Assembly (NCBI GenBank): GCA_905250025.1
Contig: CAJNOJ010000132.1
Coordinates: forward strand, 174,422-238,421
DNA length: 64,000 bases
From: Adineta ricciae
Lineage: Eukaryota; Rotifera; Eurotatoria; Adinetida; Adinetidae
Direction: 5' to 3'
A model generated the notes under the pieces. That model was not told the origin of the DNA. It searched no databases and saw only the letters and a program-made list of their open reading frames with translations. The position numbers were made by a program, and so were the translations under genes. Positions 1-64,000 of the stretch are shown here, piece after piece. Every line of letters begins with the position of its first letter. The stretch's first letter is position 1.

Positions 1-40
1 AGAACAATACAACTTATTCATACTCCAAGCGCTTGCTTAC

Positions 41-3000
41 CTTTGTGTCCAGCGTAGCCTTCCTTGTGTTTGCCTTTAGTCGATGCACCTATATCGCATA
101 TAGCGTCAACATTCTTTGGCTGAAAACCAATTTCATTGTTACAAACTAAAATTCGCTGGTCGGAAAGAACAAAACGAAGTGTTGGTAAACAATCTGGCGG
201 ATAAGCGTTATCATCAGCGTTCTGAATAAGTTCCAAAACGAAATGACCTTGTTCGGAGTAGAGATCTTCCGAGAGCTTCTGCAAACTTCGTTCGACCTTC
301 CCTTGAAGATTGTTCACAATCGACTGACTATTCGAATCTAAACTACTGCCCACACCGAAACCTCGTCGAATCGATTCGATGTGTTCGCACGCAGGCTGAA
401 CTGATTGATCTTTATTGCTAGGCTTGACTTCAATGGGAGCCGATTTGGATTGAAGAATTTCAGTTTCAGTCGCTTGGGTAGATGGCGTTGGTATTACTGT
501 ATGAACATCATCTATAAAGAAAATGTTTTAATAGAAATGGCCTTTCGGTAGTTCTTTTTCTTTACTCTGAACAGTGAACGTGTTTGAAGTTGTTCCAAGA
601 TGTAGTATTTGTTCCTCTGACGATGAAGTTCGTCCCAGCCATTTACTTTCGTTTTTCCAACTGTTGATATCAAGCATATATCCCCAGATTTCTAATTTAT
701 CCCTTTGCTGTTCATTGGCTAGCTTCCATATTCTTGTTCTTGCACTAACAACGTTCACTCCAACTTGTGGGAACACATCGTCGAGTGGCCCAAGAATAAT
801 CTCTTGTATCAATCGTGCTTGTCCAATCAACACAGGTAAATATGTTAAAAACTCGAGTATGTATCGCATTGGATCTTCTTGATGGTTCGTCATAGCTAAC
901 GATTGTAAGCGAATGAACCATGTGCGCATGGATGTTCGGTAGATATTCAACGGTATCAGAGTGGTCAAGCCATACTCACAAGTAATCAATGTGCATAGAA
1001 AGCCCACAGCTGAACGAACATGTAATTGTTCGAGCTCGCTCTCGAAACTTTTCAGAGTAGCTTCGGCAGGAAGATGCAGAAGTTCGTGATCCGATGTTTC
1101 GAGTAACAACATATTTCGCAACACGTATGCCTTCTTTTTCACAAATGCTTTTAGTTTGCCGTAAGTTGATTCAAAGAAATAGGACCATTTCGACCACGAA
1201 TACAAATTCATCATAACTGGACATTGAAGAAGAAATTGACAAAGTTGATCTTCGTTTGTAATTGACATCGTTGGACACCGACCAATGCGATCGAGATGAT
1301 TAAAATCCAGCACTGATTCTTCGAACCTGCAAGTCACTTGCATGCCGAATATAGAAAGAAAACGAAATATTCTTACCGAACAATTGAACACACTTCTTTG
1401 GTATATAATTGTTTGCTTTTTCGAAGCGCGTCGGTCATTTTTCGGAAACCGAGTAGACCGCCAAACTTTCTTGTCACTACGCTTTCCAATATCTGCAGGT
1501 TATCAGCGCTTATTTGAACATCTTCATTGGTGGACTCATTTTCCATGCTAATGGCTTGTTCGGACATATTTTGTCTGCCACTGTTCGATTCGATGACTTG
1601 ATTGACGAGTTCATACAGCTCTCGTCGATCCGTGAAAGGTACGTTATGTCCGTAAACAGATAGCTCCTCATTTGGGTCCACTAATCTTCGGTTATTATGC
1701 AGAAATGAGATCAAATTGACATCTTCGCCATCATCACTCGCTTCTTCATCGAACTTGAAGTCAGCAAAGCTGCCCACATTATATTTAGTACACAGACGAT
1801 TTTCAATGTGGACAAATTGTTTCACCGTAAGAGGTACTTCATGATTAAGCAGACTCTCAAATAGATACGAACAAAAGTCTTTTAAATTCACAGATAACCT
1901 TGATCTGTTCGAACTACTCGACATTAATGACGTTGAAAACGATGTACTTCCGATTGGAATAGGCAAAGAATCTGCCGATACTGACTACAATATGAAACAA
2001 AGTTATCGTGTTTATGTTTTTGATGAAAACAGCTTACATTTTGCCAAGTGGCCAAGACACTCTGTTGGTGTCCAATCAATGCTTGCAACTGTCTAGCGTC
2101 TACTCCACTTATGTTTGGACGAGTTCGAATTAATTCGTGAAACTCTGTCATATGTTGTTGCCTTGTGGAATTACTTTGATTGGAGAAAATGTTTTTCACT
2201 TCAGTACTTAGTAAAGTCGATGTTTCGATAGTACCCAGATAGATACTAATGTTCAATAAACATTGTAAGACTTCATTTTGTCGAAACTGAACCAACGTTA
2301 GATATAAAAACGACTGTTCAGGTATGAAGGAAAGATACTTTTCAACAATTGAGATAAGATGATTGAATACAGCTACAGGGGATTTTCTCTTATTGTAAGA
2401 TGATAACTTCATTGCATCCTTGACTTCCGCTTGCAGCTGTGCTAAACGTTCGAGAACATCATTTGTCAAATTTTCTGTCGCTTTTCTATGCATTTCACCA
2501 GTATACACGTTAAAATGTCGCCATACGATATTTGAGACCTACAGATAATCTCACATGATGAGTCGACAACGCTCAATAAGATATTTCTCATACCTCTTGT
2601 AAATATGGAAATGATTTACAATACAACCCAAGTTCTCTTTGTGTTCTTAATTGGTAAAAGTTGACGAGCTCGTTAAGAAATTCACCATATTGAACGCGGC
2701 CTCTGAATCTTTGACGAAACTGGATAAACAACGTAATAACGTCACCGCTCACCAAAAAGGGAATTGGTTGATGTCGTTGGGTTGGCTCATAGCGGAACAC
2801 TCGTTTTACATCCGGATTTTCATCAAGAGGACCCAAAAGTGCGTCTTCGTACGTATTCAACTTAAGAAATCCAGCTAGAAGCGGTCCAAGATCGTGCAAG
2901 GTGCATAACACGTAAATTTGTTCGAAAATTTGCATATAAAATGTTACTTTTCTTATTCGATCAGTTAGATTTACCAAAGGACTGAATTCACTGGAGCGAA

Positions 3001-3651
3001 CCCCCAATTGGCTCCATGACGCGACACCATAGTGCTGGAACAACTCTAACTGAACACGTTCACGCGAGACAAACTCTCGTCTTCGATGAATGCTAATAAT
3101 AATTTCGGATAGTTTTCTAGAAATTTCTTCCACATAAGCTGATCGCGATTGAGGCACATGGTATTGAGTTCTTGTGTTGAATTGAACGGGTATTGCCGGT
3201 GTGTAAGTATAGAAGGATGTAGGTGCTAATGCTGGAACGTTCATACGCGGCACCTGTGGAATTCGAGTCGTGGTCAGTGTTGCTGCTTGTGTTGGTCGGT
3301 TCTCATGCTGACTGCGGTGCTCAGTATCAAAATTATTCTTCTCATCTGTTATTATTTGGTGGACGGCATTTGAATACGAAGTCTAAACAACATAAATAAT
3401 AATTAGAATCGAGAAAAGCTAATGCTACGATATACTTCTTTTGATTCAGTATTATGTCTCGAAGGTTGACTTGGTACTGATTCACCAAGCGCCGGGAACA
3501 TTTCATTGTAGTTACCATTCAATTGGAATCCTGTTTGAGCAGTTGAAGCTGATCGTGGTGCGGTGCGAACCTGTTGAGGCCGTTGTCCTGATGTGTAATG
3601 CGCATTGTTTGATCTGCTCCCATCATCTTTTCGATTAACGGTATTCTTCAT
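41..3651 (-). CDS. NO VEIN/sacsin-type GHKL ATPase, N-terminal part (copy A)
   Basis: Large multi-exon gene that leaves the window on the left. Exons readable by GT-AG introns of about 50 nt: 3436-3651, 2594-3382, 2038-2538, 1377-1984, 566-1326 and 41-511, giving 1115 residues in one frame; the last donor is at 40. The final exon carries an HSP90-like ATPase start: ELIQNADDN (N-box, Asn/Asp for Mg-ATP) and GYAGHKG (G-box), as in plant NO VEIN and sacsin-like proteins. The roughly 1000 residues before it are a Ser/Gln-rich start followed by helical regions that I do not recognise; LLGPLDE in exon 2 and ILGPLDD in exon 5 hint at an internal repeat. I chose ATG 3651 rather than 3702 because the region starting MKNT looks more protein-like; both are open. 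Function of such proteins in animals is poorly known. The remaining C-terminal part lies outside the window. Confidence 0.75.
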
Positions 3652-4234
3652 TGTAAATGTAATATCTAAACTAATATCAAAATGAGTTTTGTAAATTTTC
3701 AACTGAGAAGAGATTTTATGCTTGTAGTTATTGACTACGAGTTAGAAACATCAATGATGAAAATTAAAAATTTCATTCCATACAAAATTCTCGCATGTCG
3801 ATGTAAAACAATAACCTCATTTCGACTGTTATAAATTCTCTTTTTTATACGCCTAATAAAAAGAAAAATAACATGAAAACGTATGTGTCTCTACTTCGGT
3901 AGTAGATTTCTGGTTAAGAGGACTGAGAATGTTTCATCGAGAAGAGAACGACAAAAGTTGCTTGGAAAAAAACGACATATTTTTTAACAGTGAAACATAA
4001 TATAACAGATGTCACTTGTTTTTCCTAGAAAGACGAATAAAACATACATTGGCAAAATTTTTCAACTATAAATCATCGTAAGGATCCATAGTTTTCATTC
4101 AATAAGACGGAAAGAAAGGATATCTCACGAAAGAAATAATCTTCAGATTTACGTAGTATTGTTTATTCAATTTAAAAAAAAAACAAATTTGCATATCTTT
4201 CACAGTAATCATATCTCTCTGTTACTTGAATCAG
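3652..4234. other. Intergenic, no gene seen
   Basis: AT-rich spacer between the start of the NO VEIN-like gene and the stop of the TM2 gene. It should hold the promoter of the former and the 3' end of the latter. Open frames here are short and not conserved as protein in copy B. Confidence 0.6.
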
Positions 4235-4783
4235 TTATTTCAAAGCAATACCATTGCCATCAGGAAAGGAACCAGCTAAGATTCGAATCCAGTCGGTCAA
4301 CCACCAAATACTTGAAGCAATACCAGCAAGTACTCGCAAACACCGGAAGAATGCTCCGATAGAACTCTCTTTCCCACACCCTGCCGCTAGCATACTACAG
4401 CAGCATCCGCATGATACCAGTATCTTGAAAACACCGGCCACTATGTATTTAGCAGTGCTACGAGAGAGATAGAACCAATCAGCACCAAAACTTCCCACAA
4501 ACAAGGAGAGTAAAAAAGCAGTCCATTTCGATTTTTGCTCGTATGAACAAGGTTTTTTTTCATTTTGTGTCACCCAACCATCTACACATATACAAACTCG
4601 ATCGCGACATTGTTCATGAGCGCTGCAGTCACCGTCATTATAACAGATTCGAGACTTTAATAATCGCTCGGTACTGTTACCGTGTTTATTTTGAATCGTT
4701 TCATTTCGAACTGTTGGTTTTGAGCATACTTGACCATAAAAGTAGACAAGTAAAATTAAAATATTGAAATAAACTAATTTCAT
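4235..4783 (-). CDS. TM2 domain-containing secretory/membrane protein (copy A)
   Basis: Intronless 182-residue protein. Residues 1-21 form a signal peptide (hydrophobic core ILILLVYF). A short Cys-rich segment follows (about 46-80, CRDRVCICVDGW, EGF-like), then a TM2 domain: a first membrane helix (about 86-105), the linker GSFGADWFYLS in the place of the usual GADRFYLG, a Cys-rich second helix (CGCCCS), and a hydrophobic tail. TM2D proteins are conserved animal membrane proteins, implicated in Notch-related and phagocytic pathways. The Trp in place of Arg in the DRF motif is unusual. Copy B (21209-21671) has nearly the same sequence but lacks the start because of an N. Confidence 0.85.
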   Translation of the reverse strand: MKLVYFNILILLVYFYGQVCSKPTVRNETIQNKHGNSTERLLKSRICYNDGDCSAHEQCRDRVCICVDGWVTQNEKKPCSYEQKSKWTAFLLSLFVGSFGADWFYLSRSTAKYIVAGVFKILVSCGCCCSMLAAGCGKESSIGAFFRCLRVLAGIASSIWWLTDWIRILAGSFPDGNGIALK

Positions 4784-5847
4784 ATCTGAAATTCTTTGTC
4801 TTCTGCCAAGAAAAATAATACGAACTGTTAAAATGACTTCTCCTTTCGTTTATTTATATGGCAAATACTTTTATACGATAAGAAAAAGTTTATTTATCAA
4901 CTGGAGGCGTTGCAAATTTCCAAGATATTTTTATCTGTCATGACGTCTTAAATATGAGAGATATGTCCACAGTTTATTGAGATATTCTTTAAATAGTTAG
5001 AATAAAAAACAAATACTCGACGACAATATTCTCATTATCGTTTCATCAATCTTGATCGACCAAGACATAAACTCACAATGATGAGCACTAGTGGAACTCA
5101 TTTGAGTATATACTACTATTTCCTCGCAGAGAATTAGTATGCTGATCTGATTAAGGAAACCTTTTCAAGCAATTCTTGTGAAACGGTACCTTGCTTTTGG
5201 TACAAAATGAACTATGGAGCATCTGTATAGTCCAGATGACTTCATCTGCATTTGAATACTTTCAAGCAGACGAGATGTATAAATTTAAATATCCAATAAT
5301 AGCGATTTTCTTTCGATACGGCGATTTCTATGTAGTAATCTGTCACGCTGGACATCTACACTTATGATTTCATCTTTTTTTATCGATGCCGGTGAATGTT
5401 CTTCTTCCTCATATCGCTGAAGAAAGAGCGAATAGATAACCACATGTCAATAAATAATGTTATTGTTGTTGTATGCTCTATGTACTGACCGGCAAGAAAA
5501 AACAGTGCAGCAAGACACGATTTTAATACCGAAAGGAAAAGAAAATGTTCGTTTCGACAATGTTCAGACAAGATACATATCACCAGAGAGAAACAGCTGT
5601 GCAATGATATCATTCACATGTGAGATTAGATAAAGAACGTGCTTTAGCCATACATTCGTCCATACGTATGGCGAATATATTTCTTCTCGTCTATACAATT
5701 CTATTCGATTCGTTCTTTTAATTTCTTCTCTGTTTTTCTTCACGTCTTGCCTATACAAACAATTCTCTTCGTTATCTTCCTATATAATATCGACTATCAC
5801 TTGGTAGTAGTACAGTTTACTTGCACACAGCTCGGGGAAGATCAACA
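4784..5847. other. Intergenic between divergent TM2 and SLC35A genes
   Basis: About 1.06 kb, AT-rich, between two divergently transcribed genes, so probably promoter sequence for both. Open frames at 5380-5758 on the minus strand carry no recognisable domain. The right part (from 5414) is conserved in copy B, while 4698-5413 is missing there. Confidence 0.5.
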
Positions 5848-7178
5848 ATGAATAACAAGGTACAAGAAACAGTGAACGTTATTGGTCGTTCTTATATTTT
5901 TAGTATTTGAGTTTAGGTTGCACCTGAGGATCTGGCTATCGAAATGGAAACAGCCGAGACGGCTCTGCTTACCGCAGAGACTGAGAAAGGTAATTTATTC
6001 ATGCTACTGGTTCGATTTGTACCAGAAGTCATTGTACTCGTCTAGTATCGCTCGACACTCCAAAATCGTCCGGTCATTTGACGATGAAACGTCTCAGTCT
6101 AGTCCTGTTAGCGGTACAAAATGTAGTTCATATTCTACTTGTACGCTACGTGCGCACTCTGCCCGGTCCACGATTTATCAAATCAACTTTCGTGTTCGTT
6201 ACGGAAATTCAAAGGACTATATTTAGTATTTTACTAGTTTGGCACGAAGAACGTAGTATTATTGCCGGTACAAAAAAGATTTTTAATCAGATCTTTGGAA
6301 ATCCGCGTGATACATTGATGGTTAGCATTCCAGCATTTATCTATACAATACAAAACAATCTGATCATTATCGCTGTGTCAAACCTCGATGCCCCGACTTA
6401 CATGGTATGTCATACAGACTACGTTGATCAAATCCATTGTAATTCACGCAGGTTACCAATCAATTGAAAATTTTCACGACGGCTATGTTTACGGTCACCA
6501 TGTTGAATCGTCGACTAGGTCTCATTCAATGGTTGTCGTTAGTTTCTCTCTTCTGCGGTATCTGCCTTGTACAAGTCGACAGTATAACTTCGAAAGAACC
6601 GAAAAAGGATGTAAATGCCGTCGTGGGACTTCTGGCAATGGTCTGTTCTAGTGAGTAGAAAATAATGACTTGTTAAACTTCTCAGCACGTTTCTGCATTT
6701 AGGTATTTCCAGTGGCTTTGCAGGTGTATTTATAGAGAAACTACTGAAGAATTCTGATGTATCAGTATGGATTCGAAATATTCAATTGGGCATGTTCAGT
6801 GTGATCGGTAGCCTGTCGGTGATGTTTATAATAGACGGAAAAGAAGTGCAAGAGAAAGGTATTCTGTACGGTTACTCTGAGATGGTTTGGATGTCCACTA
6901 TTGGTCATTCCCTAGGCGGGTTAATCGTCGCATTAGTTATTAAATACGCCGACAATATTTTGAAAGGTTTCGCATCAGCGTCAGCCATTATTCTTGCGTG
7001 CATTATTAGCGTAGCGCTGTTTGATTTTCAAATGACTGTTCCAATGGTGTTTGGTTCGCTATTGGTCATCGTATCTATTTTGGCTTATTCGAATGTGTGC
7101 ATACTCGTTGACACGTCAGCGATTGATTTTACCATGATGGACAAGTTGAATTTTTTTGTAAAGAAAATGCCCATGTAA
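5848..7178 (+). CDS. Nucleotide-sugar transporter, SLC35A type (copy A)
   Basis: Golgi multi-spanning antiporter bringing a UDP-sugar (UDP-GlcNAc or UDP-galactose class) into the lumen in exchange for UMP. Exons 5848-5859, 5917-5989, 6046-6404, 6452-6650 and 6703-7178; all four introns are GT-AG and keep frame. The first exon encodes only MNNK. The signature block VTNQLKIFTTAMFTVTMLNR followed by QWLSLVSLFCG spans the exon 3/4 junction and closely follows animal SLC35A2/A3. The C-terminal half (from 6703) has repeated hydrophobic helices (MFSVIGSLSVMF, SLGGLIVALVIKYADNILKGFA), also family-typical. The exact sugar cannot be told. The neighbouring glycosyltransferase starts 136 nt downstream on the same strand, which would fit shared Golgi work. 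Confidence 0.92.
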
Positions 7179-7280
7179 TTCATTTTGTTAACTGTAGAAA
7201 AATGTTCATAAAGAACATTAGACTAGTCATTTGTGTGCAATTCGAATTAATATTCACTCTTAATTCATATTTTACTTTCT

Positions 7281-7290
7281 TTCTGTTTAG
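7281..7290 (+). promoter_or_regulatory. Candidate trans-splice acceptor before the glycosyltransferase
   Basis: A pyrimidine-rich run ending TTCTGTTTAG lies 24 nt before the ATG at 7315, in the short gap after the SLC35A stop. It is conserved in copy B (AG at 23548-23549). Bdelloids are known to use spliced-leader trans-splicing; use of this site is inference. Confidence 0.35.
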
Positions 7291-7314
7291 GATTATTCTT
7301 TCGTAACTAGATAA

Positions 7315-8503
7315 ATGATCGTGCCATCAAGAATATTTTACATCTTCAGTAAACATGCAGTGGTACAGTTATTACTACCTACGATGGTGGGATTAATGAT
7401 CGGTATGACGATAATGTATCATGCTTTACATCAGTCGAAGATGGCGCCGTTGATTGCGACGAAGTTACTTGAGGAGCGTTATTATCCGGAGAACAAGGCA
7501 CTTCCTCTACCGCCAGTTTCCTCAGAATACAATGTGACCAGCAAAAAACGTATCTGTTTGGTGAACATCGACACGCGACCATTGCAACGATTCTCCGCAG
7601 TAGAAGGTGGATATAGGGATATGACTTTTTCTTCGCTTTCCACGTACAGCAATCTTCTCTATGGTATGTCGTCATCTAGATCTAGTAGAATGTGCTGCAT
7701 GTGGATTTATTCTTTAGCACGTCTTCATGGTTACGATTATCAACGTATCGTTGTTCCTCCGTTTCAAAACCGATACCATACATGGTCAAAAGTGTACCAC
7801 TTGTATGATATGGTTCAATCTATGGCCGAATCGCATGACGTTATTCTATTTCTCGATGCTGATGCTTATGTTGCCGATATTCGCATGCCTCTCGAACGAT
7901 TATTGACAAAGTGGAAATTTGATGAGAAGGTACAGATTATCATTACTCACGGGCTAATTTCATATTTGATTCGTTTTCATTTAGGCTCAATTGCTCTTAT
8001 CTCTCGATGTTTCCAGTCCGTATGCGAAAGATACACATGGTCGTACGGTACTCAATACTGGCGTGATCTTTCTTCGACCAGGCAGTCCGAAAGTCATCTC
8101 ATTACTGCGCAACTTATCCGAATGTCTAGAGCGCACACCTGGCTGTGAACAATGGCGACACAAATGGGGTCACGAACAATCTGCTTTCAGCGAATATTTC
8201 CGAGATGCATTCATTCCCGATGTCGAATTGTTATCAATGCCGTGTAACGAAGGTCTTGGCTACAGTGAAGACCCATACAATTGTCATGGTATTTACATTT
8301 CACATGTTACTATGGACAAAGAATCACTCCGTGAACGGTATAAGCAACGGCTCATCTATGGTACTTTGTTATCACTTGAACGCGAACTCTTTCGGTCGCA
8401 TGTTACGTATCCATCGACGAATGACATTGATTTGCTCGATATGATGCGACAACAACGTTCATCAACAACACCTACGATGGAGAACAGCACGTCAACTGAT
8501 TAG
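7315..8503 (+). CDS. Type II membrane glycosyltransferase with DxD motif (copy A)
   Basis: Exons 7315-7663, 7718-7929 and 7985-8503 (introns 54-55 nt), about 359 residues. A signal-anchor helix at about 15-36 (VVQLLLPTMVGLMIGMTIMY) predicts a Golgi type II protein. The catalytic part has RICLVNIDTRP at the start of a Rossmann-like fold, YARLHGYDY across the first splice junction, FLDADAYV (DxD metal/sugar-nucleotide motif) and LNTGVIFLRPG followed by HEQSAFSEYF. This layout resembles GT34 (galactosyltransferase GMA12/MNN10) and related nucleotide-diphospho-sugar transferases; the family is not certain. The first intron holds an in-frame stop in copy B but not here, which confirms it is spliced. 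Confidence 0.8.
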
Positions 8504-8822
8504 ATTGCAAGTGCGAAAAATTAATTATGCCAGACGAACATTTTGCTTCTTGTGCGTAGGTCGTTTGGCTGTTTTTCGTCCTGAAAACACATTCAATCTT
8601 TTCTTTCATGTACACACCCAGTAAATATTATGAATTAAAACTATAATCATGTTTCGAATATTCGATTTTCACCTGAACCATGTGTTTGGAGAGAAAAAAA
8701 CAAGAAAAGAATGTTTCTGTTCTTAAGCGTTAAAGTGAAAGAAAGTGAGAAGAAAAAGAGGTTGATCAATATTATTCTTGCATCAAATGCTTCACATTTG
8801 AAACAAGCACATTCACAACGAT
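8504..8822. other. Intergenic, no gene seen
   Basis: About 320 nt of AT-rich sequence after the glycosyltransferase stop. It contains AATAAA-like and purine-rich runs and no convincing reading frame. Confidence 0.5.
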
Positions 8823-9137
8823 ATGCCAAAGATGAGGAATAATCTAAATAAAATCGACTTTTATAGTAAACAAGTTATACGCAAAGCCAAGAGAACACAC
8901 CGGCGACTTTCTCGATCGGTTTATTCAGCAATTCATGGCAAAGACCTCATCGACGATGTGGACAATACCGATGAATACCAACCAGTTTCAATCTTGTCAC
9001 ATATCCCGTATCTGAATCGATATTGTTCACACTTTTGTATGGATTTCTGCGTTGTTATTTGTATTATCTTCTCACTAATCATGCTTTTCCTTGTAATAAC
9101 ATACTACTTAGTCTATGGATCTTATTTTTCTATTTAA
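8823..9137 (+). CDS. Small single-pass membrane protein, unknown function (copy A)
   Basis: Intronless 104-residue frame. The first 45 residues are basic (KQVIRKAKRTHRRLSRS), an acidic stretch follows (KDLIDDVDNTDEY), and residues about 74-98 form one strongly hydrophobic helix (VVICIIFSLIMLFLVITYYL). I recognise no family. The frame is kept in copy B at the same length with only six substitutions, mostly conservative and inside the helix, which argues that it is translated. The basic N-terminus suggests a cytoplasmic N-tail (positive-inside rule). It lies tail to tail with the receptor gene that follows. Confidence 0.6.
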   Translation: MPKMRNNLNKIDFYSKQVIRKAKRTHRRLSRSVYSAIHGKDLIDDVDNTDEYQPVSILSHIPYLNRYCSHFCMDFCVVICIIFSLIMLFLVITYYLVYGSYFSI

Positions 9138-9262
9138 TTGAGATTTTCTACATAAATATGAGTTTCATCTCTGTGGTAAACCGGACCGAGTTTTTATTCT
9201 CTAGAAAAAGTTTAACAACGAAAGTACAAGACAACATCGAGAATATCTCATTCTCAATCAAA

Positions 9263-10183
9263 TCAAACCAAATCCATGAGCATCACGTTCACGCCCTGTT
9301 GAAATAGCTTCTTTATAGATCGTTTCAGTGGATCTGTAAATTGAAATAGAGCAATCATAACGGAGACAGAAAACACATCGAAAAAGACGCAAGCAAATCG
9401 GCAATGATATTTAACAGTACGTTGAAAGAACGACATAACAACAAACACTCCATACGGAAAACCAACGATGAATAGAATCATTATAAGTACAACAATGCGC
9501 TGGACGATCGTCAACTGTCGTTCAGCACGAATAATTATATTCACTGGGACTATTCGTTTGTTCATTTCACGTATGTAAAAAAACAGTTTGAAATAAGTAA
9601 TTATAATTAACAAAACAGGTATGATGTAACTACAATGTAGCATATAAATCAATGAAAAAGACAATTTTAATGGTAATTGGCAGATGTGATTATTCACATC
9701 ATAGGATATTTCCCCTTTGAACATAAAGATCAACGGATATGTCAAACTGAACAGCCATGTGATAGAAATAAACAAGAGCTGAGTAGGGAAAGCTCGCCAA
9801 TAGCGATAAGATGGATAGACAACGGAGATGTAGCGGTAAATGGCTTGTAAAAAATACGAGAAGTTTAGCATCGCACAGGAGGCGTACGCAATGTAAATTC
9901 GGAATACGCAAAAGTAATCTTTGTATTGAATGTACTTGGCATCATTGTGTAAACGCATCATAGCGATCCAGAATCGATCGAAAGCAAAGATGAAGTGTGA
10001 TAGACATGAATTGGCAATTAGCATCATTGGAATTGTATGACAAGTCTTGTCAAAGAGTATGATGAACACGAATAGCAATGCACATGCGGTGATTAACATT
10101 GTGAAGAAAACGGATAAGACATCGAAGGGTATAAACCAGAACGGAATATAAAGAATAATTGTTTCGTTAGTTGAATACATCAT
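9263..10183 (-). CDS. Rhodopsin-like 7TM receptor (copy A)
   Basis: Intronless 306-residue receptor with seven hydrophobic helices and a short N-terminus carrying one possible N-glycosylation site (NET). Helix 2-3 features: NSCLSHFIFAFDRFW and a Cys (YFCVFRIYIAY) for the usual disulfide. After helix 3 YRYISVVYP stands in the place of DRY. Helix 6 has VGFPYGVFVV and helix 7 ends FTDPLKR in the place of NPxxY. It resembles the lineage-expanded orphan class A receptors of rotifers. The ligand is unknown. Copy B (25523-26443) is intact and nearly the same. Confidence 0.85.
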   Translation of the reverse strand: MMYSTNETIILYIPFWFIPFDVLSVFFTMLITACALLFVFIILFDKTCHTIPMMLIANSCLSHFIFAFDRFWIAMMRLHNDAKYIQYKDYFCVFRIYIAYASCAMLNFSYFLQAIYRYISVVYPSYRYWRAFPTQLLFISITWLFSLTYPLIFMFKGEISYDVNNHICQLPLKLSFSLIYMLHCSYIIPVLLIIITYFKLFFYIREMNKRIVPVNIIIRAERQLTIVQRIVVLIMILFIVGFPYGVFVVMSFFQRTVKYHCRFACVFFDVFSVSVMIALFQFTDPLKRSIKKLFQQGVNVMLMDLV

Positions 10184-11977
10184 CGTATCTAGAAAAAAAA
10201 ACCCTAAAACTGTGAAAGTTCTTCCAGTTGCATCGCGGGGATATTCGTCTGATTGAGAGAAAATCTTTCATGTATGGAATTGAAGAAAAGCAATATCTTA
10301 TAATAGGACATTTGTCAAATCAAAAGTATTAAGTTCAATACAAGTTGAAAGAAAATTTTAAATTAAGTCTCGAAATTCAAACTCATTGATTATGAATCTT
10401 CTTGTTTTAATATAGATTAAAATAACTCGAATGAGATATGAAGACTCGTCATGTTTCATACTTTTAATCGGAGTACCTGTTCGCATGATCTATTCTTAGT
10501 GAAGAAAAATAATTCTAAATTGAAATTCCTCTCATGAATGTGTCCCGACGATAATGGTCGCGAATTTTATCAGTAAAATGCTGATAGCAAAAGCAACTTT
10601 TCTCTATTGTATGAGAAAGATAGAACCTATGAACGTTATTGAGATACTCTCGTATAAAATTTATTCCCTTTCACCCTCAAGTACTTCTGTTCGCACACAC
10701 GAAGAAAGTTGTTGTCTTCAAAAAAAAACCCTTACCCAACATATATAACATGTCATGCAATACGTCTTAGTCTCATCTTTCTTGATACTTTGGATGTACA
10801 TAGATTTAAATATGACCCTAATGGCGATTAATTCGAATGCGACACTTACGTTTTTTTCATCTTTCGCACAACCCAGTGGAACCGATCATATTTCCTATTA
10901 TCACAAATTATCTATCATATAACACTAATACAATGTGTTTTTCTTTCTCATTATTTACACAGCTGAAAACTTTGTTTTATAAAAAAAGTAAAGAACATCC
11001 TAATGTCACTTGATCTTAATTTAATTAAATCGAAATGTCCGTAAATGTTAGTTTGCTCGTCTACATGTCAATGATAATTCGCGAAGATGATACTATTGAT
11101 GAGAATCCAGTGCGCCCCTCTTGAGTGCCGAGAAAACGAATGCTCTTGACTTTTCTAAGGAGAAAAACTCTTATTTCCTATTTGATGAGAAATTCATGTA
11201 GAGGAAGGAAACCACTTCTAAACACTATATCCGAAACTTAAAAAGTTATTTCACTTTTTTGAAAAAAATCATAGCAGAAACGTTCATGACAAATGTCAGG
11301 TGGTGATTAAGCGCTTGGCCGGGCGTCGGATCAGGACGTAATCTGGATGTTTAGGAAAGAAACGTCTCTAGCTGTCGAACATGATATTCTGCTTTTTTAA
11401 ATTTAATGTAATAAACGTCATCTGAGTTTTAAATAGACGAAGAATCTAATATTTATTCGACGATATGCTTCACACTTAACTTTTCCGAACAAGAGAAGAA
11501 TTATAGTTTGTATTATCATTCATTGTAACAATAGACTTCTCTGCACTGTTTAATATATTTATAAAGAGCACTTCTAAACTTTAATATTTGATTCACATTT
11601 ATTTCTATAAAAAATGATGTAAATGATTAAAGACATATTTTTTATGTAGGCTTAACTGACTTTGTTGTTACAAAGAAATATCACATGATTTTAACGAAGT
11701 GAATTCAGAAATGAAATAATTCATTATGAATTTTGATATCAAGCTGATTGTGTCGCGAGAAGAGAAATAAGATGAAACGAACGTGTCAACTGCATGATGT
11801 ATCGTTTCTCATGCGACACAATGATAGACACGTGTGTTCCGAGGTAAAAACAATCATCATGTTTGTTTTGATGTTTTTTCTTTCTTTTCTTCGCGTCAAC
11901 AATTGTCTTTGGAAACGAAGTTTATACTGAATATTTATTTTTCAAATCTGTTTTCTCGACATTGGATACTTCTATTT
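10184..11977. other. Long AT-rich intergenic region
   Basis: About 1.8 kb upstream of the receptor and downstream of the aminotransferase. Frames at 10554-10748 and 11748-12100 are short and disagree between the copies or overlap the aminotransferase 3' end, so I do not call genes. No repeat array or transposon end was seen. The matching stretch in copy B is 26444-28212. Confidence 0.5.
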
Positions 11978-13757
11978 TTATATGTCATTCCGTGTTGTTG
12001 TTGTTGTGAGTGTGCCCGTTGCTTTTCTTTTGGTACTTGTGACAAAATTCCACAATTCGTTCGCATGCATCTCGAACATTTTCAAAAGGAGCGACTGTGA
12101 CCAGACGACAATAGTTCGAGATACCAAATGACTAAGAACAGCACGATCACATTTGAGTGTATTTAATACACGATTTCACTTACTGTGCACGGTACGCATG
12201 AAACTGCTTGTTCATCCATTAACTTTTTAGCAAAATCTATTTCGTTCTCAATTGTTCCGTCGAATTGATCAGGATTAATACGTATCTAGTCAAATAAATA
12301 TTAATTGAGAGAATAGACGAGTTCGCTTTTTGCTCACGAGCATATAGAGAGCACCTTGTGATTTATGGGGTTCGATAGTAGGCTGTGCTTGTGACAAGAT
12401 ATCAAACATTAATTCCGCATTTTTCTATTCAACCCAAAATATGATTATAAATTATAGATTGTAACTGAATATTTACTTGAACGTATGCCATGTAATCTTT
12501 GAAATAGATTTTTGGAGTCTCGTTTAGAATGCGAGGTAGAGCAGCTTGAATGATCGAGTTTGGTCCAAGAAGTCGCACACTTAAATCAAATAAACAAGGC
12601 CGAACCGAATCTATATATACAAATGAAGATAAAATATCGCAAGTCGATACAAAAATAAGATGTTAACCGAATAAATAATTCATTGGATCATGAATAGCAA
12701 TCCATCCACATCGCCAACCAGGACAACAGAATAGTTTGGAAATTCCACCACATGTCAACACGGGTACTCGTTCGGATAAAGTTGCCGTCGCATGGAATTT
12801 CACACCTTCGAATGTCTGTGAATACATGATCGTTGATAGATGGTGTTCGTTTTATGGTGACTCACCATTCCGGCGTAGATTTCATCTGAAATGATCGGCA
12901 AATGGTGTTCTTCACACACAGCGATCAAATCGAGAAGACGTTCTCGTGAGAAAACAGTGCCACATGGATTTGATGGATTGTTGATGAGAACAGCTCGTGT
13001 TCGCTCGTCGATGTTTTTTTTTTAAATCTTCAAAATCGATTTCCCATCCTTTGTCAGGGCGAAGATTATAGAAACGCGGTTCGATGTGACCGGCAGCACA
13101 GAGAGAATCGAATAACGAGAAACTTGACCGCGGGATAAGAATATTATCGCCTGGATCAGCCAAACATGTGAAACACGTTTCGATAGCTTGATTACAGCCA
13201 CTTGTCATAATGATATCCTGCAAGAAGAAGGAAAACTTTGATCTAGTTAGAAAATATTTAACTCACATCGATTGTAAACTTGAGATTGCTGTCAGAAAGA
13301 AATTCAGCGACAGCTTGACGGGTGATACTATTTCCTAAATGCAGACAAGTTCCATTTGTTGCGCAAATCGCCCAATTGACTAACCGTATGAAATAGCATA
13401 ACCATGTGCTGAAGATTCTTGAATTGCATCAACAATCGCTGCACGCGCTTCCGTAGGTGGGAGTAATTCACCTTAACATGTCGGATCACCTACATCAAAT
13501 TTTACAGATATCAAACACTTCTTTCTTATACTTACCGATAGAAAGAGTAATTGTCGATTTACTTGGTACTGATTCGTCGGTAGATTTAGACTTTTTAGCA
13601 CTTGCCATCCATCGTGCAGTAGCACTTGTTGCTAAAGCTGCCTGTGAACTTTTAATTTGCCAATTGTCATCTTTAGTTGAGCCGTTCTGTAAGATTTACA
13701 AAAGACGTCTTTCAAAAACAGTAAAAATGAAAATGTCTTTTGTCTGACCTGCATCAT
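11978..13757 (-). pseudogene. Tyrosine aminotransferase, broken (copy A)
   Basis: Class I PLP-dependent aminotransferase of the tyrosine aminotransferase family (tyrosine plus 2-oxoglutarate). Ten exons can be followed: 13749-13757, 13536-13686, 13385-13489, 13267-13334, 12866-13217, 12668-12815, 12477-12610, 12338-12424, 12184-12285 and 11978-12131. Matches include DIIMTSGCNQAIE, the NNPSNPCGTVF segment, DEIYAGM, the PLP-lysine region GGISKLF, PGWRCGWIAIHD and GALYML. Two lesions stand out: an in-frame TAA at 13473-13475 just after GDPTC, and a +1 frameshift in a 10-base A tract (T at 13014-13023) after DFEDLK. A sequencing slip could explain the second but not the first. The C-terminus ends in an Asn run from a GTT microsatellite. 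Confidence 0.8.
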
Positions 13758-14758
13758 TGCTTTGATAATTTCAATAATTTACTTGTAGAATACTGCTCTA
13801 GAAAGAAAAAAAGTCAAATGACTACTGATTACCAGTGAAAGAGAGAAATATATGCTTCTATCGTCGGCTTTCAAGGAGACACAGCTCAACAAGATTGAGA
13901 TCGAGATAGAAAACAGTAAAAGAAAGAGTCAGAGAGTGTTATACACACACGGCAGTTACTTAACATACACATAAAGTTATAATAAAAATCATCCAGATAT
14001 CAGATAGTGGAGATAACGCGGTTGAAAAAGCAATTTTTGCAGTTGCCTGTAATTTATGTCGTGATATTTTCTTAATATTATCTCTCATCAGTGTGAATGA
14101 TATGTATATAGAATAAAATATAAAAATTAATCAGACGAAAATCAATAGACTAAACTTTTCTGATGTTTACATAAATTGATAGAAAAAGTGAACACATTGT
14201 CGAGTAAACATCTTGTTGACGTTAAGATCGAATTGCGATCTAAATTTGAAGTGTATCAGAAGACACATAATGCCGTAAAAGAGTTGATTCTTTAATATGA
14301 GTATTTAGATTTGTTTTTTTTTGGATAAGAAATAAAATCATTGTTCGAAATAGACGGTATTCTGATTATTTCAATCATCGTGTTGATAATGAACTGTATA
14401 TTCAAATGAATGAATATCACAGTCAATAATACTAGATTATAGTTCTTGTCAAATTGATTTAACATCGAAGAGTTCAATTTTCCGCATTTGCTGTGTATCC
14501 CAGTGGTTTTACAGGATGGTTCAAAGTGAAAAATCTGACATTTTTTTCTGAGTACAATGCGAAGTAGATATCTTTTTACGATCTCCCTCGCCGTGATAAA
14601 AAAAAAACTTTTGGTTCTCTTATTTAACGATCGATTTATGGACGATCATAAAACTACTGAGTTTTTTATATTCTTATTGTGTATAAAACAGAGTCGTTTG
14701 TTTCTAACAACATCAGAGAATAACAAAGTACACTCTCAGTATCTTTGTGAACGTTAAC
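13758..14758. other. Divergent intergenic region (aminotransferase / P450)
   Basis: About 1 kb, AT-rich, between divergently transcribed genes, presumably promoter sequence. Its left third (to 14097) is absent from copy B together with the aminotransferase 5' exons. No gene is seen. Confidence 0.5.
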
Positions 14759-16294
14759 ATGGCACTTCTCACGGTGTTATACGTTCTACTTGGTTCAATT
14801 TCTTTTATTATCTTCTATATTTACTGGAAATATATATATACTAAGAAATGTCTTTATCATATGTTTCGTAATCAAGGTATACCATGTGAACCGTTTGTTC
14901 CATTTGTCGGACAACTATCTGATATACGCCGTGCGAGCGTTAATGATAATGCCATGGACTATCGACTCGCTTTAGCGAAAAAACATGGTTACGTCTACGT
15001 TTCGGGATTCGGCCCATCGATACATTTGAATGTAATGGAACCAGACATGCTTGCTGATGTTTTTGGTCGGTCGCATGCACAAGATTATAATAAACCGGAA
15101 GATACCGTGGCAGTTTTTGAGCCTCTTATTGGTAAACACAATCTACTGACGAGTGAAGGAGAGGAACATGATCGTGCACGAAAAATGCTAAATCCTGCGT
15201 TTAACTTCATCAAATTACAATCCATGATTCCTATCATAGTCGATCAGACAAGTAGAGCTATCGATGATTTACTCTCATCGGCAAAGCAAGGTCAAGTGGT
15301 CGATTTACAAACAGAATTTACTAATCTCACTCTAGCAATTATTTCCTCAAGTGCGTTTGGTAAAAGTCTAGAAACCATGAAGAATGCAAAACAAATTGTC
15401 AGTCACGCATTCAATGATCTACTGGCAGCGATAGCTTATCGAACTATGCGAGCAATTAACGTGATGCCAATTATTTGTCGATTACCGTTTTGGCGTAAAA
15501 ACATCGTCGATAAAGGCTCACGCGAGATTTTTCAGTTTGTCGATCAAATAATTGCTGACCGTCGATCTCATCGGTCAACTAGTTTATCTACCAACGAAGA
15601 TCTTCTCGATCTCCTTCTCACAGCAGTCGATAACGAAGGAGAGTTTTTCAGTAATGAAGAAATTAAAGATCAAGCGTTAACATTTGTATTTGCTGGACAT
15701 GAGACAACAGGCCATTTGATAACTTGGATTATGTACATATTAATGACACACAATGATGTACTACAAGTTTGTCGCGAAGAAATCGATCGAGTACTTCCAA
15801 ATGGGACGCCACCTGACGCCGAACGTATAAGTAAATTAGTGGTATGCGAAGCGATCATACAAGAAACACTTCGTTTGTATCCACCAGCACCATTCATGAT
15901 ACGAAAATGTATCCGTGAACACATCATCGGTAGTAAAGAACATCGGCAAATACAAGTTCCTGTTGGTGCAACCATTCTACTTAATAGTTATGTTCTCCAT
16001 CGACGCGAAGAGTTTTGGCCAAGACCAGAAGAATTTGATTATACACGTTGGATTCGAGATCCGATAACAGGCCTCAAACCTAAACTAACTCATCCATTCT
16101 GTTATTTACCATTCGCTGCTGGACCACGAAATTGTATTGGTCAGAACTTTGCTCTACTCGAAGCCAAGATCATGTTGGCGGCACTTGTCCAACGATGCCA
16201 GTTCGAACTAGAACCCGGCCAAAAGATTATCCCGGAAACTTGCGTCACTATGTCACCAAAGTACGGACTACGAGCAAAGATTGCTCAGCGATAA
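14759..16294 (+). CDS. Cytochrome P450 (copy A)
   Basis: Intronless 511-residue microsomal-type P450 monooxygenase. Start chosen at ATG 14759, which places a signal-anchor helix (LLTVLYVLLGSISFIIFYIYW) right at the N-terminus. Family motifs in order: I-helix FAGHETTGHLI (oxygen activation), ETLRLYP (K-helix ExxR), PEEFDYTRW, and the heme loop PFAAGPRNCIGQNFAL with the Cys thiolate ligand. Length is normal for the family (about 500). The subfamily cannot be assigned with confidence; the motifs fit a clan 3/4-like eukaryotic P450. The substrate is unknown. Copy B (29828-31363) differs at about 15 residues, none in the catalytic motifs. Confidence 0.95.
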   Translation: MALLTVLYVLLGSISFIIFYIYWKYIYTKKCLYHMFRNQGIPCEPFVPFVGQLSDIRRASVNDNAMDYRLALAKKHGYVYVSGFGPSIHLNVMEPDMLADVFGRSHAQDYNKPEDTVAVFEPLIGKHNLLTSEGEEHDRARKMLNPAFNFIKLQSMIPIIVDQTSRAIDDLLSSAKQGQVVDLQTEFTNLTLAIISSSAFGKSLETMKNAKQIVSHAFNDLLAAIAYRTMRAINVMPIICRLPFWRKNIVDKGSREIFQFVDQIIADRRSHRSTSLSTNEDLLDLLLTAVDNEGEFFSNEEIKDQALTFVFAGHETTGHLITWIMYILMTHNDVLQVCREEIDRVLPNGTPPDAERISKLVVCEAIIQETLRLYPPAPFMIRKCIREHIIGSKEHRQIQVPVGATILLNSYVLHRREEFWPRPEEFDYTRWIRDPITGLKPKLTHPFCYLPFAAGPRNCIGQNFALLEAKIMLAALVQRCQFELEPGQKIIPETCVTMSPKYGLRAKIAQR

Positions 16295-16724
16295 TAAAAA
16301 CAATATTGGTATATCAGTTTCTTTTCTTTACCAATGCTTACATCCTTCACTCGAAAATTAAAAGATAGACAAAGAACAATTTCGTCAACATGTGATTGAC
16401 ATGATTGTGATGCTTTTCTGTGTTTCAAAATAAACTAAATTAATACAACTAACAAATAGTAATAACATGATCATTTTCTTGTTGCACGTTTGTGAGATAT
16501 GTTTGTAAAAGAACATATCGTTCTGTATACCAGTTGAATTAAAACAGGTCAAAAACGATAATTTTATTTCGAACCACATATATGGGACTCTTTCTAATAT
16601 TTGAGCATAGACATCAACACCTAACTTTCTTCATTGAATATTCGTCTTGGTTTCTACGTCGTATTGCTGACCATGGTAATGATAAAATATAAAATGAATA
16701 TTTATAGTTTCTTAAAGTAGGAAA
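16295..16724. other. Intergenic, no gene seen
   Basis: AT-rich 430-nt spacer downstream of the P450, about as well conserved in copy B as the genes around it. It has no open frame of interest. Confidence 0.5.
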
Positions 16725-18262
16725 ATGGATCGTTCGATCAAACTACATGCACCCATGGAAGAACATGACTATAATACGTATTAGCATTGGTCACTCGAAA
16801 CTATGGCGCTGCCTTTCAAGTTCCAACTAACTACCGCCTACTCGCAAAAACAGAATTCAACGAAAGTTATTGGCTGACAGTTGATGATATCGTTGCCTGG
16901 TTGGGCAAACTTGATACAGAGATGATGAACATTGATTATGATCTTCATTTAACTCACTTATTCAAGATCAAAACAGTTGAAGAATTATCTACTACTCGGT
17001 ATATCGTGTGCAACCACTCTGATTGTCAATCTATCTGATTGAGACGATATCGAATAATGAAGCAACGGTTCAACGACCGATATTAACACCTATTTGGTCA
17101 CTCGATGAAACTCGCTTTGCCGGAGAAACAAGCAGTCTAACATTGCACGACCACTATTTAGATTATTTGTGACAACAGCGCCGGATCAGTCACTTGGTTA
17201 TTGAATCTTCGTGCAAATAATATGCAATGCGATCTCTTATTCTATAGTTTTATGATCGTTTTACCTGATGAATTTATCGTCTTCATCGACAATCCGAACG
17301 AGACAAAGGATTCGGACAGATGAGTTCACATGTGTGTTCGTCATCGATACTCTACATTCTTCATCCATATACATTTCGCATTCACCAATTCAATAAATGA
17401 AAGAAATTAAGAATTCCACTGAGTTAGACGGTTTTCTTCAATGTCATTATCGAGACTGCGCAGTAGTACGTGAAACATTTCAGTAACTTCAGTAATCCAT
17501 TGATAATAATTCGCTTATAACTGAATATGACGTAGTCAAGTATCTCGAACAACGTCAGCGAAAAAAAAACAGTTGTTCATTAGAATTGCTTTCGATGCGA
17601 TATCAGCCTGTGGAGCGAATACATTGCTCATTGAATATGCATTGTCAGGTAATAAATATGCAAAAACTATTGGGCAAGATTTATATTACCTTGATGGTAG
17701 CACTAATTACTACGATGGAACGACAGACATGACACGTACATTTCATTTTGGGCAAATCTCATAAAAACAAATAGAATGTTACATACTATTATTACGTGGC
17801 GTATTAGCTATATAGAAATGACCGTATTTCCGAGCAAAGATTTCATTATAGGATACCGAATAGATGCTCTTTTGCAACAATATCTTAATGCTTATCATTA
17901 CGCAAGTAATCGTATCCTCGTTGGCCATGTATCACACGGTCAATGTGTTATCAAAGGTGGAGTTGTAATTTCTGATAGCTCTACAGTATCTAGTCGAATA
18001 CCTATTCGACTAGGAATGATTATCACACTTGAACTAGGTATCTATGTCAATGGTGAATAGGATATTTGAATAAAAAATGTGTATGCAGTCGAAGATGATC
18101 AGATGGAAGGGATGCGTTTTGTTTCATTAACGTTAATATCCTATTCTCGTAAAATGATTGACCTTAACTCGCTTACGAAATAGGAAGGAATTAAAATGGA
18201 TTCATAATTATCAGCACTTATGTTTGAAGAAAGTCAATGGTAAACAGTGGATAGTGAATGAA
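16725..18262 (+). pseudogene. Aminopeptidase P (Xaa-Pro aminopeptidase, M24B), decayed (copy A)
   Basis: Scattered pieces of an XPNPEP-like metallo-aminopeptidase (removes an N-terminal residue before proline) remain in order: MDRSIKLHAPMEEHDYN at the start, an ALW-like block, YYDGTTDMTRTFHFG (the DGTTD metal-ligand region), FIIGYRIDALLQQYL, a corrupted GHGV...VNEGP region, PIRLGMIITLELGIYV (normally LEPGIY) and SRKMIDLNSLT near 18160. Frames shift repeatedly and a TAG stops the first segment soon after the start. The same early TAG and much of the other damage are present in copy B, so decay began before the copies diverged. Not expected to make an enzyme. Confidence 0.8.
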
Positions 18263-18515
18263 ATCATTGCCTTCAATTAATCTAATTGTGATACGAACAC
18301 GAAATACATGCCTTATTCTTGTAATTCATGAAAATAAAACTTTTTCTGTAGTTATTAAATTGATAAACCAAAGGAAATATGGATGCTAACATTGGAAAGA
18401 CTAATACTATTACCTACTCATAGCCTTAGATATGATTGTTACTTTTGAGGATGAAGTTACATAGTAGAAATTTATTAAATAAAAAAAACAATCTCTTTTT
18501 CAATCATGACATACG
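18263..18515. other. Short intergenic spacer
   Basis: AT-rich sequence between the aminopeptidase relic and the 3' end of the PARP gene, with no gene. Confidence 0.4.
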
Positions 18516-19422
18516 TTACGCTTTGTAAACGATTTTTAAGTAAGGCAATGCCTGACCATAGCGATACACAATATATTCCGTCATTGTTGAGTGCTTGCCA
18601 ATTATCGAATGGAATCCTAGTGGAGCTGATACCAATGTTTTATCTGTAGTTGTTAAGACCTTAGATTCACCCAAGAGCACCTTGTTATAAAACATGACGC
18701 GAGTGCCATCGGTGGGATTTACATCAGTATAGCCGTGCGATTTTTGTGGATTGTCAGCAAAATAAGCACCATGACCATATAAGCCATCTTTACTAAAATA
18801 TCGATCGTCGTACCCGTCTTCGGTAATACCTTTAGCACCAAAACTTTTCGCACCGTGAAATAATTCTTGTTCATTTGGATTTTGATTTGGACACTGCTTG
18901 GAAGTGAGTTTCTTTATACCTTCGTAGATCTCTTCGAGAAAAGGATTTCGTATCTCTTCTATTGAGATAATTTGAACGGCACTAATGTTTGTCATCTTCG
19001 CTGAAACAGCAATATACAGAGTAGCACTCGTTGGTAGGGGCACTAGAATGGCATAATGTTGATGGTGAGGATTGGGCAAGATTGATATGACAGGTCCATC
19101 TTGAGCCCATCCACGACGTATCATTTTGTCAATACGCTGTTGAACGAATGTATCGGTTGGACGAAGAACTTGAAAACGTTTGTTTCTGATATGTTTAACA
19201 ATCTTTTCTAAATCAATTTCGTAAGGTTTTCGTTGTATGTCGATACGCATTCCAAGTTCATGAGTATAATCTTTCTCTACGGATAGATTACTCACATCTA
19301 AATCAATTCGATCATGTGTCAATGCGACGTGTGGTTCAATCAAATCCATAGTAAATGGTCCTGTTGGTTCATTCAAATCGAATAATAAAACATATCTCCA
19401 AGTGTCACGTTTGACTTCGCAT
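18516..19422 (-). CDS. PARP-domain protein, C-terminal fragment (copy A, cut by N)
   Basis: About 302 residues identical in layout to the C-terminus of the large gene at 33613-40351. They run from the middle of the nucleotidyltransferase-like region (CEVKRDTWRYVLLF) through the PARP catalytic domain with ELFHGAK (His), GHGAYFADNPQKSHGYT (Tyr) and TEYIVY (Glu), the H-Y-E triad of NAD-dependent ADP-ribosyl polymerases or transferases. The reading stops being alignable exactly at the N (19423), corresponding to 34519 in the full gene. On the other side of the N lies NO VEIN-like sequence, so any protein reading across it is artificial. The upstream exons are not in the window for this copy. Confidence 0.88.
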
Positions 19423-19423
19423 N
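19423..19423. other. Assembly gap (single N) joining the two copies
   Basis: The left flank ends inside a PARP exon and the right flank begins inside exon 3 of the NO VEIN-like gene, at the base matching 2451. The true distance is unknown. Confidence 0.95.
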
Positions 19424-20624
19424 CGAGAACATCATTCCTCAAATTTTCTGTCGCTTTTCTCTGCATTTCACCAGTATACACGTGAAAATGTCGCCATACG
19501 ATATTTGAGACCTACATATAATCTTACATGGTGAGTCAACAACGCTCAATAAGATATTTCTCATACCTCTTGTAAATATGGAAATGATTTACAATACAAC
19601 CCAAGTTCTCTTTGTGTTCTCAATTGGTTACGGTTGACGAGCTCGTTGAGAAATTCACCATATTGAACGTAGCCTCTGAATCGTTGACGAAACTGGATAA
19701 ACAACGCAATAACATCACCGCTCACCAAAAATGGAATTGGTTGATGTCGTCGGGTTGGCTCATAACGGAACACTCGTTTTACATCCGGATTTTCATCAAG
19801 AGGACCCAGAAGTGCGTCTTCGTACGTATTCAACTTAAGAAATCCAGCTAGAAGCGATCCAAGATCGTGCAAGGTGCATAACACGAAAATTTGTTCGAAA
19901 ATTTGCATATAAAATGTGACTTTTCTTATTCGATCAGTTAGATTTACCAAAGGACTGAATTCACTGGAGCGAACCCCCAATTGGCTCCACGACGCGACAC
20001 CATAGTGCTTGAACAACTCTAACTGAACACGTTCACGCGAGACAAACTCTCGGCTTCGGTGAATGCTAATAATAATTTCGGATAGTTTTCTAGAAATATC
20101 TTCCACATAAGCTGATCGCGATTGAGGCACATGATATTGAGTTCTTGTGTTGGATTGAACGAGTATTGCCGGTGTGTAAGTATAGAGAGATGTAGGTACC
20201 AATGCTGGAACGTTCATATGCGGTACCTGTGGAACTCGAGTCGTGATTAGTGTTGCTGCTTGTGTAGGCCGGTTCTCATGCTGACTACGGTGCTCTATAT
20301 CAAAATTATTCTTCTCATCTGTTATCAGTTGGTGTACGACATTTGAATACGAAGTCTAAGCAACATAAATAATAATTAGAATCGAGAAAAGCTAAAGCTA
20401 CGATATACTTCTTTTATTTGAGTATTACGTCTCGAAGGTTGACTTGGTACTGGTTCACCAAGCGCCGGGAACATTTCATTGTAGTTACCATCCAATTGGA
20501 ATCCTATTTGAGCAATTGAAGCTGATTGTGGTGTGGTGCGAATCTGTTGAGGTTGCTGTCTTGATGTGTAATGCACATAATTCGATCTACTCCCATCGTT
20601 TTTTCGATTAATGGTATTCTTCAT
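19424..20624 (-). CDS. NO VEIN-like ATPase, N-terminal fragment (copy B, cut by N)
   Basis: Exons 20409-20624, 19567-20355 and the first 88 nt of exon 3 (19424-19511), matching the copy A gene at 3436-3651, 2594-3382 and 2451-2538 with the same splice sites. Reading frame is open throughout. The ATPase part is lost beyond the N, so the fragment carries only the unrecognised N-terminal region. Whether this allele or paralogue is complete in the organism cannot be judged here. Confidence 0.75.
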
Positions 20625-21208
20625 TGTAAATGCAGTATCTAAACTAATATCAAAATGAGTTTTGTAAATTTTCAACTGAGAAGAGATTTTATGCTTGCAG
20701 TTATTGACTACGACTTAGAAACATCAAAGATGGAAATTAAAAAATTCATCCCATATAAAATTTTTGCATGTCGATGTAAAACGATAAAGTTATTTCGGTT
20801 GTTATGAATTGCCCTTTTCTGTGCGTCTGATAGAAAGAAAAATAACATGACATCGTATGCGTCTCTACTCCGGTAGTAGATTATTCATTAAGAAGACTGA
20901 GAATGTTTCATCGAGAAGAGAACGACAAAAGTTGCTTGGAAAAAAACGACGTGTTTTTTAACAGTGAAAGAGAATATAACAGATGTCACTTGTTTTTCTT
21001 AGAAAGACGAATAGAACATACATTGACAAAATTTTCCAACTATGAATCATCGTAAGGATCCATAGTTTTCATTCAATAAGACGGAAAGAAAGAATATCTC
21101 ACGACAGAAATAATCTTCAGATTTACGTAGTATTCTTTATTCAATTAAAAAAAAACAAATTTGCATATCTTTCACAGTAGTCACATATCTCTCTGCTACT
21201 TGAATCAG
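20625..21208. other. Intergenic, no gene seen
   Basis: Counterpart of 3652-4234 in copy B, with the same AT-rich spacer and no gene. Confidence 0.5.
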
Positions 21209-21671
21209 TTATTTCAAAGCAATACCATTGCCATCAGGAAAGGCACCAGCCAAGATTCGAATCCAGTCGGTCAGCCACCAAATACTTGAAGCTATGCCAG
21301 CAAGTACCCGCAAACACTGGAAGCATGCTCCGATAGAGCTGTCTTTCCCACACCCTGCCGCTAGTATACTACAGCAGCATCCGCATGATACCAGTATCTT
21401 GAAAACACCGGCCACTATGTATTTAGTAGTGCTACGAGAGAGATAGAACCAATCAGCACCAAAACTTCCCACAAACAAGGAGAGTAAAAAAGCAGTCCAT
21501 TTCGATTTTTGCTCGTATGAACAAGGTTCTTTTTCATTTTGTGTCACCCAACCATCTACACATACACAAACTCGATCGCGACATTGCTCATGAGCGCTGC
21601 AGTCACCGGCATAGTAACAGATTCGAGACTTTAATAATCGCTCGGTACTGTTACTGTGTTTATTTTGAATC
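21209..21671 (-). CDS. TM2 domain protein, start missing (copy B)
   Basis: Residues from IQNKHSNSTERLL to the stop match copy A closely (Cys-rich segment, GSFGADWFYLS, CGCCCS, stop at the same place). The signal peptide and first ~30 residues fall in the missing 716 nt. The apparent reading across the N into other sequence is not real. Confidence 0.8.
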
Positions 21672-21672
21672 N
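21672..21672. other. Assembly gap (single N) hiding about 716 nt
   Basis: The left flank matches copy A up to 4697, and the right flank resumes at the base matching 5414. The missing part holds the TM2 start codon and its upstream region. Confidence 0.9.
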
Positions 21673-22107
21673 TCGCTGAAGAAAGAGCGAATAGATAACC
21701 ACATGTCAATAAATAATGTTATTGTTGTTGTATGCTCTATGTACTGACCGGCAAGAAAAAACAGTGCAGCAAGACACGATTTTAATACCGAAAGGAAAAG
21801 AAAATGTTCGTTTCGAAAATGTCCAGACGAGATAGATATCACCAGAGAGAAACAGCTGTGCAATGATATCATTCACATGCGAGATTAGATAAAGAACATG
21901 CTTTAACCATACATTCGTCCATATGTATCACGAATATGTTTCTTTTCGTCTATACAATTCTATTCGATTCGTTCTTGTAATTCCTTCTCTATCTTTCTTC
22001 ACGTCTTGCCTATACAAACAATTCTCTTCGTTATCTTCCTATATAATATCGACTATCGTTTGGTAGTAGTACAGTTTTACTTGTACACAGCTCGCGCAAG
22101 ATCAACG
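21673..22107. other. Upstream region of SLC35A copy B
   Basis: Counterpart of 5414-5847 in copy A, with no gene. Confidence 0.45.
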
Positions 22108-23437
22108 ATGAATAACAAGGTACAAGAAACAGTGAACTTTATTGGTCGTTCTTATATTTTAGTAATTGAGTTTAGGTTGCACCCGAGGATCTGACTATCG
22201 AATTGGAAACAGCCAAGACGGCTCTACTTACCGCGGAGACTGAGAAAGGTAATTTATTCATGCCATTGGTTCGATTTGTATCAGGCGTCATTTCGTTCGT
22301 CTAGTATCGCTTGACACTGCAAAATCGTCCGGTCATGTGACGATGAGACGTCTCAGTCTAGTCCTGTTAGCGGTACAAAATGTAGTTCATATTCTACTTG
22401 TACGCTATGTGCGCACACTGCCAGGTCCACGATTTATCAAGTCAACTTTCGTGTTCGTTACAGAAATTCAAAGGACTATATTCAGTATTTTACTAGTTTG
22501 GCACGAAGAACGTAGTATTATTGCCGGTACAAAAAAGATTTATAATCAGATCCTTGGAAATCCGCGTGATACACTGATGGTTAGTATTCCAGCATTTATC
22601 TATACAATACAGAACAATCTCATCATCATCGCTGTGTCAAACCTTGATGCACCGACTTATATGGTATGTCATACAGGCTATGTTAATCCAATCCATTGTA
22701 ATTCACGCAGGTTACCAATCAATTGAAAATTTTCACGACGGCTATGTTTACGGTCACCATGTTGAATCGTCGACTAGGTCTTATTCAATGGTTGTCGTTG
22801 GTTTCTCTCTTCTGTGGTATCTGCCTTGTACAAGTTGACAGTATAACTTCGAAAGAGCCGAAAAAGGATGTGAATGCTGTCGTCGGACTTCTGGCAATGG
22901 TCTGTTCTAGTGAGTAGAAACTAATGACTTATTGAGCTTCTTAGCACGTTTCTTCATTTAGGTATTTCCAGTGGCTTTGCAGGTGTGTTTATAGAGAAAC
23001 TTTTGAAGAATTCTGATGTATCAGTATGGATTCGAAATATTCAATTGGGCATGTTCAGCGTGATCGGTAGCCTGTCGGTGATGTTTATAATAGACGGAAA
23101 AGAAGTGCAAGAGAAAGGCATTTTGTACGGTTACTCTGAGATGGTATGGATGTCCACGATTGGTCATTCCCTAGGTGGATTAATCGTCGCATTAGTTATT
23201 AAATACGCCGACAATATTTTGAAAGGTTTCGCATCAGCATCAGCCATTATTCTTGCGTGCATTATTAGCGTGGCGCTGTTTGATTTTCAACTGACTGTTC
23301 CAATGGTGTTTGGCTCCCTATTGGTCATCGTATCTATTTTGGCTTATTCGAATGTGTGCGTATTCGTTGACACGTCAGCGATTGATTTTACCATGATGGA
23401 CAAGTTGAACTTTTTTGTAAAGAAGATGCCCATGTAA
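22108..23437 (+). CDS. Nucleotide-sugar transporter, SLC35A type (copy B)
   Basis: Same five-exon structure as 5848-7178, starting with the four-residue exon MNNK and keeping every GT-AG site. The signature VTNQLKIFTTAMFTVTMLNR and the C-terminal helices are unchanged. Differences from copy A are few and conservative (for example MFSVIG block identical, CILVD to CVFVD). No lesions were seen, so both copies look functional. Expected in the Golgi membrane, supplying a UDP-sugar. Confidence 0.92.
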
Positions 23438-23573
23438 TTCCTTTTGTTAACTGTAGGACAATGTTCATAAAGAACATTAGAGCAGTCATTTTTGTGCAAT
23501 TCGAATTAATATTCACTCTTAATTAATATTTTACTCTCTTTCTGTTTAGGATTAATCTTTCGTAACTAGATAA

Positions 23574-24762
23574 ATGATTGTGCCATCAAGAATATTTTAT
23601 ATCTTCAGTAAACATGCGGTGGTACAGTTATTGCTACCTACGATGGTGGGATTAATGATCGGTATGACGATAATGTATCATGCTTTACATCAGTCGAAGA
23701 TGGCGCCGTTGATTGCGTCGAAGTTACTTGAGGAGCGTTATTATCCAGAGAACAAGGCACTTCCTCTAGCGCCAGTTCCCTCAGAATTCAATGTGACCAG
23801 CAAAAAACGCATCTGTTTGGTGAACATCGATACGCGACCATTGCAACGATTCTCCGCAGTAGAAGGTGGATATAGGGATATGACTTTTTCTTCGCTTTCC
23901 ACGTACAGCAATCTTCTCTACGGTATGTCGTCATCTAGATCTAGTAGAATGTGATATATGTGGACTTATTCTTTAGCACGTCTTCATGGTTACGATTATC
24001 AACGTATCGTTGTTCCTCCATTTCAAAACCGATACCATACATGGTCAAAAGTGTATCACTTGTACGATATGGTTCAATCTATGGCCGAATCGCACGACAT
24101 TATCCTATTTCTCGATGCAGATGCTTACGTGGCCGATATTCGCATGCCTCTCGAACGATTATTGACAAAGTGGAAATTTGATGAGAAGGTACGGATTATC
24201 ACTACTCATAAGCTAGCTCCATATTTGATTTGTTTTCGTTTAGGCTCAATTGCTCTTATCTCTCGATGTTTCTAGTCCGTATGCGAAAGATACACATGGT
24301 CGTACGGTACTCAATACTGGCGTGATATTCCTTCGACCAGGCAGTCCAAAAGTCATCTCATTACTGCGCAACTTATCCCAATGTCTAGAGCGCACACCTG
24401 GCTGTGAACAATGGCGACACAAATGGGGTCACGAACAATCTGCTTTCAGCGAATACTTCCGAGATGCATTCATTCCTGATGTCGAATTGTTATCAATGCC
24501 GTGCAACGAAGGTCTTGGCTACAGTGAAGATCCATACAATTGTCATGGTATTTACATTTCACATGTTACTATGGACAAAGAATCACTCCGTGAACGGTAC
24601 AAGCAACGACTCATCTATGGCACTTTGTTATCACTTGAACGCGAACTCTTTCGGTCGCATGTTGCGTATCCATCAACGAATGACATTGATTTGCTCGATA
24701 TGATGCGACAACAACGTTCATCAACAGCACCTACGATGGAGAACAACACGTTAGCTGATTAG
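23574..24762 (+). CDS. Type II membrane glycosyltransferase with DxD motif (copy B)
   Basis: Exons 23574-23922, 23977-24188 and 24244-24762, matching the copy A gene. The first intron contains an in-frame TGA (in GTATGT...TTTAG), which shows the intron must be spliced. It keeps the signal anchor, the YARLHGYDY junction, FLDADAYV and LNTGVIFLRPG. Divergence is greatest in the last few residues and inside the introns, as expected for a gene under selection. Confidence 0.8.
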
Positions 24763-25082
24763 TTTGCAAATGCGAAAAATTAATTATGTCAGACGAACAT
24801 TTTGCTTCTTGTGCGCAGGTCGTTTGGCTGTTTTTCGTCCTGAAAACACTTTCAATCTTTTTTTTTCATGTACACACCCAGTAAATATTATGAATTAAAA
24901 CGATAATCATGTTTCGAGTATTCGATTTTCACCTGAACCATGTGTTTGGAGAAAAAAAAACAAGAAAAGAATGTTTCTGTTCTTCAGTGCTAAAGTGAAA
25001 GAAAGTGAGAAGAAAAAGAAGTTGATCAATATTTTTCTTGCATCAAACGCTTCACATTTGAAACAGGCGCATTTACAACGAT
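24763..25082. other. Intergenic, no gene seen
   Basis: Counterpart of 8504-8822, an AT-rich spacer. Confidence 0.45.
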
Positions 25083-25397
25083 ATGCCAAAAATGAGGAAT
25101 AATCTAAATAAAATCGACTTTTATAGTAAACAAGTTATACGCAAAGCCAAGAGAACGCACCGGCGACTTTCTCGATCAGTTTATTCAGCAATTCATGGCA
25201 AAGACTTCATCGACGATGTGGACGATACCGATGAATACCAACCTGTATCAATCTTGTCACATATCCCGTATCTGGATCGATACTGTTCGCACTTTTGTAT
25301 GGATTTCTGTGTTGTTCTTTCTGTTATCTTCTTACTAATCATGCTTTTTCTTGTAATAACATACTACTTAGTCTATGGATCTTATTTTTCTATTTAA
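25083..25397 (+). CDS. Small single-pass membrane protein, unknown function (copy B)
   Basis: 104 residues, same start and stop as the copy A protein at 8823-9137. The substitutions are L42F, N48D, N65D and three in the hydrophobic helix. The basic N-terminal half and the helix are both preserved. No family is recognised. Confidence 0.6.
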   Translation: MPKMRNNLNKIDFYSKQVIRKAKRTHRRLSRSVYSAIHGKDFIDDVDDTDEYQPVSILSHIPYLDRYCSHFCMDFCVVLSVIFLLIMLFLVITYYLVYGSYFSI

Positions 25398-25522
25398 TTG
25401 AGATTTTCTACATAAATATGAGTTTCATTTCCGTAGTAAATCGGACCGAGTTTTTATTCTCTAGAAAAAGCTCAACAACGAAAGTACAAGACAACGCCGA
25501 GAATATCTCATTCGCAATTAAA

Positions 25523-26443
25523 TCAAACCAAATCGATGAGCATCACGTTCGCGTCCTGTTGAAATAGGTTCTTTATAGATCGTTTCAGTGGATCTGTAAA
25601 TTGAAATAGAGCAACCATAACGGAGATAGAAAACACATCGAAAAAGACGCAAGCAAATCGGCAATGATATTTGACGGTACGTTGAAAGAACGACATAACA
25701 ACAAACACTCCATACGGGAAGCCAACGATGAAGAGAATTATTATAAGCACAACAATGCGCTGGACGATCGTCAATTGTCGTTCAGCACGAATGATTATAT
25801 TCACCGGGATTATCCGTTTGTTCATTTCACGTATGTAACAGACCAGTTTGAAATAAGTAATTATAATCAACAAAACAGGTATGATATAACTGCAATGTAG
25901 CATGTAAATCAATGAAAACGACAATTTTAATGGTAATTGGCAGACGTGATTATTCACATCATAGGATATTTCCCCTTTGAACATAAAGATCAATGGATAT
26001 GTCAAACTGAAGAGCCATGTGATAGATATAAACAAGAGCTGAGTAGGTAAAGCTCTCCAGGAGTGATGAGATGGATAGACAACGGATATGTAGCGGTAAA
26101 TGGCTTGTAAAAAATACGAGAAGTTTAACATCGCACAGGAGACGTACGCAATATAAATTCGGGCTATGCAAAAGTAATCTTTGTATTGAATGTACTTGAC
26201 ATCATTGTGTAAACGCATCATAGCGATCCAGAACCGGTCGAAACCAAAGATGAAGTGTGATAGACATGAATTGGCAATTAGCATCATAGGAATTGTATGA
26301 CAAGTCTTGTCAAAGAGTATAATTAACATAAATAGCAATGCACATGCAGTGATTAACATTGTGAAGAAAACGGATAAGACATCGAAGGGTATGAACCAGA
26401 ACGGAATATAAAGAATAGTTGTTTCGTTGGTTGAATACATCAT
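25523..26443 (-). CDS. Rhodopsin-like 7TM receptor (copy B)
   Basis: 306 residues, same length as the copy A receptor (9263-10183), with YRYISVVYP after helix 3, VGFPYGVFVV in helix 6 and FTDPLKR at the end of helix 7. Changes are scattered over helices and loops (for example SYRYWRAFP to SHHSWRALP in an intracellular loop). Intact; the ligand is unknown. Confidence 0.85.
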   Translation of the reverse strand: MMYSTNETTILYIPFWFIPFDVLSVFFTMLITACALLFMLIILFDKTCHTIPMMLIANSCLSHFIFGFDRFWIAMMRLHNDVKYIQYKDYFCIARIYIAYVSCAMLNFSYFLQAIYRYISVVYPSHHSWRALPTQLLFISITWLFSLTYPLIFMFKGEISYDVNNHVCQLPLKLSFSLIYMLHCSYIIPVLLIIITYFKLVCYIREMNKRIIPVNIIIRAERQLTIVQRIVVLIIILFIVGFPYGVFVVMSFFQRTVKYHCRFACVFFDVFSISVMVALFQFTDPLKRSIKNLFQQDANVMLIDLV

Positions 26444-28212
26444 CGTATCTAAAAAATATAAAACTGTGAAAGTTCTTCTAGTTGCATTGCGGGGATATTA
26501 GTCTGGTTGAAAGAAGATGTATGAAATTGAAGAAAAGCAATATCTTAGGACATTTGTGAAATCGAAAGTATCAAGTTAGATACAAGCTGAAAGAAATTTT
26601 TAAATTAAGTTTCGAAATTCAGACTCATTGATTATACATCTTCTTGCTTTAATATAGATTAAAATAACTCGAATGAGATATGAAGACTCGTCATATTTCA
26701 TACTTTTAATCAGAGTACCTGATCGCATGAACTATTCTTAGTGAAGAAAAAGAATTCTAAATTAAAATTCCTCTCATGAATATATCCCGACGACGATGAG
26801 AGCGAGTTTCTATCAGTAAAATGCTGATAACAAAAGCAAGTTTTCTCTACTGTATGAGAAAAGTAGAACCTATGAACGTTATTCAGATACTCTCATATGA
26901 AATTTATTCACCTTTCACCCACAGGTACTTCTGTTCGCACACGCAAAGAAAGTTGTTGTCTTCCAAAAAAAAGCCGTCACCCAACGAACATAAAATATCA
27001 TGCAATAGGCCTTAGTCTCATCTTTCTTCGTACTTCGGATGTGCATATATTTATATATGACGATCAATTCGAATGCGACACTTACGTTTTTTTTATCTTT
27101 CGCACAACCCAGTGGAACAGATCATATTTCCTAGTAACACAAATTATCTATCACACAACATTATAATACAATGTGTTTTCTTTCTCATCATTTACACAGC
27201 TGAAAACTTTGTTTTATAAAAAGAAAAGAACATCTCATTGTCACTTGATCTTACTTTAATTAAATCAAATTGTCCGTAAATGTTAGTTTGCTCGTCTACA
27301 TGTCAATGGCGATTCGCGAAGATGATACTAATGACGAGCATCTAGTGTGTCGCTCTTGAGTGCCGAGAAAACGAATGCTCTTGACTTTTCTAAGGAGAAA
27401 AACGCTCATTTCCTATTTGATAAGAAAGTCATGTAGAGGAAGGAAACCACGTCTAAGCACAATATCCGAAGATCAAAAAATTATTCCACTTGTTTTTGAA
27501 AAAAATCATAGCAGAAACGTTCATGACAAATGTCAAGTGGTGCTAAAGCGCTTAGCCAGGCGTCGGATCAGCGTGTAATCTGGATTTTTGGGAAAGAGAC
27601 ATCTCTAGCTGTCGAACATGATATTCTGCTTCTTTAAATTTAATACAGACAACATCATCTGAGTTTTAAATAGACGAGGAATCTAAATGTTCATTCGATG
27701 ATATGCTTTACAGTTAAATTTTCCGGTCAAGAGAAACATTTGTACTGTGCATTATTATTCATTGTAATAATAGACTTCCCTTACTGTTTAATATATTTAT
27801 AAAGAGCACTTTCGAACTTTAATATTTGATTCGCATTCATTTCTATAAAAAATGAAGTAAATGATTCAAGACATCTTTTATGTAGGCTTAACTGGCTTTG
27901 TTGTAACGAAGGAGTGTCACGTGAATTTAGCGAAGTTAATTCAGAGATGAAATAAGTCATTATGAATTTTGATATCAAACTGATTGTGTCGTGAGAAGAG
28001 ATATAAGATGAAACAAACATGGCTACTGCGTGCTGTATCGTTTCTCTTGCGACACAAGGACAGACACGTGTGTTCCGAGGCGAAAACAATCATCATGTTT
28101 GTTCTGATGTTTTTCTTTCTTTTCTTCGCACTAACAATTGTCTTTGGAAATGAAGTTTATACTGAATATTTATTTTTAAAAACTGTTTTCTCGGCATGTG
28201 ATACTTCTATTT
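26444..28212. other. Long AT-rich intergenic region
   Basis: Counterpart of 10184-11977, with small insertions and deletions and no consistent reading frame between the copies. No gene is called. Confidence 0.5.
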
Positions 28213-29136
28213 TTACATATCACTCCGTGTTGTTGTGAGTGTGCCCGTTGCTTTTCCTTTGGTGCTTGTGACAAAATTCCACAATTCGTTGGCATGCATC
28301 TCGAACATTTTCAAAAGGAGCGACTGTGACCAGACGACAATGGTTCGATCACCTTTGAGTGTATTTAGTCTTTAACACGACTTCACTTACTGTGCACGGT
28401 ATGCATGAAACCGCTTGCTCATCCATTAATTTTTGTGCACAATCTATTTCGTTCTCAATTGTTCCGTCGAATTGATCAGGATTAATACGTATCTAGTCGA
28501 ATAAATATTAATTGAAAGAATAGACGAGTTCACTTTTTGCTCACGAGCATGTAGAGAGCACCTTGTGATTTATGAGGTTCGATAGTAGGCTGTGCTTGTG
28601 ATAAGATATCAAACATTAATTCCGCATTTTTCTATTCAGCCAGAAATTCGATTATAAATTATAGATTGTAACTGAATATTTACTTGAACATATGCCATGT
28701 AATCTTTGAAATAGATTTTCGGAGCCTCATTGAGAATGCGAGGCAGAGAAGCTTGAATGATCGAGTTTGGTCCAAGTAGTCGCACACCCTCAATCAAATA
28801 AACAAGGTCGAACCGAATCTAGGTATGCAAATGAAGATAAAATATCGCAAGTCAATACAAAGATAAGATGTTAACTAAATAAATAATTCATTGGATCATG
28901 AATAGCAATCCATCCACATCGCCAACCAGGACAACAGAATAATTTGGAAATCCCACCACGTGTCAACATGGGTACTCGTTCGGATAAAGTTGCTGTCGGG
29001 TGGAATTTCACATCTTCGAATGTCTGTGAATATATAATCGTAAATGGATGGTGTTCGTTTTCTGGTGACTCACCATTCCTGCGTACATTTAGTCTGAGAT
29101 GATTGACAAATGGTATTCTTCTCACACAGCGATCAA
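28213..29136 (-). pseudogene. Tyrosine aminotransferase remnant (copy B)
   Basis: Only the C-terminal exons remain, from the DEIYAGM region to the stop. The 5' half is gone, replaced by the G/T-rich tract at 29137-29170. What remains is also damaged: a TAA directly after the SD of the DEIY block (near 29092-29096), and an inserted base that shifts the frame after CLFD (near 28787), among others. The lesions differ from those of copy A, so the gene was lost independently, or continued to decay separately, in each copy. Confidence 0.8.
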
Positions 29137-29170
29137 GGGTGTGTGGTGTGAGGGCGTGTGAGGGTGAGGG
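29137..29170 (+). repeat. G/T-rich telomere-like tract at a deletion junction
   Basis: 34 nt made of only G and T plus a few A and one C, containing TGTGAGGG twice (29147-29154 and 29157-29164) and further GGGTGAGGG. It stands in place of 1169 nt of copy A (12929-14097). It resembles the G-rich TGTGGG telomere repeats described for bdelloids, but the match is imperfect. Confidence 0.5.
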
Positions 29171-29827
29171 TGATATGTAGATAGAATAAAATATTAAAAA
29201 GTAATCAGACGAAAATCAGCAGACTAAGGCTTTTTTTAATGTTTATATAAATTGATCGAAAAAGCGAGCACATTTTCGAGGAAACATCTTGTAGATATTA
29301 AGATCGAATTGTGATCTAAATTTGAAGTATATCGGAAGAGAAATAATGACGTGAAAGAATTGATTCTTTAATGTGAGTATTTAGGTTTGTTTTTTCTTTC
29401 TGGATAAGAAATAAAATCACCGTTCAAAATAGACAGTATTCTGATTATCTGAAATCATCGTGTTGATAAGGAACTGTACATTCGAATGAATGAATATCAT
29501 AGTCAATAATACCAAATTATAGTTCTTGTCAAATTGATTTAATATCAATGAGTTCAATTTCCCCCATTTGCTGTTTATTTCGGTGGTTCAAAGCGAAAAA
29601 TCTGATAACCTTCTGGGTACAATGCGAAGCAGATATCTTTTTATGATCTACCTCGCCGTGGTGAAAGAAATGCTTTTGGTTCTCTTATTCAACGATCGAT
29701 TTATGGACGATCATAAAACTATTGAGTTTTTTTTTTATATTCTTATTGTGTATAGAACAGAGTCATTTGTTTCTAACAACATCAGAAAACAACAAAGTAC
29801 ACTCTCAGTATCTTCGTGAACGTTAAC
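29171..29827. other. Upstream region of P450 copy B
   Basis: Counterpart of 14098-14758, AT-rich, with no gene. It probably holds the P450 promoter. Confidence 0.45.
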
Positions 29828-31363
29828 ATGGCACTTCTCACGGTGTTATACGTTCTACTTGGTTCAATTTCTTTTATTATCTTCTATATTTACTGGAAAT
29901 ATATATATTCTAAGAAATGTCTTTATCTTATGTTTCGTAATCAAGGTATACCATGTGAACCATTTGTTCCGTTTGTCGGACAACTATCTGATATACGCCG
30001 TGCGAGCGTTAATGATAATGCCATGGACTATCGACTCGCATTAGCGAAAAAACACGGTTACGTCTACGTTTCGGGATTCGGCCCATCGATACATTTGAAT
30101 GTAATGGAACCGGACATGCTTGCTGATGTTTTTGGTCGGTCGCATGCACGAGATTATAATAAACCGGAAGATACCGTGACAGTTTTTGAGCCTCTTATTG
30201 GTAAGCACAATCTACTGACGAGTGAAGGAGAGGAACATGATCGTGCACGAAAAATGCTAAATCCTGCGTTTAGCTTCATCAAATTACAATCCATGATTCC
30301 TATCATAGTCGATCAGACAAGTAGAGCTATCGATGATTTACTCTCATCGGCAAAACAAGGTCAAGTGGTCGATTTACAAACAGAATTTACTAATCTCACT
30401 CTAGCAATTATTTCCTCAAGTGCGTTTGGTAAAAGTCTAGAAACCACGAAGAATGCAAAACAAATTGTCAGTCACGCTTTCAATGATCTACTGGCAGCGA
30501 TAGCTTATCGAACTATGCGAGCAATTAACGTGATGCCAATTATTTGTCGATTACCGTTTTGGCGTAAAAACATCGTCGATAAAGGCTCACGCGAGATTTT
30601 TCAGTTTGTCGATCAAATAATTGCTGACCGTCGATTTCATCGGTCAACTAGCTTGTCTACCAACGAAGATCTTCTCGATCTCCTTCTCACAGCAGTCGAT
30701 AACGAAGGAGAGTTTTTCAGTAATGAAGAAATTAAAGATCAAGCGTTAGCATTTGTATTTGCTGGACATGAGACAACAGGCCATTTGATAACTTGGATTG
30801 TGTACATATTAATGACACACAATGATGTACTACAAGTTTGTCGCGAAGAAATCGATCGAGTACTTCCAAATGGGACGTCACCTGACGCCGAACGTATGAG
30901 TAAATTGGTCGTATGCGAAGCGATCATACAAGAAACACTTCGTTTGTATCCACCAGCACCATTCATGATACGAAAATGTATACGTGAACACATCATCGGT
31001 AGTAAAGAACATCGGCAAATACGAGTTCCTGTTGGTGCAACCATTCTACTTAATAGTTATGTTCTCCATCGACGCGAAGAGTATTGGCCAAGACCGGAAG
31101 AATTTGATTATACACGTTGGATTCGAGATCCGATAACAGGCTTCAAACCTAAACTAACTCATCCATTCTGTTATTTACCATTCGCTGCTGGACCACGAAA
31201 TTGTATTGGTCAGAACTTCGCTCTACTCGAAGCGAAGATCATGTTGGCGGCACTTGTCCAACGATGCCAGTTCGAGCTAGAGCCCGGCCAAAAGATTATC
31301 CCAGAAACTTGCGTCACTATGTCACCAAAGTATGGACTACGAGCAAAGATTGCTCAGCGATAA
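29828..31363 (+). CDS. Cytochrome P450 (copy B)
   Basis: 511 residues, intronless, same start context as copy A. The N-terminal anchor helix, FAGHETTGHLI, ETLRLYP and the heme loop PFAAGPRNCIGQNF are all identical to copy A. About 15 substitutions lie elsewhere (for example Q to R in SHARDYN, F to Y in REEYWP). Expected to be an active ER-bound monooxygenase of unknown substrate. Confidence 0.95.
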   Translation: MALLTVLYVLLGSISFIIFYIYWKYIYSKKCLYLMFRNQGIPCEPFVPFVGQLSDIRRASVNDNAMDYRLALAKKHGYVYVSGFGPSIHLNVMEPDMLADVFGRSHARDYNKPEDTVTVFEPLIGKHNLLTSEGEEHDRARKMLNPAFSFIKLQSMIPIIVDQTSRAIDDLLSSAKQGQVVDLQTEFTNLTLAIISSSAFGKSLETTKNAKQIVSHAFNDLLAAIAYRTMRAINVMPIICRLPFWRKNIVDKGSREIFQFVDQIIADRRFHRSTSLSTNEDLLDLLLTAVDNEGEFFSNEEIKDQALAFVFAGHETTGHLITWIVYILMTHNDVLQVCREEIDRVLPNGTSPDAERMSKLVVCEAIIQETLRLYPPAPFMIRKCIREHIIGSKEHRQIRVPVGATILLNSYVLHRREEYWPRPEEFDYTRWIRDPITGFKPKLTHPFCYLPFAAGPRNCIGQNFALLEAKIMLAALVQRCQFELEPGQKIIPETCVTMSPKYGLRAKIAQR

Positions 31364-31792
31364 TAAAACAATATTGATATATCAGTGTCTTTTCTTTACC
31401 AATGCTTACATCCTTCACTCGAAAATTAAAAGATAGACAAACAAAAATTTCGTCAACATGTGATTGACATGATTGTGATGCTTTTCTTTGTTTCAAAATA
31501 AACTAAATTAATACAACTAACAAATAGTAATAACATGATTGTTTTCTTGTTGCACGTTTGTGAGAGATGTTTGTAAAAGGACATATCGTTCTGTATACCA
31601 GTTGAGTTAAAACAGGTCAAAAACGATAATTTAATTTCGAACCAGATATATGGGACTCTTTCTAATATTTGAGCATAGACATCAACACCTAACTTTCTTC
31701 ATTGAATATTCGTCTTGGTTTCTACGTCGTATTGCTGACCACGGTAATGATAAAATATAAAATGAATATTTATAGTTTCTTAAAGTAGGAAG
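31364..31792. other. Intergenic, no gene seen
   Basis: Counterpart of 16295-16724, with no gene. Confidence 0.45.
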
Positions 31793-33358
31793 ATGGATCG
31801 TTCGAATAAACTACGTGCACTCATGGAAGATCATGACTATAATTTGTGTTAGCATTGGTCACTCGAAACTATGACGCTGCCTTTCAAGTTCCAACTAACT
31901 ATCGCCTACTCCGCAAAAACAGAATTCAACGAAAATTATTGGCTGACAGTTGATGATATTGTTGCCTGATTGGGTAAACTTGATACAGAGATGATGAACA
32001 TTGATTATGATCTTCGTTTAACTCACTTATTCATGATCAAAACAGTTGAAGAATTATCTACTATTCAGTATATCGTGTGCAATCACTCTGATTGTCAATC
32101 TACCTGATTGAGACGATATCGAATAATGAAACAACGGTTCAACGATCGATATTAACACCTATTTGGTCACTCTATGGAATTCGCTTTGCCGGAGAGACAA
32201 GCAGTCTAAAATTGCACGACCACTATTTAGATTCCAACGAAAAAGAATATGCATTTGTGACAGCAGCGCCGGATCAAGTCACTTGGCTATTGAATCTTCG
32301 TGCAAATAATATGCAATGCTATCTCTTATTCAATAGTTTTATGATCGTTTTACCTGATGAATTTATCGTCTTCCCGACAATCCGTATGAGGCAAAGGATT
32401 CGGACAGGTGAGTTCACGTGTTGTGTGTTCGTCATCGATACTCTACATTCTTCGTCCATATACATTTCGCATTCACCAATTCAATAAATGAAAGAAATCA
32501 AGAATTCCACTGAGTTAGACGGTTTCCTTCAATGTCATTATCGAGACTGCGCAGCAGTATGTGAAACATTTCAGTAACTTCAGTAATCCATTGATAATAA
32601 TTCGCTTATAACTGAATATGACGTAGTCAAGTATCTCGAACAACGTCAGTGAGAAAAAGAGTCCTTCATTGAAATTGCTTTCGATACGATATCAGCCTGT
32701 GGAGCGAATACACCGGCTCGTTGAATATGCACTGTCAGGTAACAAAGATGCGAAAACTATTAGGCAAGATTTATACTGCCTTGATAGTAGCACTAATTAC
32801 TAAGATGGAACGACAGATATGACACGTACATTTCACTTTGGACAAACTTCATAAAGACAAATAGAATGTTACATACTATTATTACGTGGCGTATTAGCTA
32901 TATAGATATGACCGCATTTCCGAGCAAAGATTTTATTATAGGATACGGAATAGGTGCTCTTTTGCCACAGTATCTCAATGCTTATCATTACACAAGTAAT
33001 CGTATGCTCTTTGGTCATGGAGTATCACACGGTCAATGTGTTATCAAACGTGGAGTTGTAATTTCTGATAGCTCTAAAGTAGCCAGTCGAATACTTATTC
33101 GACTAGGAATGATTATCACACTTGAACCAGATATCTATGTCGATATGGTGAATAGGATATTTGAATAAAAAATCTCTATGTAGTCGAAGATGATCAGATG
33201 GAATGGATGCGTTTTGTTTCATTAACGTTAATACCCTATTCTTGTAAAATGATTGACCTCAACTTGCTTTCGAAAAAAGGAAGGAATTAAAATGGATTCA
33301 TGATTATCATCAGTTATGTCTGACGAAAGTCAATGGTGGACAGTGGATAGTGAATGAA
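31793..33358 (+). pseudogene. Aminopeptidase P (M24B), decayed (copy B)
   Basis: Same relic as copy A: the start MDRSNKLRALMEDHDYN followed by an early TAG, the DGTTDMTRTFHFG metal-site block preceded by a TAA that copy A lacks, FIIGYGIGALLPQYL, SHGQCVIK, IRLGMIITLEPDIYV and the MIDLN tail. It also carries a TGA in the VDDIVA segment. Some positions are closer to the ancestral enzyme than copy A and others further from it, so both copies are drifting. Confidence 0.8.
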
Positions 33359-33612
33359 ATCAATGCCTTCAACTAATACAATTGTGATACGAACACGAAA
33401 TACGTAGATGCATTATTCTTGTAATTCATGAAAACTAAACTTTTTCTGTAGTTATTACATTGATAAAATAAAGGAGATATGGATGCTAGCATTAGAAAGA
33501 TTAATACCATTACCTACTCATAGCCGTATATACGATTGTTACTTTTGAGGATGAAGTTACATAGTAGAAATTTATTAAATTAAGAAAATCTCGTTCTCGC
33601 CTATGACGTTTG

Positions 33613-36600
33613 TTAAGCTTTGTAAACGATTTTTAAGTAAGGCAATGCCTGACCATAGCGATATACAATATATTCAGTCATTGTTGAGTGCTTGCCAATT
33701 ATTGAATGGAATCCTAGTGGAGCTGATACCAATGTTTTATCTGTAGCTGTTAAGACCTTAGATTCACCCAAGAGCACCTTGTTATAAAACATGACGCGAG
33801 TGCCATCGTTAGGATTCGCATCAGTATAGCCGTGAGATTTTTGTGGATTGTCAGCAAAATAAGCACCATGACCGTATAAGCCATCTTTACTAAAATATCG
33901 ATCGTCATACCCGTCTTCGGTAATGCCTTTAGCACCAAGACTTTTCGCGCCGTGGAACAGTTCTTGTTCATTTGGATTTTGATTTGGACACTGCTTGGAA
34001 GTGAGTTTCTTTATACCTTCGTAGATCTCTTCGAGAAAAGGATTTCGTATCTCTTCTATTGAGATAATTTGAACTGCGCTAATGCTTGCCATCTTCGCTG
34101 AAACATCAATATACAGAGTAGCACTCGTTGGTAGGGGCACTAGAATGGCATAATGTTGATGGTGAGGATTGGGCAAGATTGACATAACAGGTCCATCTTG
34201 AGTCCATCCACGACGTATCATTTTGTCGATACGCTGTTGAACGTATGTATCGATTGGACGAAGAACTTGAAAACGTTTGCTTTTGATATGTTTAACAATC
34301 TTTTCTAAATCTATTTCGTAAGGTTTTCGTTGTATGTCGATACGCATTCCAAGTTCATGAGTATAATCTTTCTCTACGGATAGATTACTCACATCTAAAT
34401 CAATTCGATCATGTGTCAATGCGACGTGTGGTTCAATCAAATCCATAGTAAATGGTCCTGTTGGTTCATTCAAATCGAATAATAAAACATATCTCCAAGT
34501 GTCACGTTTGACTTCGCATGTAATTCCGTATCGATACAATTCATCTTGGAATTTCTCTATGTCGAAATATATATGCGAAGGTAGATGACAGTCCAGATCA
34601 CCCGGAACGACTTCTTTTATCAAAGCGGGCATAGGATTGTTCGTGTCGATCCATTTCTTCGGATCCGTTATAGCAGTTGGCTTGCTCGCATTCCCATCAA
34701 CGATCCAATCGCGAACAAAACCACCTTCTAGTTTGCAGTCAAATCTGCAAACTGCAATCCATGCCACGGCCTCCATTCGTGTTTCGCGCGTCGCTTTCTT
34801 ACCTCGAACAGCTTTGAACAAATCGACTGGCGTTCGTTTTGAGTCAGTGACACGACTGATTCTTTCCTCCATCTCCCGAGTTTCCTTTTCTCTGCGCATT
34901 GCAGGATGAAGTACGCGTGGACTGACAACTAAAAATGTTTGACTAAAGCGAGTAGGCAAATGGTAATTCTTAACTTACAATCATTTGGATGCCGTATAAC
35001 AGCACATCCTCTTAGCCAGCTGAGAAATGCTTGAAACTCCTTCTTTACCTTCTGATTATCTGAGTCTCTGCCTTTGATGACAATATCACACGTTTTCGCT
35101 GTTGTATTACTGTTTATAGTGATTTCTACTTGTCTTTCTGCAGCCCATCGCCACTTCATCGGATTGAAGATGTTAATTCTTTTCATAACACTTAATAGAT
35201 TCAAGGAGAAGTTCGAATCATCGGTCATGTTCGCTGTGCCCACTAAATTGAAGGTCAACTCGGAAATCATCTGCTGGCGAAGATGGAGTTCAGCATCGAG
35301 AACAACACCTGATGGTCCTTTGAATTTCATTCGTTGGCTACCTAATGCCATGTTAATTCGATGAGAGAATTTTGTCTGAGCACCGGAATATCGATTTCCA
35401 CTATTCAAATATGTTTCTTCGTCATTAGTCAACTCGAACTCTCGCTCGAGTGGATAGTCGAGCCATTCTGCTTTGATTTCACCAACGAATGAAATAATTC
35501 CCGTTGCTCGGACAGTCGTCGAATGACGAATATCTCGAGCTAGAACGAGCGAAACTGGTGCTATGCTAATCGGCCGTGTTAATGTTGATTGTAAATCTAA
35601 TTTAACAACATCAGTTGGCTTATTGTAGCGAATGTATAGATGGGAGCGATCTTGTAATTCTTTCATGGAAACGAAAACGTTATCGTAGTAACCAGTCAAT
35701 AAGGATTTAGCAATTAATTCCCAGTCTCCGGACTGAGTTTGAGCCGATGCACAGAAGCTCGGCGATTGATTGAACGCTTTTTCCAATGTTTGATAACGTC
35801 TCAGGGCTTGACGGATGATATGTTGAATTTCTCGTAAACCTTCTGCTTGACAAACTTGATCAAGGTTGAATTGATTCGCTGGTGTACTTTGTTTAATTAG
35901 AAGAATTCTGTTCATGACGTGCAATAAAGTCATAAAATCTCCATCCGAACTTTTCAGATGTTGTGGTAAACGTTTCAGTAGAGCTGTCGTGTTCAAAACC
36001 CCTAAAATAGCTGACAAACAGATTAGATCCCGTCCACATCCATATTGACCGAGAGCTGCCAACACCGCTTTGGACATTGCCAATGAACCAAAATCAGGCA
36101 ATTTCGCTAGCTCCTCACCATGTTTCGTCAATTTATCGTTAGAACCTTTCTCCAAAATATCTAAACATATCGAATACAACAATCATACAGAGAACTGAAG
36201 TTCATTGAACATTGCTTACTCAAATCTTTTAACTGTGTAATGGTTATATCAATTGTTTTCTGTTCCGGTTTATCCGGCAGATATGTTTTCATATGGTTGA
36301 AGCCAGCTTTCAATGGAGACTTTCTCAAGGAAAACTCGATGCTCATCAGATCCGATTGGCAGATTTGAGGTACCGGATATGGAACGGCATCGGGCTTGAA
36401 ATTGTACAATGAATAGTACTCACCGGGTTGTGTTCGGCCGAGACGACCCAATCGCTGTTTTATTGTTGAATGAGCAGCTGGAATTTCTTTTAGAACAGTC
36501 CGTTTCGATTGAAAATCATACATGGGAATGTTGATCATTCCTGTATCAACGACGTATTTCAGGCAAGGAAAGGTCAGCGATGTTTCTGCTATGGTGGTAG

Positions 36601-39600
36601 AGAAGAACACAGTGCCGTGTTCAATGTAATCTTGTTGAACGTTAGGATGTTGTGATTGGATCAATGGGTACGCGACAATTGTTTCTCGGCTAATTTCATT
36701 GATTTGTTTACATGATTGAGTGACTTCTCCAACGGAACTAACGAAGCAAAGAATTTGCTCATGACGTTTTCGTTTTTTACACAATTCTTGAATGATATCA
36801 ATAGGACTTTCGTTGGGTCGTGCAATTTCCGTGACTTTGTATAATGTTCCCATTTGTGGCATTTGGAATTCGGCAAGACCAATTTTACTAAATAATCTCG
36901 GCACTGAAGCATCGAGTGTCGCAGATGAAACAACTACTTTTATTTTGGTTTTCAGTTCAGGTTGAGTCGTTAATGTTCGAGCTAGTAGAGCCAAACAAAG
37001 ATCAATATTAACCGACCGTTCATGAACTTCATCGATAAAGAAAACGACTGATTTGTTGAGTTTCGTTTGTGTAGAGATCAGATTCGAATCGTAGAGCAGT
37101 CGTTCTTTCAGTAGACCGTCGGTCAAGTAAACGATAGCTGCATCAGGATGTCTTTCAGTACCACTGACGGCCCAGCCAGCTATTGGATTCTTCAGTGATT
37201 CCGAATCGTCGCCCATTGTTTGATTTACTCGTTTACAAATTAACTGGCATGGCAAACGTCGTGGTTGAGTGACGATAACTCTATCATAACCTTCGGCGAT
37301 CAAAAGAGCTGGTAATAATGTCGACTTTCCTGATCCAGTCGATGTTGAAATAGTAACGACTGGACTCTTTTCGATTTTATCCAATAGGTCTTTAGACGAT
37401 TCGTACAGTGGCAATTGAACTTTGAAACAACCATAGTAAAGAGTGAGTCGTTGAAGAAGTTTAGGAATGAGCGCGAAATGCTTCAGTTCATAACCTTGGT
37501 ACAATTTGAGTGTTTGAAATTCTTTTTGTACTTTGTCGATAAACTCTTGAAGAACAGCAACAGATTTCGCCGACGGCTTCGTGACGAGTTTCGCACGTTG
37601 AACTAAGATATTTTCTTTGATAAATTGTTCCAATGCTGCATGTTTCAGAAGTTCTATTTCATTCATCAATGGCTGTTTCTGAAGAAACTGCTCCGTTGCT
37701 TTGCGAAGATCCTCCCAAGGCTTCGGTAGTTTGTCGGCAATGCATTGATCGATCAATGCGTTCGCTTGTTCATCAAGAAAGACTTCAAATTTCTTCTCAT
37801 ATTCCGTCTTCTTCGTCTCCAATAGTTCGCTGAAGGTTGCAACATATTGCTTCCAACTATGTGTTTGTGGTTTAACACGAAATACCGCTTCTTTCATCAA
37901 TTGACTAGTATCTCGGCGGATGTACCGTTGATAATATTTTTTCGCCGACTGAATAACATTCATCAACGACCAGATTCGTTGTAAAAGGTCTTTGAATCCT
38001 TGCTGATGAGCAGAAAACCCAATGACAGTAACAACATATTGACTACCCTCTGTAGAGAACACGATTTTCGGTACGCGATCATCGAAAGATGGATCGATGT
38101 TTTTCAATAAACTTCGTAAATGAAGAATGATGATCGAATGTTTTGGTGCCAAGTACCGGTGGATGACTTCAACTTGAATGCTTTTGTAATCCGAGGTTTT
38201 GATGTTTTTATCCATTGCTTTCAATTTTTGTTTTTGTTGTTCATATTCTTTTTGGTTTTCTTCCATCTTCGTGATTCGATTTAACAATCGTTCGATTTCC
38301 TGCTCATGTTGGCTGCCTGAATCTAATAAGGCTTGTATCCGTTGTCTTTCGTTGGCTAAATCATTGTTCAATTTTTCGTTACTCTTCTCTAGCTCTCTCA
38401 ATTGTTCGTTGATTTGTGCTGATTGTTTATCGTTATTCGATGAACCAGAAACAATGCTCTCCTCGAAATTATTCTGTTGCGGTAAGCGTACAGTTGCAGC
38501 TGCTTCATTGATGAAATCTTCCATTCGTTTTGCACCGAAATCTTCGGAGGTGTCGGATTTGCTTTCTATGTCCCCAGTAAGATCTTTCACAGACCAAACT
38601 TGATTGATAGGAGTCTTAGGCATCTAAAAAACATGAAATTGGTGACGATGTAAACACATCATAATGCAAATCTTTACTTCATTGATGGTTCTATGCACAC
38701 TATCATCATCTTCAGCATCACTTTCTTCGGTATCCGAATCATAATCTTCGTCATTTCTGAACATGCCATCATCATCATCGTTAACAGTGGACATACGATC
38801 AGCACTGCTTTCGACTTGTCTCAATCGTGCTGTGGTTAATGGTATCGGATCTAAATGTGCCAATGCTTGAAAATCATCGATACCGATAATTTTGTTCTTA
38901 TTGCGCGGATTGTTTGAAATCATCTTCGGAATCCAGCGAATATAGCCAGCGATACTTCCGCTTCCATTAGCAAACGAAAATGTTTGTAAATCAAATACGA
39001 GTTCGTCCTGGCATACACGAGGAAGCTCGAGACGAAGATACTTGCGACGATATTTCATGGTATGATCTAACTGAGTGTCGGTTTTAGCGTCACAGAAATA
39101 CCACGAATGAAGACGAACTTTGAAATTGCTATCATATACCGTTGGTATGGTCAACATTGTTAAGGATGGCTCAGTTTCGGCCTTTGGATATTTCGTGAAC
39201 ATAATTTGCCAGAGACAGTAGCAATTGAAATTTACGATGGACGAGCCTCTGCAACGAACCCAAGCGATTCTTTGGGTGAAACTAGCATCCTTGCCCGATC
39301 GTAGGAATTGAATTAACGAAACTGCATAAGTTCCAGCGCGCACTCGTAAATGAATTTCATGTTTAAACTCGTTGTCCTCTTTGAATATCATGGATCCCTG
39401 AAGAGTGGTTGCCTCGGCTTCCGAAAACGGATACCATTGCTCATTGGTAAAGGGTTTATATTCCCAAAAACAATCGACGAGAGTATCTTCATCTTCCGTC
39501 GAAATCTGTAGATGTGGTAGATCATCGGTTTTGATCGAATAGCTGGGAACAAGGTTGTCTTTAAAATATTTAATAATACTGGGATGTTGTCGGGCATTAT

Positions 39601-40351
39601 CAATGGGTGTTTCATCAGCATGATTTCGGAGAAAACAATCAGCACCGTGTTCAAAGAGGAATTCGACTATCTTCAAGTGATCACCAAAACAAGCGCCGTG
39701 TAACGCCGTTGAGCCAGCAGATGGATTTCGAGCAAAGTCCGGATCATCTTCGATTGCTCTGTCTAAGGCTCGCTTGATATGTTGTTGGTTTTGAGCATTG
39801 ACGGAGCATCGAGCTTTGATCAAAAGAAATCGGACCAGATTGAAATGATTGTTTCGAGCTGCTGAGTATAGGATCGTAGTACCCCACAGACCAGGACTAT
39901 CTTTCATTGTGGGATATTTCTTTAGAAAATCTTTTACATCGCCTTCGTCGCCAGTGAAAGCTGCTTGGAAAGCTTTGAGTGAAGCTAACATCTGTTGTGC
40001 ATCATTCGCAAAAGCTTTCAGCATGCCAGTATTGAAAGGATTTGTGAACTCGCGAGTCTCTTGATTGTAATTGTACTGATGTAAAAAATTCAATAAATAT
40101 TTACGAGATAGTGTCAACAACTTGGGTATGTTTTTTGATAGCACTTCTTCAAGTTGATATTTCATATCGTCCATCAAAGCGTTGACCTGAGGATCCAACG
40201 TAAATGTATAGATATTAATGTCTAACGTGCCATCCGTAGTGAAATGCCCTGATTGGTTTTGGTTCGTTAGTTTTCTCATAGTATCTTCAATAACTTTAAC
40301 TATCGCTTCCAAACAACGTCGTAGTCGTCCTTCATCTTCTGTATTCGCCAT
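33613..40351 (-). CDS. Ankyrin - DEAH helicase - nucleotidyltransferase-like - PARP fusion protein
   Basis: Four exons (38678-40351, 36220-38623, 34979-36160, 33613-34928) with introns of 50-59 nt join in frame to 2191 residues. Order: helical N-terminus; ankyrin repeats (about 155-265, STALHGACFGDHLKIVEFL); a WWE-like block (about 295-380, WYPFSEAEA); an acidic patch; coiled coil (about 630-700); DEAH-type helicase with TGSGKST (about 985), DEVH (about 1087), SAT (about 1126) and QRLGRLGR (about 1284), then helicase C-terminal region; a nucleotidyltransferase-like GGFVRDW (about 1820) with PGDLDCHLP (about 1862); and a PARP domain with ELFHGAK (His, about 2077), GHGAYFADNP (Tyr) and TEYIVY (Glu, about 2171). 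Each motif is as expected for an active domain. Helicases of this kind unwind RNA, and PARPs with RIQNP-like starts modify proteins or nucleic acid. An RNA-sensing or antiviral role is inference only. Confidence 0.88.
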
Positions 40352-40719
40352 ACTTAATATGTTTAGTGAAATCTGGTTAAGTAAGCAATGAGGTTTTCTT
40401 GTATGTACGGGTTAATAAAAAGCGTAAAAAGAACTGTTGAAAAAGCGTAAAAAAATCATGCGGTCTGACAAAGCGCGATAAGATGGGTAAAAGCCAAGTT
40501 GCGAAAGAACAGCAAATAGAGTCAACATGGTGACCTCAATATATTGTTGTGATTCATAGTTTTATTACATTTTATTTTCGTAGCGAGGAAGAACAGAACA
40601 AGAGAAAACAATGTGCCGCGAGCCAAATTGCAAGTTGGTAAAAAAACATCGACCAATGTGAAAGTGTTCGATCTCACATGTTGATACTGTGTATCTAATT
40701 TGGAAATGTGTAGATGTCT
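40352..40719. other. Intergenic, no gene seen
   Basis: About 370 nt between the PARP gene start and the amidohydrolase stop, AT-rich. It is the likely promoter region of the PARP fusion gene. Confidence 0.45.
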
Positions 40720-41904
40720 TTAATACTTGAGTTCTTGTTGGACTAAACTGATCCAATAAGCTACACCATATGGAATAACTTCATCGTTAAAATCATATGT
40801 GGGTGAATGTAAATTTCGAAATCTGGTATCATCGTTCACACCCAAAAATATAAAAGCGCCAGGTCGTTCGACGAGCATGAAAGCAAAATCTTCACCAGCC
40901 ATCGTCGGCTCTGTGTTTCGATCGACATTTTCTTCGCCAACTACGGCTTCAGCCGCTGTAATAGCTCGTTTGGTTTGTTCTGCGTGATTCACCAGGGGGG
41001 ATGCAACTCGAACGTATTCTACTTCAGCTTCACAACCAAAATCAGCTGCGAGATTACTAGCAATTTCCTTCATGCGTCGTTCAATTGTACTACGCACGGA
41101 TTCTGTTAAACTTCGAGTCGTGCCACCAATACGTAATGTTGATGGCATGACATTTAACGATTGAAATGAACCACATTCAATGGCACCTACGGTTATCACC
41201 GCTGAATCGGTTGCCTTAATGTTTCGACTGATAATGGTTTGTACTGCTAAAACAAATTGTGCTTGCAAAACGGTAAGATCACTGGCTCGATGTACGAGTG
41301 CACCTCCGTGACCACCTGTACCACGGAAAGTGACGAGCCAACTGTCACCTGCTGCCATCATCGGACCAGCACGTATTGCAAATTTCCCGAATCGTTCTGG
41401 ATAGTTGTGTAGTCCGTAGACGGCATCCATGGGAAATCGATCGAATAGACCGTCCTTGATCATTGCTAAAGCACCAGTAAGCCCCTCTTCAGCCGGTTGA
41501 AATATAAAATAAATAGTTCCACAAAACGTATCACGATGGTGAGCGAGATATTTCGCTGCACCAAGCAACATAGCTGTGTGTCCATCATGACCGCAGGCAT
41601 GCATCGTGCCCGATATTTTGGATCTGTAAGGAACATCATTTTGTTCGTTCAGACGAAGAGCATCCATATCAGCGCGCAGACCAATTGTATTATTGCCTGG
41701 CTGTAAACTTTTCAAGATCCCAACAACACCAAATTGACCAACACCTTCAATCGCCATTATACCCCATCCTTTCAATTTATTGGCAACTAACGCGGATGTT
41801 CGTACTTCTTCCATGGCCATTTCAGGGTGAGCATGAATATCCCGTCGAATTTGTTTTAGTTCTAAGTGCATCTCGCGCACTTGTTCAAGAAGTACAGTAT
41901 TCAT
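40720..41904 (-). CDS. M20D amidohydrolase (hippurate / N-acyl-amino-acid hydrolase type)
   Basis: Intronless 394-residue metallopeptidase-family enzyme that cleaves the amide of N-acyl amino acids such as hippurate. Motifs: LRADMDAL, MHACGHDGHTAMLLGAA (Cys and His metal ligands), FQPAEEG (catalytic and metal Glu), HNYP (His ligand), GTGGHGG in the dimerisation lid domain, and TMAGEDFAFM with NLHSPTYDFND (last His ligand) at the end. Length and every motif fit bacterial HipO-type proteins, with no signal peptide, so it should be cytosolic. The lack of introns in a gene-dense region where most neighbours have them, plus the bacterial character, makes horizontal origin likely; the plant IAA-amino acid hydrolase branch is the alternative source. 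Confidence 0.93.
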   Translation of the reverse strand: MNTVLLEQVREMHLELKQIRRDIHAHPEMAMEEVRTSALVANKLKGWGIMAIEGVGQFGVVGILKSLQPGNNTIGLRADMDALRLNEQNDVPYRSKISGTMHACGHDGHTAMLLGAAKYLAHHRDTFCGTIYFIFQPAEEGLTGALAMIKDGLFDRFPMDAVYGLHNYPERFGKFAIRAGPMMAAGDSWLVTFRGTGGHGGALVHRASDLTVLQAQFVLAVQTIISRNIKATDSAVITVGAIECGSFQSLNVMPSTLRIGGTTRSLTESVRSTIERRMKEIASNLAADFGCEAEVEYVRVASPLVNHAEQTKRAITAAEAVVGEENVDRNTEPTMAGEDFAFMLVERPGAFIFLGVNDDTRFRNLHSPTYDFNDEVIPYGVAYWISLVQQELKY

Positions 41905-42379
41905 CTAAAGATATGAATAACAAGAACAAATCAAGTAACAACAAGTATGCATACGCTCTGTAGCTCATATCAATTGAAAACGAACAAGAGTGACCGACAG
42001 AACGATAACAAATGAGGTGTAAAGTTAAGCAATGATGTTCGTTTTCACATCATGCATGCATGAACAACTTTACATCGTTTTCTTTTCGACCATAATGCAT
42101 TAATGTCCGTTGACCTTTCTACATACTTTTCGCTCAAATGGATGTGGGATTGTATTAATTATCAAAATATAGTAATATCAGGACATGTAGTAATCACTTT
42201 TTATCTTCACTTGTCTGTATTGCGCGTACTGATTCACACATTCACAATAGAACATACTCTATTCTGGTTTTCTTTTTTAACACGTGTGTCAAAGATAAAT
42301 ACCAAAACATGTTATCTACGCTAAGACATATTCATCACATTTTTTTTTCTGTTGCCCATAAACTACATAGTCGAAAATC
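41905..42379. other. Divergent intergenic region (amidohydrolase / GNAT)
   Basis: 475 nt between two divergently transcribed intronless genes. It presumably carries both promoters. No gene is seen. Confidence 0.45.
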
Positions 42380-42967
42380 ATGTCGTTCGAAAAAATGACT
42401 ACAAATCCATTTGTTGTTCGTCGTGCCACTAGCAGTGATAGTGATGCAATCGCTCAACTTAGTCGACAGACATGGCGTGAAACGTATCTGGAAGATTTGG
42501 CTCTACCTATTCCTGATCATGATGTTGAATCTTATTTGCGCACTGAGAAAAGTTCACAGTGGTATGCAAATAAAATTGCGGATCCACAGGAAGCGACTTG
42601 GGTGATGGAAGATACAACGACCGGAGAGATCGTTGCCTTTCTCATCGTCGGCCGATGTGAAGTGCCTCATCCAGAATTTTCTCGAAATAGGGATGGGCAA
42701 ATCGAGTATTTATATGTCCGACGTGATCGACAATCACAAGGATTTGGAAAACAATTAATGAATATCGCTTTGTCATGGCTGGAAGAGCAATTTCCCGAAC
42801 GGCCTGTGTGGCTGACAACATTAGCTTGCAATCTGAAGTCACAAAAGATGTACATGAATTACGGGTTTACTACAGTCGGTGAATTTATTTCAAAGGTTGG
42901 AAATACAGAAAGACATTTCATCGTTATGCGACGAGAGAGTCGCTCCGCTATTCAAAATCTTTGTTAA
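42380..42967 (+). CDS. GNAT-family N-acetyltransferase
   Basis: Intronless 195-residue protein. Acetyl-CoA binding motif A is RQSQGFGKQLM (R/QxxGxG/A) after the beta strand GQIEYLYVRRD, and motif B is NLKSQKMYMNYGFTTVGEF, as in stand-alone GNAT enzymes of bacterial style. The N-terminus FVVRRATSSDSDAIAQLSRQTWRETY is the typical first helix pair. The acceptor is unknown. The last 78 nt overlap the 3' end of the convergent ADP-ribosyltransferase gene. It could start at the second ATG (42395). Compact size and lack of introns fit possible acquisition from bacteria. Confidence 0.88.
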   Translation: MSFEKMTTNPFVVRRATSSDSDAIAQLSRQTWRETYLEDLALPIPDHDVESYLRTEKSSQWYANKIADPQEATWVMEDTTTGEIVAFLIVGRCEVPHPEFSRNRDGQIEYLYVRRDRQSQGFGKQLMNIALSWLEEQFPERPVWLTTLACNLKSQKMYMNYGFTTVGEFISKVGNTERHFIVMRRESRSAIQNLC

Positions 42968-44212
42968 ACATTTTTGCTGTAAATGAATAACTGTTCTCTC
43001 TTCTTCTTGTTCAATCTGTGTAATAACAAACGATGAATATGGTAGAAGCAATACTTCAGCTTCACTTTGAAATTCTGATATACCAGATATATCAATCGCC
43101 GTAGATTGATCGTTATTGATTATTTCATAAATACAGAAATAGGACTGTTTATTTGGATCAGTGGTTCCTTTGTCCGAAAACATCTCTGCCACATAGCGAT
43201 TCGCCGAAGTTGAGAGAAATGTAGTTGTCATAATACAAGAGCCAACTTTGTAATGATCAAGAACGTTTCTTGGTAGGACAATACCGCGATACGATCTTCC
43301 AACGAAACTACGCTTTTGATATCTTTCGTAACGAAGAAGGATGCTTATGATTGCTCGTGTACCATCTTCTGTTGAATAGAGACAGTCGCATGAGAACTGA
43401 CTACAACCATTTTTCAAATCATGTATGATATTACGTGCCATATCTTCATTTAACAATTTGGAAAACTTCTGAGAAATTGTATATGCAGCGATGATGTAAT
43501 CAGGATCTTGTTTACGTAACGCACATTGTAGATAATTATGTACTTTTGTCATATTTTCCGAAAGAATATCATGCAAACGTGTATTGATATAGCCTTTTTC
43601 TATCGTATGAAGTTTTCGCTTTAGATCCTTTTCGTCCATGGGTGTCAATGATTTCAATTCATGACGAAATCTCAAGGATTTTTCTGCTGCGTCTTGATCG
43701 ATTAGTTCCCATTCATACAAAGTAGTATCATCGACTAATGAACAAACTTTACATTTTACTTTCCATTGATCTTCAGAAACGGTGCTACCGGGTTCGAGTG
43801 CAAAGACGAAGCGATTTGATGATGGACGTTGGAACAAATCTTTAATTTCCTTTGTTCCAGCTAATTCATAAGCTTGCTGACTGTCTATATTGCTTAGCGA
43901 TCGTCTAGCGCCGTGAAATAAGAGCATTTGAATAATTTCTTTATGTTGATTTCTAGTAGCAACATGTAAAGCCGTGTCGTTATTTGGTAGATGCTGATAA
44001 TTGATTTCTTCATATTCCACCGTTTCCAAGCATGATTTTACACGAGCAACATCGTTCATCAGACAAGCTAAATAAAGCAATGGAGGTTTAGACGGCAGTG
44101 GGCGGAAATATTGCTGAAAGAATCGAGATAATCGACAATACTCTTGCCTCTCATCGTTGGAATTTGACAAGCCCGTAGTCGAGTGTGTCATATGTCGTGT
44201 AAAAAAGTACAT
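42890..44212 (-). CDS. Ankyrin-repeat arginine-type ADP-ribosyltransferase
   Basis: Intronless, 440 residues from ATG 44212 (ATG 44191 also possible). Residues about 45-125 hold two or three ankyrin repeats (NNDTALHVATRNQHKEIIQMLLFHGA). After a linker comes an R-S-E class mono-ADP-ribosyltransferase domain: SYRGI (Arg, binds NAD), FLSTSANRYVAEMF (STS) and SEAEVLLLP (ExE, the Glu pair giving arginine specificity). Such enzymes transfer ADP-ribose from NAD to arginine. No signal peptide or GPI signal is seen, so unlike vertebrate ecto-ARTs it should be intracellular. All catalytic residues are present. The C-terminus overlaps the GNAT gene tail to tail. Confidence 0.87.
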   Translation of the reverse strand: MYFFTRHMTHSTTGLSNSNDERQEYCRLSRFFQQYFRPLPSKPPLLYLACLMNDVARVKSCLETVEYEEINYQHLPNNDTALHVATRNQHKEIIQMLLFHGARRSLSNIDSQQAYELAGTKEIKDLFQRPSSNRFVFALEPGSTVSEDQWKVKCKVCSLVDDTTLYEWELIDQDAAEKSLRFRHELKSLTPMDEKDLKRKLHTIEKGYINTRLHDILSENMTKVHNYLQCALRKQDPDYIIAAYTISQKFSKLLNEDMARNIIHDLKNGCSQFSCDCLYSTEDGTRAIISILLRYERYQKRSFVGRSYRGIVLPRNVLDHYKVGSCIMTTTFLSTSANRYVAEMFSDKGTTDPNKQSYFCIYEIINNDQSTAIDISGISEFQSEAEVLLLPYSSFVITQIEQEEERTVIHLQQKCLTKILNSGATLSSHNDEMSFCISNL

Positions 44213-44407
44213 ATGAATGACAAGTCAGACATGATTTCCGCTGTTTCTCCACCATTGAGTCAACTAATTGGTAACGAAGATAAAAATAGTCATTTTTCAT
44301 ACAGGTAAACGAGTTTGGAATGAGTAATAAAACATGTTGGAAAGTATCTCTGATTGAAATTTCCATGAGAAAGTAAATTTGAAGAACATTTCTTGTTTCG
44401 CACAGTA

Positions 44408-45568
44408 ATGAATGACTTTCAATGTGGACGAGATATTTCCTTTTGTTTAAGCGTTTGCAATTTAACTCTGTGTTCACCGGAGAACAATACCTGTGTAGCA
44501 GATCATGGATATTGTGTGTTTAGCGACAAAGTTCAACCGAAATGTATATGTTTACCTTGTTTTATTGGCAAGTACTGTGAGGACGAGAAGGTATCGCGAA
44601 ATCTCTGGTCATTCTTTGCACCTTATGGTGAGATAGCGGAAAACGGCGCCTATATTCCGGCGATCATAATTATGATATGGGGTGCATTTCTTTTAATGAA
44701 CGGAATCTGTTGTTTACAAACATATCTATGTCGGAAAATACGTGAAACTAACTTAGGAATTTATTTAATAATGCTTTCAATTGTGTCGCTGTTCATTGGA
44801 CTAATATTGATCATATTTGCATCACTTTTTCTGCGCGTCAAAGATTTACCAGATCTAGATCTGTTTGCTGATTTCCATTGTATAATTTACGAGAAATTTG
44901 TTTATATTCCTTTGGTTTCTATGTACAATTGGTTCATCGCCTGTGTTGGCATCGAACGAGCGCTCGTTGCTTGTTCGAGAGACTACGAACTACACGATTC
45001 AAGACGTCGTTCAGTCATAGTTTCTGTTCTCGTTGTAATCATTTGTCCATTGACAGCCCTTCCAGGACTCTTCACCGTACGTCAAAATCAGCCCGCAGAA
45101 CTACGACCCATGCAGTGCGTGAATTTTACACCAGTGGGATACATCTTGTACGTAACAATTACACGCATTCACTTACTGGCATTTTATATCATCTACATCG
45201 TGATGAATATAGCCGTGTTAACACATCTTCTCAGACATCGCCAGCGTTTTGTAGGTGCCGATTCATTATGCAGTCAACTGTATCTGATTTTACATAGACA
45301 TAAAGACTTCTTTTTACCTTACTTAATTCAAGCTCTCTTCCAGTTGCCAAGTATTTTAATGGATTACATCATGACTTGCTCAACGGCGCACACACGATTA
45401 GTCGCACGGTTAACCATAGGATTTTCTGTCCTACAAATCCTTCCATTTATAATTACATTCTATTTGTATATTTATTTATCACCAGTGTACTGGTCAATAT
45501 TCTTGCACGTATCTCCCATTGGTAAATGTTTTATGAAAATAAAAGAAACAGTTTTTCGACATGTTTGA
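44408..45568 (+). CDS. EGF-containing 7TM receptor
   Basis: About 386 residues from ATG 44408. An acceptor-like CAG lies just before it, so an upstream exon with more extracellular sequence is possible and the 5' end is uncertain; no signal peptide is visible. An EGF-like module (CSPENNTCVADHGYC...CICLPCFIGKYCED) precedes seven hydrophobic helices starting at AYIPAIIIMIWGAFLL. The loop after helix 3 reads GIERALVACSRDYE in the place of ERY. The same combination is found in the receptor at the right edge of the window. This arrangement is typical of expanded rotifer orphan receptors; the ligand is unknown. Confidence 0.8.
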   Translation: MNDFQCGRDISFCLSVCNLTLCSPENNTCVADHGYCVFSDKVQPKCICLPCFIGKYCEDEKVSRNLWSFFAPYGEIAENGAYIPAIIIMIWGAFLLMNGICCLQTYLCRKIRETNLGIYLIMLSIVSLFIGLILIIFASLFLRVKDLPDLDLFADFHCIIYEKFVYIPLVSMYNWFIACVGIERALVACSRDYELHDSRRRSVIVSVLVVIICPLTALPGLFTVRQNQPAELRPMQCVNFTPVGYILYVTITRIHLLAFYIIYIVMNIAVLTHLLRHRQRFVGADSLCSQLYLILHRHKDFFLPYLIQALFQLPSILMDYIMTCSTAHTRLVARLTIGFSVLQILPFIITFYLYIYLSPVYWSIFLHVSPIGKCFMKIKETVFRHV

Positions 45569-45782
45569 GTGAAAAGAATAAAGCTGTAATCATCTGATCC
45601 TTTGGATATTGTTACAGCAATGGAAAAGATATGAGAAAATTCCTTAACAATATTTTATTAGACAGCGAATCTGCACTGATCAATTATTAGTGGGTGCAGA
45701 TCATTCGTCGTATGAAAGTAGTCAACTACGATTAAATCTTGCATAACAAAATTTCAATATTTTTTCCAAGGTTTAACTATAT

Positions 45783-47498
45783 TCACTGAATCCATATCTG
45801 GATGGGTCCAGATCGACGCCGAGCAATTGAACATGTATCTGGCAAAGAATTCTTCAGCCATTCGACCAAGTCATCGTTTGCACGATCGTCTTGACAATAT
45901 ATATGCAGTGCTCGAAGATTGCACATTTTTGGTATGAGATCAAGAATAATTGTTCGAGTTTCAATATAAATGAGAAGAACTTCGCATTGCTGTCCGAATG
46001 AGGAATCAGCCAGGAAAGAGCATTGAGTTGCATTTAAATAACGGTTTGTTTTCGAATGGTAAGGCAACAATTCAAGTTGACGTACTGATGCGTGATGAAA
46101 ATTCATTCGTAACAATCTCAGAAATAGCAATGCATCGATATTTAGCATGTTGAGACGACGCGCTCGACCGAGTAAAGTTTTCAATTGATATTGTGATCGA
46201 CTATCTTCTTTTTTCTCAATGACCTTCAATGAAGTTAACGAATCTAATTGTGGAATGATCGTCCAGAAGTTTCTATCGTGCGGTAAGATTAGCGTCAGGC
46301 GATGAATGTTTGGGTAACAAATCGTTGGTAAAGATAAATTAGGTTTACATCGTTTATAAAAGACATCTGAGATTTGATCAAAACAGTTGGAATTACCCAG
46401 CTGTGGAAGAGTCGTTTTCGACCACCGATTCTGATAAACAACGTGAGTTGAATCCGAACAGTAAGGTAAAGTATAGAAAATGAATAGTTTACCCGACTGC
46501 TGCGGTAAATCGCATCGAACGTACCAGTGATGTTCGTCGAGCCAAAATGAAGTTTGAAAAGTTTGAAAGAATTCTTCGAGATGTTCTTCGACATGATCGG
46601 ATTTTAATGATAGAACTCGAATAAGAAATCGAAATGTTTCAATCTTGGATACATACTTCGTCAGAAGTTGTTGCCATTGGTTTCCGTTTAAATTGATCGA
46701 TTCAGTTTCAAGTTTGAGATGTCGTAAATTCGGTGCACTTTGCAAAAGCTTTGTCAGAGTGAAGAGCGTACCGCCAAAATGAAGGTTTAGACGAGTAAGG
46801 AATAGCGCAGGAATGATATGTTGTGATTTAATATCGACGGTTTCTCCGATATTGATAGAAAGATGTTGAAGATACGGTGTTAAACTGAATAGATGACTAA
46901 GTTCCATTGAAGAAAATGTGTGACATTTTATTGAGAGATATTTCATTGTTTTAGAGATCATCGACAGTCCAGAAAATCTCGGACTGTGTTCGAATGTCAT
47001 ATCCAAAGTGCAATTTGTAAGAGAATTCAAATGCCAAATGTTGTTAAGTAGCTCTTTCGGAGCGCATTCACTGGTAAATTTACATTTGGTAATTTTCAAA
47101 TGAGTGAGATATGGAAGGTAAAAACAATCGGATGTTATCTCCAGAAGAACATTCGCAGAATCGATTCTGTGAAGTAAAAGTACATGTAAATGTGTGAACT
47201 CGTCAACGGTAAGATTGAAATTGAGAAGGTGTCGGTACAATTGTGGAGTTTCACATTCGTTGGAAAGACAAAGTAAGTGAACTTGATCGATAATTCCCGG
47301 TAAGTATCGCGTACAGACCAGATTGAAATTCGACTTGGATATTGAACGGAAATCTAGACGATATGAATGGAAACTGGTGAAAAGAAGCTTGTTGAAACGA
47401 GAATTAAGGTTTCTGAAAGCATGGATAAGTTCGATGACGTTGAAATATTCGAATAGTTCGTGAAATACTTCATTCGGTAAATGTTCCAGATTTGTCAT
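45783..47498 (-). CDS. F-box protein with leucine-rich region
   Basis: Intronless 571 residues. The N-terminus MTNLEHLPNEVFHELFEYF followed by LIHAFRNLNSRFNKLL is a clear F-box, which binds Skp1 in SCF ubiquitin ligases. The rest is a degenerate LRR-like solenoid (repeated LTHLKI, LNSLTNCTL, LRHLKLE, LTSLKVI, LRALHIY), the usual substrate-binding part. Large families of intronless F-box proteins of this layout occur in bdelloids. The target is unknown. Confidence 0.85.
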   Translation of the reverse strand: MTNLEHLPNEVFHELFEYFNVIELIHAFRNLNSRFNKLLFTSFHSYRLDFRSISKSNFNLVCTRYLPGIIDQVHLLCLSNECETPQLYRHLLNFNLTVDEFTHLHVLLLHRIDSANVLLEITSDCFYLPYLTHLKITKCKFTSECAPKELLNNIWHLNSLTNCTLDMTFEHSPRFSGLSMISKTMKYLSIKCHTFSSMELSHLFSLTPYLQHLSINIGETVDIKSQHIIPALFLTRLNLHFGGTLFTLTKLLQSAPNLRHLKLETESINLNGNQWQQLLTKYVSKIETFRFLIRVLSLKSDHVEEHLEEFFQTFQTSFWLDEHHWYVRCDLPQQSGKLFIFYTLPYCSDSTHVVYQNRWSKTTLPQLGNSNCFDQISDVFYKRCKPNLSLPTICYPNIHRLTLILPHDRNFWTIIPQLDSLTSLKVIEKKEDSRSQYQLKTLLGRARRLNMLNIDALLFLRLLRMNFHHASVRQLELLPYHSKTNRYLNATQCSFLADSSFGQQCEVLLIYIETRTIILDLIPKMCNLRALHIYCQDDRANDDLVEWLKNSLPDTCSIARRRSGPIQIWIQ

Positions 47499-48297
47499 CG
47501 GGTTTTTTCCAATGTAAAATAAAAAAACACGGTGCTGCTCGTAGCGTATGCAAAAGAAAGAAACGCACGTGTTTGATGTTTTGTGCTCTTTTCTGTTTCC
47601 TACAAAATATCACTCATACATGAGTCATACTTTCTTTCTTACATCATTCAGAACAGGAGTCATTGTAGATGACGAAAGTTCATGTGTAAATATTTCTTAG
47701 CTTTTACAACAGACTCGTTTTTTATTCAAATCGATGCTGGTTGATCGAAAGTTCAAATGAATAGTATTGCTTAATCGGAGTAGTTGTCCTCAGGCTAAGG
47801 TTCAGTGTAATCGGAATTTTCATTTCCGACCCAGATCAAACCCAATTTCTTCGAAGTTGATAAGAATAGTTTTTAGGACGTGTTTCACATCAGAGAAGTT
47901 ATCTTCCTTTTCGTCGTCGGAGATTTTATCGAAAGATGTTCAGCTCATTGTTGGAGTATATTACAGGAAACAACTGTTATGTGTACGGGTGAAATGAGAT
48001 GCGGCAATCGCCCTCTAATGCATAAGTATGCTAATTACACCTGTGAAATCCAAAAAAAGGAAATAAATCCATCAAATAGCGAAGAATTACAACTTCAATG
48101 ACACAGTTGCACACGAGTTTGGTAGTATAAAGCCAGCTGCATTCGGTTATTGATGGTATGTTATAACAAATTAAACTGACATTACGATTGGTTGATAAAG
48201 AATGACAAATTGTATGAAGACGTAGGGGCGTATCGACTATTTTTTGTACATTATACACAAATATATCTATATTTTGTTTTTATTATTATTATAGTCA
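47499..48297. other. Divergent intergenic region (F-box / acyltransferase)
   Basis: About 800 nt. Short frames (47767-48101) show no domain or splice support. It presumably holds two promoters. Confidence 0.45.
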
Positions 48298-49700
48298 TGA
48301 ATCTCGTCAACTCGTTGAAAGGACTATTTTTTTATTTATTCTTAACCATCGCTGCACTTTTTACTCTGATTTTCGCGTTTACACCAGCTGCTTCATTGAT
48401 ATTCATTCATCGAAAATTTCATTTTCGTGTATGCTCTTTCATTATCGGCCATTTTCTTCTAGTAATAACCGTAAGCACTGTATTTGCCCTTGAAATTCTC
48501 CACCAGAATCGTCGTCCATTTTAGTGTCTTTTGGAAGATTTCTTGAACATCAGAGTCGTTATCACCGGTGATGAGTTGACCAAACCGAACGTGCGCTCGA
48601 TTATTCTATTAAACCATCGAACGCGACTCGATTGGATGTACATATGGATGTTACAAAGTCGATTTAAACTTCTTGATCAGTTGAAAATCGCTTTAAAATC
48701 GGAAATCAAACGTATTCCTATAATCGGTAAAAATTCCATCTTTTTACTTCGATTTTCTACATTTCTGCATATTAGGTTGGGGATGTTATCACAACGGTTT
48801 TCTTTTTCTTCATCGTCAATGGAAGAAGGACCAAGATGAAATGAAGAAGACTATTGAATACTACAAATCATCTCAAACGCCAGTCTCCGTATGCATTCTA
48901 ACTGCTCTATTTTAACGCACATTAACGCTTATTATCTCTATTGAAGTGATCATGTACTTCGTACACGTTTATATGTAGTTATTGATTTTTCCGGAAGGAA
49001 CGAATTTACATAACAAAACCAAACTGAAAAGTAATACGTATGCTTCAAAACAAGCAACTTTCAATCGACCTTACGAATATTGTCTTCATCCGCATACAAC
49101 CGGTTTTACGTATCTGCTTAAAACAATGCGATCGAGTAAGACCTTCCTCAAAACAAGCATAGAATCCATGTTTTGTCTAATTTAGATGACATCATTGATA
49201 CTGTTGATGACATAACCATTGGTTACGAAGGAGAAATCTCAGTAACAGAACTTGATTTACTCAAAGGCCATTTTCCGAAAATAATTCATTTTCACATTAA
49301 ACGTTATGATGTGAATGAGTTACCAAAAGAAGATGAACAAGTCAGTGAGTGGTTAAAGAAATGTTGGGATGAAAAAGAAAATCGACTAGAGGAGTAAAAC
49401 GAAGTTTTATGTCAAATTCTGATCCTTACTTTTTGTTTTGGTTAACTTAGATTTTATACTACATATCAATTCGACTTCCCATCAAAACGATTTCGCAATC
49501 ATCGAACAGAAACGAACGTGCAAGTTGAACGTCGATTAGCTTTACTTGTATTAATCATATTCATTATATTTTGGTCGTACTGCTTCGTCGCTTATACATT
49601 GGTGAAATTGTATGTCCTAGCTATCGTTATCTTTCAGTCCATCGTGCAGATAATCATCAATGTTGATGATCAACGTCCTGCCGATCATCGACAAGACTAA
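48298..49700 (+). CDS. Lysocardiolipin/lysophospholipid acyltransferase (LCLAT1-like)
   Basis: Six exons: 48298-48470, 48525-48726, 48776-48888, 48979-49135, 49186-49393 and 49451-49700, total about 367 residues. An N-terminal hydrophobic pair (LFFYLFLTIAALFTLIFAF) anchors it in the ER. The acyltransferase motifs are NHRTRLDWM (NHxxxxD catalytic), a WGC..FLFLHRQW block, LIFPEGTNL (motif III) and HPHTTGFTYLL. A C-terminal domain (GHFPKIIHFHIKRYDVNELP, WLKKCWDEKENRL) and a final hydrophobic pair closely follow animal LCLAT1/AGPAT. It would move an acyl chain from acyl-CoA to a lysophospholipid in membrane lipid remodelling. Intact, no lesions. Confidence 0.92.
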
Positions 49701-50784
49701 ATTAGAACTCATCTTTTTCCTCCAGACTCATGCGTGTTAAGGGATTTTTGTTTATTTATACATATTCATGCATTGCGCTCTTGATATCAAGTTTTATTAC
49801 AATGACATTCAATGTACAGATTATATTTAGATCGTATATCTAAGTTTTGAAAGTATGTCCAGAGCAGTGGAATGACAAGTGGGTATAATTTACGAAACTG
49901 TCAATCAGAAATCATTTCGTATTCATCTATGCTTTGTAATTCTAAGATCTTTTTGTTGACAGAAACATATTTATGAGTATAGCTAGAACGAAAAAGAATC
50001 TTTCAATCGCAAAGATCAAACATTGCTATGTATAATCTTTCTTTCGTTTTGTAGAACAAAAGTGTGAGGATGGTTCGATGTCATATAAAAATCAAGTTAC
50101 AGTTTCGAAACGATATATTCTCATTTTAGAAGTAAAAAGAAACAATAAGCTCAGCCCCGTCAACATATACAAGTGCAGGACTTCAAGAACTTCTCAAAGA
50201 CAAGAATAAGGAATCGATTGTCAGTCTATAATATAGAAATGAAAACTTAAAATGGAAAGGCATGGAAATTTTCAATAATTATTTGCTGAAAAATAATACG
50301 GTAGTCATTCTTTTCTCAAAAAAAAGTTACGACTTATAACGAACGCTGCATGACATTCTCTGTTCGTTGGTGAAACATCTCGATTCTCAATGATCTTATT
50401 CTGGATGATAATCAAATCGAAGCTCAAGGTGCACAGTGCCTAAGTGATGGACTGCAACATAACAAAGTTAGTTAATGTACCTCTTTATTTAACTTGAATT
50501 CTGTCATCACAAATATTGTATAGACACTCGTTACACTTTGTCTTGAACATGATCAAATCGGGGGTAGAGTACGGCAAGTCCTTGGAAAACTGCAGAAAAA
50601 GAATAGAAAATTAAGTTTCACTGCATGAGGTGATTAAATACAGAAAAAAAACAGAATCAATAAAACATTTCAGCATACAAATATGACTTTCTAGCAACTA
50701 CGCATATGAGTGTTAGTAGATCACGAATAGGCACACTTATTGCATCACAAAAGCATCAGTGTATAGAAAGGAAAATCAGATTGG
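49701..50784. other. Intergenic, mostly empty apart from the LRR relic
   Basis: AT-rich, with no other gene or repeat seen. Confidence 0.4.
50155..50622 (+). pseudogene. Leucine-rich-repeat gene relic
   Basis: Three short pieces look like ribonuclease-inhibitor-type LRR units, each about one repeat long: SAGLQELLKDKNKESIVSL near 50170, LNDLILDDNQIEAQGAQCL at about 50385-50440, and TLVTLCLEHDQIGGRV after an intron-like GTTAGT...TATAG (50467-50523). Stops and the loss of most repeats suggest a remnant of a larger NLR-like or LRR gene. Low confidence because the pieces are short. Confidence 0.4.
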
Positions 50785-51060
50785 TTAAATTTGGTTCTGG
50801 TAAAGTACTTCATCCACCGTGAGAAGATATCCACTTGAACCACCTTGCATTCCACCAGCACCAAAAGCTCCAGCGGCGAATGGTGGAAGGAATGGAAGGA
50901 AAATTCCTCTTAAACGTGAATGACCAGCGGTTCGAGGACGTCCATAGGCAGGATTACTGCTGCTTTCCACAACTTCAAACTTGCGTCTGTCGTCAATTTC
51001 GCGACCACTGGGTGAAAGTCTTTGGCCTGTTCCAAACTCGCCGATAGTAAATGTGGACAT
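50785..51060 (-). CDS. Small protein of unknown function
   Basis: 91 residues from ATG 51060 (an ATG further upstream at 51084 is possible). Basic N-terminal half (REIDDRRKFEVV, GRPRTAGHSRLRG), then a Pro/Gly/Ala-rich hydrophobic stretch (GIFLPFLPPFAAGAFGAGG) and a polar tail. I recognise no family. The frame is open and begins at a reasonable ATG; a TATA-like TATATA lies about 55 nt upstream. Could be a real short gene, but there is no second copy to test it. Confidence 0.45.
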   Translation of the reverse strand: MSTFTIGEFGTGQRLSPSGREIDDRRKFEVVESSSNPAYGRPRTAGHSRLRGIFLPFLPPFAAGAFGAGGMQGGSSGYLLTVDEVLYQNQI

Positions 51061-51084
51061 CTTCTTTTGAGTATGTAGATGCAA

Positions 51085-51484
51085 TGAATGTTTGATTATC
51101 GAGTTGTTTTCTCAGTCTTTATATACGGGAGACGAAAGAACATTGCACGGGTCCTCTTCTATTACGCAGTTATGTGATGCAGTAATAGTTTTGTTTGAGG
51201 ACATACTTGATGTGTTGTGAACCTGCGAAAACATCAAATGAAGGAAGAGTAAACACGCCATTTTGTCTAATTATGACGTCAAACAAATTAGAAAAATGCC
51301 TTGTATAATGAGGTAGAAAATCGTGAAACAAAAACGTAGCAAGAAAATACGAACAGGCGTGGCATAACGGGTGTTTTCATTTATTTGACTGAGAAAACAT
51401 AAAGCAAAACATGTCTATGTACAACAACAACTAAGATAAAATAATACCAAAGTTCATTTTTGAGTAGAACAAAACGAATTCAGC
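51085..51484. other. Intergenic, no gene seen
   Basis: 400 nt between the small gene and the 3' end of the UGT gene, with no feature recognised. Confidence 0.4.
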
Positions 51485-54400
51485 TCAGTTTGTCACCTGT
51501 CTCGACGTAATGTTGAGCACATCTGATGATAACGATCGCTTTATTTTATTGTTATTGGAAAATGAGAGTGGTAGAAATCTTGCTGCCGACGAAGAATTTC
51601 GACGTTGATTATATTCACGTTTAATCTTTTCAAACTCAACAATGATTATTTGACAGACTTTTGGATGAAGACCTGAAGCGTTTGCAGCCACTCTAGCAAC
51701 TGGAGAAACTTCCTGGTCACCATCGTTCTGTATATCTCTCGATAATGACGTGCCATCAAAGAGTTTCGATGAAATACGTCTTCCTTCCTTTCTATATTTC
51801 TCTACAACATTTTGCACACTTGCATAGACACCTCGACTGAGCCAGGTCAGCGATGAAACCGTGCTTATGCTAGGTTTCATTCCCATATTCACGACAGCTA
51901 TTAACGATCCTGCTGCAGCACCAGGTACGCCATGACGTTTATACCCGGCACGAGGTTGAGTTATGACACCAGTAAAACCTTCCTTCCACCCCTTCCATAA
52001 GGTTATGCCAGCTGCCCTGGCACCCGATTTAAAATTAGTTACAACCGGTCTCGAACGCGTTTTGTTAGTGCTAATAGAATACGTATAACGAGAATGTTTA
52101 TAATTTGAATGAAAAAGACTTCTCCTACCTGTACGGATCGTATAAATAAGGGACATGATGGAGTGCATCAGTTATTTCACCATACAATGACAAAGATCCA
52201 AGAGTCAAATGGCCTATACCTAAAGCCACGCCTTTAGCCACACTTCCAGCGCCATCGAGTGCTCTGTTTCTACTCAGATTGTCATTGCTCGCCGCTCGCT
52301 TTAATTCCGATGCAGTACCGATAAACATTTTCGAGATAGCCTTTTGCGAATGCTCAAAGAAGCCATGCATGATTATATGCTGATGATTATCGTGCTTGAA
52401 ATGCCATTTTCGTGTGGCATGTGGCCGAAGTTGATCTTCTTCTAGAACATTTGCTGATACTAATACTTGTGCAACTGGTCGGGATATTTGTAAATGATAT
52501 TTATCGGAACGATAACAGGCAGAAAATGTAGGTTCTAGATCGCTGTGCATGCGTGTCAAAGGTAAATTTGCATGAAATGCGCGCACCGCTGCTGCACATC
52601 CATCTTCCTTCAGAATCGCATCGCGAAGATGTTCAGCAGCAACGCGTGTTGTTGATTGATGGACAAAATGGAATGCTTGGATCAATTGTTCTGTCGTGAT
52701 CGACTTGCCTGAAACTGGTTGAGGACCAGCACCACTCTTGGCGATAACTGTACCCCAAAAAAATTGATCACCAAAGAATGGAACCACAATGGTGGGTTTT
52801 CCGGCGCGTAGACCAGCGGCAGTGGTGCCCGCACCACCATGATGACAAACAGCTGATACTATACAGAAACGAGCAATAAATCGAAGTACTTGTCAACATA
52901 GAGAGAAATCAGTACTTACCATGTTGAAAAAGCCAATCATGTGGTACATTTCCGATTTTGAATATGTTAGGTGGCAATTGATCTGTTTCCGTAGCAAGAC
53001 CAGATAGAACAGCGCGATATCCGGATTGAAGAAGTGCATCGACGACAACTTTAAGAATACGAAGAGAATCGTGTCCTGCAATAGAACCAAAGCCAATGTA
53101 GATTGGTTTTTGTTCACCAGAATGAAGGAAATCAAGTAGATCTTGCGGTGGATTTGTGTAGGCTGTTCCGAGATCCAAGAAGAAAAAGCCGGATACATCA
53201 ATATGTTCTCCCCAATCTTTGGGTTTCTCCACAAGTGATGGCGACCAGCAGTAAGTATGAGGTACCCGCTCGTCATCTAGAGCATATACCGCTTGACTAG
53301 TATTTAGTATCGAAAGGCCCAGTGTTTTCTTTCGAAAGTTGTTGATAATATCGCCCATGCCCGTCCACGTCTAAAAGGAATTTATAAAGTGAACTCATCG
53401 TTCAATTGAAAAGATTATTGTGTATTTACCAGTGTATCAATAACATCATAGGAATATCGATTGATGATTTTGCTCGATCCAGTAGAGTTGTCAATATTGG
53501 ATAGTGGATGTGGAAAAGCTGCTGTCGATGTCCAAGGCATTGTGAACATGATATGTAAAGGTATCTGTAGTTTTTCTGCACAATGAATATGACCAAATGA
53601 TGGTGGATTCGCAATGATTGCTTCTGCAGTGAATGGCATATTCGTTTCATCATCATTTGCTATACAGGCTTGCCACGTCGAAGCAAGAATTTCAGATATT
53701 GATCGACGTTTCCTACCGACATCTCCCGCCATGATGCTATCTATTGAAGGAATGATGCCAGTATTTTTAACCATGAATGAAATCAAATCAACTGGATCAC
53801 CACCTAATGGATAGAATTCCAGACCATTACCACGAACAAATGATCGAAATGTTTCGTGTGTTGCTAATCGGACACGATGACCTTTGGCTCGCAGTGCTTG
53901 ACCAAGACTACGTTCAAATTTCTTAGATTGTTTAAAAAACGTTTTTGTTCAACTTACGCGATAAATGGTTGCACGTCACCTCGTGTACCAACGATGAGAA
54001 TGACAATAGCCAAGCGAGGTATAAGAAGATCTTCATCGGTTGGAGTGTCTCTCCGAAGACATCCAGGTGTTGATGGAAGTGACAGGACAGGTGCTTTATA
54101 TTTCTTTTTCGATTTAAATGTCAAATCGAGACGTCCACTAGTGTCGTCGACACTAACTGTATAATCCAGAACTTCGTTATCTTTCTGCTGACCAGTAGTA
54201 ACATTTACTTCTCCAACGGCGCAGATGAATTTGTTGTGTTGAATAAGATCAACGTGGAGAGAAAGTGTAGAATTAAAACAACAAATCATCAGGCTATTTT
54301 CATTGTGTAAAAGTTTCGAAGGCAGTTCGATGGGATTCATTGATGACACAAGCGAACCAGAAAATATTTCGATGTTATTGAGTTGTATGACAGTATTAAT

Positions 54401-54667
54401 ATCAACACTGTCATTGTGATGATTATTCGATTCGAATACTAGATGCAATTGTTTGTCAACAGATGTACGCTCGAATTGTTTGCAATACCACCATTTACAT
54501 AATTTTTTCGTATCAACAACGTGCGGTAAATTGACAAGAAGCCAATCATGGTGTGTACCTGTATTTTCTGCAGTCGATACCATGGTTTCGCTGTTCATAC
54601 GTTGACAGTAACATCTCCAATCGGCATCAAAACTTATGCGGGTGAGATCTTCGTTATCAACCGCCAT
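51485..54667 (-). CDS. Sterol 3-beta-glucosyltransferase-like UGT (GT1/GT28) with Vps13-like tail
   Basis: Five exons (53958-54667, 53430-53907, 52920-53370, 52129-52858, 51485-52070) give 984 residues. An unplaced N-terminal domain of about 220 residues comes first. The N-terminal glycosyltransferase half follows with IVILIVGTRGDVQPFIALG and VRLATHETFRSFV plus LEFYPLGGDP, then the donor half with YIGFGSI, SAVCHHGGAGTTAAGLRAG and VPFFGDQFFWG (sugar-nucleotide signature). These are hallmarks of UDP-glucose:sterol glucosyltransferases (plant, fungal UGT51/Atg26, bacterial). The C-terminal 300 residues contain GWKEGFTGVITQPRAGYKRHGVPG, like the C-terminal region of Vps13/chorein. Animals normally lack this enzyme class, so acquisition is likely, although the gene now has introns. 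Glucosylation of a sterol or other lipid is the expected role. Confidence 0.88.
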
Positions 54668-55014
54668 ACTTTTTCTCAAAATCTACTTTTATGAGTAATA
54701 GTGCTTATAGCTTTCTTTCCTCCACTTTTTATACGGCCATATGTCGCTCGCACTTTTCTGACGTTCTGCTCCTTTCTTTTTCCTTCATCTATATTTCAAG
54801 TCATGTTTTACCTCTGTGAGGACGCGATGAGTAAGACAAAATAAAAAACAACCAGTGATTCATCAAGAACGTCATTTGTCAAAACAAAGTTCTTTGTACT
54901 TAGTTATGAATCATTGTTGTATTCAAAGAGTCATACAAATGCGTTCTGTGCTTTTTATCTTTCCAGATAGAAAATATTTATTTCAACGCGCATAGTCATG
55001 TAGATTAAAAATTT
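54668..55014. other. Intergenic, no gene seen
   Basis: About 350 nt upstream of the UGT start, presumably its promoter; also the 3' flank of the protease inhibitor gene. Confidence 0.4.
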
Positions 55015-55284
55015 CTATCCATTTTGTGGAACTCGCGCGACTTTATCTTCTTCGTCAAAGAATACGCGTACACGATTAGGACGCACATCGAGTTTCATCG
55101 GACAATGAAGTGGCAGTTTTTCTACCTGGTAGTCTAGAAGAGTGGAAATCATCATAATTACATAGAAATTCGAAACGAATTACCTGGATTTTCACGTTTG
55201 ATTTCTTCAATAGCCTCGTCTATTGGTTTACCAAGTAGATGCGGCCATGATTTACTCTCATATGGCGCAAGTTTCAATAGGTCC
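55015..55284 (-). CDS. Potato inhibitor I (I13, eglin/CI-2 type) serine protease inhibitor, 5' end not found
   Basis: Two joined exons (55184-55284 and 55015-55133) encode SWPHLLGKPIDEAIEEIKRENP then VEKLPLHCPMKLDVRPNRVRVFFD and end VARVPQNG. That is the compact inhibitor I fold: SWPxLxGK at the start, a reactive-site loop, RxRVF and the final VPxxG. The loop reads PLHCPMKLDV, so the residue before the scissile bond is probably Cys or Pro-Met, not classical. It is very short (about 70 residues), as is usual. An acceptor (TTGTAG) precedes the first exon, so at least one more 5' exon is needed; I could not place it. It would block subtilisin- or chymotrypsin-like proteases. Confidence 0.8.
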
Positions 55285-55649
55285 CTACAAGAAACGCTCT
55301 AAAACTTAAAAATCACTCTGGAAAGCAGCGATAGAAATACTTGCATTGTGGCACTTTCTATTTATCGGCAATCGCTGGGAGAAAAATAGATCGAATGTGG
55401 CAATTATAAGTCGAAAAACGAAGGATGTTGTTTTTTTGTTGAAACAGAACGAAAAACTGATTACCTGTTGTTGACAAACAGTATTGTCAGTAATCAAGGT
55501 TATTTGCATGATTTATGCATCAACATAGAACGAATCGAAATATTGTCTTTTCATCTTAAAGAGCTGAAATACATTTTTCCTTTTCTATCATACTATGTGA
55601 CGCATTCCGTGCAGCATGAATAAACAGACGTAGTCAACGATAGTATTTC
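55285..55649. other. Upstream of the inhibitor; first exon probably here
   Basis: About 365 nt. An open minus frame (55306-55509) starts MQITLITDN and has a donor-like CAG/GTAATC, but its phase does not join the known exon cleanly. I therefore leave the first exon unassigned. Confidence 0.3.
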
Positions 55650-56686
55650 ATGCTGTCTTTTGTGTTTGCCATATCTACTAAATCGAATGAATTGACATCA
55701 TTTGTTTACGAAGATTTGATTCTTCATATTCAACTCATTCAATCTCAGATCATTGATCCATTCGGAAACGGTACGAGTTAGGAATGTATGGATCATGAAA
55801 TGATCAGTATGATTTCGAAAGACTATGTTAAACATCATGTACGAAGACATCTACAGCAATATGTACAATCGGGCACAATGACCAACAATCGTAGATCACC
55901 ATTGACAGATGTAGAACTTACATCGAACGTAGCCGAATTTGGTGATCGTTCTGGATTTGTTATTTATATTGAAGTAACGATTTCGATAAGTGAATACCAA
56001 AGTTTATTATGTAAACAACAGATATTACCAGTTCTTCTAACGGATAGAATCGAATCGATTAAGAAAGCAACTAAAACTTCATCCAAGATTTGCAAATGTT
56101 GAATTGAAATCATTATAAAATTCGATCGGACTGTACGGCCGAGTAGAGACAACTGAAATGAGGACAAAGCATTGATACCAGTGACAATATTCTATCAATT
56201 CAACTGTATTAAGCGGATTCAATCATGATGGCAAAACTAATTAAAGACCAAGTAAATCCTAATCTTTGATTTTACTTTTTTCGTTATTATTTATTTAGAA
56301 TGGATCAACAAACTTCGGACCTACTATGGAAATATTTATCAGACTCCCTTTCGGACATACAATCACAAGAACGTCTAATGTTTTTCGGGACACAATTACA
56401 AGACGATAATACTTTAACGGACTATGCGATCCAAAGTGAATCACCGTTGATTATGGCACTTCGCTTACGTGGCGGAATGTATCATTTCCCCAGTGGTCGT
56501 CAAGACTTTCAAGTTTCGCCTTGTGATGATGGTGCGAATGCGATTATAAGTGTTCTCAAATTTGCATTTAAAAACGATAATTTACAAGTCCAAACACTTT
56601 TATTGAATTTATACAGAACATCTAAGGACTATTCGCTGGTAAATGGGATGATAAACATAAAAAATGTTGTACTTTTTGTGCAATGA
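55650..56686 (+). pseudogene. Ubiquitin-like-domain gene, apparently decayed
   Basis: One frame reads from ATG 55650 through a TAG (about 55779) to another stop at 56100, with an EVTISISEYQSLL block that I do not recognise. After an intron-like acceptor (ATTTATTTAG) a second frame from 56300 contains the C-terminal two thirds of a ubiquitin fold: [20 protein letters not shown] then [20 protein letters not shown], like [22 protein letters not shown] of ubiquitin, ending with the LRLRGG tail and a further 65 residues. The first ubiquitin strand pair is missing. In-frame stops suggest a relic; undetected introns could rescue it. Confidence 0.5.
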
Positions 56687-57720
56687 ACGATAATGACTAA
56701 CTTTGTCTCTGTTGTGGATAAATTCTTCAGTAGTATAATCAAGAAATATATTCTGTTTTTCTTTATTCCTTCGGCGACGCAAATGATATAATCTAGGCTA
56801 ACTATTGCCTGAGAAGGAATGTTATTTCGATGATGCTATTACAAATAAAATCATAAAAGTTTTTTTTTTCTCTCAGTATTTGAGTGTGTTAAACATTCAT
56901 ATTAATAAGCAACAAGACCTTCGTTGTTTTCAAATTGTAAAACGTTGGTGAAGAAATATTTCCAATAAGTAAATTGCGATTATTCGATTCGCTGTTCTCG
57001 TTTAGTATTTAAAATTGCTTGGGTTTTTTCTCTTTTCTTTTATAAAATCGAATGAGAGTGTTAAGTACCTGTTATTCATGCATTGACAAATCCCTCATTG
57101 CGGCAAATGGCTGTAAACATAGTGTTTCAAAGTAAATAAAATGACTTTCAGTGATTTTGTTCTCTTCTCAATAGGCGGATTGAGTCGCGTGTCAGTAAAA
57201 ACTTTCTTCATCTTGCTGTCAAAAATATGTGAAGAGGATTGAAATTTACATGCGACATTCGAAGACATTACTGAAACTTGTAGATAATATTGTTGCCGAC
57301 CGGGTAGCGCTCGCGTTTATACATCGTCAATGTTCGCATGTCTATCCAATGTTTATACTAAATTTCGAAAAATATCTTTCTTCCGAGATTGCATGAAGAA
57401 AAGAAGCTTGTGTGCTTGTTAGTCAATCTGATTTTATTCGTTTGTTCTGTCATTGATGCAGAAATATTTTGCGAGTTCGATTAATGTAAATATTGGAATG
57501 CACTTCAAAGAAGCTCTTGGTTTAGACAATGCATGAAGAACAAAACAACGCAGCTGAAATTATCGAACAAGAAATTTCGGCGACAAAAAAAGTTTGCCTT
57601 GACCATAGTTTTTATATTTAATGTCATTTTCTTACTACATGCTGGCAGTTGCTTGAATAGTTTTAGTGAAATATGTTTCGTTTTATTTAGATTAAAAACT
57701 AATATTGTGGCTTATTACTA
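56687..57720. other. Intergenic, no gene seen
   Basis: About 1 kb, AT-rich. A small frame at 57528 (MHEEQNNAAEIIEQEIS) just upstream of the protease could be an alternative first exon; unsupported. Confidence 0.35.
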
Positions 57721-60700
57721 ATGGGAGACACTCATCTGAATTTTACGGATGTTTCGCGAAATCCATCATCACCGATTGCTCAACAGTCTTCGGTCACTGA
57801 TGGAAGTCATCATGGAAGGAAATATCAACCAAACGCGTGAGTTATCTTCTGCTGAAAAAGTGAAAGAAAGGTTTTGCTAAAGTTATTTGTGTTGAATAGA
57901 AATGAGGAGAAAACGCCATGGATGCAAAGACCAGGAAATAAAAGGCTAGTCATTGGAGTATCAGTCGTCGTGGCAATAATCATAATAATTCTGATTATTG
58001 TTCTTCCCGCGGTTTTAACAAAGAAATCAGGCTCAGATGCAGCAGGTAAGAGTAGAACGAGTATGGTTTGGGAGTTTGACGTTTAGCTTCCACTATTCCA
58101 CAAATATTGATTTGTAGAGAAACATGCGAATTGATGGATGCTAATCATGTACTTTAGGAGGCTCGACATCTCAAACAACTCCACAACCGTATATCTCCAA
58201 ATGTCAATCTACAATGTCAAAAGGTTTGTCTGTTTTGCACTGAAACAAGATATACTCTAGTGCATTTTCTCTTTCATTATTCTTGCAGCTTTTGCCAAAA
58301 CAGTGAAACTTCCATCTGTAAACGATCCTCGTCCGAAAGTAAAAATGGCACCGGCTCCAGAAAGAATTGGAAACAATGTTCTTGTCAAAAGGGCGTATCT
58401 CGTTGAATTCGCATCTGATTCTACTGACAAGAACCATGCTCGAACGATTACCAGATCTCTACGATTATCCAATGCTATTGATCCATCGACAGTTACAATA
58501 CGCCGTTCAATTCAGACGTCGTTATTTTCTGGTGTCTCGTTTAGTATAGATCAAGATCATCCGATCGAAGCTGTTGAAAATATCGAGGGCGCAGTTGCTA
58601 TCCATCCGATTTATACCTACTCACGTCCAAAACCTGTGAAAACTTTTGATTACAATGAATTGTACAATACCGGTAGTGATACAATTAATTCATACAACTT
58701 AACTGGGGTCAGACATATACACGATATCTATAAAAATTTCGGTGCGGGTGTCAAGGTATGTAGCTTAATTTCAGCATATTTTCTCAAAGATTGCTGAAAT
58801 ATTGTCTGTAGGTGGCTGTCATTGACACTGGTGTGTACTATTTACATCCAGCACTCGGAGGTTGTTTTGGAACGGGATGTAAAGTTGAGTTCGGCTATGG
58901 TATGACACGTAATGCATCTTGAACGAAAGATTATAAACGTAGAATGTCTCTAGATCTTGTTGGAAATAGCTATACTGATGACAATCCAGTGTTTATGCCT
59001 GATGCGGATCCATTGGATCCCTGCCCCGATGGATCCCACGGTATTTATCTTCTATAGAGTTACCTTTAGCGTCTTACCATGTCCCTTCGTATGAACTATA
59101 CATAGGCACTCATGTTGCTGGAATTATTGCTGCAAATTCTACAGGAATCACCGATATAAGTTTTAGTTCATATGTGCCTTTCATTGGTGTTGCGCCACAA
59201 GCCACACTCGGCGCATGTAAGACTTTGCAATCTGTTCTATTTGAAAGTCATTTATCTATTTGACCTTCCTTTTCTGTGACAGATCGCGTATTCGGCTGTT
59301 CTAGTAGTGCGCCATCAGGTATGTGCAAAATGATGCAGCTGTATTTTCCGATAATTTTCTTACTTGTTAAAAGATGCAATTACTGAAGCTATTTATCGTG
59401 CACACAATGACGGGGCTGACGTTAGTAAGTGTCTTTTTACACATCTTTAAATTATGGATGCGTCGGAGATAATATTTCAATTTTAATATTATCGTGTAAA
59501 GTAGAATGCATTGAATAGAAATGCATAGGATAGATTGTCAGCTGATAATAACTTTTGTTATCTAAGTCACTTGAAAGGTCATTGATATGTTTAGTTAACT
59601 TATCACTTGGCGGCCCAGGTCCATATTCAGGCTCTGCTGAAGGACTAGCAATCCAACGAGTGACTGATGCTGGAGGTACCAATCCTTTTCGCTTTTCTTT
59701 TATGACTCCTAAGGGTGATAATTCATTCTTAGTATATGTTGTTGTTGCGGCGGGTAATAGTGGACGTGGTGGTTTTCAAACGACTGGCGACATAGCCAAT
59801 GAGCCAAGCTCGTTGTCTACTTGTTCTGTAGACAATAAGTATAATCTATTGATGAATTCATCTGTTATAATTGGACCTGATAACACGAAAATTCTTTATC
59901 AACCTGGAACGAACTATGGTGGTTGGAGATCAATTACAAATTCGACGATCGTCGTAAATGGTTAGGCCAGATTAGCTCTATAGGATTTTTCAACTTATAC
60001 TGATTATTTAGATCCCACTGGATTGAATAGCAATGATGGTTGCAACGGCCCATCAGTCACAATCATGGGAGCTGTGGTTTTGTTTCACTTTCAAGACAGT
60101 GACGAATGTGATACTGGTACCCGTTGTAACAAAGCATCAGTTCAAGGAGCCATCGGTTGTTTAATATACAATGCCAATAATATTGCCGGTTGAGAGCTGC
60201 TTTGCTAGTATAGAATGTTTTCATTAGTCGACCATTATCTATTTAGGTTCATCAAATATTCCCAGTGGAAGCATCAGTTTGATTGATGGACTGAATATTA
60301 TATTGACAGTTGCTGCCAATTCATCGGCTATGTACATGTTCACAGATCGGCTTGAGCCTGTCACAATAGTAAGGCGTCTAACATAGAATATATACTGATG
60401 TCAGTAGTGCACGGGAATAAGATGAATACTATCGATGTTGATCATCAACTTTTGCTGTGTTTTCCTATGCATAGAGCACAGGTGGAACAGTCTCTGACTT
60501 CTCATCGATTGGCCCAAGCGGTGATCTTTTCTTGAAGCCTCGCCTTTGTGGTATTGGTGGAAGTGTTTATTCCACAATCTCACCAATAGCTGCTGCCGCC
60601 GTAAATTTCACGAGAGCATATGCTGTCTACTCCGGCACAAGTATGGCTTCACCTTACCTCGCAGGGTATGCTTCACCGTCCTATTAAGACTGTAACATAT

Positions 60701-62004
60701 TCGTGTCCATGTTTGTTTTTCAAGGACTTTGGCTCTCTTTCTTGCCAGTTTAGGCAATCCCGCTCCGAGTACAGTTAGTGGTGTTGCCGGTAATGGAATC
60801 TGTCGACCCTCCTTTTCTATGGCTATGAACATCTTTCAATCGACTGCGCAAACTGTAAACAACTATGGATCATCTGTTCTTTCTTCTACTCTTCAGCAAG
60901 GCGCAGGATTAGTCGATATCCGTCGTACTATCGCAGCTACAACCATGCTTTCACCTAGCGAGCTCTCCCTGAATGATAGCGTTCGCATAGCTTCATCATA
61001 TACAGTGAAAGTTATTAACATTGGCACGACAGCAGCGTCCTATGTAGTTACACATGGTGGAGCAGCATTGGGCACGCCAAAGAATGGAAATTATGATCAA
61101 CTTTTACTTGTTCCATCGTATTCAGCAAATTATGCTGTAAGATTTCTTTTTCTTATCTCGTGCACAAGAGATTAGTTCTTATAATCGTAGAATGTGACAA
61201 TTGTACCTAGTAAATTTGTACTCCAACCTGAACAATCGCTCAACATCACTCTTCGTTTCACACCACCCACTGGATTAAATACAACGTTATTACCATTCTA
61301 TTCGGGTTTTATATATGTAACTAATCAAAACAATGGAGACGTTGTTCATCTGCCATGTAAGCATGAATTTTATTAAACTTGATGTTGAGGTATTTTTGTA
61401 GATGCTGGAGTTGTTGGTGACTATTCCAGTGCTCGTATTATTGTACGCACAGCTTCAAGCACTGTCGTTACAAGAATTACTTCCCAATCTGGCGTTTATA
61501 TTTCTGATACGCAACAGGCAGCATTGAATGCTACGTTAGGAATACGACTCATCTTGGTAGCAGCATGGTCCACTCGTCTCTTCATTGCTGAAGCTATTTC
61601 AGTTAATGACACCAGTTTACCGGGTCAAAATCAAAGGTAATATCGCCGTAAGAGAGACTAGTCCAACGTCAGTTTTCAAACATTGTTTACTAATCTGTGC
61701 GTCATTTTCTCTTTACAGTTTGGGAATATTGAAAGATGAGGCATACAATACATTTGTATACATTTCCGATATATCAAGAAATACCGCTGTTGAAACTCAA
61801 ACATTTAGCGATAGTTATCAACTCTTATGGTACGGAAGCGTATGTGCGGCAAAGAGTATCAAGAATTGCACGACTACAACAGTATCTCGCCTTCCTCGAG
61901 GCCAATATCGACTTCGATTTTCGGCTTTGAAACATTTCGGAAATATTTCGAATCCCAACGACTACGACGTTTATCGTTCTCCGTCCTTTTTACTCACTTA
62001 CTAG
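57721..62004 (+). CDS. Membrane-anchored subtilisin-like serine protease (S8) with PA domain
   Basis: More than ten exons with short GT-AG introns. The N-terminal cytoplasmic part (about 70 residues) is followed by one hydrophobic helix (LVIGVSVVVAIIIIILIIVL), so a type II membrane protein or one later released. A prodomain precedes the catalytic domain: Asp in AVIDTGVYYLHP (about 58815), His in DGSHGTHVAGI (about 59115), the oxyanion Asn in AAGNSG (about 59755) and Ser in GTSMASP (about 60645). A PA domain (GAVVLFHFQD, GAIGCLIYNANN) is inserted between Asn and Ser, and beta-rich Fn3-like regions close the protein. This is the layout of secreted Vpr/fungal-type subtilases. The intron inside DAG/VYVVV restores the motif. 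It should degrade extracellular protein. Confidence 0.9.
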
Positions 62005-62180
62005 TCTGCTACAACGTTGGCTGATTTAATTCTCCAATTAATAATTAAGTTTTATTGAATCAAATCTTTTCTTTTCTATGCAAATTTTTATCGTATTATT
62101 TACTAATAAAAAAATCCGATTGCTGATGAATCAGCTTAGTACTATTGTTTCTTTAGATCTTGAAATGTGAACGTCTTAAG

Positions 62181-64000
62181 TTATATAGGATGTCTTTGAA
62201 CAGCATCAGTGTTCTTACTTTCATCACATGGATTTCGGTCCGTTGCAGTTGACGGTTTTAATCCTAGGTAATCCGATATCATCCGTCCAATCGTCGTCGC
62301 ATACCATTCTCTTGAATAAAATGACGAAGGTAGAATATAAAGCATAAAGCTGGTCAATTGAGGAAGAAATGAAACGAAGTAAGATACGATTAGAACATAT
62401 CTTATCAAATTGCTTTCCAAATTTTGGCAATACAATGTAAATGAAATGATAAAGAGTGGTAATGAAAATAACTGTGGAACTAAAGTTATTCCAGGACCAA
62501 TGACTAGTTCCTTATTTTCATTTAAAATTTGTAAAATAAAGTGAGAACGTATTTGAAATTTGATCAAAATTGATTGATGAGATTTCGTGAGAATCTTTCG
62601 AGCATTGATCTTATTTCTTGCGACTATAAAACTAATCATAATCGTTGAACAGAAATTGATCATTAATGGCAAAATCGAATTGATAATCGACACAAACGAA
62701 TGATAAAAATTCCAGATTCTTCGATGACGATTGGGAAATTCCATCACACACATTGCATCGTTCGTATTCGTAATTTCTACAAGTGATTTGACAAAAATCA
62801 GTTCATGAATATTAGTACCTAAAATACCGATCGCTGTAATGAACATTACACGACGCGCAATGTGCGGTTTTCGAAGCCATTGCCTTCTAAGAAAAAGTGT
62901 CGTATAAACCCGTTCAATTGCAATCAATGACGAAAGCCAATAGACAAATCGACTTGACGTAACGAGAAAATAGTTGAATATTTTACATAGATAATCATTG
63001 AGTTCAATTGACGAATAAGAACCGGTCATGTTGATTGATAAATGTAATAGCCGGGCAGCGAGGAACGTTAGATTCACTTGATTGGTAATACTCATGTAAA
63101 ATAAATACTGTCCGATGCCATGTCGAAGCGAATTTTGTCGACGGAAAGTGACGAGAGAAAACAGATTGTTTGGTATTCCTAACAGAAACAAAAACACCGA
63201 AATAACGATGAGAAAGCGAAAGGTAAACTTTTGATTGGCCGAGTTCAAATCAGTATAGAAGAGTTGATCCAGCGTGAATATAAACGAATTGGAGTTGAAC
63301 TGACATTTTCTTCCGGAATAGCATTTCGGACATAAACAGAGAAATTGTTCGCCTTTTAAACAAATTCCATTGGATAAACAAGAAGAGCATCGATCGAGAT
63401 GAAAATCGTATTGAAAACATTGAACTCGCGTATGATTTTCATTGCAAATGCATAGGTAATGTTCATCGTAAAAACAGAATAAATTCGTAGAATTTTCACA
63501 GAGAAAATGATATTTTATAGGAGAGATTTGTTTTTGCCGAATTGACATACATTGGGTTCGCGTATTTAATTGCGTTATTCCGTGAATTGATTGAATATCA
63601 ATTTGAACCGAAATTACATAGATGTTTGGAGAACTCTCGTTAGAATATAGTTTAACCACAACAATTTCAGGGATAGTTCCATATTGATGTCGATATTCAA
63701 TGAAATTCGGAAGAACTCGATGAACTTTTTGATGAACAAGGTGTAAACTTAAGGAAACAAAATCAATATCGAAATATTGTACAACAGCTGCTAAATATTT
63801 CACTGTCTCATTGATGAATAATTTAATTTCCGGTTTTCTAAATTCACATTTGTCACCATGATAACCATCCGTACATATACAAGAACTCGCTTCAGGTTTC
63901 GACGTCGAAAAACAGGAACCATTGTTTCGACAAGGATTTGATTGGCATCGATCATGTTCGATAGAGCATTGTTCACCGTATCGATTAAACGAACATATGC
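62181..64000 (-). CDS. EGF-containing 7TM receptor, 5' end outside window
   Basis: Open for at least 606 residues to the right edge. At least two EGF-like modules are visible: ICSFNRYGEQCS followed by CQSNPCRNNGSC...CICTDGYHGDKC at 63840-63998, and CSSCLSNGICLKGEQFLC plus CPKCYSGRKC near 63300. Then come seven hydrophobic helices starting near 63230 (FLIVISVFLFLLGIPNNLF). The loop after helix 3 reads LIAIERVYTTLF, the class A DRY position. No introns are seen. It pairs in architecture with the receptor at 44408-45568. Ligand unknown; the extracellular start is missing. Confidence 0.85.
   Translation of the reverse strand, partial: ICSFNRYGEQCSIEHDRCQSNPCRNNGSCFSTSKPEASSCICTDGYHGDKCEFRKPEIKLFINETVKYLAAVVQYFDIDFVSLSLHLVHQKVHRVLPNFIEYRHQYGTIPEIVVVKLYSNESSPNIYVISVQIDIQSIHGITQLNTRTQCMSIRQKQISPIKYHFLCENSTNLFCFYDEHYLCICNENHTRVQCFQYDFHLDRCSSCLSNGICLKGEQFLCLCPKCYSGRKCQFNSNSFIFTLDQLFYTDLNSANQKFTFRFLIVISVFLFLLGIPNNLFSLVTFRRQNSLRHGIGQYLFYMSITNQVNLTFLAARLLHLSINMTGSYSSIELNDYLCKIFNYFLVTSSRFVYWLSSLIAIERVYTTLFLRRQWLRKPHIARRVMFITAIGILGTNIHELIFVKSLVEITNTNDAMCVMEFPNRHRRIWNFYHSFVSIINSILPLMINFCSTIMISFIVARNKINARKILTKSHQSILIKFQIRSHFILQILNENKELVIGPGITLVPQLFSLPLFIISFTLYCQNLESNLIRYVLIVSYFVSFLPQLTSFMLYILPSSFYSREWYATTIGRMISDYLGLKPSTATDRNPCDESKNTDAVQRHPI

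Follow-up and report, generated by a model that had tools for sequence, protein, structure and literature searches.

A predicted ankyrin, DEAH/RHA helicase, nucleotidyltransferase-like and PARP fusion protein in the bdelloid rotifer Adineta ricciae

Introduction

Does a single protein of Adineta ricciae join a helicase, a nucleotidyltransferase-like domain and a PARP, and what might such a protein do? The locus lies in a 64,000-nucleotide stretch of contig CAJNOJ010000132.1 (assembly GCA_905250025.1, positions 174,422 to 238,421; hereafter the window), where an initial annotation had read four exons as one protein of 2191 residues with ankyrin and WWE-like parts followed by a helicase, a CCA/poly(A)-polymerase-like domain and a PARP, these last three each with its key residues, in an order for which it knew of no described example, and had proposed an RNA-sensing or RNA-tagging, possibly defensive role. 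From its domain types, the protein is most likely a stress or defence enzyme that would handle RNA ends and attach ADP-ribose.

Results

The gene occupies window positions 40351-33613 on the minus strand, and its reading frame runs intact across GT...AG introns through 2191 residues to the stop, as first annotated. Its parts, and a second copy in the window, are:

38678..40351, minus strand: exon 1, residues 1-558, with ankyrin repeats, WWE-like part and acidic tail (gene model and Pfam Ank_2)
39629..39967, minus strand: ankyrin repeats, residues 129-241 (Pfam Ank_2, E 1e-15)
39245..39484, minus strand: WWE-like part, about residues 290-369 (Pfam match of paralog C36 below cut-off, and family alignment)
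38624..38677, minus strand: intron 1, 54 nt, GT-AG
36220..38623, minus strand: exon 2, residues 559-1359, with coiled coil, a stretch without a domain name and the DEAH/RHA helicase core (Pfam DEAD and Helicase_C)
36161..36219, minus strand: intron 2, 59 nt, GT-AG
34979..36160, minus strand: exon 3, residues 1360-1753, with the HA2-like PDFGSLAMSKAVL stretch (by eye) and a conserved part without a domain name
34929..34978, minus strand: intron 3, 50 nt, GT-AG
33613..34928, minus strand: exon 4, residues 1754-2191, with nucleotidyltransferase-like and PARP domains (gene model; Pfam PARP)
34192..34926, minus strand: nucleotidyltransferase-like domain, about residues 1755-1999 (invariant motifs and profile comparison)
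33640..34080, minus strand: PARP catalytic domain, residues 2037-2183, with H2079, Y2110 and E2172
18516..19421, minus strand: second gene copy, 3' part (residues about 1891-2191), about 93% identical, truncated at 19423, where the assembly has a single-N join

The order from N to C terminus is ankyrin repeats, a weak WWE-like part, coiled coil, DEAH/RHA helicase, an unnamed part, the GGxVRD/DxD domain and a PARP of the H-Y-E type. The Pfam search of the joined protein that the initial annotation had proposed called Ank_2, DEAD, Helicase_C and PARP, whereas WWE, HA2 and PolyA_pol were not called. The ankyrin repeats were thereby borne out; the WWE-like part fell below the Pfam cut-off, with no match in this protein and the best one in paralog C36 (E 0.009, 16.8 bits vs 21.1). 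Exon 3 had no Pfam match, so HA2 was not called and the HA2-like stretch was assigned by eye; a profile of this exon matched nothing in the PDB. Single-N joins and tandem near-copies are present in the same contig of the assembly.

Eight models were compared, namely this gene, C36, C455a, C455b, C209, C608, C700a and C700b, of which seven were homology-guided and drawn from five other loci; their splice choices are approximate, and the N-terminal-side junction of C608 is poor (score 0). All eight reach that far and have the helicase first, then the GGxVRD domain and then the PARP, and the PARP part directly follows the GGxVRD domain in 13/13 unbroken copies, some of them 3' parts only, a count taken without C773 (short pieces, some with stops) and C1031 (297 bases from the contig end, with stops). 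In C700a/b a single exon covers the equivalent of residues 931-2106, from the helicase into the PARP. Because the order recurs in seven models and the C700 exon joins helicase to PARP, the fusion is not an accident of gene prediction, and the annotated union of the three in one chain is supported. The helicase, GGxVRD/DLD and PARP residues were all found and are retained in the eight models with conservative changes, the only motif changes seen being GGFIRD in C36 and QRQGRLGR for QRLGRLGR in C700a/b. That at least two neighbouring genes were misjoined, or that the fusion is an assembly artefact, is scarcely credible: the single-N joins and tandem near-copies would favour it, but positions 33613-40351 are free of N and the order stands at five other loci as well as within the C700 exon. 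Misassembly and wrong gene joining were rejected on these grounds.

C132b lies outside the model set and meets a single-N join at about residue 1428. A stop interrupts the C209 model at residue 2171 of the 2178 read, past the PARP glutamate and beside an N join, and a second 3' copy there lacks it. Alignment A1 (10 rows) omits C608 and C590, whose raw matches contain in-frame TAGs that probably lie in introns, as well as the broken pieces of C773 and C1031; alignment A3 (8 rows) also omits C94a/b, masked upstream. The dN/dS values of 0.18-0.24 between the gene and its second copy, and 0.12 when its GGxVRD domain is compared with that of C36, indicate purifying selection; the two C209 copies gave 0.5, and 5/7 comparisons with other loci were saturated, with no value computable.

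The helicase core in exon 2 was called by Pfam as DEAD (E 2.9e-6) and Helicase_C (E 6e-7) and carries the DEAH/RHA motifs I (TGSGKS, residues 987-992), II of the DExH type (DEVH, 1089-1092), III (SAT, within SSATL, 1124-1128) and VI (QRxGRxGR, as QRLGRLGR, 1281-1288). It matched HrpB in NCBIfam (E 6.4e-37), its best PDB match was HrpA (E 2.5e-31), and HrpA, DHX8 and Prp22 are its nearest solved helicases. The PARP domain scored 59.6 bits against a curated cut-off of 26.7 (E 3.8e-16), and its H2079, Y2110 and E2172 are kept in 8/8 models. Among solved structures, this domain is nearest to tankyrase, with tankyrase-1 as the best match (E 5.8e-13), and to PARP14/12; PARP1 chains match at E 0.007 or worse only.

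These relationships bear on the possibility that the protein is a PARP of the DNA-damage or desiccation response, with helicase and nucleotidyltransferase acting on DNA ends and the PARP serving as in base-excision or end-joining repair, a reading that we regard as doubtful. The nearest solved helicases are DEAH/RHA RNA helicases, the PARP lies closer to tankyrase and PARP14/12 than to PARP1, and RNA is the known substrate of GGxVRD enzymes, all of which argue against it. DNA or hybrids could nevertheless be substrates of the predicted helicase; moreover, in one study of Adineta vaga, radiation induced 17 PARP genes and rehydration 9, an induction that its authors interpret as DNA repair (PMC10809525), and another study describes bdelloid DNA repair genes as multi-copy and diverse (PMC6264785).

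The nucleotidyltransferase-like domain carries four motifs:

34708..34725, minus strand: GGFVRD, residues 1822-1827 (8/8 models; GGFIRD in C36)
34591..34599, minus strand: DLD (DxD), residues 1864-1866 (8/8 models)
34441..34443, minus strand: D1916 in TMDLIEP (1914-1920), candidate third acidic residue by our assignment (8/8 models)
34381..34410, minus strand: DRIDLDVSNL, which falls on RRDFT-N of PolyA_pol only when a long alignment is forced

Every model retains GG and RD, the two aspartates of DxD, the candidate third one and RID, and the 30-residue block holding GGFVRD is the most conserved of the whole protein (0.91). The triple GGx[VIL]RD ... DxD ... hDh arose in 16/200,000 shuffles of the protein; because of this rarity and the retention of its residues in 8/8 models, it is not due to chance. 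Unaltered profile comparison with PolyA_pol gave a weak P of 0.022 across 26-27 columns. After excision of an insert, which spans residues 78-105 in the 265-residue piece compared, and of both ends, a cut chosen post hoc with the motifs already known, P fell to 8.8e-5, a value reached by 0/100 and 0/100 shuffles; this alignment sets DLD on DxD with GGxVRD in register. The PolyA_pol profile comprised 26/30 fetched loci (4 lacked the motif expression) plus C491 and C253. Direct hhalign comparisons with E. coli Cca and PcnB, each as a single sequence, did not reach significance (out of register at P 0.017, in register at P 0.066; unrelated control 0.48). Pfam PolyA_pol was unlisted at E<=5 in 10/10 family members, a search in which the HMMER filters remove the majority of matches weaker than about 0.1. 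DUF5769 gave weak matches in 8/10 members (best E 0.00074), all below the cut-off (18.2 bits vs 26.1 in this protein), and a genome search with it was silent everywhere, its controls included.

The domain is thus probably a nucleotidyltransferase of the poly(A)-polymerase/CCA type, an assignment carried by the invariant motifs and the motif-register alignment with the insert excised, although the Pfam family itself was not called. It is unlikely that the domain is instead dead, or a binding fold other than a nucleotidyltransferase, leaving helicase and PARP as the only active parts: the uncalled Pfam family, the post hoc excision, an AlphaFold model from single-sequence input with pLDDT 34 and the lack of a match to the C491 domain (P 0.25; none to the C491+C253 pair either) would fit a dead domain, but the retention of the motifs in 8/8 models and the top conservation of the GGFVRD block speak for an active enzyme. 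So does C491, a separate protein of the same genome with the order U-box, PARP, PolyA_pol, in which PARP and predicted nucleotidyltransferase are joined again in another order. Pfam called its PolyA_pol (29.3 bits vs a cut-off of 23); its PARP part matches PARP12 (E 3.2e-6), and Pfam PARP was not called in the intact frame.

Relatives were sought more widely. Viral contigs yielded none for exon 4, the GGxVRD-domain alignment or the C491 nucleotidyltransferase part, with a few peptide patterns each that detect fairly close relatives only; bacterial and archaeal contigs yielded none for the GGxVRD-domain alignment. Against phages and plasmids, tblastn gave a best E of 1, and PHROGs gave weak matches (best E 0.018, exon 4). 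Two candidates were rejected: giant-virus relatives of DUF5769, where none of 28 viral stretches with the IDFDVNN DNA pattern had an in-frame upstream GG..RD-like motif, and PDC-S15 (weak PADLOC match, E 0.0014), with no match in the rotifer genome at E<=1, a positive E. coli control and, at E<=0.001, no match in two further Escherichia genomes. The component domains are known and their combination appears new: among the open-licence papers searched no description of the architecture was found, in agreement with the initial annotation.

Discussion

Our best explanation, which we hold tentatively, is one long enzyme that would recognise broken or foreign RNA and mark or repair it in stress such as desiccation or infection. 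By analogy with the respective families, the ankyrin and WWE-like parts would bind partners or ADP-ribose, the DEAH/RHA core would load onto RNA and travel 3' to 5', the GGxVRD domain would add at least one nucleotide, without a template, to the 3' end that the helicase delivers or exposes, and the PARP domain would transfer ADP-ribose from NAD+ to the RNA end, its own chain or bound proteins. Alternatively, the nucleotidyltransferase might join nucleotides to one another or to ADP-ribose and so make a small signal. Immune systems often pair NAD+-using with nucleotide-making domains, and three enzyme types per chain might allow channelling, but GGxVRD-type enzymes are known as 3'-end polymerases and the present data give no sign of a small product; we consider this reading quite improbable.

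Returning to the marking or repair of RNA, a bolder and rather doubtful proposal is a new animal enzyme class in which RNA opening, 3' nucleotide addition and ADP-ribosylation of RNA or its bound proteins share one chain as a self-contained marker of RNA damage or foreign RNA, the pairing of PARP and nucleotidyltransferase having arisen twice in this genome, once with a helicase and once with a U-box ubiquitin-ligase module. Enzymes that ADP-ribosylate RNA are known, and few of their biological roles are settled. If true, the fusion would link ADP-ribosylation directly to RNA-end handling, testable with one recombinant protein, and the family is a candidate means by which bdelloids might deal with damaged or foreign RNA.

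Among known systems, tankyrase (ankyrin, SAM, PARP) resembles the protein in its ankyrin repeats and C-terminal H-Y-E PARP. The rotifer protein departs from the tankyrase architecture in having a helicase and no SAM among its Pfam matches; to our knowledge tankyrase has neither helicase nor nucleotidyltransferase. PARP10/12/14/15 and ZAP (WWE or CCCH with PARP) have a related PARP, upstream of which our protein has a weak WWE-like part, and we know of no DEAH helicase or nucleotidyltransferase in their chains. Motifs I, II, III and VI are common to HrpA, HrpB, Prp22 and DHX8, and the tails of the DEAH/RHA family are, as far as we know, OB-folds and others, never PARP. Poly(A) polymerase I and the CCA-adding enzymes share GGxVRD and DxD in register and an RRDFT-like motif further on, whereas the gap between GGFVRD and DLD is 36 residues here and short in the bacterial PolyA_pol rows shown, and the Pfam match is absent. 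The C491 protein differs in that a U-box replaces ankyrin repeats and helicase, the PARP precedes the nucleotidyltransferase rather than following it, and direct comparison of the two nucleotidyltransferase parts gave no match; like the protein described here, it holds a PARP and a PolyA_pol-type nucleotidyltransferase in one chain.

Gene structure and domain content

The target gene joins four exons in frame into a 2191-residue protein across introns of 54, 59 and 50 nt, each GT...AG. It contains no Ns; the window has two, at 19423 and 21672. The gene and its upstream neighbors are:

40351-33613, minus strand: helicase–GGxVRD domain–PARP protein (target)
40720-41904, minus strand: single-exon M20 peptidase (160 bits), adjoining the target gene upstream
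42893-44224, minus strand: ankyrin repeats and NAD:arginine ADP-ribosyltransferase (Pfam ART, 25.8 bits)

By eye, the peptidase has a bacterial look. The third gene, a few kb upstream of the target, is a further ankyrin–ADP-ribosyltransferase pairing.

Using Pfam, ankyrin repeats were assigned to exon 1, DEAD and Helicase_C to exon 2, and PARP to exon 4. Among solved structures, the helicase is nearest to HrpA, followed by a splicing-factor helicase, DHX8 and Prp22, and its closest NCBIfam models are HrpB and HrpA; the PARP is nearest to tankyrase-1 and -2, with PARP14 and PARP12 next. Exon 3 has no match in Pfam or in a PDB profile search, and its PDFGSLAMSKAVL stretch resembles HA2 by eye. 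C-terminal of the ankyrin repeats lies a WWE-like part; it falls short of the Pfam cut-off in the paralog on contig C36 and goes uncalled in the target, and alignment places several W and E positions in common among the target, C36 and C455a.

A conserved family

Relatives were sought genome-wide using exons 4 and 2 as queries, and were found on contigs C36, C209 and C608 and, in two copies each, on C455 and C700. Their main pieces are 46-66% identical to the target, and weaker N-terminal pieces 30-34%. Fragmentary relatives lie on C94 (two, upstream sequence masked), C590, C773, C1031 and C186. The PARP part follows the GGxVRD domain, or its 3' part, in 13 of 13 unbroken copies (target, window copy, C36, two each on C455, C209, C700 and C94, C608, and C590; the broken C773 and C1031 are left out of this count). 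Pfam calls ankyrin repeats in C36 and C455a, and the C700 pieces have no good match to the target N-terminal of residue 931.

The initial annotation's observation that helicase, nucleotidyltransferase-like and PARP domains share one chain is right and even understated, as eight gene models of a conserved family (target included; the others were guided by it) extend from the helicase to the PARP. Wrong joining of neighboring genes is ruled out because in C700a/b one exon covers what corresponds to target residues 931 to 2106, the helicase-to-PARP stretch, crossing two target intron sites. Across all eight models the motifs are intact: helicase I, II, III and VI (the last as QRQGRLGR in C700), GGF[VI]RD, DLDCH, TMDLIEP, RID, and the H, Y and E of PARP. 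Over the whole protein, conservation in 30-residue blocks peaks at the block with GGFVRD (mean 0.91, vs 0.88 for the best helicase block).

Between the target and its 93-95% copy, dN/dS comes to 0.18 in the exon 4 part, 0.24 in exon 2 and 0.21 in the exon 1 part. For the GGxVRD domain, the values against C36 (0.12) and one C209 copy (0.10) are close to saturation, and five of seven comparisons with other loci were incomputable; within pairs the domain gives 0.14 (C455), 0.27 (C700) and 0.5 (C209, few changes). The helicase–GGxVRD–PARP chain is conserved and under purifying selection, with its motifs intact.

The source assembly spans 130.5 Mb in 1033 contigs. On the window's contig, C132, three blocks of 19424-34519 resemble three blocks of 2451-19422 (92-94% identity), and 40115-35986 has a 95% match at C132:242.4-246.5 kb. 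These near-copies, joined by single Ns (19423 and 21672 in the window), resemble alleles placed one after the other, which splits the gene's second copy: its 3' part is 18516-19421, its 5' part is outside the window, and the parts compared have no interrupting stop. Assembly copy counts may therefore overstate gene numbers.

The GGxVRD domain

The GGxVRD domain is a putative nucleotidyltransferase, an assignment we consider probable, with some reserve since it takes a forced alignment to bring out the RRDFT match. In its favor, the order GGxVRD, DxD, hDh is invariant in the family and arose in only 16 of 200,000 shuffles of the target protein. Against a PolyA_pol reference profile (26 bacterial PolyA_pol sequences plus the C491 and C253 proteins of this genome), the uncut family profile scored 21.9 (P 0.022) and beat each of 60 column shuffles (top 19.9), aligning at GGxVRD only. 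With ends trimmed and the variable insert (28 residues) that lies between GGFVRD and DLD excised, a cut chosen after the motifs were known, the score was 34.3 (P 8.8e-5), and the standard alignment covered 54 columns from upstream of GGxVRD to beyond DxD. No shuffle reached this score in either of two sets of 100, one shuffled in full and one only downstream of GGFVRD (best of the latter 31.5; without C491 and C253, 33.5 vs 35.4 for the real profile). When a longer alignment was forced (133 columns, probability 60%), RIDLDVSNL also fell opposite RRDFTVNAL.

Counting against the assignment, Pfam did not list PolyA_pol in any of 10 family members at E<=5, a PDB profile search with the domain gave a chance match only, and profile comparison gave no match to the C491 domain or to the C491 and C253 pair. 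AlphaFold with single-sequence input gave an unusable model (pLDDT 34).

Residues 1925-1977 (34258-34416) have a weak Pfam DUF5769 match in 8 of 10 members (best E 0.00074), overlapped by a weak PADLOC PDC-S15 match (E 0.0014), both at and beyond the RID motif.

Other PARP and PolyA_pol-type proteins

A Pfam PolyA_pol search of the genome returned strong CCA-type matches and C491:42235-42627. Among the genes with PolyA_pol-type domains are:

C491:41887-43995, minus strand: U-box, PARP12-like and PolyA_pol domains in a 702-residue open frame (Pfam, sequence comparison)
C253:87097-88494, minus strand: PolyA_pol-like nucleotidyltransferase (Pfam, 23.6 bits, cut-off 23)

In the C491 frame, Pfam scores the U-box at 57.1 bits and PolyA_pol at 29.3 bits (cut-off 23), and makes no PARP call in the intact frame; the PARP part resembles PARP12 by sequence comparison (E 3.2e-6). 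A 94% copy at C491:53.0-54.7 kb, its frame broken near the GG motif, was matched in a six-frame Pfam PARP search (29 bits). By eye, the C253 protein has an apparent signal peptide and a C-terminal membrane segment, and another copy lies at C253:93.6 kb.

A second helicase-PARP family is seen at C432:48874-54699 and on C312, and perhaps on C427, C147 and C55. The C432 locus has a DEAH helicase and IBR (24.6 bits, cut-off 24.3) in one 1942-residue open stretch, with a weak CCCH finger, HA2 and PARP (24.0 vs cut-off 26.7) below cut-off. The C312 PARP-like end is in frame with the helicase, C427 has a PARP match some kb downstream, and C147 and C55 were judged on the helicase side only.

Possible role and comparison with known proteins

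Both the helicase class and the GGxVRD class indicate RNA. The initial annotation proposed an RNA-sensing or RNA-tagging machine, possibly defensive. That reading is supported in part: one conserved chain with intact motifs stands, the nucleotidyltransferase is likely, and the RNA-handling role is inferred from family knowledge. In such a protein, the ankyrin and WWE-like parts would dock partners or ADP-ribose, the helicase would travel along RNA, the nucleotidyltransferase would lengthen a 3' end, and the PARP would mark the RNA end or a protein. Desiccation, radiation or infection could each be the trigger. According to PMC10809525, 17 PARP genes of Adineta vaga are up after radiation and 9 after rehydration; members of the target's family may be among them.

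PARP and a PolyA_pol-type domain (a probable one in the target) are joined in both the C491 protein and the target, on different backbones and in opposite order. We regard this as the strongest indication that their activities cooperate. The target architecture is not described in the available portions of the open-licence literature searched, including PMC12220480, PMC3482391, PMC10809525, PMC6264785 and PMC9503650. The domain kinds are known, and their combination may be new as far as that literature shows.
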